Positions 1 through 64,000 of a stretch of DNA of 64,000 bases are shown piece by piece. This DNA is from Zelonia costaricensis. Its lineage: Eukaryota; Euglenozoa; Kinetoplastea; Trypanosomatida; Trypanosomatidae. Each line of letters starts with the position of its first letter. The stretch's first letter is position 1. The stretch lies in contig JASAOO010003512.1 in NCBI GenBank assembly GCA_030849075.1, positions 23,710-87,709 on the forward strand, given 5' to 3'. Position numbers and translations under genes: made by a program. A model generated the notes under the pieces. The model worked only from the letters and a program-made list of their open reading frames with translations, ran no database searches and was not told where the DNA came from.

Positions 1-569
1 AGCGGGATGGGGCGGGTGTAGGTGGCCCCCTCGATGCCAGTGTTGTAGAGCGGCGGCGTGCCGTAGAGGCCGAGCTCGATCACCTTGGGCAGCGCATCCA
101 TGCGCAGCTTCGCCAGGTCCGTCTGCTTCATCACGTGCTGCACCACCGCCATGGCGGAAGCGCTGTACGTGTTCGACAGCTCGGTGACCTTGCGGCGGTT
201 GCGGCGCTGGTTGTTGTTGCGGTTGTCCTTGCCACCCTTCTTGCCAGCCGGCCCCTTCGCGTTGCGTGGCCCGTTGTTGCGCGGGTTGAAGCGCACCGTC
301 TTCTCGCGCTCCGTGCGCAGGGCGTTGAGGCGGGCGTTGTCCTCCACCTGCTTGAACACCTTGCGCTTGTTCACCGTCACAGCCTCGTCCTCGCTGTCGC
401 TGGCCGACGCCTCCGTCTCCTTCTTGTACGTGAACCAGTCCAGCGCCTCCAGCGGGTCGGCCTTGGAGTAAAGCTCGAAGGGGGCGCCATCCTCCAGCCG
501 CATCTCCTCCTCCGGCGGCCCCCAGGAGAACTGGGGGTTGATGTACATCTCCGGCAGCACGAAGGCCAT
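1..569 (-). CDS. EIF3D: eIF3 subunit d, N-terminal part (cut by window edge)
   Basis: The first 189 codons of a minus-strand gene that runs off the left edge. eIF3d is the cap-interacting subunit of the eIF3 complex and acts in cytoplasmic translation initiation. The visible N-terminus begins MAFVLPEMYINPQFSWGPP, the family's conserved opening in which a short hydrophobic stretch leads to a WGP motif. It then has an acidic SDSEDE patch (about residue 58), a basic Asn/Arg/Gly-rich segment (about residues 93-127, containing KGGKDNRNNNQRRNRRK) typical of the eIF3d RNA-binding region, and the start of the globular domain (KVIELGLYGTPPLYN). The ATG at 569 is the first one after a predicted splice acceptor at 717-718. 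No stop is seen inside the window. The identification rests on the N-terminal motifs only. Confidence 0.85.
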   Translation of the reverse strand, partial: MAFVLPEMYINPQFSWGPPEEEMRLEDGAPFELYSKADPLEALDWFTYKKETEASASDSEDEAVTVNKRKVFKQVEDNARLNALRTEREKTVRFNPRNNGPRNAKGPAGKKGGKDNRNNNQRRNRRKVTELSNTYSASAMAVVQHVMKQTDLAKLRMDALPKVIELGLYGTPPLYNTGIEGATYTRPIP

Positions 570-1469
570 CTTTGCGGCAAAGGGAGAACGGAGGGGTGAG
601 GGTTAGGTGTAGTGAACAGTGGCAGGGGGATGGGGGGGGGGGGTAGGCGGAAGGAGCTGAGTCGAGTCGTGGGAGTGTCACGCCAGCGGCGAAGGTGCGG
701 AGATGCGGAAACGAAACTGCGGTGGTACAGGGCGGATGTGCAGGGAATGAAAGCGGGGACACAAGAGGGGGGAGGGGGAGGGAGAGGAGGAGAGGGTGGG
801 GAGCGTGGTGCCGGCATCTGCTGGACGTAGGGCGGCGCCGCGTACCGTCGCACGGTGCTGTCGGTGGTCGGGGCAGGGCCGCAGCACCGGCCCGCGCGTT
901 GAGACACAAGCACGCACTCACACGCCCTCACCGCAGCGGCGAAAGCGGCGCGTGAAACGGTGCCGGGATGTCGCCGGGCAGAGCAGCGACCAGCAACGCG
1001 AAAACAAGCGAAGCCGTGAGACACGTTCGAAGGCACCCGCACATGGGCACTGTGTCGCTGCGACGGGGATGGGGAGGGGCGGACGCTGCGCCAACGGTCA
1101 AACTTGCTGCGATGGCGTCACAGGGCATGACCCCACCCTTCACGCGCGACTGATCAACTCTCTTGTTTCTTCTTTCTATGCGGACTGATGTGTTTGTGAG
1201 GAAGCGAGAATTAGGGATCACCCGGTGAGGGAGAAAGGCGGAGGGTTTGGGGGCACGAGGGAGGAGGGCAAGCAAAGCGAGGACACGACGCCAAGCGGCA
1301 GGGGGGGTCCATGAACACGTCCACACGCGGCGACGCGCACAGTCTGACACAAGGGGGGGGAGGGGGGGGGGCCAGAAGAAGAAGGAAGAAAAAAAAAGTC
1401 AAGACGCACGTGGTGCGGTCGCATGCGGCCTCCGGGCATGTGTGCGAGTAGAGAGGCGCGACGTCGCTG
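570..1469. other. spacer between membrane kinase and eIF3d
   Basis: About 0.9 kb holding the 3'UTR of the membrane kinase and the 5'UTR of eIF3d. The plus strand has G-rich runs (631-643, 770-800, 1352-1370), which are pyrimidine tracts in the RNA. No coding frame here looks real. Confidence 0.7.
717..800 (-). promoter_or_regulatory. predicted trans-splice acceptor for eIF3d mRNA
   Basis: On the minus strand a C/T-rich tract (800-765) is followed by a run without any AG dinucleotide (817 to 719) that ends in CAG at 719-717. Spliced-leader addition here would give a 147-nt 5'UTR (716-570) with no upstream ATG. A second AG sits immediately before the ATG (571-570) and is less likely. Confidence 0.4.
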
Positions 1470-4400
1470 TCACCTGGAGTGCCGCGAGGAGCCGGAAGCG
1501 GTGCTGGCGATGCTGCCGTTGGGCATTGCGCGGGGCGGGTGCCCGTTCTGCGGGGTCGTGAGGTCTTCGCGGGAGCTGTGCGGGGAGCCGCGCGGCAGCC
1601 GCGCGGAGCGGCGGCCGTCGTGGGTTGACCGCAACGACGGCGACGAGTAGTTCGAGAAGGACGGAAAGTTGTCGCTGGAGTCGTCGGTGTGGACGGCCGA
1701 GGCGGCGGCGCGCAGCCACGGGTGCTGCAGCAGCTCGTCCGCCGAGGCCCGCTTCATCACGTCGCGCTCGAAGCAGCGGAAGAGGAAGTCGCGGCACTGG
1801 TCGGACGTCTCCTCCGGGATTTGTGGGATGTCGTTGGTGGAGCCGACGTAGAACATGGCCGAGTACACGTTGTCGAACTCCTCGCGCCACGGCGGCTCGC
1901 CGCCGTTGAGCATCTCGACGACGGTGCACCCCACCGACCAGATGTCTGCCTTGGTGCCGTACGCCTCGCTCCGGATCACCTCGGGCGCCATCCAGAAGGG
2001 CGACCCCACGAGGGTGCCGCAGCCGCCCTGACTCGCATTCGCGATGTTGGCCAGCGACTTGCTGCACCCGAAGTCCGCCAGCTTGGCAACGCCGTAGCCG
2101 TCGATCAGGATGTTCTCGCCCTTGATGTCGCGGTGCACCACGCCCTTCTCGTGCAGGTACTGCAGGCCGCGCAGGATCTGAAACGAGTACAGCTGCATGA
2201 CGGCCTCCGTGAGGTGGGTGAACTTGCGCACAATCGAGGTGAGGCTGCCGCCGACCGCGAACTCCATGAAGACGAGCATCGTGTCGTGAATCGTGTGGGC
2301 GCCGAAGTACCGGATGATGTTCGGGTGCGACAGCTCGCGCAGCATGTTCACCTCCGCCTTGACGCTCGCCAGCGCCTCCGGGCTCTCGCTGACGACGTTG
2401 ACGTACTTGACGGCGACGAGCTTGCCATTGGTCAAGATGCCGAGGTGGACGGTGCCGTAGCTGCCCTTGCCCAGCGCCGGCCCGCAGCTGAACGTCTCCA
2501 TCTCCTCCATCGTGAGCAGGCTGCTGTGCTGCATGTTGGGCGACATGATGGGCAGCATGTTGGACGGGTCGTCGAGGTCGTAGTGGCTGAACGAGGAGGT
2601 GGTGCTGTGCCCATGCAGCAGCTGCTCCTCATTGCTGCCGCTGCAGCCGAGGATGTAGGGCCGCAGCAGCCGGTGCGTCTCGAAGCGGTAGCGCTCCTGC
2701 TTCTCCTGGTACTCGATGCGCAGCCGCGCAATCGCGTTGAGGACGTTTTCGCGCTCGAGGGTGTCGGTGCAGGCGTACACTTCGCTCTTGAGGTCGTGGA
2801 TGTGGTTGCGGATCTGCACCATCGAGCAGCGCAGCGCGTCAATCGAGACGTCGCTGGTGGACGTCGTCTGCTCCTCCACAAAGAGGACGTTGCGCCAGAA
2901 GTTGACGAAGAGCGTTATGGCAAAGACAGCGGAGGCGACGCGGAACATGCCCGTGCCCTGCGTGCAGTCCGTGTAGACGCCGGTGCGCACGAGCACCGTG
3001 TACAGGATGATGGTGGGGTAGACGAAGAAGGACTGCATCGTCAGGATGGCCATGAAGCGGTTCACGTTGCGGTACGCCGTGGGCGGGAACTTGACAATCA
3101 TCAGCAGGCGCAGCAGCTGGAAGGCGACGCAGTTGAAGACGGTCAAGAGCGGGTTGCTGTAGAAGACCTTCCACATCACCGTCTCCCACATCTGCACCGA
3201 AAAGTAGAGAAACATGATCGACGCCCGCACGCGCAGATCCATGTTCGGCAGCCGCATCTGGTTCGTCAGAATGCTCGACGGCGCCATCACACCCATCGAG
3301 ATGAAGGCGATCACCGACACGCCGACCCACACGTCCAGGCGGACGTCCTCGTACGTCGGCACACCGCGCAGCAGCGTCGGCCAGGCGATCGTGTCGACCA
3401 CTGAGGACATCAGCGAGGCCAGGAAGATGAAGTTGAGGATGGTCAGCCCGGTGTACAGCTTCGGCGCCACGTCCAGCAGGAACGGCTGACGCCGCCGGAC
3501 GTACGCGACGAGCGGGGTGCCCCACTTCTGCATGCACACAAAGAGAGTGAGCCACACAATGTAGAACATGCCGACCTTGCGCGCCCAGCTGAAGGGGCGC
3601 TGGTGGTGGGGCATCAGCAGCCGCATGCCCTGCATGAACACGCTCGCCACCGACGGGAGCGGCGCGGGGAGGCCGGGGTGGAAGGCCGCGACGGTGTTCT
3701 GGAAGCTGATCACGGTGAGCCGGCAGAAGGAGAAGTAGTTGACGGCGCTGTGGCTGAGCTCGTCCCACGTCAGGGTCAGCTGCAGCGGGCACGGCGACTG
3801 CAGGTCCGCCCACCACTCCCGGTACGTGAAGCCCCACATCGAGAGCAGCACGTGGAGGGTGCCGATGCCGCACGCAAGGCCGAAGAGCGACATCCACAGC
3901 ATGTCGCGCCGCACCGGCTGATCCGCTGGCGGGTCGTACGGCTCTCGCAGCCAGAAGAGAATGATGAAGCTGCGCCGCGCGTCGTAGTCGCGCACAACGT
4001 CCTCGGGGCACTCCATGTCCGGCCGCAGGTTCGCCAGCACGCGGCGCCGCTGCTCCTCGTGCTCCTTGGCGATGTCGGTGAGCACCGGCTGCCCGTCCGG
4101 CCCCGGCGGCGGCGCGGCACCGAGGCCGTCGTCGTCGCTCGAGGCGAGGCAGCGCACGCGCACGCGGCCGTCCGGTTGCGCCGGCACGACCGCGCCGAGC
4201 ACCGCGAGGTCGTCGACGCACACAGGCCCTGCCACGCCATGCACCTCGATCAGGCCGTCCCGCTTCATCTCCACCTTGCCCTGCAACACCGCCCGCCGCG
4301 GCTCGTTCACCACCAGCGTACCCTCGACGACGATGTGCGGCGCCACGAGCGTCGTCGCGTGGGCCAGGTACAGCGAGGAGTCGCCCCGCACCGTGATGCT

Positions 4401-7400
4401 GTCCGACACAGTGATCTGCACCGTGTCCACGACGCGCGTCTGGCTGTGCGCCAGGGTCAGCTCATCCAGCACCACCGTGGCCGGCGCACGGAGGTACACC
4501 TTTTCGCTGAGGGCGAGCCCGCTGCGCATCGGCGGGGCTAAGTGGCGGTGGCGGCGGCGGCAGAGGTGCGGCAGCGTCTCCGGCTCGGGGGAGAAGCAGA
4601 AGGCTTCGTACAGCAGCGCCCAGTCCTCGGTCCGCTCGAGCTTCGCCACAGCGCCTGTGATGATGCCGCCGGACGGCACCTGCAGGCAGCCGCGCAGCAG
4701 CAGGCGCCCGCTCATCGTCAGGTACTGCGAGGTGGGCAGGTACACCTGGCACGGCCACGTTGGCGCGCCCTCGCCGCTTGGGTCGAGCGGCCAGGCACGG
4801 GTGCTGTCCTGGAAGGGACTGAACGCGGACGGCAGACTCGCATTCACGTCCGCCCGCGCTGCGGGCGACGCGGTCGGTTCGAGTGTGGCCGCCGTCGCGG
4901 AAGGGGGCGGTGTTGGCGGCGGGCTTTCCGCCTCGAGCTCCTGGAGGCCGGAGATGTCGATGACGAACATCGTGGCGTTGGGGGCCACAATCGACGAGGT
5001 GGCGAGCGGCAGCGCGTAGCTCGGCGTGACCGCCGGGGTGCGGCGGAGGCCGAGGGCGTCGTCGGACATGTTGCCGTACATGGCGGCCATCCCGCCCACG
5101 TGGAGGATCATGTTGCCCGTGAAGCGGGCCGTGACGAAGTCGACGAGGAGGCGGCCGAGCAGCATGACCTTGGCCAGCCCCGTCGACGTCACGAAGGCGG
5201 CGTTCGCCACGTGCACGAGGGTGTGCTCGCCGAACTGGACGGTGCCGTAGACGACGACGGAGATCGGCTCGGTGAGGCCGATGCCGAAGAGCGTGCGTAT
5301 GGTGCCCTCCACCTTGAGCGAGTTGAGCACCGTGTCGTCGCCGAGAACCCGCATCACGCCGTCGCCGGTGACGGTGGACGAGATGAAGACGCAGCCCTCC
5401 ATCAGCGTCAGCACCGAGCGCTCCTCCAGCTGCACGTTTCCGCCGAGGTGCACGTTGTGTGCCGTGAGCAACGTCCCGCTCTTCAGGGTGAGACTCGCCT
5501 CGGTCGTGCTCGACGCATCGGTGATGTTGATCTTGCCAGACAAGAGCACCGCGCCACCCTGAAAGATGAAGCGGCCCGTGAGCAGCGCGTGGGAGCGCTC
5601 ATCCAGCGCGATGATGCGGAGGACGCCGCCTGGGTAGTTAGTAATAGCGTTGCGGCGGCCGGCGGAGAGGACGCTGCTGATGCTGTCCATCCCCATGCTC
5701 GAGACGGCGAGGGTCAGGTTGCCGTAGTTGTGGATCGCCCCGTCCCGCTCCATCGACAGCCGCTGCACGTCGATCGTCATCTCGCCGTAGTTGTACAGCG
5801 GCACGGAGAGCTGGCGCGTCTCGTAGCCCTGCGTGGTGATCTTCGCGTAGCCGGTGCAGTTGATCGTGCCCTTGCCCGAAATGCTCCCACCGGACCAGAC
5901 GAAGTACGACACGTTGAGGCTGCGCTGCCGCAGGTTGAGGTGGCCCTTGTCCTGCACCTTGAGCCTCGTCACGGACGCCGACTGCAGCAGCTTCACGTCC
6001 TGGTCAATGAGCACGTTCGGGCTGTCGTTGTCGATGACGACGTCCGTGCCGCGCTCTACGAGCAGCGTCGACACCCGCACGTACACGGGCGACCCCTCGC
6101 GGTGGTAGCAGACGTGGTAGATGCCGCGCTTGTGAAAGGTGCCGAAGAAGCTGACGCGCGAGCTGCTGCTGAAGAAGAGGTCGACGAAGAAGACGTTCTG
6201 CGAGGTGAAGTCGGTGCACAGCTCGTCCGTGATGACGGCCGTGTCGCGCTCCGTCAGATTCGTGCCGTAGATGGTGCCGGTGAACTCCAGCTCCGCGTGC
6301 ACCTGTGGCGGGTCGGTCGACACCCCCTCCGGGCCCGCGACCTCGTACGAGTTCATCAGCTTCACGCGCAGAAACGGCAGCGTTTCGGGGTACGGGGCGT
6401 AGCAGAGCGTCTGCACGCCGCCGCGGTGCGGGGTGAAGCGGTAGACGCTCTCGTGGATGTCCCAGCGGCTGCCGCGCACAAAGGCGCTGCGGGTGTGCAG
6501 GCAGGTGTAGCCCTCCATCACGCGCAGCCGCCGCTCCAGCGCGAACTTGTCTGACACGGTGTTCGCCGCACCCTTGAGCGGGATCGAGATGGCGCCGCCG
6601 GTGATGAAGAGCTGCCGCGACGCGTTCCAGCGCGCTTCGTCGAGCTGCAGAAACGATCGCTTGCGCACAAGAAACGGGTCGCCGGCGAGGCAGTTGTTTG
6701 GCATGTCTTGCAGCCCGAGTCGGCCCACCTGCTCAAAGAGCGAGAAGGGCAAGCACGGCACGATGAGCGCGGACGTGTGCGCCGGCAGCACCCACCGCCC
6801 GCTCGCCAGCGTCACCTTCACGGCGTGCCCTGTCGGGCTCACCTCGATGTCGCTCAGCTGCAGGATCTCCGACACAGCCCGGCGCCACGAGGGCCAGGTC
6901 TTGGTGCGGTTCCACTCATTCATCGCACTGGGCGGCACCGTTGGCAGCACGTGGTGCACGACCGTGCCGGCGTCGTCAATGAGGCGCACGTTGGTGAGGA
7001 GAATCGACGTCATGATGGGCCGGACGAGGCTGATGTTGGTCGGGAAGGTCGGGATGGAGACCTGGATCGAGAAGGTGCCGCCGCCGCGCTGGATCATGTC
7101 CTCCGTGAGGCCGTGGTACACAGAGCCGCGGTAGTGGACCGTCGTGGCCGCGGCGAACACGACGGGCCCGAATCGGCGGCCGCGGGGGCGTGCGACAGCG
7201 TATACGTCGTCCCACAGCAGCTGCCCCGCCGAGACGAGCAGCAGCAGCAGCACAAGGAGAAGCCGCAGCAGTGATGGAAACCGGCGGTGGGGTGTAGCTC
7301 TATCCGGGCCGAGTGCAAACGTGCTGCGGCTTCCCCGCACCGCGGGCGTGGCCGACACGTCGTGTGCCTGCTGGGCAAGACAAGAGCGGCACCAGCCTCG

Positions 7401-7640
7401 TGCCTCGCCCGCTTCGCTCGCCCGCACGTCGGCGCTGCCCTCACTGTCCCTGTGGCAAGAGGACGCGGCGGACGGGCCGGCCGGCAGCAGCACTGGCGCC
7501 GTCGGCCCCATCGCCGAGGTCGCCTCACTGGCTGGGAGAGCGGCGGAGGTGCTTCGGGCCGCGCTGGCCGCCTGCGGCGGGCGAAACCAGCCAAGACGAT
7601 CGCGCAGCGTCAGCAGAAGCACAGACTGCCACGCGTCCAT
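1470..7640 (-). CDS. receptor-like polytopic membrane protein with C-terminal STE11-type protein kinase
   Basis: A 2056-residue protein. Residues 1-122 are low-complexity and are followed by a strongly hydrophobic LLRLLLVLLLLLV segment (about 123-140). A large region with about ten N-glycosylation sequons follows; it has beta-helix-like stretches (about 560-890 and 1045-1130, e.g. GGSISGKGTINCTG) and a Pro-rich linker (about 900-927). Then come seven or eight hydrophobic segments between about 1245 and 1585, a charged helical stretch, and a kinase domain (about 1711-1975). The kinase motifs are intact: GKGSYG (1724-1729), VAVK (Lys1745), HRDIKGEN (His1836) and DFG (Asp1856), plus SPFWMAPE. 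The closest kinase family by motif is STE11/MAPKKK. The tail is Ser/Arg-rich. The frame stays open upstream to 8594, but that part reads CVCVCV from CA repeats. The ATG at 7640 is the first in-frame one after candidate splice sites. Ligand and pathway are unknown. Confidence 0.85.
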   Translation of the reverse strand: MDAWQSVLLLTLRDRLGWFRPPQAASAARSTSAALPASEATSAMGPTAPVLLPAGPSAASSCHRDSEGSADVRASEAGEARGWCRSCLAQQAHDVSATPAVRGSRSTFALGPDRATPHRRFPSLLRLLLVLLLLLVSAGQLLWDDVYAVARPRGRRFGPVVFAAATTVHYRGSVYHGLTEDMIQRGGGTFSIQVSIPTFPTNISLVRPIMTSILLTNVRLIDDAGTVVHHVLPTVPPSAMNEWNRTKTWPSWRRAVSEILQLSDIEVSPTGHAVKVTLASGRWVLPAHTSALIVPCLPFSLFEQVGRLGLQDMPNNCLAGDPFLVRKRSFLQLDEARWNASRQLFITGGAISIPLKGAANTVSDKFALERRLRVMEGYTCLHTRSAFVRGSRWDIHESVYRFTPHRGGVQTLCYAPYPETLPFLRVKLMNSYEVAGPEGVSTDPPQVHAELEFTGTIYGTNLTERDTAVITDELCTDFTSQNVFFVDLFFSSSSRVSFFGTFHKRGIYHVCYHREGSPVYVRVSTLLVERGTDVVIDNDSPNVLIDQDVKLLQSASVTRLKVQDKGHLNLRQRSLNVSYFVWSGGSISGKGTINCTGYAKITTQGYETRQLSVPLYNYGEMTIDVQRLSMERDGAIHNYGNLTLAVSSMGMDSISSVLSAGRRNAITNYPGGVLRIIALDERSHALLTGRFIFQGGAVLLSGKINITDASSTTEASLTLKSGTLLTAHNVHLGGNVQLEERSVLTLMEGCVFISSTVTGDGVMRVLGDDTVLNSLKVEGTIRTLFGIGLTEPISVVVYGTVQFGEHTLVHVANAAFVTSTGLAKVMLLGRLLVDFVTARFTGNMILHVGGMAAMYGNMSDDALGLRRTPAVTPSYALPLATSSIVAPNATMFVIDISGLQELEAESPPPTPPPSATAATLEPTASPAARADVNASLPSAFSPFQDSTRAWPLDPSGEGAPTWPCQVYLPTSQYLTMSGRLLLRGCLQVPSGGIITGAVAKLERTEDWALLYEAFCFSPEPETLPHLCRRRHRHLAPPMRSGLALSEKVYLRAPATVVLDELTLAHSQTRVVDTVQITVSDSITVRGDSSLYLAHATTLVAPHIVVEGTLVVNEPRRAVLQGKVEMKRDGLIEVHGVAGPVCVDDLAVLGAVVPAQPDGRVRVRCLASSDDDGLGAAPPPGPDGQPVLTDIAKEHEEQRRRVLANLRPDMECPEDVVRDYDARRSFIILFWLREPYDPPADQPVRRDMLWMSLFGLACGIGTLHVLLSMWGFTYREWWADLQSPCPLQLTLTWDELSHSAVNYFSFCRLTVISFQNTVAAFHPGLPAPLPSVASVFMQGMRLLMPHHQRPFSWARKVGMFYIVWLTLFVCMQKWGTPLVAYVRRRQPFLLDVAPKLYTGLTILNFIFLASLMSSVVDTIAWPTLLRGVPTYEDVRLDVWVGVSVIAFISMGVMAPSSILTNQMRLPNMDLRVRASIMFLYFSVQMWETVMWKVFYSNPLLTVFNCVAFQLLRLLMIVKFPPTAYRNVNRFMAILTMQSFFVYPTIILYTVLVRTGVYTDCTQGTGMFRVASAVFAITLFVNFWRNVLFVEEQTTSTSDVSIDALRCSMVQIRNHIHDLKSEVYACTDTLERENVLNAIARLRIEYQEKQERYRFETHRLLRPYILGCSGSNEEQLLHGHSTTSSFSHYDLDDPSNMLPIMSPNMQHSSLLTMEEMETFSCGPALGKGSYGTVHLGILTNGKLVAVKYVNVVSESPEALASVKAEVNMLRELSHPNIIRYFGAHTIHDTMLVFMEFAVGGSLTSIVRKFTHLTEAVMQLYSFQILRGLQYLHEKGVVHRDIKGENILIDGYGVAKLADFGCSKSLANIANASQGGCGTLVGSPFWMAPEVIRSEAYGTKADIWSVGCTVVEMLNGGEPPWREEFDNVYSAMFYVGSTNDIPQIPEETSDQCRDFLFRCFERDVMKRASADELLQHPWLRAAASAVHTDDSSDNFPSFSNYSSPSLRSTHDGRRSARLPRGSPHSSREDLTTPQNGHPPRAMPNGSIASTASGSSRHSR

Positions 7641-10600
7641 TGCGACGGGTGCACGGCGGAAGAAGAAACCTGTAGAAGGCCGAGGCGAGGCGGCGGCGCG
7701 CGCGATGCTGCTGGACACGACAGCAGACGGTTGACCGCAGCGTGCGCGTTGCGCTGCGTGCGTGCCTGTGTTGAGGCGTGGTGCTCCCACACACGGGGGA
7801 GGGGAGGGAGGGAGGGGGGGAAGCGTAAAGGAGGAGGAGGAGCACCCAGCCGCACCCACGCCCGTATACTCCTGAAAGTCGCGCGTCTGTGAGGCGCCGA
7901 CTTCGTCCAAGTAATCGCAGCAGAGAGAGAGAGAGAAGGAAGCCAAAGAAGAACGCAAAACAAAAGATGAGGGGAAGGCGGAGATGAGAGACGGGGGGAT
8001 GAGGACAGCAGACACAAAGGCAGAATGCGACACGAGACAGGGGGCGGGGGGCGGGGCGGTGGCAACGGCGCGGGGAGAGGGAGGGGACGGTGCGTGCAGA
8101 GAGGTACAAGGGAAACAAACAAAAAAAAAAAGGACGAGAAGAGAAACAAAGTGAAGCAAGAGAGGACGTGAAACAGAGAGAGGACGACACCCGCGTGCCC
8201 AACGTCGAAACGGCCGGCTGCCTTGCCGGGGGCGTTTACGAAAAAAGCGCAAGACCCAAGGCACGCACACGTACACGCACACACCCAAACACACAATTGA
8301 AGATGAGCACGCAAACGCACGTGCACTGCACGTACGGCAGTACGCGACGGTGGGCAGTGCACGCACTCTGACGCAGGAGGCGCACACACACACACACAAA
8401 CACACAGATTGGGAGGGAGGGGGTGGGAAAACAAAAAACAACAGGAAAGACCAATACGACAGTCGCTGCACTTTCTGTTTTGCGAGACGCTTTCCCGTGG
8501 CGGCCACGTGAGCGCACACACACACACACACGTGAACGGGGCACGACCTGTGGGGATGGCGAGAATAAAATGTGGCCGAGGCTAACGCGCACACGCGGTT
8601 GCCTGAGCGGAGCGCGATTGGGACCGCCCTCCTGCACCCGAGGCAAAGGCAAACGCACGAAGTCGCAGCGGAGGGAAAGGCAAGCAGTTAGCAGGGCGCA
8701 AGTAGCCGACCACAGCAGGGGGAGAACAAAACAAAAGAATCAGAGCAGAGATGCAGAGGCGAGGGATGGTAAGGGAGTGGTCGGAGGGGGGCGGGGAGGG
8801 GTACGGTGGTGCGGTGGTGAGGGTGCTGGCGAGACGACGCGGGAGTTGACCACACGACAAGGGGGGAAGGGGGCAAGGGGCGAGGGAAGCGGGAGGAGGG
8901 CGCGCAGCGGGAGAGGCTCGCACACGCGTCCTGCACACACCGGGCTTGGATGGGCGCGCGCTGGCCACGGCTGGAGAAGCGGCGGTGGTGCTGCTCCTCA
9001 GAAAGGCAGGACAAGGCAGAGCAGTGTCGGAGGCGGCGGACACGGAGGTGAAACAGAAGCGAGCGCGTGAGAGGCAAACAGGGAGAGAGAAGGATGCGCT
9101 GCAGTGACGGGGAGAACGTGGCGCTCACACGCAAGTGGCGAGGCAAGAGAGGGGAGCGAGCGACTGCGGCGTGTCCGAAAGTCGAGGCGAAGACAGACGC
9201 CACGATGGGGAGCCGGCGTATGTAAAAACACTGGTGGTAGCGGCAGTGTCGACTGGGTTCGAGAAGAAAACGAACCTTGTGTCGTGTCGGTAGTGTGCGC
9301 GGTGGGGGAAGAGGGCGGGGGGAAGGTGAGAAAGAGAGCACGCAGGGAGCGTGGCGGCGTCGGCGCGGTGCGATTTCACGACGAGCAATGAGGGGCGAGC
9401 GGAGTGCGGGGGCCCGTTGCTCGCCGCGTCGCTGTCGTGGCTCGTGCGTAAGAGGGACACACACACATACAGACACAGACACACACATACACTACCGCGC
9501 ACACAAGCAAACGCACGAGAGCACGCAGCCCACACGTGGACGACCGCGATAGCAAACCGGACCTCAAGTTTCACGCACAAGGGGAGTCAAGATGGAGCCG
9601 CTTCGGGAGAAGGGAGCGGGACGCGCGCAGACGGCGAGACGCACACGGTCACACACGGTCACACACACACACAAGACGAAAACGCGCAAAGTGCCGAGTC
9701 GCGCTGCGCAGGCGTGAGCGAGAGCGAGAAAGAAGGAGAGCAGGTGGAAAGATGTGAACACACAGACACGCACTTCGGGGGAAGAGAGAGGAGTGGATGA
9801 CGTGGGCGACAGAGGGGAACAGGGTAGAGGCGGGCAAGGGGAGGGGAGGAGGCGAAACTGAAAAGCTGGTTCACCAAAGCGGCTATTAGAAGAGAAACGG
9901 AGCAAGAACGGAAAACAAGGGGGGGACAAGAGATGCGCAGAGCAAACGAACAAAAAAAAGGTGCGCAGGTGGCAGCGGAGGGGGGGATGCCGTGCGGTGA
10001 TGAGAGGGAGGGGGAAGGGGGGGGGCAAAAAAAACAGAAGACGGGGGACAGAGAACAGAAGTGGACACGGTACAATCAGCACCACACACACGCCTACGCA
10101 CGCACGTTCTAACAACGGGCGCCGGGGTTCACGCACGCACGACCTCGACCCGGCAGGGTCGGGGGTGGCGACAAGGGAGGGGAGAGGCGATCCGGCTGGC
10201 TTTCGCGTCGTCGGTCAGGGGAGAAGAGAAAGAAAAAAAAAAGACACACCGAAAGAGAAGATACAAGGTCTTCACCTCGTGACAGTGCTTGGAAAGGGGG
10301 GGAGAGAGCGGTGGAGGAGGGAGTGGGGGGGACAAGAACAGAAGGGAACCGGTGTCTGGTGGACACGTGTGTGTGTGTGTGTGGTAGGGTGGGGAGGTGA
10401 GAAGGGAAGGCGACTTGGTGCGCAGGTGGTACACGATTAATGAGAACACACCACACAAGAAGTGGGAAGAGGAGGAGATAAAGAAGGAGAATGCGCTGCT
10501 CAATGTCGCTCGCAGGCGAAAACGTTATCTTCTGTTTCCTTTTTTGTTGTTTTGTGGAAGCTCTCTTTGCCGCTGTGTGTGCCCGTGTGTGTTTGTGAAG

Positions 10601-12160
10601 ATCGAGCGTGAATGAGTGAAGCAGACCACGTTCCTGGCGCACCAACGCGGTTGGAGCGCGTGCGCTGCTGACCTCGTGTGTGTGAAATCACACAAAAAAA
10701 AAAAGAAGAACGACGAAACGGGCGAGTGAGCGGGACGCTGAGAAGGCAACAGCACGAAAAACGAGGCGAAAAGGGGGGGGACAGCCAGCGCGGCTAGTTG
10801 AGAAGAGCAAGAAGAAGAACAGACGAGTTGAGTCACGCGGCAAAGTACCCGTAACTCCCTGTGAAGCCCTGGCGAATCACGCACAGTCCCGCAAATGGCG
10901 CCGTGACTGTGCGGTGAGAAGGGGAGAGGAGAGGTGATAAGGTGGGGCGAGTGGCTACCGGTTGACGTGGGTGGAGAAGAACAAGAAGAAGGAGAACGAG
11001 AATGACGGAACCGCCCGAAGCTGGGCTTCTGTGTGTGTGTGTGTGTATGTGCGTGTGTAGATGTGCCTGTGTGTATGTGTTGATGTGCGTTTCTCTACGT
11101 TTGATTGTTTGCTGGGTACTCGCTGGTGAGTGAAAGGTCGGCGCGACAGATGGTCGAGACCGTCTCCCCCCAACACGCACGGTGTGATGGATACGATGTA
11201 CTGCACAGGGCGGTGCCGGTGTGGCCGCGTCGTGCGGAGCAAACAACGGAGAGATGCGCAGAGTGAAGGCGAGGAGGCAGGCAGAGCGAGAGCGTCGAAA
11301 TGGGACGGGAGGACGCGCAAGACTCACCGGAGAGAGCCAGGCGAAAGAAAAACCACACAAACACACACACAGACACAGACAGACAGACACGCAGCCAGCG
11401 AAACACCAGCCTGACCGTGCAGCGAAGCCGTGACCGTTCGACTTTGCCCAGACATACGCGGCGCTGCCCGTGGCGTATTGTATTGTGCTGTGACAGTTCC
11501 TTCCCTCCTATTGCTGTGTGTGTGTGCGTGTGAGTGTGTGCGCGCATCCGCATCAAGTTCGAAGGAGCGCGCCGCCGCTGCCGCTTTTGTTAGTTACGAC
11601 GCGCGGTGAACTCGCCTGTGTCCTCTTTTCGCTGCATGCCACCCCTCACGAGGTGCACGATGTGTTGTGCTTTTTCTCTTGGTTGAATTCGTGAGACGAC
11701 GGTGCCGTGAAGAGTCTCGCCCCCGAAGCAGGAAAACAAGCATGGCCGGAAACGGTGAAGCCAGCGGCGAGCTCCCCGGGAGGGCGGAGGGCAGAAGAGG
11801 CACGCCATAAACGAGCAGATGCGCCACACTCGTCGGCACAATGAACACACAAACACACCCCACACACACCATGAAAAACGTTCCTGAATATGGAGAGGCA
11901 GCCTGGCCACCGCTCGCTCGCTCGCCTCCCTCCCTATTCCACAAGAAAAAAAAATTCTCACTCAGCCAGCGCGATGTCGCTCGGACGATGATGCGACAAT
12001 ACCATGAAAGCAAACGCAAGGAGGCGGAATAGGAACGTGCGGCGGGTGGCGACGTCAGCGAGCTCCAGTCTTGATACAAGATACAGAGAGAGGGGCACGT
12101 GAGTCTCGCACACACACGCACACACACACAAACACAAACAGTCACACGACCTTTGATGCG
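7641..12160. other. 4.5-kb spacer between kinesin and membrane kinase
   Basis: No convincing gene. It contains many CA/GT microsatellites (8517-8531, 9463-9494, 9655-9672, 10367-10382, 11031-11047, 12110-12130) and purine-rich plus-strand blocks such as 7800-7850 and 7919-7975. Open frames here translate to Cys-Val, His-Thr or Pro/Ser low-complexity and are judged spurious. Part must be the kinesin 3'UTR, and the last few hundred bases the 5'UTR of the membrane kinase. Confidence 0.7.
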
Positions 12161-15100
12161 TCACGGGATGAATATGCGAAGCAGGCGCTCAAGTGCACTG
12201 GCGTCGCGACGGTGCTGCTGGTTGGCCAACAGCGCCTGCGACTCCATCAGCTCGTGCGTCGTGCGCCGCAGCGCCTCGTCGCGCATCATCTCCTTCTGAA
12301 TGGTGCGCTCCGTCAGCTCCTGCAGAGCCAACGTCGCGTTGCTCTCGCGCTCGCGCAGCTCCTTGTTGCGCAGCTCCGTCTGTCGCAGCACCGCCGCCCC
12401 CTGCTCCCGCTCCATGTTGATCGCATCGAGGAGGCGCCGCATCTTCTGCTTCTCCTCCTGCTCCCGTTGCAGCTGTGCCTCGAGCTCGCGCTGCTTCTCC
12501 TCCTGGATGTCAAGCTGATCCTTGTCAGCTTTGGCGAGGTCCTGGTAGCGGTCTGGCAGGTGGCAGCACGGCTCCAGCCCAAGCCCCTCCATCTGGTGAA
12601 TGAGTCGCGCGCTCATCGTGGCCATGTACTGCAGCATCGCGTTCTTCTCGAGCAGCATCTCGTCCTTCAGTCCGAGCTCCGTGTCCCGCTCCTCCAGCTG
12701 CTCCTCGAAGTCCGCCCGCTGCGTCGTCGGCGACGCCGCTGGGGTGGCGGCGGCCGGCTGCTTCGCCTGCAGCACGAGCAGCTCAACGAGCAGCTTGCGG
12801 TTGTGCACGCGCAGCTGCCGCAGCACCTTGGTGTACTCCTCCCGCGGCACCGTCTCCACGGGCTGCGTCGCCCCTGCGAGTGGCATTTCGGGCAACGCCT
12901 CGCCCACCGCCTGCAGCTGGCTCCGCAGCTCGAGGATGTGCGCGTGGTCGCGCTCGTACGCGGCTTTCGCCTTGCCAAGCTGCGCGTCGAGCTGGCCGAT
13001 GAGGTCGTCCCGCACGTCGATCTCCTGCTCCTTCATCAGCAGCACCAGCGCCACTTCCGCGCTGCCGGCGGTGAGGAGCGACTCCTCGGCATACTCGCCT
13101 GCGGGGGTGGCAGGGGCGTCGGCGTGCCCTGCAGCGGGCAGACCACGGCCCATGCCCGCGCCCACGCCATCCTCGCTCTCCTCCGTCGCGCAGCCAGGCG
13201 TACCCTGCACGAGAAGGCCGTGCAAGCTCAGCGTCCGCTCGAGCTGCTGGATGCGCTGCACGAGGCCGGCCCGGTCGCGGCTGCTGTCCGCCAGCTGCCC
13301 GTTGAGCTTCTGAATAATGCGCTTGTACGCCTTCTGCATGGCACGCGCACGCGGGCTGAGCTTGTCGCCGTCGGGCCCGCTGCTGCGCCGGCCCGCCTCG
13401 CGCGGCCCGCTCCCGACTCCAGCCAGCTCGGACATGTCGATGTCGTCGTCGCCGTCGGCCAGCGCGCGCTTCAGCGCCTCGGGGCCGTCGAGCAGGTTGC
13501 GGCGCCGCGCAATCGCCTCGCGCACGCGTGCCTCGTTGACCCGCTTCACCTCCGCCTGCAGCTCGTCGCGCTGACTACGTAGCTCGTCGATGTCGCTTTG
13601 CATAAGCAGCCGTAGACTCTCCAGCTCCTCGGGATCGACAAGCTCGGCACGCTTCTCGCGCAGGGACTGCAGCTCCTCGTTCGACTCGGTGATCTCGACG
13701 CCGGTCTGCACGAGCATCTCATGCAGCCGCTCCGCCTCCTGCTGCAGACGCGACACCTCGTCCATGCGGTCGTGCGCCAGCATCGACGCCCGGTCGAGCT
13801 GAGTTCGCAGGTCAATGACCTTGTTGTAGTTGCGCTCCACCTCGCTCTGCAGCCGCGCCCGCATCTCCTCGACCTGCGCGACATCGAGGTACGTCTCGGG
13901 AAAGTCGATGTCGGTCTGCACCTTTCCGCCCAGCGCCCGCACCTGCCCCGCTAGCGTGTCGATCGTCGCGTGCAAGCGGGCCGTGTCGTTCGCGCGTGAG
14001 GCGAGAATGGCGTCCTTCTCGGCGAGCTGCTGCAGCGCGCGCACGAGGTCTTCGTTGGTGCCGCCACGCGCGCTATCGAGCTTCTGCTGGAACTCCTCGA
14101 CCAGCCGCTCCCGCGCCAGCTTCATCTCCATCAGGCTCTTCGCCTCCTGGTGCTTCTGCTCCTTGATGAACTGCGTGATCTCCTTAGAGTGGATCTCGTC
14201 CTGGTAGCCGATCTCCTCCTGCTGCTGGTCTTGCAGGTTCTCGATCTCGGCCTGGTAGACCTCCTTGAGGTTGCGGATCTGCTGCTCACTCGCCCCGGCG
14301 GCCGTCAGCGTCTGCAGCTCCGTCGCGAAGCGCTCCTCGAGGTCGCCACGATCGCGCTGGTAGCGCTCCAGCAGCGCCTGCCGCTCCGCGTCGCGGCTGG
14401 CGATCTGCACCTCCAGCGAGCTGATTCGCTGGTCGCGCTCGCTGAGCAGGCCCATGAGCTTCTTCGACAGCTTCACGTAGTCCACCGTAACAGACACCTT
14501 CGCCTCGACCTTGACCGCCATCGCGCGCAGCCCGAACTGAAGCGTGTTCGTCGTCTCATACAGGTGCTCGCTGCTGGGGCCGACGGTGAGGATGATGGAG
14601 GTGCGGCTGCGGCCGCCGATGGAGTCTTGCAGGATGCGGGTCAGCTTCGCGTTGCGCCACGGGATGTGCTTGGTGCCCGCGGAGAGCGAGCTGACGACGT
14701 GGCCGAGCGCCAGCAGGGAGGCGTTGATCGTCTTCGCCTCGTCCTTGCGGATCGGGTCGGCGCTGGTGATGCCCGTCTTGCTGAACCGCTCGTAGCCGGC
14801 AAGGTCGATGAAGGTGACCTTTCCGCGCAGCTTGCCCTTGCGGAGGTCCTCGGGGTCCTCGGAGGTGATGTAGACGACCATTGCCGTGTGCCCGCGGCTC
14901 GACTCGGCGTTCATCGCCGTCGACCCGACGACGCGGCGGGCGTTGCCCTCGTTGTAGAACCGCATGAAGTCCTTCGAGGTGGCCAGCACGTGCGAGGTGC
15001 ACCCCGTCAGCGAGACCCCGGTCAGCTCGTCGTGATGAATCTCAACCCGGTCCTTGCCCTCGTTCGCCATGAGGTCGCCGAGGTGGTCACGGTAGATCTG

Positions 15101-15757
15101 CACAAACTGCCCTGTCACGGCGTACGTGCGAGTTGGGTCGCGCGCCGCCTCGGCGGTGATCTTGTCGAAGATGTACTGGGCGGCGCGCGGAATGATGCCG
15201 AGCTGCTGCGGGTCTGTGTTGCACATCGTAAACGACTTGCCCGTGCCGGTCTGGCCGTAGCACATGAGTGCGGAGCAGAAGCCGTTGAAGGCGTGGTCGA
15301 TGCACGGAATGGCGACCGTCTCGAACACCTCCGCTTGCTCAGCGTGCGGGTCGAAGGTGCCGTCGAAGTCGTAGTGCCGCTCGTCCTTCACCACGACCCG
15401 CTTGTCCTCCAGCGTGACCAGCGCGTGGCCGCCCTCCTTGTAGTCCTTGCGAATCGTGGGGCGCAGTCGGCAGTACACGAGGCAGCGCGACAGGGCCTCG
15501 CCGTCCTCGCCGCCGTCCCCGGCACCACCGCTGGCCGCCGTGGCGGACCCTTTTGCCGTCGACTTCTTCGACCGCTTCTTCGCCTTGGCACCCGCTGGCG
15601 ACGCGGCCGATGGCGAGGCCGCCGCGTTGGCGGTGGAGACGCACGCGACGTCGTCGTCGTCGTCGCCGGCCGCGACATCGGCAGAGCGCAGCGGCGCCTC
15701 GTCGTCCTCGTCCGGCACGCCGGTGCTCGAGGCGCTCTCGTCGTGTGGTGAACTCAT
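12161..15757 (-). CDS. kinesin, N-terminal motor with long coiled-coil tail (ARK-like orphan kinesin)
   Basis: A microtubule motor of 1198 residues. The first 85 residues are acidic and Ala/Ser-rich and precede the motor domain (about 90-415). The P-loop is GQTGTGKS (168-175), switch I is NAESSRGH (283-290) and switch II is DLAGYE (318-323). The neck-linker region reads TVGPSSEHLYETTNTLQFG, which by eye is closest to armadillo-repeat (ARK-type) kinesins of plants and the related trypanosomatid orphan kinesins. The remaining roughly 770 residues are almost entirely heptad-rich coiled coil with a short Ala/Pro-rich break near residue 1000, so a homodimer is expected. I saw no armadillo repeats in the tail. 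The ATG at 15757 is chosen over an upstream in-frame codon at 15814 because the extra 19 residues look like leader sequence. Cargo is unknown. Confidence 0.92.
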   Translation of the reverse strand: MSSPHDESASSTGVPDEDDEAPLRSADVAAGDDDDDVACVSTANAAASPSAASPAGAKAKKRSKKSTAKGSATAASGGAGDGGEDGEALSRCLVYCRLRPTIRKDYKEGGHALVTLEDKRVVVKDERHYDFDGTFDPHAEQAEVFETVAIPCIDHAFNGFCSALMCYGQTGTGKSFTMCNTDPQQLGIIPRAAQYIFDKITAEAARDPTRTYAVTGQFVQIYRDHLGDLMANEGKDRVEIHHDELTGVSLTGCTSHVLATSKDFMRFYNEGNARRVVGSTAMNAESSRGHTAMVVYITSEDPEDLRKGKLRGKVTFIDLAGYERFSKTGITSADPIRKDEAKTINASLLALGHVVSSLSAGTKHIPWRNAKLTRILQDSIGGRSRTSIILTVGPSSEHLYETTNTLQFGLRAMAVKVEAKVSVTVDYVKLSKKLMGLLSERDQRISSLEVQIASRDAERQALLERYQRDRGDLEERFATELQTLTAAGASEQQIRNLKEVYQAEIENLQDQQQEEIGYQDEIHSKEITQFIKEQKHQEAKSLMEMKLARERLVEEFQQKLDSARGGTNEDLVRALQQLAEKDAILASRANDTARLHATIDTLAGQVRALGGKVQTDIDFPETYLDVAQVEEMRARLQSEVERNYNKVIDLRTQLDRASMLAHDRMDEVSRLQQEAERLHEMLVQTGVEITESNEELQSLREKRAELVDPEELESLRLLMQSDIDELRSQRDELQAEVKRVNEARVREAIARRRNLLDGPEALKRALADGDDDIDMSELAGVGSGPREAGRRSSGPDGDKLSPRARAMQKAYKRIIQKLNGQLADSSRDRAGLVQRIQQLERTLSLHGLLVQGTPGCATEESEDGVGAGMGRGLPAAGHADAPATPAGEYAEESLLTAGSAEVALVLLMKEQEIDVRDDLIGQLDAQLGKAKAAYERDHAHILELRSQLQAVGEALPEMPLAGATQPVETVPREEYTKVLRQLRVHNRKLLVELLVLQAKQPAAATPAASPTTQRADFEEQLEERDTELGLKDEMLLEKNAMLQYMATMSARLIHQMEGLGLEPCCHLPDRYQDLAKADKDQLDIQEEKQRELEAQLQREQEEKQKMRRLLDAINMEREQGAAVLRQTELRNKELRERESNATLALQELTERTIQKEMMRDEALRRTTHELMESQALLANQQHRRDASALERLLRIFIP

Positions 15758-17049
15758 AACTCGCCGCGCAGGTGCTTTGCGGTGTGGGATACAAGGTGAC
15801 ACGAAGGTGCACACGCACTAATTGAGGGCGTCGACGTCGGTGAGCGCGAAGCCAAAACGCTCAGGTGTGGAGAAAGCAGGGGCGCGCTCGGCGGAAGGCG
15901 TCGTGGAGAGGGGCAGGGGGGAGGGAGGACGGGGGGGGGGGGGGTTGACACCGGGGTGCAGCGGTGCGGCAACGCGCGCACGGGTCGGGGGATGCGAGGC
16001 GCCGGTCCAGGCGCACGGCACGCGGGAACTACAGCAATGAACCAATCCTGCAACGAAAAGAGCAGCAGCAGCAGCGGATGTGAACTCACCAGCAGACACG
16101 CACACTGACCGAGAGAGACGGACCGAATAGACAGGGGACAGAGTATGAAGTGTGCGTGGGTATGTCTAGGTGCATGTAACAGGGGGGGGGACAATGAGCA
16201 CGCAGGCAGCCTCTGACGCAGCAGGCGGACACCGCGCACGGAGTAGCTTCGAGAGCGCTCGTCCGTTGTTGTGGGTAGCCGCCTGCGAAGAGCGCAAGAC
16301 AAGCGCAGAAACAAAGGGTGGGGGCTAAGGAGAGGGAGAGTCCAAGTAAGTGCAAGAGGAGGGGAGGTCGACGAGGACGGAGGAACACGAATACACACAG
16401 ACGCGAGGCAGCGATGCGAGACGGGCCCACGATGGCACCCGGGTTCGTCGGTTGGAAAACTGAAGAAAAGAAAGATGTCGGAGAAAGTCGGTGGCGTGTT
16501 ACGCCTTGGCTCCCCGACGTGCCAACCTGCGCGTGTACGTGCGGAAAAAAAAAGAAGAATGACACCGTGTTGGTGCGTCTCGAGCGGAGACCGTTCGCGT
16601 GGTGTGTGGCTGCTGCTTGGGGTTGGCAGAAGGGTGGCGTCAACCGAGGAGGCGAAAACAAGCGGCACAGTTGGAGGAGGAAAGGTGATTGGATGGAGAG
16701 GTCGCGCAGCGTCGAGTAGGACACACGCTGTAGCACAAAAAGACACGAAGCAGAATCTGATACGTCCGCTTTTTGTTTTTCTTCGTGTATGCGTCTCACA
16801 GCTGTGCAGGCGGTTGCTGCGGTTGTTGCCGCCTGCGCCACCGTGCGCAACGCCCACTAGGCTTCATGTGCTTAGTGTCAGCCCTTGAGCGCCTCGGTTT
16901 GCGCGCATCGGCGGACACTTAGATTTCCTCTTTTCGAGCGCTGTAGGTTGTGACATGACGTGGCCGTGTGCGACTGTGCTTGCGCGGCACGCTTCCAACC
17001 CGCTAGACACGCGCACTCGGCCAGATCCGGTGTGTGTCTCGCCGCTCCC
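15758..17049. other. spacer between Trm10-like gene and kinesin
   Basis: About 1.3 kb with no supported gene. The plus strand has a 14-15 nt G run at about 15930-15944 within a G-rich block (15905-15945), read as a pyrimidine tract in RNA and a likely part of the kinesin splice signal. A shorter G run is at 16182-16189. Confidence 0.65.
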
Positions 17050-18111
17050 TCACACCTCCGGTGCCTCCTCGCTAGGCGACGCGCTGCGGCGCCCCATATC
17101 CAGCGCATCGCCTCCGTCGTCCTCGCCCGTCTCCACGTCAGAGGCGTCGCCGCTCTGACGGCCCCGCTTGCGGCGCCCCTTCTCGATCTGCTGGGTGCGG
17201 CGCGTGGGTAGCGCCGCGTCGATGGCCTTGGCCCAGTCCGGCGTGCCGGTGGCGCGCAGGCGCTCGTACGCGATGAGGACGTCGACGACGTGGTTGATGG
17301 TGAGCACCTTGCGCCGGTTACCCAGCTCCACACTCTCCTTGATGGGCAGGCGCGCCGCCCGCACCCCATGCCGCTGCGCCGCTGCGTAGCTGAGCCCCTT
17401 GTGCGCGTTGTGGTCCACGAACGCGCCAATGATGTACACCGTGTCCGGCTCAATGCTCGCCAGCACCTCCGGCGCGTCGGCCGTGAGGAAGACCACCTGG
17501 CTGGGGGCGAAGAGTTCACTCCAGTGCTGGCTTGCGGCCACGACAGGCGGGAAGCGCCGAAAGCCCTCGAAGTCGCTGAGCGCCGTCAGCACTTCCGCCT
17601 GCGCCGCGGCTTCGTGCGCGGTGTCGCCCGCCTCCGTGCCGGTCAGCGAGGTGATGGCCGGGCGGAACGGGAAGCCGGCGGTGCGCAGGGCGCTGTAGCT
17701 GAACTTGACCTGCGAGACGGTGCTCTTCGTGTTCGCCACGGTCATGCACCAGGCAAAGCTGAGGTCGAAGACGAGCGTTGGCACGTGGGGGTCTGCCAGC
17801 TGCGTCTCGCACCGCTGCAGCAGCGCGGCATCCGCCTCGCGGCGGCGTTCATGCAAGGCGGCAGCTGCGGCCCGCCGCGCCTCCTGCTCCGCGGGGGACA
17901 GGGTGTCCCACTCGGACTGTTGCGCCCTCTGCCGATCCGCAGCGGCGGCCCTCTTCCGCTCCTTCTTCTCCGCCTTCTTCTTTCGCCAGAACTCGTGCTT
18001 CTCCTCCTCTGTCCAGGCCTTGCGCTCGCGGCGGTGCTCGGGTGGCGTGTCGTGCGTCGCTGCGGGCGCACTCAGCGCGGCAGCGGCAGGCGATGACGAC
18101 GCGCTCGACAT
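17050..18111 (-). CDS. TRM10: Trm10-family tRNA (purine-9 N1) methyltransferase
   Basis: A 353-residue protein with the SPOUT fold of the Trm10 family, which uses S-adenosylmethionine to methylate N1 of the purine at tRNA position 9. The N-terminal 105 residues are basic, Ala/Arg-rich and helical (KKKAEKKERKR), as in other Trm10 proteins. The diagnostic core is YIIGAFVDHNAHKGLS (about residue 225) followed by ARLPIKE and RRKVLTINHVVDVL, which forms the cofactor-binding knot. The C-terminus is acidic and low-complexity. Whether it makes m1G9, m1A9 or both cannot be told from sequence. The 90 nt before the ATG contain no AG, so the splice acceptor is probably AG at 18203-18202 or further upstream. 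The frame is open to 18474, but that extension is Pro/Ser-rich leader sequence. Confidence 0.9.
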   Translation of the reverse strand: MSSASSSPAAAALSAPAATHDTPPEHRRERKAWTEEEKHEFWRKKKAEKKERKRAAAADRQRAQQSEWDTLSPAEQEARRAAAAALHERRREADAALLQRCETQLADPHVPTLVFDLSFAWCMTVANTKSTVSQVKFSYSALRTAGFPFRPAITSLTGTEAGDTAHEAAAQAEVLTALSDFEGFRRFPPVVAASQHWSELFAPSQVVFLTADAPEVLASIEPDTVYIIGAFVDHNAHKGLSYAAAQRHGVRAARLPIKESVELGNRRKVLTINHVVDVLIAYERLRATGTPDWAKAIDAALPTRRTQQIEKGRRKRGRQSGDASDVETGEDDGGDALDMGRRSASPSEEAPEV

Positions 18112-19517
18112 GCGCCAGAGAGGGGGGGAGGCAAGCGCAGGAAAAGGGGAAATTTTGGATGGAGAAATGTGCGAGCGGGGAAGGGTGAGTGAGGAGGGGG
18201 GCTCGATGAGAAGCGGGCGCCTGAGCAAGGCGGGAGAGATGTGTGCGTGCGACGTGCGGATCGCTCGTGTTGTGGACAGAGCGCCGGGCTGGAGTTGAAG
18301 TGGGCTGCGTGGAGGAGGAGGAGGAAGAGGCGAGACGATGCACACACAGAAATTAGTATCGCGCAGCAGAGATGGCGTCTGGGGTTGGGTGGTGGGGAGC
18401 GTATACGAGCGTGGAGGACGGCAATATGGCTTGCACGTTGCGCCGGACGGACAACGGCCGGCCGCACTGTCCAAGAAGAAGCGCCAGCTCCCCTCGCCAA
18501 CATCACTACGCGGAAAACGAGAAGCTGTATGGTCAACTCAGCGCGGCGTCCAGTAGACCCCATCTCGAGTGGCGGAAGCCTAACACGACGCTTTCTTCTT
18601 GCTCACTACTTTTCTTTGCTCCCGCACTACAGCATAGATGCCAAATATGCGCGCGCGGCACCTGCGGTGCTCACCCAACGTGTTGAGAGTCTTGTTGGCC
18701 GCTGCGAGTGGACAAGTCGAGACACACACAGAGACACAGACACTCCCCCCCCCCCCCCACGCACACGCACACTGCAGTCGGCAGATCGGGTTAAGGACTT
18801 CTGTCGGGAGGGTCGGCTCGATACGAATTGGGAAGAGCGTAGGAACAGGGTGGCGCCGAGGCATCGCACGGCACACTCAAGAAAAAGGGGCGACTCAAGA
18901 AATCAACGAGAACGAGAGGGCGGGAGAGGGAGGGAGGAAGTCTGCCTTCTGGTGGCTTCTCAGGGCCACCGTCCCGCAGCCGCAAGAGCACGCCGACTTC
19001 ACTCGTTTCAAATCAAGACGTGACCCCGCCCAGTGGCTGCACGCGTACACGAACAAACACACATCCACACACACACACACACGCTTACGCGCAAGGACGA
19101 TGAAGTTGCACCCGCATCCACACGAGGGCCGCTTCGATGGAGCCTCTCAACCAAGTGCAGAGATACGTGATACACCGTTGCACCCTCTTTTCGTTGCCCA
19201 TGCGGTGCCTCAGTGACAAGAAAACAAGAACCACAGAGGAGATTCTTAAATAGCACGTTACCCAAGCACGCCGCAAGGACGCGTGAGGCGGTGCGTGGCA
19301 GAGCGCCACGTCCGTGCGCACCCGCATCCTCACAGAGAGAGAGAGCGAGAGAGGGAGAAGGAAGGTTCGTGGCTGCTGCTTCTGCTCCTGCTTTTCTGGC
19401 TGCTCCTGCGCCAGCGCGTCGATCGCGTTGTCGCCACCTCGGCTGCTCGGTAGTGATGGATTGTTGTCTTCTCCTTTTTTGCCGCCGCGCCGCGGCAGGC
19501 CCACGCGCGTGCCCGGC
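18112..19517. other. spacer between homoserine kinase and Trm10-like gene
   Basis: About 1.4 kb without a supported gene. It has a pyrimidine-rich RNA-strand tract (about 18112-18201, AG-free) upstream of the Trm10-like start, a C run on the plus strand at about 18747-18759, and a short CA repeat at 19067-19082. Confidence 0.65.
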
Positions 19518-20546
19518 TCAAATGCTCGTGTACTGGATGTTCGAACGCACGCAGGTGGTGCCGGAGAGGTGAGTGCCGAGGTCGGACGGCATCGTGATGA
19601 TGGCGCGGCCCTGCACGCCCACCGCCGCGGCGGCGTTGACCATCGCCTCCGCCACCATCTCCGCCTTGCGCTCGCCGGAGGGCTGCGACAGCAGGTCACC
19701 GCGGCGGCCCGGCACCAACGCGCACACGCTCGGGCCCGCGCCGGAGAGGAACGCGTAGACGGCCCCCGCCTCCCGGGCCGCCTTGGCACACTCGTTGTAG
19801 TGCGGGTACAGCTTCGCAGAGCGCTGCTGCTCGTGCAGGTGGTCGCTGGCGTCCTTCAGCAAGCGCAGGTCGCCGGTGGAGAGGGCGAGGGTGAGGATGG
19901 CGGTGCCGGAGATGTTGTGAATGGCATCGCGCAGGGACACCGTCGTGGGCACGAGGTCGCGCGTGACGTTCGTGCTCGCCTTCATGAGCTTGTACGGCAC
20001 GAAGAGGACGATGGACAGGTTTGGCGGGGTCGGCACGCGGTACGTCATGACGCTGCCGTCGTCCTTCTTGTAGCCGAGCTGAATGCCGCCGTAGATGGCC
20101 GGGGCGGCGTTGTCGGGGTGGCCCTCGATCTTGGAGATGACGGAGAGCAGTGCCTCGCTGTTCTGCGTCTCCATGGTGAGGCCGGAGAGCGTCATGCCGG
20201 CAACGAAGCCCGCAGCCGCGGCCGCCGAGGAGGAGCCGCAGCCGCAGCCGTACGGGATGTTGTTGTGCATCGTGAACTTGAGCGGCGGCATGCTCTGCTT
20301 CGCGTACTCCTCGAAGGCGATGCGGCAGGTCTGCACGACCATGTTGTCCTCCCCGGTGCTGATGTGCTCATGGCCTTCGCCAGTGATGGTCATCGAGAAG
20401 GTGTCAGCCACCTCGACGGTGAGCTCCATGAAGATGGACAGCGCCATGCCGAGGGTGTCGTAGGCGGGGCCCAGGTTTGCCGTCGTCGCTGGAACGCGAA
20501 GGCTGACCCGCTTGGGAAGCGGCGCGGCCGCGGAGGTGGCAGACAT
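19518..20546 (-). CDS. HSK: homoserine kinase (GHMP kinase family)
   Basis: A 342-residue enzyme that phosphorylates homoserine with ATP (EC 2.7.1.39), the step before threonine synthase. The N-terminus carries the family strand and turn LRVPATTANLGPAYDTLG (about 17-33). The GHMP ATP-binding loop is IPYGCGCGSSSAAAAAG (97-113), with Cys residues where most family members have Leu or other residues. A second motif, IEGHPDNAAPAIYGG, is the conserved HPDN(A)AP of homoserine kinases, and the C-terminal glycine-rich motif FLSGAGPS is present. Length is normal for the family. No targeting peptide is evident, so a cytosolic location is inferred. The start is the ATG at 20546; the codon just upstream is GTG and is not used. 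A predicted splice acceptor lies 52 nt upstream. Confidence 0.95.
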   Translation of the reverse strand: MSATSAAAPLPKRVSLRVPATTANLGPAYDTLGMALSIFMELTVEVADTFSMTITGEGHEHISTGEDNMVVQTCRIAFEEYAKQSMPPLKFTMHNNIPYGCGCGSSSAAAAAGFVAGMTLSGLTMETQNSEALLSVISKIEGHPDNAAPAIYGGIQLGYKKDDGSVMTYRVPTPPNLSIVLFVPYKLMKASTNVTRDLVPTTVSLRDAIHNISGTAILTLALSTGDLRLLKDASDHLHEQQRSAKLYPHYNECAKAAREAGAVYAFLSGAGPSVCALVPGRRGDLLSQPSGERKAEMVAEAMVNAAAAVGVQGRAIITMPSDLGTHLSGTTCVRSNIQYTSI

Positions 20547-20598
20547 CACGGTGGCCTGGAGCGTGAGGGTGAACGTAAGAAGTGGGGAAAGGTGATCT

Positions 20599-20690
20599 CT
20601 GGGGATGACGCGAAGGGCAACGGGGAAGCCGCGGCGAGATGGGTGGCAAAAAGGAATAGCGAGGAGAAGACCACGAGGAGAGCGAGGAAG
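20599..20690 (-). promoter_or_regulatory. predicted trans-splice acceptor for homoserine kinase mRNA
   Basis: The minus strand has no AG from 20690 to 20601, is pyrimidine-rich (CTCGCTCTCCTCGTGG and TTCTCCTCG), and ends in CCCCAG with AG at 20600-20599. This predicts a 52-nt 5'UTR (20598-20547) with no upstream ATG. Confidence 0.5.
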
Positions 20691-20964
20691 CTAGCTAAGT
20701 GGTGGTGCAAGAAGGGGGTATGATGATGATGTGTGTGTGTGTGTGTGTGACGGAGCGGAGTCAGGGGTGCAGTGCGGGTTGCATCTTCGCGGTGACACAC
20801 ACACACACACGCACACGCACAAAAGAGGCATGGGAAAGAGAGGGTGAGGATAGGGCGAGGTACGCGACAGCACTTCGAGAGTCGGTAGAGGTACCACGTC
20901 CATGGAACTGTCTTGCCGGACGTCAGCTCTGCAAAGTCTTCTGCCGAACCACACGTGAGGTACA

Positions 20965-21084
20965 GCCAGCCTCCTGTGAGTGCAGCTAGCCTCCTGTGAG
21001 TGCAGCCAGCCTCCTGTGAGTGCAGCTAGCCTCCTGTGAGTGCAGCCAGCCTCCTGTGAGTGCAGCTAGCCTCCTGTGAGTGCA
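20965..21084. repeat. tandem repeat, six 20-bp units forming three perfect 40-bp units
   Basis: Six 20-bp units follow one another without gaps. Each reads GC(C/T)AGCCTCCTGTGAGTGCA, and the variable base alternates strictly C, T, C, T, C, T, so the array is three exact copies of a 40-bp unit. Flanking bases (ACGTGAGGTACA before, GCTCGTCAC after) look like degraded partial units. It lies between RBP42 and homoserine kinase, downstream of the RBP42 stop in transcription order. Confidence 0.95.
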
Positions 21085-21520
21085 GCTCGTCACAAGGCAA
21101 CGGGAGGTCGCACCGCTGCTGGTGGGTTTTCCAGTGAGGCTGCGCAGCAGCCCGGGAAGGCGGTGGCGGCACGGCGCCTCAAGCAGATCCAGCGAAGAGC
21201 GTCGTTCTGGCAGGAGAAAAGCGAGCCAAGCCAACCCACTCGCTTCTATTGTCAAGCCTCGTTACCCCGGCGCCGCGCTGCCTCTTCGCCAACACCTTGT
21301 ACGCACCCTCCGCGCGTTGGTGTTCGCGCCACTGCCGTGGTAGCGCCACCGCGTTACCCCGCTCCCATTCGTGTGCTTGCTGCTTCCATCGCTTGAGCAC
21401 TCCTTTTTTTGTGTGTATCTTTCTTCGTGTTTTGAGTGTACCCACAGCGTTCCCAGTCCGTTAATTACAATTATGGTGAAGTAGCGAGCGCGGAGCGGTG
21501 TACGTACCCAACGCATCGAC

Positions 21521-21569
21521 TCACACACACAGACAACACACACACACACACACACTCACACACTCACCA
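21521..21569. repeat. AC microsatellite
   Basis: An AC-rich run with a pure (AC) core at 21537-21555. Confidence 0.9.
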
Positions 21570-23229
21570 ACAGGCGAACGCGAGCGCTGTCAAACACGCG
21601 CACACACAGCAGGGTCCCGACACGCGCTAACAGGCACCCGTACCGCTTCCCACACGCTGCCCGAGGCTTGTCTTCTCCGGGCCCTCCCCCCCCCTTTCCC
21701 TCTTTCACTCCGATACGCACGCCTCGACGCGCGCACCTCGCCCGTGTGGAGCAGCGCAGACGTTGAAAACGTCAGACGACGAGACACAAGACGAGGGCGG
21801 CTACGCGAGCGGCGGAGACGGGCGGAAGGGGGGAGGCAGTGATTCCGCGAGGTTGGGTGAACTGCTGCAGGTAGGCACACCATATCAACACAACCACGTA
21901 CACGCACAAGCTGCTGCGCTCTACACGAGCCTACGGCCTTCCGCTGCGTCCGCCTGCCGTCCCAGTCTGCCGCGCCCTTAGCGCCGCCGAGGCTCATGAA
22001 GGTGCACTGGCAAGACACGGTATACGAGCAGAAAATGCTGAGGTGCGTCGGCCAAACAGGGAACTCACCAAACAAGAAAAGAAACTACGGATGAGGATGC
22101 CCCCCTCCTCTTCGCCACTCTTTCGCCCCTTCAGTTGCAAGCCGCGCACACGGTGTTCTGGGTTTTTTTGTTTTCTTCTCGCTATGGCTGCAGCTTACAC
22201 TGCCTCCGTCGCAGCGGAGTTGCCACGACAGAGGGTTACGCACACTGTTGATGGCGCATCTCACTTTCGCAAACTCCAGCACAACACTCTCGTGTACACG
22301 CCACACACACTCGGACACACACACACAATTACAGAACCGAGCCTCCGTTGGTTCAGTCCTTCCTTCTTCACTAAACGATGCGTCGCACCACTCGATTCTC
22401 TTTTCCTCCCATTCCGGTCACCTTCGCGCCGTGCCGAGGTCGCCTCGACAGGATGCGATGGTTGACGGCGGTGTCGAGCCCGTGCTGACTCTACCCACCC
22501 TCCCCATCGGCTTTGAGCGTCCTTTTCTTCTCGCAGCACGCGTTGCTTCCACTTTCTCTTGTTGTGTTCCATGGAGATGGCTTCTTCGGGAGCATGCGAG
22601 AAGGGGGCATGATGCCTTGCCCCCCTCCCGCCCCCTCCCTCCCAACCCAACCCACCCGTTACCCTCTCTGTGAAGCCAACAAGCTCCACCACTGGCACAC
22701 TCACACAGTCGCACCAGAGCAGAGAAGCACGTGTGTCTGTGTAACAGCAGAAACAAGAATGCGAGGGGCGAGGTGGAGAAGGCGATGCAAAAACCGAACA
22801 AACACGACCGAAGCGGCGACCAGCAAAAAAAAAACGGACAGTGAACGGAAAAGACGAGTCGGTCAAGGAATAGCGAAACAGACGAGAAGAGGAGGCGCCC
22901 CTCCACGTCCTGTGTGCGTGCGAGTGTCCCCGTGCTCGAGACCAGCCAGCCCCGCCATTCCCCTTGGCGGCCGAGACGCCACCAGACCCGCGCGTACAGG
23001 GTGCCTCACCCGCAGACCGGTGCGCGTGTGCCTCTGCGTCCCGGGTAGGGGCACCGTCGGTGAAAGCGAGGCGAGCCGCACCAAAGGCAGAAGCTCGCTT
23101 CTGCCCTGCCACGGCCGAGGGGGTGGGGGTGCGGGTGTTGACGGCGGAGACCGCGAGAGTCGGGCGAGGGATGAGCGCAGGAGTGCCTCGCACTCCTCGG
23201 CGGGCCCTTCACCGGCGGCGACCTCGCCC

Positions 23230-24306
23230 TTAGTCGCGCGAGCGCTGGCGGAAGACGCTCATCTTGACCTTGGACGCGCCAATCGTGGGCTGCGCCTTGC
23301 TGAGCTCGTCGAACACGTTCGCCTTCTCTGCGAAGTCCATGAAGACGAAACCCTTGGCCGAGTTGTTGCGCAGCGAGACGAGGTGGGTCGCCGAGGCACC
23401 GAGGGCGGCGCGGATCTCCTCGTCCGTGACGGCGCCCGTCGTGTTGAACATGAGACGGTCGCCCACGGCCTCGGGCGCCTTGCGCTCCCGCGGCGGAGGG
23501 CGCTTCGCCCCGGCAGCGGCAGCCGGGGCCGCCGCACCCGCCGCAGCCGCCGCAGCCGCAGCCGTGGGGGCCGCCGGCTCCGGCGCCGCCTTCTTGCCGC
23601 CCTCATGCGCCACGACGCGCACCGGCTTGTGCTCCGCCGACTTGACCGGGGCGCGGCTGACGAGGCTCGCCCAGCTCTTCGGCTTCCCGCTCGCCGCGGC
23701 CGGAGCGGGCTTGTCCTCGGCCTGCGGCTCCGCCGGGGCCGGTGTGGCGGCGGCGGCGGGGGTCGCGGCGACCTCCGGCTGCGCCTCCGCCTCGGACTGC
23801 GCGGGCTCCTCCACGGCGGGCACCGCCTTCGGCTCCGGCTCCGGCGCCGCGGGGGCCTCGGGCTGCACCACCTCCGGCTCCGGCTCCGGCTCCGGCGCGG
23901 CCGGCGGCTCGGGCACGACGGCCCCGACGCGGGCGATGACCTGGTGGCGGATGTAGAAGCCGTCCATGCCGTAGGTGTCCTGGAAGGACTCGAGGGTGGT
24001 GGCGATGTGGTAGTACTGCTGCAGGTCCCCGAAGGCGGTGAGGGTCATGAAGACGTTCACACCGCCGTAGAGCGGAGCCGCGTTGACGCTGTCGACGCGC
24101 AGGCGGCTGCCCTGCAGCGACGCGGCCCACTTCTGCACAGCATTCGGGATGTCGCCGTCCGTCACCTCGGAGATGCCGAGCTCGAAGTCGTTGATGGTGA
24201 GGGTGGAGTGGCGGCCGTACACCTCGGCGAAGCTCGCGACGTTTTTGGCCACGCGCTCGACGAAGTCCACCGTAAAGGCGTTCGCCACCTGCTGGGAGTT
24301 GGCCAT
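23230..24306 (-). CDS. RBP42: RNA-binding protein RBP42 (NTF2-like domain plus RRM, G3BP-like)
   Basis: A 358-residue protein. Residues 1-125 form an NTF2-like domain (VANAFTVDFVERVAKNVAS, GGVNVFMTLTAFGDLQQYY, GFYIRHQVI). A low-complexity Pro/Glu/Ala linker (about 130-280) contains repeated EPEPE and poly-Ala, and a short SWASLVS motif of the kind seen in G3BP-type proteins. The C-terminal 75-80 residues are an RRM whose RNP1-like strand is KGFVFMDF. This NTF2-RRM layout matches trypanosomatid RBP42, described in T. brucei as a polysome-associated protein binding coding regions of energy-metabolism mRNAs (literature knowledge). The ATG at 24306 is the first after a CAG acceptor at 24379-24377, giving a 70-nt 5'UTR without upstream ATG. 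The two domains are solid; the name is inferred from architecture and recalled gene order. Confidence 0.88.
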   Translation of the reverse strand: MANSQQVANAFTVDFVERVAKNVASFAEVYGRHSTLTINDFELGISEVTDGDIPNAVQKWAASLQGSRLRVDSVNAAPLYGGVNVFMTLTAFGDLQQYYHIATTLESFQDTYGMDGFYIRHQVIARVGAVVPEPPAAPEPEPEPEVVQPEAPAAPEPEPKAVPAVEEPAQSEAEAQPEVAATPAAAATPAPAEPQAEDKPAPAAASGKPKSWASLVSRAPVKSAEHKPVRVVAHEGGKKAAPEPAAPTAAAAAAAAGAAAPAAAAGAKRPPPRERKAPEAVGDRLMFNTTGAVTDEEIRAALGASATHLVSLRNNSAKGFVFMDFAEKANVFDELSKAQPTIGASKVKMSVFRQRSRD

Positions 24307-25353
24307 CGTTTGGGAGGGGAGAGAGAGGAGGGGGGGTGAAGAGAGAGATGGAAGAATGGCCAATGCGGTGAAGATCCTGCAGCGGAGAAGCGACAGGAAG
24401 ACCGATTCTTGCGTTAACCACGTCCAAGACTGTGATGCCGACACGGAGCACGAGCGAAGAGGCGCACACAGAAGGGGGGGGGCGGCGTGGAGGCTCAGCT
24501 GTTAAACAACGGCAGTAGAGAGAGAAAGAAGGCGAGAAGAGAGAGAGAGGGGAGGGAGGGGGGCGGAAAGGAATTCTGCGGTGGGGAGTGAGGGAGGGGC
24601 GTGTCGGGGTATGCGGCGAAGGGGGAGGGGGGGAAGTGTGAGGTGGGTGCCGTGGGAGAGGCGTCGGATCGTGCAATGTGTGCCAAGATGGACAGAGGGG
24701 GACCAGGGAGTGGAGAGCAGAGAGCGCGTGGCATCAAGTGAGCGAGCAGAAGTGTCGCCCAGTGGCACAGAAAGCGACACGGACGCCCGCGCTAGCGTGA
24801 TCACCTGCGAGCGCGAGATTTCTGTGTGCGTGTGTGAGCACTGCGGTCCGTGCCACTTTCCGCGCTGCTGATTTGCCTATTGCGTCACGTGCAGACAGAG
24901 GCAGGGGAGAGTGCGCGGGAACAAGCACGCACGTGATGGCGTCTCGCTCATTGGCGGAGGAGGAGGAAGAGGGGATGGCGGCAGCGGGAAAACGACTACG
25001 CCCCCTCTCGTGCCAAGCACGGAGCGTGTGTGTGTGTGTGTGTGTGACGCCAATGGACTTCTCTTTTTGTTGGTTTTCGTTTCGCTCTGTGAGGGGCTGC
25101 GTCACGCTGCCCCGGCTCAAGGGCAGGTCAAACACATACGCGCCGTATACCGCAGTAGACCGCAGCGCAACACGCACGCCGAGGCTGCCACAACAAGGGT
25201 CCCTCACCAGTCCTTCACACACAACACGGAGAAGAAAGCGCTTCGAGAAAACGGCGGGTGTCCCCCCCCCGCCCCTCTCCATCCGGGGGAGATTGGCAGA
25301 GACGCGGCCCACATGTGTCACGCCCGCGAGCTGCAGCGCCTTGCACAGCGGTG
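24307..25353. other. spacer between PPR-like gene and RBP42
   Basis: About 1 kb. Contains the RBP42 5'UTR (24376-24307, pyrimidine-rich in RNA), a strongly G/A-rich plus-strand block (24520-24660) and a GT repeat at 25026-25046. No gene seen. Confidence 0.65.
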
Positions 25354-27255
25354 TCACCGCTGCAGGTGTCCGGTGCGCTGGGCCGGCGAGGACGGCGGGT
25401 CGTCGCGCAGCGCGCTTGCCGGGAGGCCCATGTTGCGCAGCATCGCCGTGCACAGCGCAACGCTACGCGAGTCGACGTGCGAGTTGCTGGAGCGGAGGAG
25501 GTGCAGTGCCCGCCGCATGCAGACCTCGTCACTCGATAGCGCCGCCTCCCGCAGCAAACGCACCCCGTGCTTCACGTCCACGGCGACACGGTGCGACACG
25601 TTCAGCTCGGCGACGCGCAGCGCAGCGCTGACGTCGTGCGCGTTCAACGCCACCGACATGGCCGCTCGCAGCCACATCGCATCCACCTGCACACCGGCGT
25701 CCGCCATCTCGCGCTGCAGCGACGACAGACGTAGGGCCCCGTCCTCTGGCGCTGTCGCGGCGTACACCTCGAGCAGCGTTGCGTACGTGTGGCACGTTGG
25801 CGTGGCGTCGTAGCGAGGGTACAGGCGCAGCACCTGCTCCGCCCGTGCGCCCCCACCCACCAGCTCGCACGCGGCCAGAAGAAGGTCCAGCGTGATGGCC
25901 GACACCGGCACCGGCTCTCGCTCGTCCGCCTCCTCCGCCGTGAGCTTCTCCGCGACGAGCGACTGCGCCGGGTCCTCGACCTCGGTGGCCGCGACGAGCG
26001 GGGTGAGCGCGGCAACGACGTTGCGCACGGGGTCGGTGGACAGCAACGACAGTCGTCGGGCGTTGAGGAAGAGCTTGGGTCGCTCCCCAGGCCGATGATG
26101 CGGAGCCGGGACCGCCGTCTCGAGCACGCGCAGGGCCGCGCGCACGCGGCCAGCCTTGGTAAGCGCCTCCACGTACAGCAGCGCCGCGACCGGCTCGTTC
26201 TCCGGTGCGACAAGGGAGCAGCGGCGGTACTTGTCGATGTAGGCGCGCAGGTAGGCCGCGGCCTCGGCGTCGCCGTACTTGGCGCACTTCGCTAGCAGCC
26301 GGAACATGGTCGTCTCGTTCGTCAGCACCGGCTCCGCCGACGCCGGCGTCGAGGTGGGGGACGCTGTGGCCGGCTCGGCCGGTGGCAGCTGTCGCGCCTC
26401 CACGGCCCGCAGCGCCCCCACGACGGCCGAGGGCGGCGCCGACATGTTCATGGCGCACAGCAGCACGTATGGCAGCACCGTGGTGGCGGTCACCCGCTCC
26501 GGGGCCACGCGGTAGAGCAGGTCGAAGCACTCCTGCAGCACCGCCGTGTCGTGGTGCACGCGCAGCAGTGTCTGGAAGCAGTGCTGCAGGCGGAGCGGGA
26601 GGAGCGGGTAGCGGGCGACGGCGCCGGCGTCGAGTACGACCTCCACGTCGTCACGAATGCCGGGCCACCACTCCACGCAGCTGTGGTGCCCGAGGCGGAG
26701 GTACAGCAGCAACATTGACAACTTCGTCACGACATCCGGTACAATGCCCTTGGCCCGCTGCAGCTCCACCAGGTTCTCGACCTCGTACTGGTTGAACGTG
26801 TCCGTCATGCTGATGGCGAGGAGGAAGACGTTGAAGAGCTCCACGGACGGTGTCCGGTCATCGAGCTCGAGCAGGCACTGCGTGAAGAGGAAACGCATCT
26901 CCTCCAGCTTCTGCAGGTCACAGAGCACCTTGAGCAGCAGCACCGTCATGGGCTCCACATCCTCGGACCGGCCGCAAAACTGCGTCAGCGGCTTGCCGGC
27001 CATGAGACCGGCGCCACCGCCGGCCGCGACATCCACACAGCTCACGGCACTGCCGCGACTTGTCGAGCTCGCGGCGGCGGCGGTTGCTGCGCTGGACTGG
27101 TACGCTTGGTAGAAGCGCTGGAACTGCCGGAACACTTCCGCCGCGGCAAGCAGGCCGCGCCCGTCGTGCTCGACAGCCTGCAGCACCACCTCGTACGGAG
27201 TGCGCGGTGCCGACCCAGCCGCGTGCGTCGCCAGCCAACACGAGAAGCGGCGCAT
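25354..27255 (-). CDS. PPR-like, probably mitochondrial protein
   Basis: A 633-residue, mostly helical protein. The N-terminus MRRFSCWLATHAAG is short, basic and free of acids, like kinetoplastid mitochondrial targeting peptides. Helical pairs resembling degenerate pentatricopeptide repeats occur along its length; the clearest is around residues 485-530 (TCHTYATLLEVYAAT ... LQREMADAGV), and others sit near ELFNVFLLAIS and VTATTVLPYVLL. Proteins of this kind in trypanosomatids usually stabilise or help translate mitochondrial RNAs or belong to the mitoribosome. The start at 27255 follows a well-formed splice acceptor 75 nt upstream. I do not recognise the specific orthologue, and the repeat assignment is by eye. 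Confidence 0.7.
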   Translation of the reverse strand: MRRFSCWLATHAAGSAPRTPYEVVLQAVEHDGRGLLAAAEVFRQFQRFYQAYQSSAATAAAASSTSRGSAVSCVDVAAGGGAGLMAGKPLTQFCGRSEDVEPMTVLLLKVLCDLQKLEEMRFLFTQCLLELDDRTPSVELFNVFLLAISMTDTFNQYEVENLVELQRAKGIVPDVVTKLSMLLLYLRLGHHSCVEWWPGIRDDVEVVLDAGAVARYPLLPLRLQHCFQTLLRVHHDTAVLQECFDLLYRVAPERVTATTVLPYVLLCAMNMSAPPSAVVGALRAVEARQLPPAEPATASPTSTPASAEPVLTNETTMFRLLAKCAKYGDAEAAAYLRAYIDKYRRCSLVAPENEPVAALLYVEALTKAGRVRAALRVLETAVPAPHHRPGERPKLFLNARRLSLLSTDPVRNVVAALTPLVAATEVEDPAQSLVAEKLTAEEADEREPVPVSAITLDLLLAACELVGGGARAEQVLRLYPRYDATPTCHTYATLLEVYAATAPEDGALRLSSLQREMADAGVQVDAMWLRAAMSVALNAHDVSAALRVAELNVSHRVAVDVKHGVRLLREAALSSDEVCMRRALHLLRSSNSHVDSRSVALCTAMLRNMGLPASALRDDPPSSPAQRTGHLQR

Positions 27256-27330
27256 ACTAGTTCAACTCTACTGCGCCGCTCTGGGTTGTTGATTTGTGGT
27301 CGTTTTCCTGTCCGAGTTTGCGTTGCTTCG

Positions 27331-27413
27331 CTGTGATGTGGGCATGGGTCGTGTAAAACAGGAGCCCAAGCAAATAGCGGGGAGGGAGAAAAAAAAGTGG
27401 GAAGCGGTGCATT
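27331..27413 (-). promoter_or_regulatory. predicted trans-splice acceptor for PPR-like mRNA
   Basis: The minus strand is AG-free from 27413 to 27333, contains a T8 tract followed by CTCCCTCCCC (about 27398-27375), and ends in CACAG with AG at 27332-27331. Predicted 5'UTR is 75 nt with no upstream ATG. Confidence 0.5.
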
Positions 27414-27685
27414 CTGGTGCCTCTGTGGAAGCCGTTGCATCGCCTCGCGGCTTTCCGCGTTGAGTCTCCGCGTGCGCTCAACGGAAACGCAGTGCGGGAC
27501 TTCTGCAGCCACGCGACGGCGCACCCGCCTCTGCGCACACCGCTGGTGCGGCAAGGAGACGCAGACTGGCGCTTTCTTGTGTGTGCCTCGCAGTTTCGCT
27601 TCCGCGTTGTGCGCATTCGTTGCTTGCGTTTAACGAAGAAGAAAAAATGGGCGCCAAGGCGTCTTATCGAAGCAGGCATTAGGCC

Positions 27686-27727
27686 TGTGTGTGTGTGTGC
27701 GTGTGCGTCTGCGTGTGTGTGTGTGTT
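27686..27727. repeat. GT microsatellite
   Basis: A 42-bp GT repeat with a few C interruptions on the plus strand, followed by a G homopolymer about 15 bp downstream. Confidence 0.9.
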
Positions 27728-28127
27728 GGGGCGTGGACGGCGGGGGGGGGGGGGGGGAATCGACTGGCCGGGAGCGAGGAGTGGGAGATGGCAGATCGGA
27801 GGAATGAGGGGGGGGGGACGGAGCAACGCCCCCGCCGTTGCACCTTCACCAGCCGGCACTGTCGTGCGTACAGGAGGAGAAACTACGAAAAGAAGTGCTT
27901 CCCCAACAGACGGGGGGAGGAGAAATCCACGCGCGTGAACGAGGCGCAGGGGCAACATGTGCATCGCCAGCGCGGTCACACGACGGCGCACGGCGAGCGG
28001 CTTGAGGAAGGGGGGGGAGGTCGAGCTGCGGCGCTAGAGCTGCACCGGCCCGAGGAAACGCAGTGGACACGGGTGTGCGTGTGCACGGCTGGAGAGTCCC
28101 TGGAGTGCATGCCAATCCAAAGGTCTG

Positions 28128-29279
28128 CTAGCTGGCGCTCTTGTTGCCGTTCGTTGCAACTGCCGCCACCGCCGCGACCTTGGCCTCCTCCAGCGCCTCC
28201 GTCTTGACGTAGTTGAGCTTCATGGCCACGTAACCGGGGGCGAACTCGTTCGTGGTGCGGTGCAGGACGCTGTACTCGGGGTAGTACTCCGGCTCCACCC
28301 CGATCGCGTCGCCCTCGTTGTACGCCTTGCCCACGGCGCTCTCGGGGTCGAGGAAGACGATGACGGTGAAGCGCTGCGGCCGGAACACGCCGAGCACCTT
28401 GCGCATGCGGTCCGCGTAGTTGGCGGCTCGGCTGTTCGTCTCGTACGAAGCGAAGGAGCAGTGGTCCTCCGGGGTGATGTGCATCGTCTGGTACTCCTCG
28501 TCGCGGATGGCGTTGATGCTGTACCCGCACGGCTCGAACTGGAGGTCGTGCATGGTCCACGTGTCGTCGACGACCTTGTCCAGGTGCGTCGCAGCCCTGA
28601 TCGCCGCCGTCTCGTCGCTCTTGGAGATGAAGCGGTCGCTGAACCAGTGCTTCGTCTGCTCCTTGTCCAGGCCGTACATGGTCATACTGAGCTGCGTGTC
28701 GTCCTCGGAGCTGCACGGCCGGATGATGTCGTCGTAGCAGAAGAGGAAGTAGTGGTCACTGTCCACCGGGCCGAAGATGTACGGCTTACCAGTTGGGAAG
28801 TGCTGCTTCAGCGTCGTAAACTCGTCGGCGAGGGACGTGTGCGGGCCCTTCTGCTCCCACGGGAAGGAGTAGTTCTTGTGCATGAACGAGACCCATTCAA
28901 GCTCGCCACGCACGGCGCTGATGGCCTCGATGATCTTGGGAATGCTGTTCAGCAGCGTCGTCGTGCCGCACGTCATGAGAATGATGCGGTTCTTCATCAC
29001 GAAGAGGGAGCTCTCGGTGAGGACGTAGCTCTTGATAAAGTCGTTGGCCTGCCGCGACACAATCTGGGCGTTGAGAGAGCCGACCACCTCGACCCAGACG
29101 CTGTCGTCGAGACTGCGCAGCCCGTCAACGTGCGTCTCGGGAGTGAAGCGCAGAATTACTTCGAGCCGCTTCTCCGGCCCCTCGAAGCTGAAGCCCTGCT
29201 CGGGGTTGTAGCCCTTCATCGACCCCCACATCGCCATGAGCGTGAGGGGATCCTTCGTGGTGGGCGACGAGACGCTCAT
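28128..29279 (-). CDS. AdoMetDC: S-adenosylmethionine decarboxylase proenzyme
   Basis: A 383-residue pyruvoyl-dependent enzyme (EC 4.1.1.50) that makes decarboxylated AdoMet, the aminopropyl donor for spermidine and hence trypanothione. The autocleavage site is YVLTESSLFV: cleavage is expected between Glu89 and Ser90, with Ser90 becoming the pyruvoyl group. The catalytic Cys is C104 (LMTCGTTTLL). The processing residues are Ser254 (CGYSINAI) and His267 (TMHITPE), all in family-consistent positions. The overall fold motifs KNYSFPW and GPVDSDHYFLF are present. In trypanosomatids the enzyme is activated many-fold by heterodimerising with the prozyme, encoded 13.6 kb upstream on the same strand. 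A predicted acceptor gives a 46-nt 5'UTR. The C-terminal Ala/Val tail is low-complexity. Confidence 0.97.
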   Translation of the reverse strand: MSVSSPTTKDPLTLMAMWGSMKGYNPEQGFSFEGPEKRLEVILRFTPETHVDGLRSLDDSVWVEVVGSLNAQIVSRQANDFIKSYVLTESSLFVMKNRIILMTCGTTTLLNSIPKIIEAISAVRGELEWVSFMHKNYSFPWEQKGPHTSLADEFTTLKQHFPTGKPYIFGPVDSDHYFLFCYDDIIRPCSSEDDTQLSMTMYGLDKEQTKHWFSDRFISKSDETAAIRAATHLDKVVDDTWTMHDLQFEPCGYSINAIRDEEYQTMHITPEDHCSFASYETNSRAANYADRMRKVLGVFRPQRFTVIVFLDPESAVGKAYNEGDAIGVEPEYYPEYSVLHRTTNEFAPGYVAMKLNYVKTEALEEAKVAAVAAVATNGNKSAS

Positions 29280-29325
29280 GGCGGCGTGCGATACGTAAGG
29301 GCCGGTACGGTAAAGGATGTAAGTG

Positions 29326-29394
29326 CTGGAGAAGCGAGGGCAGGAGGTGGGGGGAGGGACAGATCGGGTACGATGGGCGAGGGGACGACCAAGA
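29326..29394 (-). promoter_or_regulatory. predicted trans-splice acceptor for AdoMetDC mRNA
   Basis: The minus strand is AG-free from 29394 to 29328, rich in CTCCCCCC-type pyrimidine tracts, and ends in CTCCAG with AG at 29327-29326. Predicted 5'UTR is 29325-29280 (46 nt), without upstream ATG. Confidence 0.55.
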
Positions 29395-30620
29395 CTTGCT
29401 GCAGCAACGATACGCGTACGCGCGGAATTAAACGAAGAGGAAAAGAAGCGCGAAGGTGACGATTACTTGAGGTGGGCAACTGGAAAGCCGTGGTTGACTT
29501 CTGTGTGAAGAAAGTGGCCTCGTTGTGATGAGCTGAACGAGATAGAGCCACAGAGGAGACGGGCAAGACCACACACCCCGACCCCTCCCCCCATCTCAGG
29601 GGGGGGAGGTGGAGAACCGCCTTTGTCAGCACAACCGTGCCTTCCCGCACCTCTCACAGGCGCAGGCAAAGCAGCGCACACGTGCACGCGGGGAGGAGCA
29701 CACCGCGGTGCTGCGCAACGCCACTACCACAGAGCCTTGCCACCGTCGCTGCGCAAATGCAGAGGGGGAAGGAAGGGCTGCAGTGGGCTGCGCTTCACAC
29801 ACCCGCAGACCCACACGCGCTTCCTTGCAGAGTCACAAATCTCAACCCCGCGACCTCCTGCATCCGCTGACCCGCCCACGATTCATCTTTTCTTTTCTTT
29901 AAATGTTGCAGCTTCACGCACTTCGGCCTCCTGGTCTGCCACGACACAGAAAAAAAAAAAGAGGCGTCTGACGTCGCGGTGCAGCCGTGCAGGCGGCGGC
30001 GCTGTGGACACTCCCTCCTCCCGACAGGAGTCAGGCGCACAGCACAGCCACGCTAACGGAAGTGTAGAGCAAACGAACGAAATAGAAGGAAGAAGAAAGA
30101 GACGGCGCACCATCGCCACATCGTCGACTAAGGGTATGACCGGCGGGGAGAACGAGAAACGTGGAGGTGCAGGGAGACACGACGTTGCCGAAGTGAGCTG
30201 AGAAAAAGACTGGGGAGGGGGGGACATGCGAGGCGGAAAGATGCTGAAGACGCACCGTGGAAGGGACGGGGGGGAGAACAATGCCAGAAGCCAAGCAAAT
30301 ATCAACGGGCACCATCAACGGGCGGCGCTGCCACACACTGACACAGCAGGAGGACGCGAAGGGGGAGAAGGGGCAGCAGGCGCAGGAAGAAGAAAAAGCT
30401 GCGATGCTTCGAGCTCAATGGCGAGCTAACAGAGACGGAGGAGGAGAGCGGCAAAACGAGGCGGGCAATTCGAGCCCTGTCATCCGCCCTGATCCACCCT
30501 TCACCTCTGCCGCGTACCGGACGCTGCGCCCGCCACCGGCTGCGCGTTTATTTCTTCCCTTTTTGGGGGTGTGTCGGCTCCCTTCGCGCGGTGGCCACAG
30601 AGCCCCCCCCCCCCCCCCGC

Positions 30621-30735
30621 AACCCACCACCGCACTCCCTCCGCACCGCAACAACGACGGCTGGGCAACGAAACCACNAACCCACCACCGCACTCCCTCC
30701 GCACCGCAACAACGACGGCTGGGCAACGAAACCAC
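30621..30735. repeat. exact 57-bp direct duplication flanking a single N (probable assembly join)
   Basis: Positions 30621-30677 and 30679-30735 are identical over 57 bp and are separated only by the N at 30678. They directly follow a C homopolymer (about 30603-30618). The arrangement suggests two contig ends overlapping rather than a biological repeat. Confidence 0.9.
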
Positions 30736-33700
30736 GCTAAAGAAAACAAAGGGACCTGCACGAGTGCCGGGTAGCCGAAAAGGGGGGAGGGGGAAGAGTC
30801 GAGGCGGGAGACCGGCCACCGGCAAGCCGCGAAGAGAAACAAAAAAAAAAACGGAAAAGGCGCTTGCAAGGTACATCGTGTGCTCGGGTCCGTGCACGAC
30901 TGACGCGCTGGACAGATCGCTGCCGTTTGGAGGGGAGGGGTCGAAGAAAAGAGGCAGGGGAAGCGACTACGTGGGCGACGAGCACACCCACGCACGAAGG
31001 GAGGGGTCATGGGGAGGCCGCAACGTGGTGCACGTACCCGTTGTGAGCGCGGGGCCGCGCGGCGAGGTTGTGTGACGCAGAGCATGTAACCTCGCCTCTC
31101 TGTTCCACTGCCACCACCACCAGCCCCCGTTTTCCCACTGACCATCGATGCGTGCCAAAGCACCAAGTCGAGAAGGGAAACCGACGAGCTAGGCGTACGG
31201 AGGCGAACACGTAAGCGCGGGTACCCACACCACCACGCAGGGGCTGCGGGCGAGGGTGCACATTCAGCACTGTGGCCCACCTAACATCGACAGAGCTGAG
31301 AGAGCAAAAGACGAACGAAGAGACGTGAACCCACACGCACATGAAGCGTGCGTCAGCATCAACGACTGACGAGAAGCACAAAACGGCTGCGATTGATCAA
31401 GCCGAAGGGGCAAGATAAAAAGAAACCACCAACAGGAGGGGCCTTCAACACGGCAAAGGCAGCACCCCGCACTGGGGAGTCACGGCGACGGTGCGAGGTC
31501 ATCGCGCGCCACTTGCTTTCCACGTTTGTGCGCTTCTTTCTTTTCTTCCGTTTTTTTTGCTCGTATGACCGGCGCACCAGTGCGCGACCTAAACGGAGAG
31601 GGGTCGGCAACGCTGACCAGCAAGAGGTGGGGGCAGAAAAACAGCTGGAAGAAGCGAGAGAACGGGGAGTTGGAGCCGAGGAGGCGCGTGTTTCGTACGT
31701 CCATGTGCAAGCACGGGCTCCTTCTTTTCCTGTGAAAAAAAGGCTCTGAGGCTGGGTTCGTGTGCCTTTTTTTCCTTGGAATCGGCGGTGTTTTGGTCTC
31801 TTTCCCTTGTCGACACCAACGTTTTCGTGTCTACTTCTCCTGTGTGTGTGTATGCGTCAGTGCAGCAACGCCATCCCCGCAGTCTGCACACGATTTAAGA
31901 GGTGCCACGGGGCACACACATGCACAGAAGCAAAAACAAAACGGCACAGGGGACGCGCCGTCAAGACTCGGTTTTTTTTTTCCCACCGGCGCGCGGCACG
32001 CACTACACCGCTGCATGGTGCGCCCGCTCCCCCGCCCCTCGGGTCTTGTGCTCTCTCCCTCCTTGCCTCATTCTCTCACGTACACACAGCACAAGCGCAC
32101 CACGTTCAGAGCTCAAGGAGGAGGCGGTGGAAAGGGGGAGAGGAGGGGGAAGCAGGTCACAGCACACACACACACACACGCCGGAGTAGCGCACCGGGAG
32201 AAATGAAGAAGAAAAAGAGACGAATGCAGGAGAAGAGTCCCGCGGTACAGGCAACAAGTGGACGCCAAAATCACACCCAAGAAAAGAAAGAAAATGGAGA
32301 CAACGCGAGAGGCGCACAGGCAACGCCAAAAAATGCGTCCCAATGAACGTAGACGTGATGAAGAAAAGAAGTGAGTGAACAAAGCAGAACAAAAGAAAAA
32401 CACCGTCACCCGCAGCGTGACGCTCTATGCACTACCTTAAAAGTGCGGTGTGCCTCAGTCACACACAAACACGCACACACACGCATGTACGCACACTCAC
32501 GGACGCCTTTGTCAGACGTCCAACAACGACAACGCGAGCGCACATCGCGCTGCGAACCGCGAAAGAGAACAAAAAAGACAAGCAAGAGCGGTCTACACAA
32601 AGCGAGTGAAACCAGCGGTGGGCTAAGACGTGCGTACCAGCGCACCCATAAGCACCCACGCACGCACGCCAGCTACTCTTGCACTCCTTTCTTTTTTTTT
32701 GTTGTTGTTGCGTTGCATGTGCGGAGAGCGTCTAAAAGCGAAGTGAGGCAGACAGAGAGAGGCAGACAAAGACGGACTCTGCCGCATGCACCGCGCCAGG
32801 AAAGAGAAGAGAAGATGCCGAGGAAAACAACGGAGAACAACGAAGAAAAAAAAAAGAGGCGGTTGAAAGCCGAGGAAAGGACACAGCGTGAAGAGAAAAC
32901 TCGTAGGCGTGAGGCTGAGCGGGGGTGGGTGGAGGGGGCACGTGGGGGGGGGGGGGGGCATTGTGAAACAAGGGGGAAACAAAGCCTTGCTAGCTATCCA
33001 GCACTGGTACTCCCTCTCTTCGCCCGTCCTCGAACCTGCCTCCTCCTCGTCCTTTTCCTTTTTGGGGGGGAGTAGGGACAGGCACAGGACTCACGCATGA
33101 GTCCGTCACAGGTGCGGAGGAGGAGGCAGCAGAGGGCTGGCTCGAAGCGGGTGACGCGGCGGCTTCTCGATTAGGTATTTTCACGTCCTTTCCATCATTG
33201 TGCCAAAAGAAAGGGTGTTCTTCTGTGTGCGCCGTAAGAAAAACAGTCGCTGCGCGCGTGGATGGGTGATGCGCGTCTGCGGGCTTGCGCGCGGCCCAGA
33301 CAAGTCGGCGGCCGAGTGCGGCGCGAACGCGCACTGCACATCGACCTTCGGCCAGCACAACAAAGTGCCGCGTAGACGGCACCCATGTACGACAAAAAAG
33401 ACTCAATGGAAAACACGACATGGTGAGGTTGACCCGAAACAACTCCGATCCGCCCTCGTGTGCCAATGCGTCGAGCGAGGGGTGCGTGTGGCTGGGTGAT
33501 GAGTGTTTGTGGGCCTAAATGCGGGAAGTTGTCGGCCGGTGGGTCCACACTTCGCGCTCCCAGCAGACCCATAAACACATGCACAACCACACAAACAAAA
33601 CAAGCGCACGCACGCACACGAGGACGGACGTTGCTCCACCGTATGATCTGGCACTGAAATAGGATTCTGAAAGAAGCTTGATGCACCCGAGGCAAAAGGG

Positions 33701-36700
33701 GGGAGGGGGTGGATGAGGATAGAAAAGGAGGACCCTCCTCCTGCTCCCTCCCTCCCCCTCCCCCTCAATTCACTCGGGGCCAAGCATGGAATAAGAGAAA
33801 GAGACGTGAGCACCCGCGCACGTGCATCAGCCTTCACGGCGCCGCAGCTTTCGGCAGCAGGAGCGAAGCGGGCTTTTGCGAGACGGGGAGAAGCCGGCGA
33901 TGGCGTCATGAGCTGTGGGACGGGGAGGACACAAACGAGCAGGACACGCACACACGGAGGATGCTGATGCGTCCCCTTCGGGTCGCGCCAGCTTCACCAA
34001 TAGGCAGCCAAAGGAGAAAGTGGCGGCGTACACGCACACACACACACACAAATATGGCTCTTCTCGACGTGCATGTCCTCGGCCTTTCCTTCACTTCCGT
34101 GGGCTCGCCTGTGTCCCGCTGCGTCTCTTTTCCCGCTCCGCCATCGCCTCTCTCGCTGTCGCCCCGTCCCTTCAACCGTCCGCGTAACACTCCCTCCGCC
34201 GCAAGTGGCAGCGCTGAGGCATCCTCTACACGCGCAGAGAAGAAGAAAAGCAACAGCAGCACACACACACACACACACAGGACAACGATGGCTGCTGTTG
34301 CCGTCTTCTCTCTTTTTTTAGGGTGCCGTCTTCCTTGAAGAAGTGCATGATGAGCTTCTACCACCTGAAATCGTCTTCTCTTCACCCTCTGGCGAACCCT
34401 TGGGGTACACACACCACTAAGGCGTCTTCATTGTCTTTTTTTTTTCACTCATCGCTGACACCCCAACTGCACGCTGCTCAGCAGTCCCTCGTCGGTCGGC
34501 CCGTGCCATGGCGACTGCTGCCACACGGCCACTACCCACCCCCACACGCAGCTCCACCGCTCACCTGCACCAACCCGCACCCTCGCTTCGCCTTCTCCAC
34601 AATGCAGAGCCTCCCCCCTACGCGGCAAGTGTGCAGAGAGAGGAGGACAACAGAGAGAGAGAGGGAGCTGTCGAGGGTCGTGGGCGAGTAGCTGGAGTGA
34701 CCGAGATGTCGCGGTGGAAGCACCACACGTGAACACGCGCAGGGCAATGGCGGAGGGTGGGCGATCGGGGAGAACCATCGAGAAGAGAGCAAGACGGGAG
34801 TCGCGAGAAGAAAAAAAAAAGGGGACAGCACGGCTGCCTGCGCGTCTTGGCCCACCACACGTGAGGGACGGGAAAACAAAAACAAGAAAGAGGAGAACGA
34901 GACTGCACAAAACGTGCGCAGCCGCATCTGTTTGCGCCATTGGCGTGCCTCTGCTTCAACCGTGAGTGTGTGGGAGGAGGGAGTCGGTTCCGTTTGCGTT
35001 GTGCTCTGCGCTCTTGTGTGGTGTGTAAGAGGTGGGGAGGTGGGGTGGAGCGCAGCGTCAGTCACGTGGCACCCTCTCTACCGGAGCACGCACATCACTA
35101 CACGCATACACACAGGCACACGTGAGGACAGCCAGTCCCCAACACCCCCCTCCATGCGCAGCACGCCCGGGCAAAAACCGAGACGCCTTCCACAACATCA
35201 ACGATAGCAAAAGACACAGCAAAGAGCGCACACGGCAGCGCCGCAACGAAGTGTGCGGCCGTAGAACATTGAATTCGTGTGTGTGTCTGTGTGTGTGGAA
35301 AGGCACAAGAGAGACGGACGCAGGCAGTAACGTAGCTGAGTTGCTTATTAGTACCAGCGCCTCACGCGTCGAGCTTCCTCCCTTTTCGCCTGCGCAGTGC
35401 TTCACCTCGTCGGCCACGTCCTCACTCGCAGCACCAACACCACACGCGGACCCTCTCTTGCGACGTGACATGCGTTGCGTGTCCGTCTCTCTCCTCCCCC
35501 CTCCCCACAGCGCCCCACATGACGGCTGTCAGGGAGAGAAACGAGAACGTACGGAGTGCGCGGCAACGCAGCAGCGATCCATCGGAGGGCCTGAATGCAG
35601 TAGGTGGGAGAGAGGCATGGGCAGAGACGAGGAGAAGCCGGTGAGCAGAACAAAGGGGAGAGAAAAGGCTCAGCAGCGATAACGCACCGCGTACTACGGT
35701 GACGGAGGGGTGTCTGCGTTGCTCATACAATCTCATGACTCAGTGGGTGAGCGTGGGTTAGCCGTGCGAGTGTGTGTCGAGGGGGTACGAGCCACCACCA
35801 CCACCATCAGCACGGCACCATTCGTCACGCCAACCAACACGAGCACAGAGTCGAAAGAAGGCGGTATTCAGCGTCAAGATAGTGGGAAACCAGAAAGGGG
35901 TGAAGAAGTGGGAAGGAGCGGCAATTGACATATACGGGGCAGATCCCGCAGATGGCGGTGCGTACGCGAACGTGCGCTTCTAGCAGAGTCGCCCCCTCAC
36001 AAAGCCAGTGAACACGTACTTTTTCTGACTGTCGCGTGAGCTACCCGCTCAGTCACCACGACCGAAGAACGAAGTCACCAGCTACGAGGAAAGAGCAACG
36101 ACGTAGAAGAAGGACGCGCGGGGGAGTCCGCGCGCTTGCGCGTCTGAGCTCGTCTGAGACTGCACTCGTTGCAGCACCCACGGAACCGCCACCGCACACA
36201 CGCACGACGTCCCTCACGCGTGCCCATCTGAGAGCATACACCCGCGTATAAGAAGATCACCAACCAACCATGACACGCATGCACGCCTCACGAACCTCAC
36301 GTGGTGGCCCCACACCTTGACACAGACAAACAAAAGCGCGGAATCAAGAGAAAACAAAAACAAAACGGAAAAGTTAAAAGGAGAAGGCACAAAAGAAACT
36401 AGAGACAGGAGACGACGGCAACCCACAAAGAGCACCTCCCCTCCCCCCTTCCCCCCACCTACACACACAAACGAACAACAATGAGAAAACAGAAACGACA
36501 AAAAGGAGACAGGCCAGCAAAGAGTCGAAAATAAAAGGGGAGAAAAGGGGGGAGGCTTAAAAACACGGAACAAAGGAAAGCGGAGAACAAGACAACAACA
36601 CAAAACGAACGCACGGAGACCACATGCGAGCACGTGAAGAAGCGAGGAAAGGAAAAAAAGAAGGAAGGGAAAGGGAGGAATGGGAGACACCAAACCATTG

Positions 36701-37067
36701 GATCTGAATAGGGACTTCGCTCTTGTTGTTGGTGTTGTTGTTCAGGGAAGCGGACAGAAAGGGGGGAAGGGTCGTGTTGTGGTTCTCTGTGAGCCTTCGT
36801 TGCGTCACTTTGTGCCTTCGTAAGGAACATGCAGGCGGGGAAAACAAGTGACTTCACTGCGTGCTGAAGTAGAGGCGTGCCACGCGCAGCGCCCCTCACG
36901 ACCGGTCATGCATGCGCATACCTGCTGTGCTGTCGCCTCGCTTCTCCCTTCCACCTTCCCCTTCCATTCCCTCGTGTTCTTTTTTTTCGCGTCCGCGTCC
37001 TCGTGACCCGCGCTACCTGCACACAAACGGCTGGTGCGCAACAGCGGAGCAGCCGCGCTTCTGTNCC

Positions 37068-37086
37068 GGGGGGGGGGGGGGGGGGG
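37068..37086 (+). repeat. G homopolymer (19 nt) next to an unknown base
   Basis: A run of 19 G preceded by CC and an N at 37065. Homopolymers of this size often break assemblies, so the exact length is uncertain. Confidence 0.85.
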
Positions 37087-40000
37087 CGGGGACATCGGTT
37101 GCACAGACGTGCACATTAGCGCAGAGGGGCAGCAGGGACGCGTGAGAAAGGGGAGGCGCGGTGGGTGGGTTCCGTCTTCGATTCACGCGTGAGTGTCAAG
37201 TTAAAAAAGAAAACGGGGGAGGGGGGAAGGTGCGGGTGGGTGGGTGGGTGAGGTAAGGGAGTACGGGCACGCGTGTTGCGTCACGACGAGCAAGAAGATC
37301 GAAGCCGGGGGGTTAAAGCCTGACAAGGAAACGGCACAACCGACACACGGAAGCCATAAACAGAGGGACGCGGGGTCGCACGAGAAAGTTCTTGACTGAG
37401 CACACAAAACGACGACACACCGAGACACACTTACACAGAAGAAGGAAGGAGGGGAAGAAGGGAGACGGGAGACGGGAGACGCATCTGTGATGCAAGGAGG
37501 ACGAGGAGCAGGGAAGCGGTGGTGGTGGTGCGTATCAGTGCTGGTGCGGGCAGAGCTGGGTGTGAAGTGCCAGATACATGCACGCGCGCTGAAGCCAAAC
37601 CAAAGAAAAAAGAGGAACGACTCACGCACAGTCGCTCCACCACTCACACATGCACACATGCATAGTGCATGGTCCGTGCCCTGGCTTGCAAACCCCCCCC
37701 TCCTTCCTCTTCACCGTCTTCTCTTTTCCTTCTGCTCTCCTGCGAAGGAGCTCAGTGCTGTGCTGTGCGTGGCTGTGCGTGGTTTCGTTTTTTCCGCGGC
37801 CACGATAAGTAAAGACTCATTTCTTGCTCAGACGTTGGTGGGTTGCTCCTTCTCTCTCTCTCTACTTCTCGTGGCTGCTGCATGGGGGCTACCGACCCTG
37901 CCTGCCCAGCCTCGACTCCCACTCCCACTCGTCCACACCCACTCCGCCATCCGGGACAATGCGAAGGGGAGGGGCTGTCTAGACAGAATCAAAAGGAAGA
38001 ATGAAATGAGGCGGGATTGGGGGGGGAGGGGGAGGGGGAGTGAAGCCGCCGTGAAGATGGAGAGCGGGTCGAGAGGGTGGCGAAGGGGGCGAAAATGTGA
38101 TCGCTCGTCACTCGCGTGTGACAAGCAGGATCGCGAAAAGGCCACGAAAGCTGAAACGATGGGGGAAATCCAAAACAAAGAAAAACACAAAAGAAAACAC
38201 AAACAAATGCGCTTTGTTGAATACCGGATTGAGCAAAAGGGAAAAAAGAAAAGAAACACAGCAGACACACAACGTGGCCAGCAGAGACTTGGAGTGCGCC
38301 TCGAGGAGGCGTAGGTGAGCGACGGGTGGGAGCGGCACCGAAGAACCACGCATAAGCGGACGAGGCAGTTTTGTGTGTATGTGACCTCACTCCATTGCTG
38401 CTCCCTGACCCAGATCACCCGCCCCTCTCGCGGCACGCGTCCGCGTCTCCGCAAGGTCAGCGTTCCTCCGTAGCACCGGCCAGTTCGAAGACGCCAGTGT
38501 ACCCCTAGCCGCACTGACGAAGAGCATCTTACTTCGACAGGCGGGTCATCTCGCCCCGCGTCCACCGCGCAGCACCACGCGCAAACGGCACCCAGACAGA
38601 CACCGACTTACCAGACAACACGCACGTGTACACACGCAGACACACACATACACACTCCCTCTCTCTCACACAACCACACACGCGCTCGGTAAACGAGACG
38701 CGTGCACCGGCCCGCTTCCCCTTTTGACGGGAGAGAGCCGGAGAGCACTGAGAGGAAGCGGCAGGTGACAACGGGTGCGGGCGGTATGCCGAGTGCCGCG
38801 GGGTGCCGTCTGCGCACAAGGCGGCGCGTGTGGTCGCGACGGAGATGGTTGTTTCGGCACTGCATCTCTTTTGGAGAAGCGGGTCCGATGGGTAAGGACT
38901 TGGGTTACGAATATGAAATTGCGCAAACACACAATTCGCCAGAGTTAATCCCCACGCGTGAGTCGCCGGCGTGATCCACGCCCCCCTCATTCGCCGTCTT
39001 TCCTTCTCTGTCTTTTCTTCTCCTCCTCACCGCACACACACACACGGACAAACACACATGAGTCCATTTTTCGTTTTCGTTTCTTACGATGCGCAGCGCG
39101 GGTAGTCGACACAAATGTGAAGCAGAAGCGCGGCTGTGCAACGCGGAAAGTGTGCAGGGAGAAGCAAGAAAAAAACAGCCGAAGAAAGGGCGAAGCGGGG
39201 GGTGCGGGTGATCGTTTCGGCACACCACACGCGCTGGGGAACAGTAGAAGAGAATGCCCCCCCTGTAGAGCAGAATAGAAGTTTGGAGTGGCATCATCTT
39301 GCACCTCCCTCCCTGCATGCTCGTCACCGCCGCCACCCTACAACCTCCTGGATGTCCTCTCGTCGCCCATCGTCTAATCAACGTCAACGGTTGCCAACCG
39401 TACACGGCACGCCAACCAGAAAACAATAAGGGAGACACAGTAAACGAGGCGGAAAGAAAAATGACGCAAAACACTTCTTCTTCTTTTTTTGCAGCAAGAG
39501 AAGAAAACTAGTTCACGTTGGCGTTGACGAGAGATGGACGCACACTCGCACGGATAGCACACGCAGTGCCACGTGAGAGGGTGGGGGGGGGACGGGAGAG
39601 CACCCGAGAAAGGAGCAGAGCTCGGGCTGGGACGGCAGGCAGGGAGAAAGGAAGTACGTCTCTGGTGCACAGAGAACAAGTCTGGGGAGAAATGGGAGAC
39701 GAGAACGCACAGAACTTGAGCATATCATACGTGGGTTTCATGCAAACGGGGGTGGGGACAAGCGCAACGATACCCGCACTCCTCCCTCCCTTCCTCCTAA
39801 CGCATCAACAGAAGAGAAGCGCACGACAGAACAAGAAAAAGAAAGCCACGAAACGGTGACGAGCGGTGAAACGTGAAAGACTCCGGAAAGCCGGCTGCAC
39901 CGTCACAGAACAGAGCCGTACGACTGCACGCACAAAACACCGCCCATGTTGCAGCGCCGCGCTTTTCTCATGGAACGCCTGCAATGTCGTATTCCTGTTC

Positions 40001-42848
40001 TTGGTTTGTCTTCACGGCCTTCTTTTTTTTTTTTGTTCCTCTCTCTCTCTGCGTCGTTTCGTGGTTTGGGCTCGCGCACTTCGCGTGAGGCGGAAGGGAG
40101 GGGAGGTACGGGTACCTAGAGCAGTCGGGTCAGATTGGGGAAAGAGAAACAAAGAAAAAAAGAAACTCACCTTATTTTCAGCATTGAGTATCCTGGCGCA
40201 AGCGAAGACGGGCTTGTAACGAGAGTAGGAAAAAGAAGCGGCCAGCACTGCGTGAGACCGTCGCGGGTGCAGAAGAGGGCACAAGGCGGCTCGCGAGCGC
40301 TGGGCCGACTCTCGTTACAACTTCAGCCGACACACGCAAACAAACACACCGCCGCAAGACAGCGTAAAGGGAAGAGCCGCGCACTATGCGAGTGTACACG
40401 TGGCGCGCTGGGCCCTTTCGCCTGCTGTGTGTTTTTCCGGTGTCTCCTGCGGTGTCGGCTGAATACACAAAAGAACAAGGGCGGCCTGCGGCGACGGAGC
40501 TCACACCCGCACGTGACACTCCGGTTCTGCAGCTTTCTTCTCCTCTTGGCCTCTCCTTTTTCTCCTTGGAGGAGCGGGGGGGAGACGTGAAGAGAAGTAC
40601 CCGAACCTTCTCTTTTTTTTGGTTTTGGTAGCGAACAATGTGAAAGCAGGATACGTGAAACCTGCGGAGGGGGGAAGAAGCCTGCCCCAGTTACTGACGG
40701 TCGCGGATCTCATCGATAGCGTAGTAAGAGTGGTGTTGGGGACGCACAGCACGCGCACACGTGGGGCCCTCTAGCCCTCGCCTTACCCAAGCCACACCCG
40801 CCCTCCGCCGTCTCTCGCTCTACTCCGTCGCACAAACCGCACTCTGTGTCTTTTTTTTTTTCGTTTCTCCTGGGACGGGAGAGGCGTTACGTGTGATGCG
40901 GTTGATGCGCGAACAGGCGTGCGTGCAGTGCCAGCGTAGGAGAGCACGGAGGGGCAGAGTGCATGGGCAAGGGGGAAAGCGAGGGAAGTGGGGACAACGC
41001 ATGGCAGGCGCCGTGGACCCCGTAAACTGGCAAGAAACAGTCTTGAAAGCGAAACAAAAAAAAAGAGGAAAGAAAACAGAACAAAACAGCAAAACCCGAG
41101 AGCGGAAGCTGAAAATGGAACCAAGGGGGGAGGAGGAAGAGGGAGGCCAGGCCAGCAGGCTGACGCGTGGCGGAACTCAAGTAAAAAAAAAACGAAAGAG
41201 ACGAAGTGCGGGCAGAAAGAAGGCGGGCACATTCGGAAGAGCGTGAGTGAGATCATAAGCGAGAACACTAAGGCCGGGGCAAGGACGGCGAGTGGTACCC
41301 AGAAAGGGAGAGAAGGGGGTAGAGGATCAACACCGCGCACACACATAAACACTACAAAAAAGAAAGAGAGCGAGACAGAGCGAAAACAAAACACCAAAAG
41401 GCTCAACGTGCCTGAATGAAACAGGCACAAGAGGCGCGTCACGGCACTTCTTGTATTCAAAGCACCCTGGCCGGCACCCGCGGGAGATACACGGACCGGA
41501 GGGCCTCACGACACACCACTCCAACGTGCAGCCTCGCCACCGAGATGATAATGGCGTTGGCTGACATGGATGAAGCGTGGCGCTTCGGGGAATACGGAGA
41601 TTTGCCAGCCAGAGGGCTGGCCCAAGCGTGCCAGACAACGACAACAACAACCGGGGAAAGGGGAAAGAGAAGAGAAACACGGGGGTCGGGCCAGTGAACA
41701 CGTGAGAAGGGGGAGATGAAAGAGGGAAGAGCTCCGTGAGCTGGTCACACGGTTCGTCAACAGATGGAGGGTCCGGCAAAAAGTGAAAACGAAATAGAGT
41801 GCGCGCGTCCACGCCGAAGTGAACAGGACAAAAAAAGGAAACCAGTTTGGACTTAGTTAGCGAGGAGTTCTCGATGGCTTGCTAGTGTTGTTTTCCTCCA
41901 TTTTTCGTTTGTTTGTGCGTTTGTGTAAAAGGGCACCTTGCCTCATGCCGGTGCGCACATGCGTGCAGATCTCCCCCGCAAGTCACTGTGTGTGTGTGTG
42001 TCCGAAACAGAAAGGAGAGGGGGGACGGAAGTGTTCGACTGTGTCCTAGTCGCGACTGCGCGGACGCCAAGTGTACTGCCGCTTGCGACCATCTTCGGTG
42101 TGAGGAGACGCAAGGGCACCATATGGTGAGCGACAGGCACGATGACCGTGGAAAGAGGACACCGGAGAGGACCACAACAATATGGGAAAGACACGATGGA
42201 CAACGACACGACGCACGTCGTTGCGCTGCGCGCAGATCCAGCAGAGAGAGAGAACTACAGAGGGAGGGGAACAAGAAAGAAAACACATGTGGAACGACGC
42301 GCTGCCTTGGGGGAGGTGAGGACGGGGGGAAAGAGGGGAAGGAGGGGGCAGCTGTCGTCCGCGCAGGGAGGTGACACGGTAAGGTAGGAGGTGTGCCTAT
42401 ACCTGGCTTAGTCGGGGGGGAGAGGAGCGTGGTGAAAAACGCGAAACCAAAAAAGAGAAAGAAGAATGCGTCGCCACACACGGAGGCTGGGGTAAGGCGG
42501 TGCTTCGAGGCGGCCGTCAACACGACGCAGCCGCAAACCCAAAGGCCTTCACTCGCCCCGACGCATTGATTCCCTCTGACGGGGATGTACACTCAAAGAG
42601 GGAGAGAAAGGGGGGCACGTGAGAGGGTGAGGCAGAAGATCGCACGCCCCCGCGGAGAGACGGACCTCCCTCGCGGCTTCGTTGTCCTCCTCGACCCTCC
42701 TCACCCTCATGTCTTTCCTCTCGTCCCCCTCCCCCTCCTCTCCCCTCAACACACCGCCTAGGCGCTCCCCTTTCTCCTTCACCCGTGGACACACCGCACC
42801 GCGTCCGGTCGCTCCGGCCCTCGCTCCCTCTTCTCCTTTCGTCTCTGT

Positions 42849-43802
42849 CTATTCCGCCGTGCGGGCGAACAGGAGCTGGTGGAACGCGTAGCCCTCACCG
42901 AAGAAGTTCACCGTGCGGTTCTGGAGGGCGTAGGCCTTGAAGCTCGTGAAGGTGCGGCGCAGCGCGGCCCCGTCGGCGTCCTTGTCCTGCAGCGCGACGA
43001 GCGTGAAGTGCGCCGGCTGGAACTCGTCGACGATGGCCTGCACCCGCGTCGGGGCCGCGACGGCCGCCTTGGCGTTCGTCTCGAAGGAGACGCAGGGCAC
43101 ACCGGCGAAGGTGCGCGTCACCTCGTATTCGCCGTTGGGCAGGGCGTGGAAGTGCTGCGCCGCCTTGGACGCCTCGCCGAGGCCGGCGGCGACGTCGTAG
43201 AGGAACACGTTCACCTGCACGTCCTCCTCGGTGCGGCCCCCCATCCGCTGCACCCCGTCAAAGACGAAGTTGAAGTAGTGGTCGCCGTCCACCGGGCCCG
43301 TCAGGAAGGACTTGCCCGCCGGGAAGGCGGCCTTGAGTTCGGCGTACTCCTGCGCCATGATGTCGCTCGTCTCGCTCTTGGCACACCACGGGGACGTGGT
43401 GTTCTTGCGCAGGTACGAGGCCCACTCCACGGACACAGCCTTCTCCCGCAGCAGGGCAAGGGCAGGGCCGAGGATGTGGTGCAGCATCACCTCCGACGCG
43501 GAGGTCACGACGAGCTTGTGCGGGGTGAGGATGACAATGCTCTGCGTCATCTCGAGCGACAGCAGACCGCCGTCGTAGGAGTGGCGCTGCAGCGTCTGCC
43601 CGGCCGCGGCGAGCACCTCCTTCAGCTCCGCCACGGCGAAGGCCTCGGACGGCACCGCCACGGCGAAGTCGAGCTCGAGGCGCTTCTCCAGTCCGCTGTC
43701 GCTGTAGCTGGTCGGGTTCGCAAACCCGCCCCAGAGCGACATCAACGCGTGCACCGACTCGGGGAACTCATCGCGCGGGGAAGCCCAGACGTTGGCGGAC
43801 AT
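42849..43802 (-). CDS. S-adenosylmethionine decarboxylase prozyme (inactive activating paralogue)
   Basis: A 317-residue homologue of AdoMetDC that has lost catalysis. In trypanosomatids the prozyme pairs with AdoMetDC and activates it allosterically. Shared fold motifs are GPVDGDHYFNFVFD (169-182), VEWASYLRKNTTSPW, and SFETNAKAA (239-247, equal to SYETNSRAA in AdoMetDC). The cleavage-site TESS of AdoMetDC is TQSI here (Gln87, Ser88), the catalytic Cys position is Ser101, and the stretch that carries Ser254 and His267 in AdoMetDC is missing, so neither self-processing nor decarboxylation is expected. The N-terminus (ALMSLWGGF) aligns with LMAMWGSM of the enzyme. The ATG at 43802 is clear. Prozyme protein level controls pathway flux in T. 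brucei, and the 5' region here has an overlapping upstream ORF. Confidence 0.95.
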   Translation of the reverse strand: MSANVWASPRDEFPESVHALMSLWGGFANPTSYSDSGLEKRLELDFAVAVPSEAFAVAELKEVLAAAGQTLQRHSYDGGLLSLEMTQSIVILTPHKLVVTSASEVMLHHILGPALALLREKAVSVEWASYLRKNTTSPWCAKSETSDIMAQEYAELKAAFPAGKSFLTGPVDGDHYFNFVFDGVQRMGGRTEEDVQVNVFLYDVAAGLGEASKAAQHFHALPNGEYEVTRTFAGVPCVSFETNAKAAVAAPTRVQAIVDEFQPAHFTLVALQDKDADGAALRRTFTSFKAYALQNRTVNFFGEGYAFHQLLFARTAE

Positions 43803-44043
43803 GTTGAACCTGGCGAGCGCGCGGTGGGTCGGGGTGAGAGAGGGGGCGGGGGATGGACGGATCGGCGGCTGGCACTGAGCCCAAAAACCACAGCGCGCAG
43901 ATGCAGGCGGAGGCGACGGGAGAGAGGGAGCCGATGGAAAGGGGAGCGGGTGAAGCGTGGGGGGTGGGGGTGGAGGGCGATGAGCGAGAGAGAGCTAGCG
44001 TGGTTGGACTGGAGGAGTAGACCGCGACGTTGAGCGAGTCCAT
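43768..44043 (-). other. possible upstream ORF overlapping the prozyme start
   Basis: A 91-codon frame opened by ATG at 44043 and ending at 43768, out of frame with and overlapping the prozyme ATG (43802) by 35 nt. It begins MDSLNVAVYSSS and then becomes Ser/Pro-rich. It would be the first ATG of the mRNA only if splicing uses the AG at 44172-44171 rather than the one at 44010-44009. Literature on T. brucei reports uORF control of prozyme translation; whether this is the equivalent is not known from the sequence alone. Confidence 0.35.
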
Positions 44044-44172
44044 CAACGCACCAGCCGTTTAAAAACAAAAAAAAAGTGGAGTTGTCGATGAGCGGGAGGC
44101 CAGAGGGGAAATAGGGAGAGGGGGAGAGGGTGGTCGGTTGATGTGGGAGCACAAACCCAGTGACACCAACCT
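44009..44172 (-). promoter_or_regulatory. predicted trans-splice region for prozyme mRNA with 160-nt AG-free run
   Basis: The minus strand contains no AG from 44170 to 44011. Within it are pyrimidine tracts at about 44132-44105 (CCCTCTCCCCCTCTCCC) and a T9 tract with GTTTTT at about 44075-44059. The run ends at CTCCAG with AG at 44010-44009, predicting a 206-nt 5'UTR with no upstream ATG. The AG that closes the upstream end (44172-44171, TATGAG) follows its own CTCTTCCTCCGTCCCC tract and could be an alternative acceptor, giving a 368-nt 5'UTR. Confidence 0.5.
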
Positions 44173-46018
44173 CATAGGAGCGGGGCATGGGGACGGAGGA
44201 AGAGCGTTCGGCACGCACAGCGGAGGGGTGGGGAATGGGTGTGTGGCTGGTGACGCGAGCGGCACGAAAACAGGTCGCCGTCCTACGCGAAGTCCACGCC
44301 AAACCACACCTCGCCTCTTCACCGCTGCGTTGGAGCGGCAGAGAAAATGGAGGGCCGGTTGAGCTGACCGAAGTGGATGTGCGGCTCTTTCTGCGACACA
44401 CCCTTGGTCGGCCTCTTTCCCACCCGCATGCACCTGCACAGACGCGCGCAGACACACCTTGTGTCAGCACGCCTGCCCTGGTGTGTGTGTACGTGAGGCG
44501 AGCCCCAACTCTTGTGCTCTGTGTTTGCTTTGGGTATTGCGTGTTCGCTTGTGTGTCTCGCGCTCTCTCTTGTTCGGCTCGATTGGTGCCACGTAGGTTT
44601 GCCGCCTCTTCTCCGCACCGTCTCGCCTCGGTCCCTTCGCTGAGCGCGTGCCACGTATGCCGCGGTGTGCTTGCGGACTCGTTTGGGCCGCACCGACGGA
44701 GAGAAGAATGGAGTCGAGGGTAAGCAACGACACAAAAGGAAAGCCGGTGCTGAAGGGGGAGGGGGAGTTGGGGGATGGCGGAAAGCCGGAGTCGCAGTCG
44801 GCAAGCCGAGGTGAAGCGGCCACTGCACGGGAAGCGCCGGGTCCTCGGTGGCAGGGGTGTACAACAGTGAAGCGTGGACAAGAAAAGGAAGCGGGAACAA
44901 AGACAAGCGGCACATCACCGTAAGCACACACACAGAGACAAGCACATATAGCGAGAGAGGTGGGGGGAAGGAAAGGGGGGGGAGAACAAACACAGCGGGT
45001 GGACGGGAGAAGAGTGCGGGCAGAGGCCAGCACCGTGACCTGCGCAGGTGTTGCCCTTCCCCTTCGCGCCTTCGCCACTCACCAGCTTCCCTCCCTTCAC
45101 CTTCGGTTAGACTGTTAGATTACGGAAGGAGACGTCGTCTGCATTTTCGCCTCGCCGCTGTTGCTACTTGGCTCTGCTCGCGCTCGTTCCTTGGGTCTGT
45201 GCGGGAAGGCGGGGAAGGGGGATGGGCCCAACGACTTCACAGAGCGTCTCCATTCTCCTTGTTGTTGTTTCTCCCCACACTATCCCTCCCTGCATCAAAC
45301 AAACCGTATGCAGCCGACAACGATTCCATGTGCGTGCGAAGAGAAATCGGGAGGAGTGGGAGGGGAGTGGGAGGAGGCTGCAGCGCGCGAAGCAGAAAAA
45401 AAAACGGCAGCATCAAACTTGTTTTGTGATCGGGTGCGTGTGCGTGCACGCGCTGTTGCTCACCGAAACCGGTGACGCGTTCGCGAGAAGAGGAAGGGGA
45501 AAGAGAGAGAGAAGGGTGAGGTTTGACCCAGGAAAAAAAGAAAACGGGGGCGACAAGGGGGAGGAGCGTCACAGCCGCCAAACGGCGTGACGGACGAAAT
45601 AATGCGATACCCAAATCGCACCCGCGCCCTCACATCGCAAAAGCACGCAACCGTTCGAACACAGGGGCACACATAGCCCCACCCACCCCTATACCCACAA
45701 ACACACACGAGCAATCACATCTACACGCAAAGACCTCACGAACGCCCTCCCATTAGAGCCGACACTCAGGATGCGCACCGTGAGACGTGGGAGAGGGGGG
45801 TGGGGGGGCAGAGCGAGCGATGCACAACAGCACAGCTAATCCATCGCAGCATCCAGAAAAAAGAAAAACGAACGCAGCGTTCACCACAGCGACGCATCAG
45901 GATACCGCTGCGGTGCGACCCACGACTCAAAGCGTCATCATCGCACCTGCGGAGGTTCCTCCCAGTCCGAAGAAGCGTCGCGCCACTTTTTGTTGTCGTC
46001 ATCGTACGTGTCTCTGCT

Positions 46019-46040
46019 GGTGTGTGTGTGTGTGTGTGTG
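46019..46040. repeat. GT microsatellite in the ValRS 3' flank
   Basis: Eleven uninterrupted TG units on the plus strand, so the ValRS transcript would carry a CA repeat shortly after its stop codon. Confidence 0.9.
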
Positions 46041-46105
46041 GCCGAAGTTGTGTTTAATTTCACACAGCAACCCAACAAGCCAGAACATGAGCATCCGCTG
46101 GGCCT

Positions 46106-49030
46106 CTACTTCATGTCCTTCATCTTCTCGATGCCGTCCTGCAGCTGCGCCTTCTGCGTCTCCAGGGAGCTGAGCTTCTCCGTGTTGGCCGCGCGAATCT
46201 CCGCCGGCACCTTCGTCTCGTAGTTCGGAATCGACATCTTCTTCTTGGTCCCGTCGATCTGCTTGTTCAGCCCGTCGAGCTGCTTCTCCAGCTTTGCCAC
46301 CTCCTTCTCCACGTCGATGAAGCCGACCAGCATCATGTTGACGCCAATCTCCTTCGTCACGAGCGAGAAGCCGCAGCCCTTCGGCACCGCCCTCTCCTCT
46401 CCGGGTGACACCACCGTCACGTCGCCGACGACGCCGAGCGTCGAGATCATCTGCTTCTCGGCGGCGAAGAGCGTCTGCAGCTCTGGGGTGTGGGCGGTGA
46501 TCCAGATGTCGGGCTTGTGCTTGTTGGTCAGCGTGTAGGAGGCCTTGGTCGAGCGGACGCTGTGGACGACGTCGAGGAGGGTGGTCATGGCCGCCTCCGT
46601 TTCGGCGCTGGCCCACCCGCTCGGCTCCGGGTACGCGGCGAGCATGATGGTCTCGCACTTGAAGCTGGCGTAGTTGGGCAGGCGGTGCCAGAGCTCCTCC
46701 GTGACGAAGGGCATCATCGGGTGCAGCAGGCGCAGCGCCTTCTCCACGACGAAGAGCAGCACGTCCTGAACGAGCTGCTTCTTCTCGCCGCCCTGCTGGA
46801 TCGTCGGCTTCGTCAGCTCCAGGAACACGTCGCAGAGCTCGTAGAGCCAGAAGCGGTACACCGAGCTCGTGGCGAGGGCGAAGTCGTACAGCCCCTCCGA
46901 CATGCCCTGCGTCGCCTCCGCGATGGCGACGTCGAGCCGCGACAAGATCCAGCGGCACTCGAGCGGCAGCGCGGCGGCGTCCTCGGCGACGCTAAACTGC
47001 ACCTTGCTCGGCGCATAGTCGGTGCCCAGCGCGTGGTACAGCACATAGCGCACCACGTTCCAGAGCTTGTTGCAGAACTGTCGGTACGCCACGACGCGCT
47101 GGATGTCCAGGTTGACGCTGCGGCCCGACTGCGTGTAGGAAAGAAGACCGAAGCGGAGGGCGTCGCTGCCGCACTCCGGGATGCCGTTCGGGAAGAACTC
47201 CTTCTGCTGCTTGATCGCCTTATCCACCTCCTTGTCGCTGAGGTTGCCGCTGCGCACCGTGTCGTTCAGCGTCTGCAGCGTCACGCCATGGATGACGTAG
47301 AGGGGGTCAATGACGTTGCCCTTCGACTTGGACATCTTCTCGCCGTTCTTGTCGCGCACCATGGCATGGAAGAAGACCTCCTTGTAAGGCAGCTGGCCGG
47401 TGAAGTGCAGCGACAGCATTACCATGCGGGCCACCCAGAAGAAGATGATGTCGTGCCCTGTCTCCATCAGCGCGTTCGGGAAGAAGCGCTTCATGTCTTC
47501 CGAGTCGTTGGGCCAGCCAAGCGTGGAGAAGGGCCAGAGGCCAGAGCTGAACCACGTGTCCAGTACATCGGGGTCCTGCTCGAAGGACGCCTCCGCGAGC
47601 TGGGCGTCGGTCAGACCGAACTTCTTCTGTGCCTTGGCCTTGGCCTCCTCCAGGTTGCGAGCCACCACCCACGGGTCCTGGTGGTCGGCCGGCAGCGCGT
47701 TGACGACCTTGTAGGCCGGGATGCGGTGGCCCCACCAGAGCTGGCGCGACACACACCACGGCCGGATGTTCTCGAGCCAGTGGTACCACACGACCTCGTG
47801 TGAGGACGGGTAGAGGCGCAGCTCGCCGTTGCGCACCGCCTCGACGGAGCGGCGCGCCATGTCGCTGCAGTCGACGAACCACTGCGGCATCAGCATCGGC
47901 TCCACGATGTCGCCGGTGCGCTCGCAGCGGCCGACGCGGTACTCGTACGGCTCGATGCCGCGCAGCAGCCCCATCTCCTCCAGCTTCTTCGTGATCTCGC
48001 GGCGGCAGTCGAAGCGGTGCATGCCCTTGAACGGCTCCATCGTCACGTAGCCCTTGAGGTCCATCATGACGAGCTGCTCGAGGTTGTGGCGCTTGCCGGA
48101 CTCGAAATCGTTCGGGTCGTGTGCCGGCGTGATCTTCACTGCACCGGTACCGAAATTCATGTCGACCAGCGTCGCGTCCAGCACAATTGGGATCGTGGCA
48201 TCGCGGAACGGGCACTTGAGCGTCTTGCCGTGGAACTTCTTGTAGCGCTCGTCGTCGGGGTGGATGGCGACGGCGGTATCGCCCAGGAGCGTCTCGGGGC
48301 GCGTTGTCGCGATGACCAGCTCCTCGTCGCTGTCGGACAGCTTGTAGGCGACGTGGGTGAGCGTGCCCATGTCCACCTTGCGGTCGTAGCCGGGGATCGT
48401 CGTCTTGGACGACTTGGCGACGTCGTCGAACTCGACCTCGAGGTCGGAGATGGCGCTCTGCAGGGCGCAGCACCAGTTGACGAGGCGCGTGTCGCGGTGG
48501 ATGAGGCCGTCCTCGTGCAGCCGCACAAAGGCCTCCAAGACGGCCGCCGACGACTTCTCGTCCATCGTGAAGCGCTCGCGCGTCCAGTCGAGGGAGAGGC
48601 CGATCTCGCGGAATTGCTTCGTGATAATGCCGGCGTGGTTCTCCTTGAAGTCCCACAGCCGCTTGGTGAACTCCTCGCGGCCCAGCTCGTGCCGGCTCTT
48701 GCCCTCCTCCTTCATGACCCGGCGCTCCACGACGACCTGCGTGGCGATACCGGCGTGGTCGGTGCCGGGCACGTAGAGCGTGTTGTCGCCCTTCATGCGG
48801 TGGAAGCGGGTGAGGGTGTCCTGCACGGCGCCGGTGAGGGCGTGGCCCAGATGCAGGTAGCCGGTGACGTTCGGTGGCGGGGCGACAATCACGAAGGACT
48901 TGGCCGTGGTGTGGGGGTCGTGGTCCGATGCGGGGCGAAAGAAGCCCGACTTCTCCCACCACGGGTACCACTCCGCCTCGACCGCGGAGGGCTCGTACGT
49001 GGCCGCCATCTCAGAAGCGAGCGACTTCAT
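46106..49030 (-). CDS. ValRS: valyl-tRNA synthetase
   Basis: A 974-residue class I aminoacyl-tRNA synthetase that charges tRNA-Val (EC 6.1.1.9). The signature is PPPNVTGYLHLGHA (51-64, an HIGH motif with Leu) and KMSKS is at 565-569 (EKMSKSKGNVIDP). The editing (CP1) domain lies between them, with GDTAVAIHPDDERY and the conserved TPAHDPNDF region. The anticodon-binding helical domain follows, then the ValRS-specific C-terminal coiled coil (EVAKLEKQLDGLNKQ ... KAQLQDGIEKMK). No obvious mitochondrial targeting peptide starts the protein, yet trypanosomatids usually have one enzyme for both compartments; dual use is inference. The ATG at 49030 is the first after the predicted acceptor; a second Met (49009) would give 967 residues. 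Confidence 0.97.
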   Translation of the reverse strand: MKSLASEMAATYEPSAVEAEWYPWWEKSGFFRPASDHDPHTTAKSFVIVAPPPNVTGYLHLGHALTGAVQDTLTRFHRMKGDNTLYVPGTDHAGIATQVVVERRVMKEEGKSRHELGREEFTKRLWDFKENHAGIITKQFREIGLSLDWTRERFTMDEKSSAAVLEAFVRLHEDGLIHRDTRLVNWCCALQSAISDLEVEFDDVAKSSKTTIPGYDRKVDMGTLTHVAYKLSDSDEELVIATTRPETLLGDTAVAIHPDDERYKKFHGKTLKCPFRDATIPIVLDATLVDMNFGTGAVKITPAHDPNDFESGKRHNLEQLVMMDLKGYVTMEPFKGMHRFDCRREITKKLEEMGLLRGIEPYEYRVGRCERTGDIVEPMLMPQWFVDCSDMARRSVEAVRNGELRLYPSSHEVVWYHWLENIRPWCVSRQLWWGHRIPAYKVVNALPADHQDPWVVARNLEEAKAKAQKKFGLTDAQLAEASFEQDPDVLDTWFSSGLWPFSTLGWPNDSEDMKRFFPNALMETGHDIIFFWVARMVMLSLHFTGQLPYKEVFFHAMVRDKNGEKMSKSKGNVIDPLYVIHGVTLQTLNDTVRSGNLSDKEVDKAIKQQKEFFPNGIPECGSDALRFGLLSYTQSGRSVNLDIQRVVAYRQFCNKLWNVVRYVLYHALGTDYAPSKVQFSVAEDAAALPLECRWILSRLDVAIAEATQGMSEGLYDFALATSSVYRFWLYELCDVFLELTKPTIQQGGEKKQLVQDVLLFVVEKALRLLHPMMPFVTEELWHRLPNYASFKCETIMLAAYPEPSGWASAETEAAMTTLLDVVHSVRSTKASYTLTNKHKPDIWITAHTPELQTLFAAEKQMISTLGVVGDVTVVSPGEERAVPKGCGFSLVTKEIGVNMMLVGFIDVEKEVAKLEKQLDGLNKQIDGTKKKMSIPNYETKVPAEIRAANTEKLSSLETQKAQLQDGIEKMKDMK

Positions 49031-49072
49031 GAGGAGAGCAACACGTCGGAACGTGGTTGCGACTTGGAGAAT

Positions 49073-49126
49073 GAAGAAGGTAAAAGAGATGAGGAAAGGG
49101 GGAGAGAAGAGCACACACGAGGGATG
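49073..49126 (-). promoter_or_regulatory. predicted trans-splice acceptor for ValRS mRNA
   Basis: The minus strand is AG-free from 49126 to 49075, contains CTCTTCTCTCCCCCTTTCC and CTCTTTTACCTTCTTC, and ends in CCAAG with AG at 49074-49073. The predicted 5'UTR (49072-49031, 42 nt) has no ATG, which fixes the start at 49030. Confidence 0.55.
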
Positions 49127-52100
49127 CTCTTCGTTGCACGTCCTTCCAGCGCAGCACGGCAAGGGATGGAGGAAGGGAGGGAGGGGGGGGGGCGTTAACG
49201 GCGGTTAGACAAAAAGAAACGGCAGCACGCAGAGAGAGGGAGGCTCGAGTGGCAACAACACAGATTCGTCGCCGACAGAGGCACGGAGCTCGCACACGCA
49301 CGCACGTACAAACCACAGCGACACGGACAGCCACAGCCACGAACACGAGCACGTACACCGCTGCAGGCGGAAGAGCGAATGGAGGGACGCGGTGGGAGGG
49401 GGGGGAAGAGGAGGGGAGGGGGGGGGCGAGGGCGCGCAAGTCACGGGGCGAGCGAAGAAGAGAGAGGGAGAGACGGGGAGCAACGAGGCGCTTCTACTTT
49501 TTCTTTGGCGTGTGAAGCCGTGAGCGGGGGGCCGGTACGTAACAGGATTGCCGCGGATAGGACGTGTGCGGAGTGAGCGTGATCGTGGCGCTCGGCAAGG
49601 AGAGGCAGGACACGGGGACGGCAACAGGGGAAGTGAGACGCATCAGGGAAGCGCAGCGAAGTCTTGCGTTTTATTTTTCTTCTTCCTTTCTTCGCGTTTC
49701 GTCCACCCTTCCCTCCTCCTCTTCGAGAGAGAGCCCCGCACCATGCGAGGGAGGGGGGGGACGGCGGCAGACATCGGAAGAGGAGAGGACGGCAGCCGAG
49801 CCGGTCTTCTTCTCCGTGCGTTTCCTTCTCTGTGCTGCGGGTATGTCCGCTGGACCTGCACGACGTGTGCTGAGCGGCATCCACACAGTGCACCCTACAC
49901 GCATGCCTGCCCTTTGCGGTGCCATGCTGGTTTACAGAATCCCGCTTTCCGAGCCTCTTGGCCTCGTTGTTGTTTATTCTCGCTTTTTTTTTGCTGTTGA
50001 TGAGTTTGACCTTCCCGGATCTGCGACGGCACACCAACCAACAGCGCCGGGTGGCCGCGAGGTGACGACCGCCAATACAGCGAGGGGGGATAGAGAGGAC
50101 GAAGGCGAGTTGACGCACAAACACACACACAAGCACGGCTACGACGCGCAGACGCGGAGCACGAGAGGTGAAAAGGGCGTGGGGCACAAACGTGTGCGGC
50201 AAGATCGAAGGAGTGGAGGGCACACCAGTTCAGGTTGAACTGGGGTAGCACACTTCCCGCGATCGCGAACAGTGAGGGGGAGGAAAGATGCAAAGCGAAG
50301 GACACGACCAGAGCCACCACAGAAGCACTCAGTGTGCCACAGCGGGCACCCGCGGTGCCTGGCCCACACCTCACACACGCGTCCCACATGTTGCGCTAGC
50401 TTGCTGCCACAGACCCACAGCCTCCATCGCCTCGCGCCTCAAGCGGCTGCAAAGAGAAGAACAAGAGCGTCGCAGCCTTTTGTGTGGTGTCCTCACTCGA
50501 GACCGCCCCCCCCTCCTCCCCATCCCCTTCCGCATCCGTCTCTCCGCACTCAGAACCCAATCGACAGACGCGCCAGGGAGAAGAGCGGAGGGTGGTGAGG
50601 AAGAGGGAAGAGGCAGTGGGAGGAGAGGTCTCACGCACAGGCACGAGAACGGGAAATAGAAAAGGGGGTGAGGAGCACCCAACATCACCTCGCGCACACG
50701 CACGTACACACTCACCCATGTGCGGTGAATAGAAAGGCGTCGTCGCAGCACATTGTCGATGGAGACCAGCAAAACAAAAAGATGAGGCAGGGAATCCTCA
50801 CGTGGATATACATGGAGAAACAAGTCGCCGCACGTTTCTTCGGTGTGTGCACTGCGCGCTCCGACGTCAACCGCAATAGGTTTCCAGCCTCGCTGTTGCA
50901 CCCTCTCCACTCACCAGAGAGGGGAAAGCGAGCGAGGCGCCCTCGCCCTCTCGCAGCACGCGTCTCCTCCGCCTGCTCGCCAGTTCTCATCACTCCTTTC
51001 CGCTTCGTTTTTTTTTTTTGGTATCGTTCACGCGTGTGGTTGCGTGTGTGTGTGAGCAGCTGTGGTGGAGACGAGCTGTGTAGACGTACGCAGGCAGTCT
51101 TTCGTGTTGTGTGTGTGTGTGTCGTTTCCGTAAGGCACAACCACGCACACTCACAGAGCGGCGCGCCTTCAGCACGAGACAGCGTGGGTGCACAGACGTC
51201 GCCCCACACTTCTCCCACAAGTAACCAACACACGAACGGAAGAGGAGGGAAAGGCGGACGCGGCCGTTGTCGCTCCGGGGAAAGCAAGAGGATCAGCGAC
51301 GGAGGGTGTGGGAGAAAAGACGAACCACGGCGCCGCTGCAACGCACGTGACGTCAGCGTTGCCGCCACAAGGAGACACCGCTTGTTCGTGAACCACGTGA
51401 AAAGGGAGAGAAATGGAACAGCGGCGAAAGGGAGTACTCCGCGAAGGTTGGAGTCGGCAGCTGCGTGTCACGGCGATTGAGCGCGAGGTGGGTGTCGCAC
51501 CGCGGAGAGCGCCTTGCGGGGTTGCAGTCGTGTGTGCAGCACTAAAAGCAGAGCACGCGAAAAAAAAGGGGAGCACGGCAGATATCATCGACCCCTCAAA
51601 CGCCACAAACGTACACACCACAACGAGAATGTCAGGGTGCCGCGAAGGAGATGCATTCGCAAGCAGCGTCCACCCTGCCGATCAAGCAGGCAGACCTACA
51701 AGACATGAATGCACTAGGCCACGGAGAGTGGCACAAACGCGAAAGCCAAAGAACGCATATACAAGAGCCTCGGGAAAGGAGGAGGGGGGGCAAGAAAAAA
51801 GAGCAAAGCAGCTGGGCTGTAATGCACTGGCAGAGTCGTACGCGCACACCTCATCATCGTCGCCATCGGAGGAGGTCGTAGGAGGGTGAGGGCGGTAAAT
51901 GGTGTGGGCATCAAAAGAAAGCGCAGCATTGCAGACACACAAACACGTACACGCCTTCACCTCATGTCCGGCTCGAGTTTGTCCTTGACGAACGCGGACT
52001 CCGCGAAGTCTGCACCCGTTCCTCCCGAGCTACGTCACCCCACCCTTTCCCTGGCGATTGACGCTTCACACACTTTCTTTGGGGGGCGATAAAGGGAGCG

Positions 52101-55100
52101 AGGGGAGAAGGGGCGCACACGGGCGTGGATGAACCGCAACCGTGGAGAGCTTACAAGAGCGAGAATCACGAGGCGATGAAGCGGACGTGTCGACGTAAAC
52201 CAAAGAAAAACGAGAAAGGAGACAGAGACGCACGTCATACCGGTCAATGCTCCTTCTCTGCCGCTCTCGTTGGTGGCGTGAAAGCACGCTAGGCGGGTCT
52301 GGACTTTTCCTTCATTCATACGCGCGTGCTCTCGGCACAGGACAGAGACTGGCGCAGCGGGCCTTCACACGCACTCGCCCACACCTCAGTGCACACCGCA
52401 AGAAAGCGAGAGGAAAAACAGGAAGGAGAAAGGAGTCGCCCATCTTTCTAGGAACAAACGAAGCAAACAGAAGAGGTGATAAAGAAGCGGAGACGCACAA
52501 ACACAAACACGCAGAAGGCACAGAAAAGGTTCATATGAAAACGAAAAAAAAAAACGCAAAGACAAACCCAGAGTCGACGAGACAAGAAACCCGACAGGCC
52601 ACACACACACACACACACACGCACACGTGTCTTCAGCGCAGACATCACACACTCTCTCTCTCGCTTGCACCCACGCACCTACAAGCGTAAAGCAGCTCTG
52701 TGTTTGTGTGTGAGTGTGTGTACGTGTGTCATCCGCGCACAGACAACGCCCTCTCCCGAGCAGTCTCCCGCAACGGTGAAAGCGGAAAACGAGGCCAGAA
52801 AAGAAACAAGGCACATGCACACGAAGGAGAAAGCGCGCGCGAGAGAGAGGGAAAGGGCTCGGCGCGCAAACGCAAAACAAGACAAAACAGAGGAGCAGGG
52901 AAAGAGACCAGCTCGCTGACGTCGGTCGGCAGACGTGGATGCAAAGCGACGACGTAGGAGTCGGATGTGTGTGTGGAGGGGGGGGGGGCATCGCCTGGAA
53001 AAGTGCGAACACGCACAACAGCGCGTGAGGCCCCACAGATCACAAAGGAAAGAAGAGGCCAAGCGAATCACAAGAAGAGAAAGGGGAGAGGTGGCGTGTG
53101 TGGCTGTCGGTTAGGGAAAGCGAGAAGGAAGAACACACGGAAGGGAGCATTTTTTCCTTTTGTGTAGTTTCTGCTCTTCGACAAGGAGGGGGCGGGGGGA
53201 GGCGGAAGGGGTTGGGGGGTAGAGGCTCGTGGGTGAAGACAACAGGAGAAGCGAAGCGAAACGTACGCGCATACGTGGAGACCCAGAGACATGGCAGAGG
53301 GGCGGCGAGGGTGGGTGAAACACACAAAACAAAACCAAAAAAGACCAAACCGCCACACCGGCAGTGCCACCCGCGCAGGATAGGAGTGGGTCGGCGAAAA
53401 GAGGCGAGGCGGCGAAGGAGGGGCGCAGGCAAGGACGAGAAACAAGACAAGGGGAATGCCCGTCGCTCAGCGGAGAAGACAGAAAACGGGCGGCACGGGA
53501 AAGCGGGAACCCAACACACGCAAAGGAGAAGGGGGAAGAAGACGAAGAAGAAGAGACACAAAGGCGCGCGCAAAGGCAGAAAGTGGCGCATCGCCAAGAC
53601 AAGCGCAAAAGAGTCGAAGAGGGTTTGAGGAGTGGTGGAGAGGAGGGAGGGGGGAAGCCTGTGGGGGCACGCCGAAACAGCAACACACGCAAACACACAA
53701 AAATGACAAGTGCGGCACCTGATCGTGCACGCCGAGAAGCAATCCTACGATGCCACCGAAGATGGAGGAGGATCAGCTCTACGAGATGGTCTCTTGATTT
53801 CCTTTCCTCGCCTCACTCGCACACAGCCGTGGGACTGTCTGTTGCGAAAGAGGAGGGGGGGGCGACGAGGAGAGAGAGAGGCGGGGGGAAAGGGCAGTGC
53901 CTCGCCCTTGTCCAGTGTCGCTCGTCGCCCTCTTGCCGAACGAAAAGAAAAAGGAACGTGAAGCGTTCAAAACACATCTTCTCTTTTTTGTCTTCCTTGG
54001 CTTTCCCCCCTATTTTCGTGAACCCCACGTCAGCTCAATACGCCGCGCACAAATCGAAGAGAGCGGAGAGCAGCGCTCTGTCAAAGAAAACAAAAAGTCG
54101 TTCACACAGAGAGAGAGAGAGACGCACACAAGAGCAGCGCAATGAAGCCGCGTCAGAGAATGAAGTTGAAGGGAGAAGAAGAAAACGAAAACACTGTGAG
54201 TGGACGGCGATGGGAGAAGGTCGCTGATGCAATACGCGCACACGCACAGGACACGGTGCACAGAGACAGAATCAGGGGAGCGGCGACCTAGCAGCCGCAC
54301 GCGTGTTGCCGAGCCGTCAAGGCGACGCGGCGACACACACCAACTGCCTGCACGAGTCGGTTCACGCTCTCCCTCTATGATGAGCTTTCCTTTCTCTGAC
54401 GTGCGGTACTGACAGGGCATCTTTTCCCATCTCTCTGCGGCACCCGCATCAACGCTTTCGTTCGTCTTCCGCTTCAGCTCTTCATGTGCCCAGTCCGTGA
54501 GGCAACGCCGTGTGGCGTTATATTTGTGACTGGCACATCACCACACTTGCCACGACACCGCATTGCGCTCCACGAAGTGCGCCGATGCCACAAACAGGCG
54601 CCGCGCAGCGCACCCACAGGAGTGCGTCGATGCGGAAAGGCGTAAGCAGTGTGGGGTGAGACAGTGCCGAGAACGACAAGACACAAGCCAGCGTGGAAGA
54701 TGGGCCGGCAAAAAAAAAAAGGGGAATCCGTCCGTGTTAAAAGAAAACCAAGCACGCGCATCGGTGTCTGTGAAGGGGGAGAGGCCCTCACAAACGGAAG
54801 CGGAAGCGGGCAGGAGGCTCCAAGGGGGGAGGAGAGGGGAAAAGAGTGGGGCTTGATGGGGCGGGGGTGGGGTGGGCAGAAAAGGAGTGAAAAGGTAAGC
54901 AGCGACAACAGTGGCCCTCCCCCGTCGTTGCCCGTTCCCTGTTAGAGGCTCCGTCGCATCCGCAGGCACACGTGGCCGGTATCACGCGCACACGCGCCCG
55001 CCGTTTCCTTTTCTCTAAGCACGGTGTGAGTGCAACAAGAAGCCAAGAAGGAAGGGGGGCGTGGGCGCATCTACACGCCACGTGCGCCGGCCCTCGCCGG

Positions 55101-55606
55101 TGCCAGCGGGTGTGTTCTTTTTGGTTTGTGTCCCTGAGTGCGCTTCTGTTGCGCCGGCGCACACGCGCGCTTGACGCAGTGGCTGTGCGTCGCCCGTGCA
55201 TCGAGCGCGCCCGGCAAACAGACGCGCGCTCACCCAAGCATGCCGTTGTGAGGGCAAAAGGGGTAAAGAGAGGTGGAGAGAAGGGGAGGGGGGAAACCAG
55301 CCCATGCATGCTATGCTACCTGAACCGTCGGTGAACACACACACCGACGGCAGCTTCGCATAAGAGGGGAGGGAAAGGCAAAACAACAAAAGAAAAAAAG
55401 GAAAGGCAGTGGAGGGAGTGGAGGAAGGAGAAGGACAAAATTTGCAGTAGCGCCAAAGAGACACACACACAGAAAGGGAGAAGACAACGCAGGCGCAGGC
55501 AAGGAAAAGGAGGAGAGGGGGCCTTGAAAGCACTACCTGAGGGCACCAATGACTACGTTTATAGACTCCCACAAAAGAAAGGGAAAACTGTGCCGCACTA
55601 CACAGC

Positions 55607-55676
55607 ACAAACACACACACACACACGCACTCGCACACGCGCACTCGCACACTTACACTCACACACACACACACAA
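55607..55676. repeat. AC microsatellite (70 bp)
   Basis: The longest dinucleotide repeat seen in the window, AC units interrupted by single G or T changes. Confidence 0.9.
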
Positions 55677-56670
55677 ATTCACACAGTGCAGCAACACGGC
55701 ATGGGTACTGACGTGACCAGTGCACACGCACACGCGCCGGCAAAGAAACTCCAACGGCGACGAGAAGGGGTGAGAACCGAAGACAGCGTTACTTCACAAG
55801 ACGTCGCCGATGGCAGGGGGACGCCGCGTCGAGCCTAACCCGCGTAGCCACGGCGCACTAAAGAAACTGAGAAGAGACACTGTGAAAAGGATGCGCCGTG
55901 GTGCGGCGAGGCTGCCCTCTCACGACAGCGACGGGTTCGACACGGGCGGACACGGCGGCGATGACGGGTGTGAGCTGCCTTGGCCTTGATACACCCTTCC
56001 ACGTGGCTGATGGCGAGCAAGCGTTGCCACTGGTGCGTCGGCAAGACGAACAGCTAGTCGGCTAGAAAAAAGAAGGAGGGGGAAAAACAAAGAAGACAAG
56101 CAGGAGTAGGAAACGCAGGACGCTCGTGGAGCGCACGTTGAACGCACAGAGAAAACAATGCAAAACAAAGCAGAAACACGAAACTCACTCAGAGAGATTG
56201 AAAAGCAGGGAGGACGGAAAGAAAAGGAGAGGAGGAAGAGGAGAAGGACTCCACCGATGCGCCCACTTGTAAACGCATGGAGGGGAGGAGTGGCGGAACA
56301 GAAAAAGACACACAAATGAAAAAAAGAAAAAGGCAGACAGGCAGACAAGGGTAAATAAGCGCGCAAGGGGAAGTCGCAGAAACAAGAAACACGTAAGAAG
56401 AGGTGGTGAATGGACTATCGTTTGGGAAGGGGGTGCATCCAGCGCCGGGAAGAGAAAAAAGAAAAGCACACCCGAGCCAACTCTTCCACCAAAGACACAC
56501 AGACGCAACCAGAAAGGAGGAAGAAACCCATGCGCACCCCCGGCAGAGAGACAGGGGGAGGGAGGAAGCCACAAAGCAAATCGAGAACGCTGGCAATGCA
56601 CGGCGACGGGAACACACGCAAGTCGCACGGCGGACGGCAGGGAAGAGAGGGAGAGTGTGGTGGGGGCCCT

Positions 56671-56695
56671 ACACACACACACACACACACACACG
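56671..56695. repeat. AC microsatellite
   Basis: An uninterrupted AC run of about 12 units. Confidence 0.9.
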
Positions 56696-59600
56696 CCTAG
56701 CCCAGCCACACAAAAGCGAGGGTCGCATAGTTGATGTTGAGGAGGTGCGCAAAGCTCGACACCCATTCGGCACTGCGTCCCTGTCCTCCTCCCCTCCCCC
56801 GCCTTCTCGGATTTCTCCGCGTGCACCTTCCAGGTTCTGCGGCAGGCTTCTCCGCTTCGCTGTCGCTGATCCGCTCGTGCTGCGCTTCGCTTTTCCGTTT
56901 TATTTTCGCCTCTGCTTCTTCTCTCACACAGCACTCGCCTGTGCGCGCTTTCGTTCCTTCTGCGTTTTTCCTTTTTCTTCCGGCCGCTGCCGCCGTTGAC
57001 GGACATCTCCTGTCCCCTCCCCTGCGTTGCTCGCGCGGAACGACACAGAGGCACGCCAGAACACAATTCAAATCACTCACGCCAGCGCGTGTGTTCGTGT
57101 GCGCGGAGGTGTTTACTTGCAGCGCGCCGTCATGGAGCGTCAAAGACCCGCCAGGCCCGTTTTCTTTTTCCCCACGTCAACTCGCTTCTTTTTTCTGTGC
57201 GTGCTCTCTTTCGCCTACGCCACGGCGCAAAATCGCTCACCGTGGCGGGGACCATACGGGCCCACCCGGAAGGAGGCGAAGAACGCGAAGCGAATGGGGG
57301 AAATACCGGATACCAGCGGACGTGACGTGCGGCTGCGACGTGCGGCAACGTCGGGAAGAGAGACGCGCAGCCCCCTCCTCGTTTCCTCCACGAGCGTGTG
57401 GAGTGAGAAGGGGGGACGCTGGAGAGCCCAACGTGCAGACAGGCGCGGGGAGGCATCCAGTAGACATACACGCACACACCTGGAAACTCGAAGAGGCGTT
57501 GGAGCATAAGGCAACAACTATACCACACACACACACAAAACACAAGATGGAAAGCCAAAGTAGGAAAGAAAGGATGCCGATGAACAAAGAGCGTAAATGC
57601 CAAAGAACGGAAAGGTGGAAATCGGAGGAAAAAACGGAAGGTAACCGAGGTGGAGACGCGCGCACTCACAAGCACACACCAAAGCAGAGACGCACTAATC
57701 GTGGAAAGGTAGTGAGCTACCTAGCATGGACAAGAGGAAAGAGGGGGAGGGGCACGTGACGGCAGCAGCAGCGGCAGCAGCTGAAGCTGCAGTGCAGTAA
57801 ACGCAGCAACGTTTGCGAGAACGAAAAAGAGCGCAAGGCACACAAAAACCAAACCCACAAACGCAGCGAAAAGGCAACAGCAAAAAAAGTGCGTTGACAA
57901 AAGCACCAGAAATGGCATTTCTGGCTGCGAGACAAGCGGCAAACAGGCTGCAGTCCGTGGCCACGCACATGCACACACACACACATCCATACACACCCAT
58001 ACACATCCTGAACGCACAAACGAGTCGGCAGACGTGAGAGACCAGAGAAAAAAAAAGGAGGAGCACCAAAGCGCGTCGGGTTTTTTTTTTGCTCTTTTGC
58101 GCTCTCGCAGACGCGTGCGGTGGGGGGTGACGAAGAGGAGCAAAGCTTAGCTGCTGCAGCTGATGGACGAGGGCAGGCGGAAGAAGGAGCCGGCAACACA
58201 AGCGAGGCGACGGAGTGGCACAAAAGCGAAAAGCGGGACAACAGCGCACGAGGAGACGTACAACGAAAAGGCTGAGGGCGAGAGAAACACGGCTGCACCT
58301 TTTCTTAGGAGGCGGTTGTGGGCTCCTGCGTCGCGGCTCCCCAGCGGTCAGTCCCCTATCGACTCCTTTCTTTGCCTTTTCCTTGGTGTGCTTACCCCCT
58401 TTCTTTTGGTTCGAGAAGTCGAAGTGCATCGCACTGACGCGCGCACGTTCACTCGCACGCATGCACACGTCAAGTGACAAGCCTCCTAGTCCTCATTTTT
58501 TTTCAGATTATTCTATGCCGCTTCGCCTGTCTCACGTGCCTTCGTTTTTGTTTTGCCGGATGAGACTGGAGAAGTTCGCGTGGCATCCCTCCGCCGCACA
58601 ACCCTCGGCCTGCGCTACTCCTCGGCACAACCCGTCGCGCGTGTGCTGAGCCGCGACCGCCGTCACTTCGCTCTCGCCTTTTTTGTTGTTGTTCTCGCGC
58701 GACGCGGGAGTGGCACCGCTCGCTTCGTCACCTCGGCAGCGAGCTCTGCGCTGAGGACTCGAGTGTGGCGTCGGGTGCGGATGCGGGTGCGGGTTCGTGT
58801 GTGCGTGTCACGCGGAAAACACTATGAGAGAGACACAGCGCTGCAGCGATGCACCTTCTTCGGATACCCTCTTCCTTCGTTTTCTTTTGTTTGTATGAAG
58901 TGCCGGGTTGCCCCGAGAGGGGACACACGACAGCACCGAACAATAAGGAGAGAGTGAGTGTGAGTTCGCCAGCGTGCCACGGACACGTCATCACAGAGGC
59001 GCTTCGCCGACGTCGCCGCACTCCCATCCATGTCTCCCCGGAAAGAAGCTGTGTTAGAAGAAGAAGGGGGGCGAGACAGGAGGAGGGCACTGACGCCGTG
59101 CGCCACAACAAGTTGGGCAGCAGCGAAAGCTCGAGGACGGGGTGTGGTGGAAAGACGAGAGACGCAAAGTGGCGATGCGAGCGCCTATGAGACAACGGAA
59201 GCGGGGGACGGTGCGAAATCCAGCAGAGGAGCAAACAAAATCAAAAACAGAAAGAGGAGGAGGACGACGAGAGTGTGTCATGCGGAACGCCACCACCGCG
59301 ATCGCGTTGCACGCACAAACACTCAGAAACACGTAAAGCAATGAAAATAGGAGAAAGAAAAGAGCGAAGAAAAAAAGGGACGTTGGCGACAAAAACGCGC
59401 ACGCACATACACGCACCACGCAGAAGAGACGGGAAAAAGAGGGCATCGTGAGCCTCACAAGTCAACAACAATCAGGGAAGAAGGCCTTCATGGCTCGGGT
59501 GTGTGGAAGTGCTGCGGCAGGATCGTCTCCGACCCTCAGCCGCAGTGCACAAACTCGCACACATACACTCGCACACATAAGCAAAGGGGCCTGTCAAGGG

Positions 59601-61208
59601 GGGGAGAGGGCTGGCAAAGACCGACACGCAGATGTGCGCCACCGCCTTGTGACCTGCAGCAGTGTTGGTCGTGTTTGCCTTTTTTTCTTCTTCTTTCCGC
59701 TCTCCAACTTCTTTCTTTTTTTCCGTGTCAACAGGACCTTGTCCACGCCGGTGTCTCGATTCTCTGGCTGCTGTGAGGCGTGTTGCGAGCCTCCGTCTCG
59801 GCACACCGACGGCGCCAAGCACGAAGACACACAAACGCGTACAGACCTCTTGGAAGCAAGATGGAAGGCGTGCGACAGCAGGCTTCTTTTCAGCTCTCCT
59901 TTTTCTTGTGTCGTCGACGTTAACGTACTTTGTTATTTATTCTTTTCTTTTCGGTCTGCTCCTGTGCCCCTCGCCTCCCCCGAGGCGCGCCTCGTGTGGG
60001 CACGTGCCGGGAATCGCCACCACCACTTTATGGCCGTCGCTGCCGCCTCCCTCGCCGTGTCCCGTTGCACCTTTGCGCGTGAGCAGTGGACGAGTGAGGT
60101 GGACTGGACGCTGCACGTCGCGACTCCACGGGGCAATCGACAATCCTTGCCCTTTTTGTTCTTCTTCTATCTGCCTCTAGGGTCGCGCGGCGATTCCGCG
60201 GAAGCCGAGGCGAGTGTGAGCAGGGAGGGGGGAAGGGACACAGTCAAACTATGAAAAAAAGAGGGAAATAATGAAAAGAGGTCAAAGCGCATGCAAGCAA
60301 GACAAAAAAAAAAACGTTTTCTCTCATACGTCTGCACAAAGCACATACACGCAAACACACGGACGCACAACAAAGTGATCCCCTCTCGCACACGCGCGCT
60401 CTCCAGAAGGACAAACACACACACACGCAGACTCGAGCGAGTAGCGGGTAGAGAAGCGCACGCGCACCGAAATGAGATGAGAAGCAGGCCGCCTACACAA
60501 GGGAGCGAAAAGGGGGAAAGCGGTGCGCTCCTGACGTCCGGCACGCGTTCACCCTCTGCCATTTTTTTTTCTTTTGCCTTTCAGCTCAAGACTCGGTGCA
60601 CTTCGGGGTGTGCGTGTGCCTAGGAAAAGACGGGCGAGAAAGAAAGAGAAGATGCAATCCAAAAAGAAAAAGGAAAAAAAGAGCATCTCTTTTTTTTTTT
60701 TCACCCCTTTCATTTCCCTCCACGCGGCCGCCGCATATTCTTGTGTTGGTCGTGGTTCGTTCGCCCTCACTCGTTTGTTGTGGTGGGCTTCTTTCTCACA
60801 CAGACGCGTATACGCCCACACACACCCGCACGCATGCACGCGTGCACGCACAGCCGTCACCGCAAGAAGCTCTACCGTCTCACCTGGAACAGAGGCCGGC
60901 GAAGGACGGTGCTGCTGCCTTTCTCGGTGGGTGTCGCTATTCGTCACGGCGCACAACCGGCTGAGCGCAAAGTGCGGCAGCACGTGCTGATGAGAGAGAG
61001 AAGGGAAAGGAAGAGGTGGGAGAGGAAACGAGACAAGTGGCGCTCGGTCGTCGCCATGTCTTCAGCGGATGAACAGCACAGGAACAGCTTTGCTTTTTTG
61101 GGGGGGTGTTTGATTGTGTTGTTGTGAATTTCGGTTCTTTTGAATTCTGGTGTTTTCTCACAAAAAAAAGGTGCTATCGAATGAGTTTGTTTCTTCTTCT
61201 CTTTGTGA

Positions 61209-61240
61209 GAGTGAGTGTGAGTGTGTGTGTGTGTGTGTAT
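61209..61240. repeat. GT microsatellite
   Basis: GAGTGTGA units passing into a pure GT run on the plus strand. Confidence 0.88.
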
Positions 61241-62701
61241 GTTCGGCTTTGACTTGTCTTTTCACTTTTGTTTTGTGGTTTGTTTCGCTGGCTGTGTGTT
61301 TGTGTGTGTGTGTCTGAAGGCAGTCCAAACTCGACGTCGCCTTGCTCGAAACCCAACTCGGCGACCACAGCACCCCACAGAAGCACCCTTCTGCATACTC
61401 GTCCGACAAACGCGCAGAAGTCGCGCCTCGAGTGCGCTGCTACTTCTCTTCACTGTCCTCCTCTCGGCCCTCCAACCTCATCATGTTCACGTGTTCTACA
61501 CGCTCCGCCACTCGCAGCGTCAGCCCAGCCGCAGCAGTCGGTGTCTTTGCCTGTGCCTGCCCTCACTGTACTTCTTCGAAGCAGCGACGTGCGATGTGCT
61601 CGGGGACGGAGAGGGGGATGGGTAGGTAGGGCGGAGAAGAGAAGAGGCAGCAGAATGGAAATCAGAGGACGCGGCTGTCCAGGAGCCGTGCCACGGCATG
61701 GTGGCCCCTACTCGAGCAAACGCCCACCAGAGATGTAGATGGGGTAAGAGGGAGGGGGGAGGGGAGGGGAGGGGACGAAGCTGCGGAGAGGCCCCCGAAA
61801 AAGAGAACCCCAGCATCCTGCACAACACTCAACACACACACACCAAAAAAGGGGGCAAAATGCGGGACAAAACACGTGAGGAGGTGGGAAGAGAGCCACA
61901 GACGTAGAGGAGAGAGGAGGAAGGGGGAAAAGGGGGAACAAAGGAGACGACCAAACAAGGAGAAACCAAAACGCACGAGAGAGAGACGCGGAAGGAAAAC
62001 AAACAAGGAAGGAACAAAAGGCAAAAAAAAACAAAGGAGGGGGCTTGCGCGCTATTTTTTTTCATTTTCCATCCGCATGTGCGCAGGTGTGCGAGTTCGT
62101 GCGCAGGTGGGTGGGTGTGCGTGGGTGACGCTTCCAGCTGCGCGCCGCCTCACTCGTTCCCGGGGAGGCACGGAGATGCGCCCCGACGTGCTCTTTCCCG
62201 AACGCGCAGTGTGTCCGTGTTTTGTGTGTGTGGGGTCGCAGCTAGAAGCCAAAACACATGCACACGCACACACACGCACGCACACACAAACAGACGCCGT
62301 GAGCACGTACGCACCTACGCCCACACACGCGCAGACGCTCAGGTGCCCTGCACGCGCACCAATATAAGGAAAAGTGCTACGGTAACCGGGGAGATCGTAA
62401 GGCGAAGTAGAAGAAACAGAAAACAAACACACAGAGAGCCAAGGGAGACGAGCACAGAGGGTGGGTCAGACAACTCCACATCAGCACCACTCACACCGCA
62501 GAGTGCGCACACACGTGCGCACGCACCGGCGCGCCGGAAGTGATCTGAGCGAGCGAGCTCTTCGAGGGCGGGCGCGCTTATGCACCCGGCCGACCTCGTG
62601 GTTGTCAAGAGCCCTGCTTCTCTGAATAACTGCGTCGGCGGAAAGACGAGGTGGTCGCGGGGAGAAAGAAACGGCAAAGGAGTTGGCTCTGTCAGGTTCG
62701 G

Positions 62702-63421
62702 TTACGACAAGAAGAGCTTGCCACTCGCCTGCAGCTTGGTCAGTGTTTCGACCTGCGCATTGCGGCGGCGCGTCAGCTCTGAGTCGCAGTAGCCGTACGA
62801 CCAGTGGCGGATCTCGTCGTCCCACAGCATCATCGACGACAGCTTCGCCACGACGCTCTCGTACGGGTCGGGGGAGAGGGAGAAGATCGCCTTGGAGCCG
62901 TAGTACTCCTTGCCGATGGCGGCCATGATGCGGCGCCACTGCGGGCGGTTCGCGACGCGGTTGGGGTCGCGGAAGTACGCCACGCTGATGAGCTGCCGCA
63001 GCATGATCTGGTGGTCCTGGCGGCTCACACACGTATCCTTCGTCTCGCGCAGGATGAACTCGTTCAGCTGGTTCTGGCGCGCCGAAAGTATGCTCTGGCG
63101 GTCGTGGTCGCGGTTGGCCCGGGTTGGGCCGTACCGCAAGCGGTAGCGGCGCTCCTGCACCAGCCGCTCCGCGGCATCGACCTCGGACTCCTCGGACTCC
63201 TCACTCAGCTCATCCTCGGACTCCAAGAAGACGTTGCGGCCCTTCACCACGAAGCTGTCGTTGCGGGACGTGAGCTGGGGGCCGAGGGAGCTCGTGATCG
63301 AGGCGAAGCTGTGGCCCAGCTGGTCGCACGGCGACGACTCGTTCGAGTCGTCGGAAGACAGCTCGACAGTCGTCATCACCGGGACCTCCTCCTCGTTGGC
63401 AAACAGCGCAGCGCTGGACAT
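62702..63421 (-). CDS. conserved-looking hypothetical protein with acidic stretch
   Basis: A 239-residue protein I do not recognise. The first 70 residues are Ser-rich and look disordered. They are followed by an acidic patch (ESEDELSEESEESEVDAAE, about 77-95), then a basic, structured half with RRYRLRYGPTRANRDHDRQ, a helical QNQLNEFILRETK, PQWRRIMAAIGKEYYGSKA and a C-terminal charged helix. The second half has varied composition with Trp, Tyr and Cys and no low complexity, which supports a real gene. No signal peptide or membrane segment is visible. The frame is open well upstream, but that part is a translated near-duplicate leader containing an N, so the ATG at 63421 is taken as start. A pyrimidine tract (63465-63430) with AG at 63425-63424 lies directly before it. 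Confidence 0.75.
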   Translation of the reverse strand: MSSAALFANEEEVPVMTTVELSSDDSNESSPCDQLGHSFASITSSLGPQLTSRNDSFVVKGRNVFLESEDELSEESEESEVDAAERLVQERRYRLRYGPTRANRDHDRQSILSARQNQLNEFILRETKDTCVSRQDHQIMLRQLISVAYFRDPNRVANRPQWRRIMAAIGKEYYGSKAIFSLSPDPYESVVAKLSSMMLWDDEIRHWSYGYCDSELTRRRNAQVETLTKLQASGKLFLS

Positions 63422-64000
63422 GGCTTGTGTGAATGGGTAGGGGAAGGGGGGAGGTGGGCGAGGGGGATCTTTTGTGGTTCGTCGGCTTTGACGGCGCTCT
63501 CGAACGGGGAGGCGAAGCGAGCGAAAACAAAGAAAAGGGGAAACGACTTCGGGGAGGTTGCGGATGTGTAGACAAAGGCGAGTGTGTGAGTACAGAGTAC
63601 GAGGGTGGGGCTGGGGCTCGGAAGGAACGGGGCGGGGAAAGGCACAGGTGCACGTTTCTCGTTGGACGCTGGGTTCTCTTGTGGAGTGGGGAGGNCTTTG
63701 ACGGCGCTCTCGAACGGGGAGGCAAAGCGAGCGAAAACAAAAAAAAGGGGAAACGACTTCGGGGAGGTTGCGGATGTGTAGACAAAGGCGAGTGTGTGAG
63801 TACAGAGTACGAGGGTGGGGCTGGGGCTCGGAAGGAACGGGGCGGGGAAAGGCACAGGTGCACGTTTCTCGTTGGACGCTGGGTTCTCTTGTGGAGTGGG
63901 GAGGGCGGGGGACCGTCACGTGAGGAAGCTCGTTGATGGATAGAGGTTGCGGAAGGTAAGAAAGCGCGTTCTCGATGGGTGTGGCGTGGGTGTATGACGT
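63422..64000. other. right-end flank, upstream of the hypothetical gene
   Basis: The 5' region of the hypothetical gene, dominated by the 209-bp duplication with an N between the copies. No start of another gene is seen before the window ends. Confidence 0.65.
63486..63904. repeat. 209-bp near-exact direct duplication flanking a single N (probable assembly join)
   Basis: Copies at 63486-63694 and 63696-63904 differ by two bases (63514 G versus 63724 A; 63532 G versus 63742 A) and are separated only by an N at 63695. This is the pattern left when two overlapping contig ends, possibly from different alleles, are joined without merging. Confidence 0.9.

Follow-up and report, generated by a model that had tools for sequence, protein, structure and literature searches.

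Introduction

Protein kinases that pass the membrane more than once are already known from trypanosomes. Ten transmembrane kinases, multi-pass ones included, have been reported for T. brucei (Jensen et al. 2021, PMC8519429). As described in the part of that survey consulted here, the multi-pass members, such as MEKK1, RDK1 and DAK, join membrane segments to a C-terminal Ser/Thr kinase, which is MAP3K- or STE11-like in MEKK1 and RDK1. MEKK1 has a two-helix hairpin, RDK1 is composed of a sensor-like region, a membrane segment, a cyclase-like region and the kinase, and other members carry Kelch, cyclase, FHA or histidine-kinase-like parts (PMC8519429). MEKK1 and FHK were found in the flagellum and flagellar pocket as integral membrane proteins with kinase activity (PMC8519429). 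According to earlier reports, trypanosomatids have neither receptor tyrosine kinases nor canonical GPCRs (PMC1266030, PMC9149261), and how they sense their surroundings is an open question.

The gene of Zelonia costaricensis presented here likewise ends in a Ser/Thr kinase of predicted STE11 type, but it encodes 2056 residues, compared with at most 1678 in the T. brucei set, and nine predicted membrane helices in place of the hairpin of MEKK1. Its combination of an IPT/G8/beta-helix-like ectodomain with nine helices is not described for any of the ten T. brucei kinases in the consulted part of the survey (PMC8519429). The modelled order of the ectodomain resembles that of fibrocystin (PKHD1), in which IPT domains are followed by G8 and then by parallel beta-helix repeats; fibrocystin, however, is listed with a single membrane pass and no kinase (PMC13424714). 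As in our AlphaFold2 model, the G8 of TMEM2 is part of a beta-helix (PMC10206443). The single-pass receptor kinases of animals and plants share the predicted order of ectodomain, membrane and cytosolic kinase, yet they cross the membrane once and carry a TK or TKL kinase, whereas nine passes and a STE-type kinase are predicted here; no relation to them was found outside the kinase domain.

Coding Frame

The window is a 64,000-nt stretch of Z. costaricensis contig JASAOO010003512.1 (GCA_030849075.1), to which all coordinates refer; every feature lies on the minus strand. The coding sequence (1470..7640) is one unbroken frame of 2056 codons running from the Met at 7640 to the stop at 1470–1472, in agreement with the original prediction, and is single copy in the assembly. 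The surrounding stop-to-stop frame (1470..8687) spans 2405 aa; at the local base composition, 2405 stop-free codons would arise by chance with a probability of about 1e-23. GC3 is 0.93, against 0.62 and 0.47 at codon positions 1 and 2. Along the frame it amounts to 0.92–0.96 from about residue 151 onward and to 0.74–0.78 upstream of it. The domains follow in the order of a hydrophobic N-terminal segment, an ectodomain of about 1,100 residues, nine predicted membrane helices, a helical hairpin and a STE11-like kinase. This order, the single frame, the intact kinase motifs and the conservation among kinetoplastids and, for most modules, in a diplonemid were obtained by computation.

An N-terminal extension (residues 1–120; 7281..7640), predicted to be cytosolic, is common to several close relatives in the alignment. 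It is poorly conserved apart from its tip, with 24–27% identity to P0003–P0007. Since the tip, W-Q-x(3)-L-L-x-L-R-D-R-L, also occurs in P0004 (L. martiniquensis) and P0007 (L. tarentolae), the first Met at 7640 is supported. The hydrophobic segment that follows (residues 121–143; 7212..7280) is a predicted signal anchor and corresponds to the N-terminal anchor anticipated earlier. In 26 of 49 aligned proteins it begins, in the manner of a signal peptide, no more than 30 residues from the N-terminus, and in 11, the Z. costaricensis protein included, it lies later; at the threshold used it is absent in 12, which include P0003 of L. donovani and some truncated models.

Ectodomain

Residues 144–1240 hold 12 sequons, against 4.7 in shuffled sequences (P=0.0012), and residues 1241–1715 hold none, so the claim of some 1100 sequon-rich residues is borne out. 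At each of eleven ectodomain cysteines, 40 or more of the 41–48 relatives aligned at the respective column retain the residue. Four of them mark a conserved stretch in the alignment (residues 961–1032; 4545..4760), namely cysteines 964 (45/48), 985 (46/47), 1015 (41/46) and 1027 (41/41).

The N-terminal part (residues 163–433; 6342..7154), set apart by conservation and by the AlphaFold2 model, has alpha/beta and Ig-like strands in the model. A modelled IPT/TIG-like domain (residues 434–533; 6042..6341) then precedes a G8-like stretch (residues 532–627; 5760..6047), which runs into a beta-helix (residues 530–851; 5088..6053). The beta-helix that had been suspected from the repeats is supported by this model, and the predicted strands also form a second beta-solenoid (residues 1041–1134; 4239..4520). 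The Pfam match to G8 is borderline: the Z. costaricensis ectodomain scores 22.7 bits (E 9.6e-5), just under the cut-off of 22.9, and 19.4 bits when the whole frame is the query, while the relative P0006 reaches 25.6 bits against the same cut-off. A G8 match at E<=1 was obtained in 3 of 23 proteins. Sequence likeness to fibrocystin, TMEM2 and CEMIP is limited to this borderline match.

At E<=0.001 Foldseek returned six chains for the ectodomain, with TM-scores (target-normalised) of 0.12–0.33: an antibody fusion, NCAM, a chain of a receptor-arrestin complex, filamin A, contactin 4 and intimin. The bacterial adhesins invasin and intimin are among the VIA-align matches of the IPT-like part. TMEM2 (8C6I) is not among the 50 VIA-align rows listed for the ectodomain, which is no evidence against a likeness. 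The ectodomain is predicted to be IPT/G8/beta-helix-like and of secretory type. An hhalign comparison of the family ectodomain with the canonical TIG-G8-beta-helix protein of the same genome placed the IPT on the TIG at E 0.12, against 0.09 for the reversed control, and was discarded.

Membrane Module and Kinase

AlphaFold2, hydropathy and charge balance together delimit a membrane module of nine predicted helices (residues 1244–1586; 2883..3911); the model of residues 1190–1715 has a mean pLDDT of 83.6 and a pTM of 0.82. The hydropathy script gives seven segments in 1247–1582, to which the family-averaged profile adds one near 1311. The seven to eight segments of the original prediction hold as a hydropathy count, against nine helices in the AlphaFold2 model. 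Under the nine-helix model, 48 of the 49 aligned sequences have a greater density of Lys and Arg on the side predicted to be inside. The predicted topology with a cytosolic kinase, as had been proposed, is consistent with the sequons, the conserved cysteines and the charge balance. Residues E1294, N1301, W1363, D1468, W1490, K1491, Y1523, N1525 and N1527 of the module are near-invariant. The cytosolic loops did not prove to be its most conserved part, with values of 0.37–0.62 inside versus 0.43–0.53 outside.

Neither Pfam nor the PDB profile search nor Foldseek yielded a relative of the helix bundle. Pfam families of GPCRs, channels and transporters all failed to match it, in 23 proteins as well as with the fragment alone; no chain was returned at E<=10 by the PDB profile search or at E<=0.001 by Foldseek. 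The VIA-align rows for the model mostly span the C-terminal hairpin. A likeness to TRP-like/Flc proteins, which was considered, found no support in Pfam.

Between the module and the kinase sits a two-helix hairpin (residues 1598–1664; 2649..2849), corresponding to helices 409–434 and 438–475 of the AlphaFold2 model. It is followed by a presumably flexible tether (residues 1668–1707; 2520..2639) with pLDDT below 50 and low conservation. The kinase domain (residues 1721–1976; 1713..2480) matches Pfam PF00069 at 1.3e-67 and has the G-loop, Lys, HRD, DFG and APE motifs, so that the kinase is intact, as was claimed. None of these motifs varies among the 23 proteins of alignment A3, which include P0047, a kinase alone that does not belong to the family. 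The C-terminal tail (residues 1977–2056; 1473..1712) is poorly conserved. The best PDB matches of the kinase are MAP3K2 (9p6a_A, 2.7e-58), PAK 2 (1.9e-51) and MAP3K5 (8.3e-50). As we take MAP3K2 and MAP3K5 to belong to the STE11 group, the kinase is classed as STE11/MAP3K-like by its nearest PDB matches. MAP3K2 and MAP3K5 are soluble cytosolic kinases; their kinase domain is alike, whereas here it is joined to a membrane module and an ectodomain. NCBIfam matches fall only within the kinase domain, far below the cut-offs.

Candidate Receptor and Alternatives

We favor, with a probability of roughly 0.55, a receptor-like MAP3K of an old euglenozoan family, for which the folds and the topology are predicted and the location, ligand, direction of signalling and MAPK output are proposed as follows. 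The signal anchor, signal-peptide-like in about half of the aligned relatives, would send the protein into the secretory pathway, and the ectodomain with its IPT-like, G8-like, beta-helix and second solenoid parts would end outside the cell or in a vesicle lumen. The nine helices would bring the chain back and place the hairpin and the STE11-like kinase in the cytosol. The ligand would be conserved and is probably a glycan or a surface protein acting as partner; its binding may alter the packing or pairing of the membrane bundle, and the hairpin would pass this change to the kinase, which could then start a MAPK cascade. The earlier idea of a sensor is retained for a candidate with an ectodomain, a polytopic module and an intact kinase in one protein; the sensing itself is what we infer.

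In nine close relatives, the identity is 94% for the IPT, 91% for the G8 and 94% for the kinase, compared with 65% for the membrane module. Since the conservation of the IPT and G8 equals that of the kinase, species with different hosts probably share the ligand, and by the same reasoning a mammalian host factor is improbable. The protein is single copy and widely conserved and unites a secretory-type ectodomain with a MAP3K in a single chain, which makes it a direct and testable candidate for a link from the outside to the MAPK pathway. An old design of this kind may let single-celled flagellates sense their surroundings.

The ectodomain could instead face the lumen of the ER, the lysosome or flagellar-pocket vesicles and report folding, glycans or pH in the manner of ER stress kinases, which we consider somewhat unlikely. 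In T. brucei, the ER was the site of five of the seven transmembrane kinases that were tagged (PMC8519429). Among five Leishmania kinases for which a TM domain is predicted, LmxM.02.0570 was placed in the lysosome and flagellum (PMC7902614), and the unusual conservation of IPT and G8 would suit an internal ligand. An ER signal denotes entry into the endomembrane system, from which onward passage to the Golgi, lysosome or endosomes is possible (PMC8519429); an endomembrane sensor thus stands, with the ER itself uncertain. The solved G8/beta-helix ectodomain, on the other hand, belongs to TMEM2 of the cell surface (PMC10206443). That the nine-helix module conducts or moves a solute and the kinase regulates or responds to it is unlikely. 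Such a protein would fit the near-invariant polar and aromatic residues, of which a plain anchor would need fewer, but no channel or transporter was matched in Pfam, the PDB profile search or Foldseek, which is weak evidence against it. TRPM7-type enzymes serve as the comparison for this arrangement.

We regard it as quite unlikely that the protein is an adhesion or flagellar scaffold, whose ectodomain ties the membrane to matrix, substrate or itself while the kinase marks or maintains the contact instead of sensing a soluble ligand. The invasin and intimin matches of the IPT-like part agree with adhesion, and a homotypic contact would fit how strongly IPT and G8 are conserved, yet the complete conserved kinase motifs point to active signalling. 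The likeness to GPCR-kinase fusions drawn in the original prediction has a polytopic module directly before the kinase in its favor. It is very improbable nonetheless, as AlphaFold2 gives nine helices rather than seven, no 7tm family of Pfam was matched at E<=1 (23 proteins) or E<=10 (fragment), nor any GPCR by PDB profile (E<=10) or Foldseek (E<=0.001), and neither canonical GPCRs nor heterotrimeric G proteins occur in trypanosomatids, according to published reports (PMC9149261, PMC1266030). A fusion of two genes by the assembly, or production of the kinase from a separate trans-spliced mRNA, is hardly credible. The frame is unbroken, and assembly fusion is opposed by the same domain order in relatives from separate assemblies, some of them on chromosome-size contigs (Leishmania and Leptomonas); membrane module, hairpin and kinase keep their order even in Diplonema.

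Relatives and Origin

The gene recurs in Leishmania, Novymonas, Leptomonas, several Trypanosoma and environmental relatives. Matches extend over the whole length in most named trypanosomatids, and the models of Strigomonas and T. cruzi marinkellei are partial. The relatives in Leishmania, Novymonas, Leptomonas, Strigomonas and Trypanosoma bear the database name 'Protein kinase-like protein', and P0048 of Diplonema papillatum is named 'Mitogen-activated protein kinase kinase kinase A'. No description of the ectodomain or membrane module of such relatives was found in the open-licence papers searched. Homologue searches scored only the 7983–7986 candidates sharing most words. Forty-eight homologues were aligned, 42 in the membrane-module alignment, 37 in the ectodomain alignment and 23 in A3; conservation per region was calculated from 45 rows including the Z. 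costaricensis protein, with P0046, P0047, P0002 and P0122 left out.

Profiles trained on 41 rows and tested on held-out rows matched Diplonema P0048, itself held out, in the kinase (4.5e-100), membrane module (4.7e-36), hairpin (4.6e-10), beta-helix after G8 (3.6e-10), part of the N-terminal domain (1.2e-9) and part of G8 (8.5e-6); these E-values are single comparisons with filters off. The IPT was not found in P0048, where the match of profile 163–533 stems from the N-terminal domain, nor was the second solenoid, whose profile scored hardly above reversed controls. Other kinetoplastids thus share the architecture, and a diplonemid has most of its modules. Against the N-terminal profile, the control kinase P0058 scored 1.3e-4 and 8e-5, better than the other controls.

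Tentatively, the Euglenozoa may have evolved a receptor-kinase class of their own before the kinetoplastid-diplonemid split, with a beta-helix ectodomain (fibrocystin-like at least in kinetoplastids), a nine-helix module of unseen fold, through which, rather than through one helix, the signal would cross the membrane, and a hard-wired MAP3K. The T. brucei lineage would then have lost the gene, and the catalogue of trypanosome membrane kinases would lack it for that reason. Such an early origin is made less likely by the failure to find the IPT and second solenoid in Diplonema. No row named T. brucei is among the best 120 of 186 matches or the 20 of a second search, many rows being without a name; the published membrane-kinase survey used this species (PMC8519429), which appears to be without the gene.

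Orthology to RDK1 was dropped because the published layout does not fit, with no cyclase match in Pfam and a nine-helix module and hairpin before the kinase, and because no T. brucei-named row stands among those best 120 matches. MEKK1 was dropped as an orthologue, being described with a two-helix hairpin only in the consulted part of the survey (PMC8519429). Two other Leishmania kinases, P0073 and P0075, showed no membrane segment at the threshold used and were rejected as RDK1-like. In P0123 the match breaks off at residue 1256 of 1396, inside the membrane module, and the remainder of the protein matched nothing in three sequences compared. P0123 is not counted as a kinase-less relative, because its gene model is probably broken by a frameshift or an intron. 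When P0037 was used to look for relatives without a kinase, only P0037 itself and P0123 came up. In P0047, only the two kinase domains match the family. P0122 is a 3462-aa gene model that combines this kinase family, part of the kinase missing, with an eIF3 zeta domain.

Architecture and topology of the kinase

The original prediction of a single uninterrupted frame is upheld: on the minus strand, which had not been stated, 2056 codons follow one another between 7640 and 1470. The frame has a GC3 of 0.93, and the start methionine is backed by an N-terminal tip kept in two Leishmania proteins. In the window protein and some close relatives, the hydrophobic segment is preceded by an extension of 120 residues (7281–7640, minus strand) with a conserved tip. 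In 26 of the 49 aligned proteins, including those of T. cruzi and Diplonema, a hydrophobic segment begins within the first 30 residues.

Hydropathy alone reproduces the seven to eight membrane segments originally proposed, but the AlphaFold2 model of residues 1190–1715, built with 43 sequences (mean pLDDT 83.6, pTM 0.82), has nine predicted helices: 1244–1268, 1299–1317, 1350–1384, 1386–1422, 1437–1463, 1473–1492, 1497–1517, 1524–1552 and 1563–1586. Because the passes number nine, the ectodomain and the kinase would lie on opposite sides of the membrane. Under this assignment the Lys+Arg density of the predicted inside exceeds that of the outside in 48 of 49 aligned sequences, all related to one another; the surplus is slight in the window protein itself. 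Cys 1559, positioned in a predicted outside loop, is kept in 45 of 47 relatives. The membrane module is followed in the model by a two-helix hairpin (residues 1598–1664), which is more conserved than the module (0.55 versus 0.45) and would be a natural site for pairing or transmission. A presumably flexible stretch links the hairpin to the kinase (residues 1721–1976), in which the catalytic motifs are present. By match score, the nearest solved kinase is MAP3K2 (2.7e-58).

Proposed working and alternatives

The protein is predicted to be exported with its ectodomain facing outward, and the nine passes would place the MAP3K in the cytosol. Binding of a ligand outside would alter the helix bundle or the pairing of bundles, the hairpin would pass the change on to the kinase, and the kinase could then set off a MAPK cascade. 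An endomembrane version of such a sensor and a channel-kinase version are both live alternatives. The likeness to GPCR-kinase fusions raised in the original prediction is disfavoured by the nine modelled helices and by the searches for relatives of the module: no Pfam family was matched except HemS at chance level, the family profile found no PDB chain at E<=10, and the top Foldseek match to the model reached only E 0.39. The VIA-align rows fell mainly over the hairpin after the module, and the helix bundle itself was therefore barely probed by them. The bundle is possibly a new fold.

Multi-pass kinases are already described in trypanosomes (PMC8519429), and fibrocystin-like ectodomains are also known. 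Among the open-licence papers listed by the literature searches, none was seen to report a protein in which a fibrocystin-like ectodomain is united with a module of nine helices and a MAP3K. The window protein is probably a receptor-like kinase.

Conservation and age

Mean identity to the window protein among nine close relatives is 94% for the IPT-like domain (79–100), 91% for the G8-like stretch (75–99) and 94% for the kinase (86–97). It falls to 71% in the remaining beta-helix, to 65% in the membrane module and to 49% in the second solenoid. Across 45 sequences the kinase is the most conserved part (0.80), followed by IPT (0.61) and G8 (0.59). Since these surface-type domains are conserved across species with different hosts, their sequences suggest a constant ligand or partner.

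The first homology search returned 186 proteins, 120 of them listed, and 48 homologues (P0002–P0048 and P0122) were aligned with the window protein; P0016, P0020, P0044 and P0046 cover it partially. P0047 was dropped as a family member, having only the kinase in common. Among the matches listed, the nearest named relatives come from Leishmania, Novymonas, Porcisia and Leptomonas, so the window protein is that of a trypanosomatid. Listed by name from these genera are Leishmania donovani, L. martiniquensis, L. tarentolae, L. shawi and L. sp. Namibia, Novymonas esmeraldas, Porcisia hertigi, Leptomonas pyrrhocoris and Leptomonas seymouri. Further named members are T. grayi, T. cruzi, T. theileri, T. 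melophagium, T. conorhini and the diplonemid Diplonema papillatum, together with partial proteins of Strigomonas culicis and T. cruzi marinkellei; the remaining members are environmental or without a species name. T. brucei does not appear by name among the 120 of 186 matches listed, and none of its ten transmembrane kinases fits the layout, as they are described in the sections of PMC8519429 covered here. The T. brucei lineage has likely lost the gene.

The Diplonema protein was compared with profiles that excluded it. In these single comparisons it matched the kinase (4.5e-100), the membrane module (4.7e-36) and the hairpin (4.6e-10); in the ectodomain the matches covered the beta-helix that follows G8 (3.6e-10) and portions of the N-terminal domain (1.2e-9) and of G8 itself (8.5e-6). 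The strongest control matches both fell on the N-terminal profile, at 8.7e-4 for a reversed or shuffled sequence and at 8e-5 for a control kinase. Within Euglenozoa, diplonemids form a class distinct from that of the kinetoplastids, and the union of beta-helix ectodomain, nine-helix membrane module and kinase therefore probably predates their split. In Diplonema no match to IPT reached E<=0.05, and for the second solenoid the score was hardly better than that of controls; these two parts may be younger or diverged. The best control, P0058, is a kinase/Kelch protein of a eukaryote transcriptome, which matched the ectodomain N-terminal profile at 1.3e-4 and 8e-5.

Genomic setting

The surrounding genome (28.7 Mb, 755 contigs) holds 133 kinase-domain matches, some kinases being split into two pieces. 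The window kinase gene is single-copy at the sensitivity of the search, in which the membrane module and the ectodomain each matched only itself. It is adjoined by an eIF3 zeta gene (3–569, minus strand). This adjacency appears to be conserved, because P0122, the gene model of a distant relative, holds an eIF3 zeta domain and the kinase-family domain together.

All 11 filter-passing ORFs of the window lie on the minus strand, a layout resembling that of a trypanosomatid directional gene cluster. They include genes for a kinesin (12161–15757), a tRNA m1G methyltransferase (17050–18111), a GHMP kinase (19518–20546) and a valyl-type tRNA synthetase (46106–49030). An S-adenosylmethionine decarboxylase (28128–29279, minus strand; 5.2e-96) is accompanied 13.6 kb upstream by a partial, weaker match (42849–43802, minus strand; 2.8e-11), and the two recall the enzyme/prozyme pair of trypanosomatids. 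The approximately 13.6 kb between them (29280–42848) contain no ORF passing the length and GC3 filter.

A second G8 protein of the genome lies at locus L001 (G000 contig C502:22143–22538, minus strand) in an open frame of 5398 aa. The 1132 aa scanned contain TIG (4.5e-9), then G8 (2.1e-19), then a CEMIP-type beta-helix match below the cut-off (5.3e-5). L001 is a fibrocystin-like giant in a trypanosomatid.
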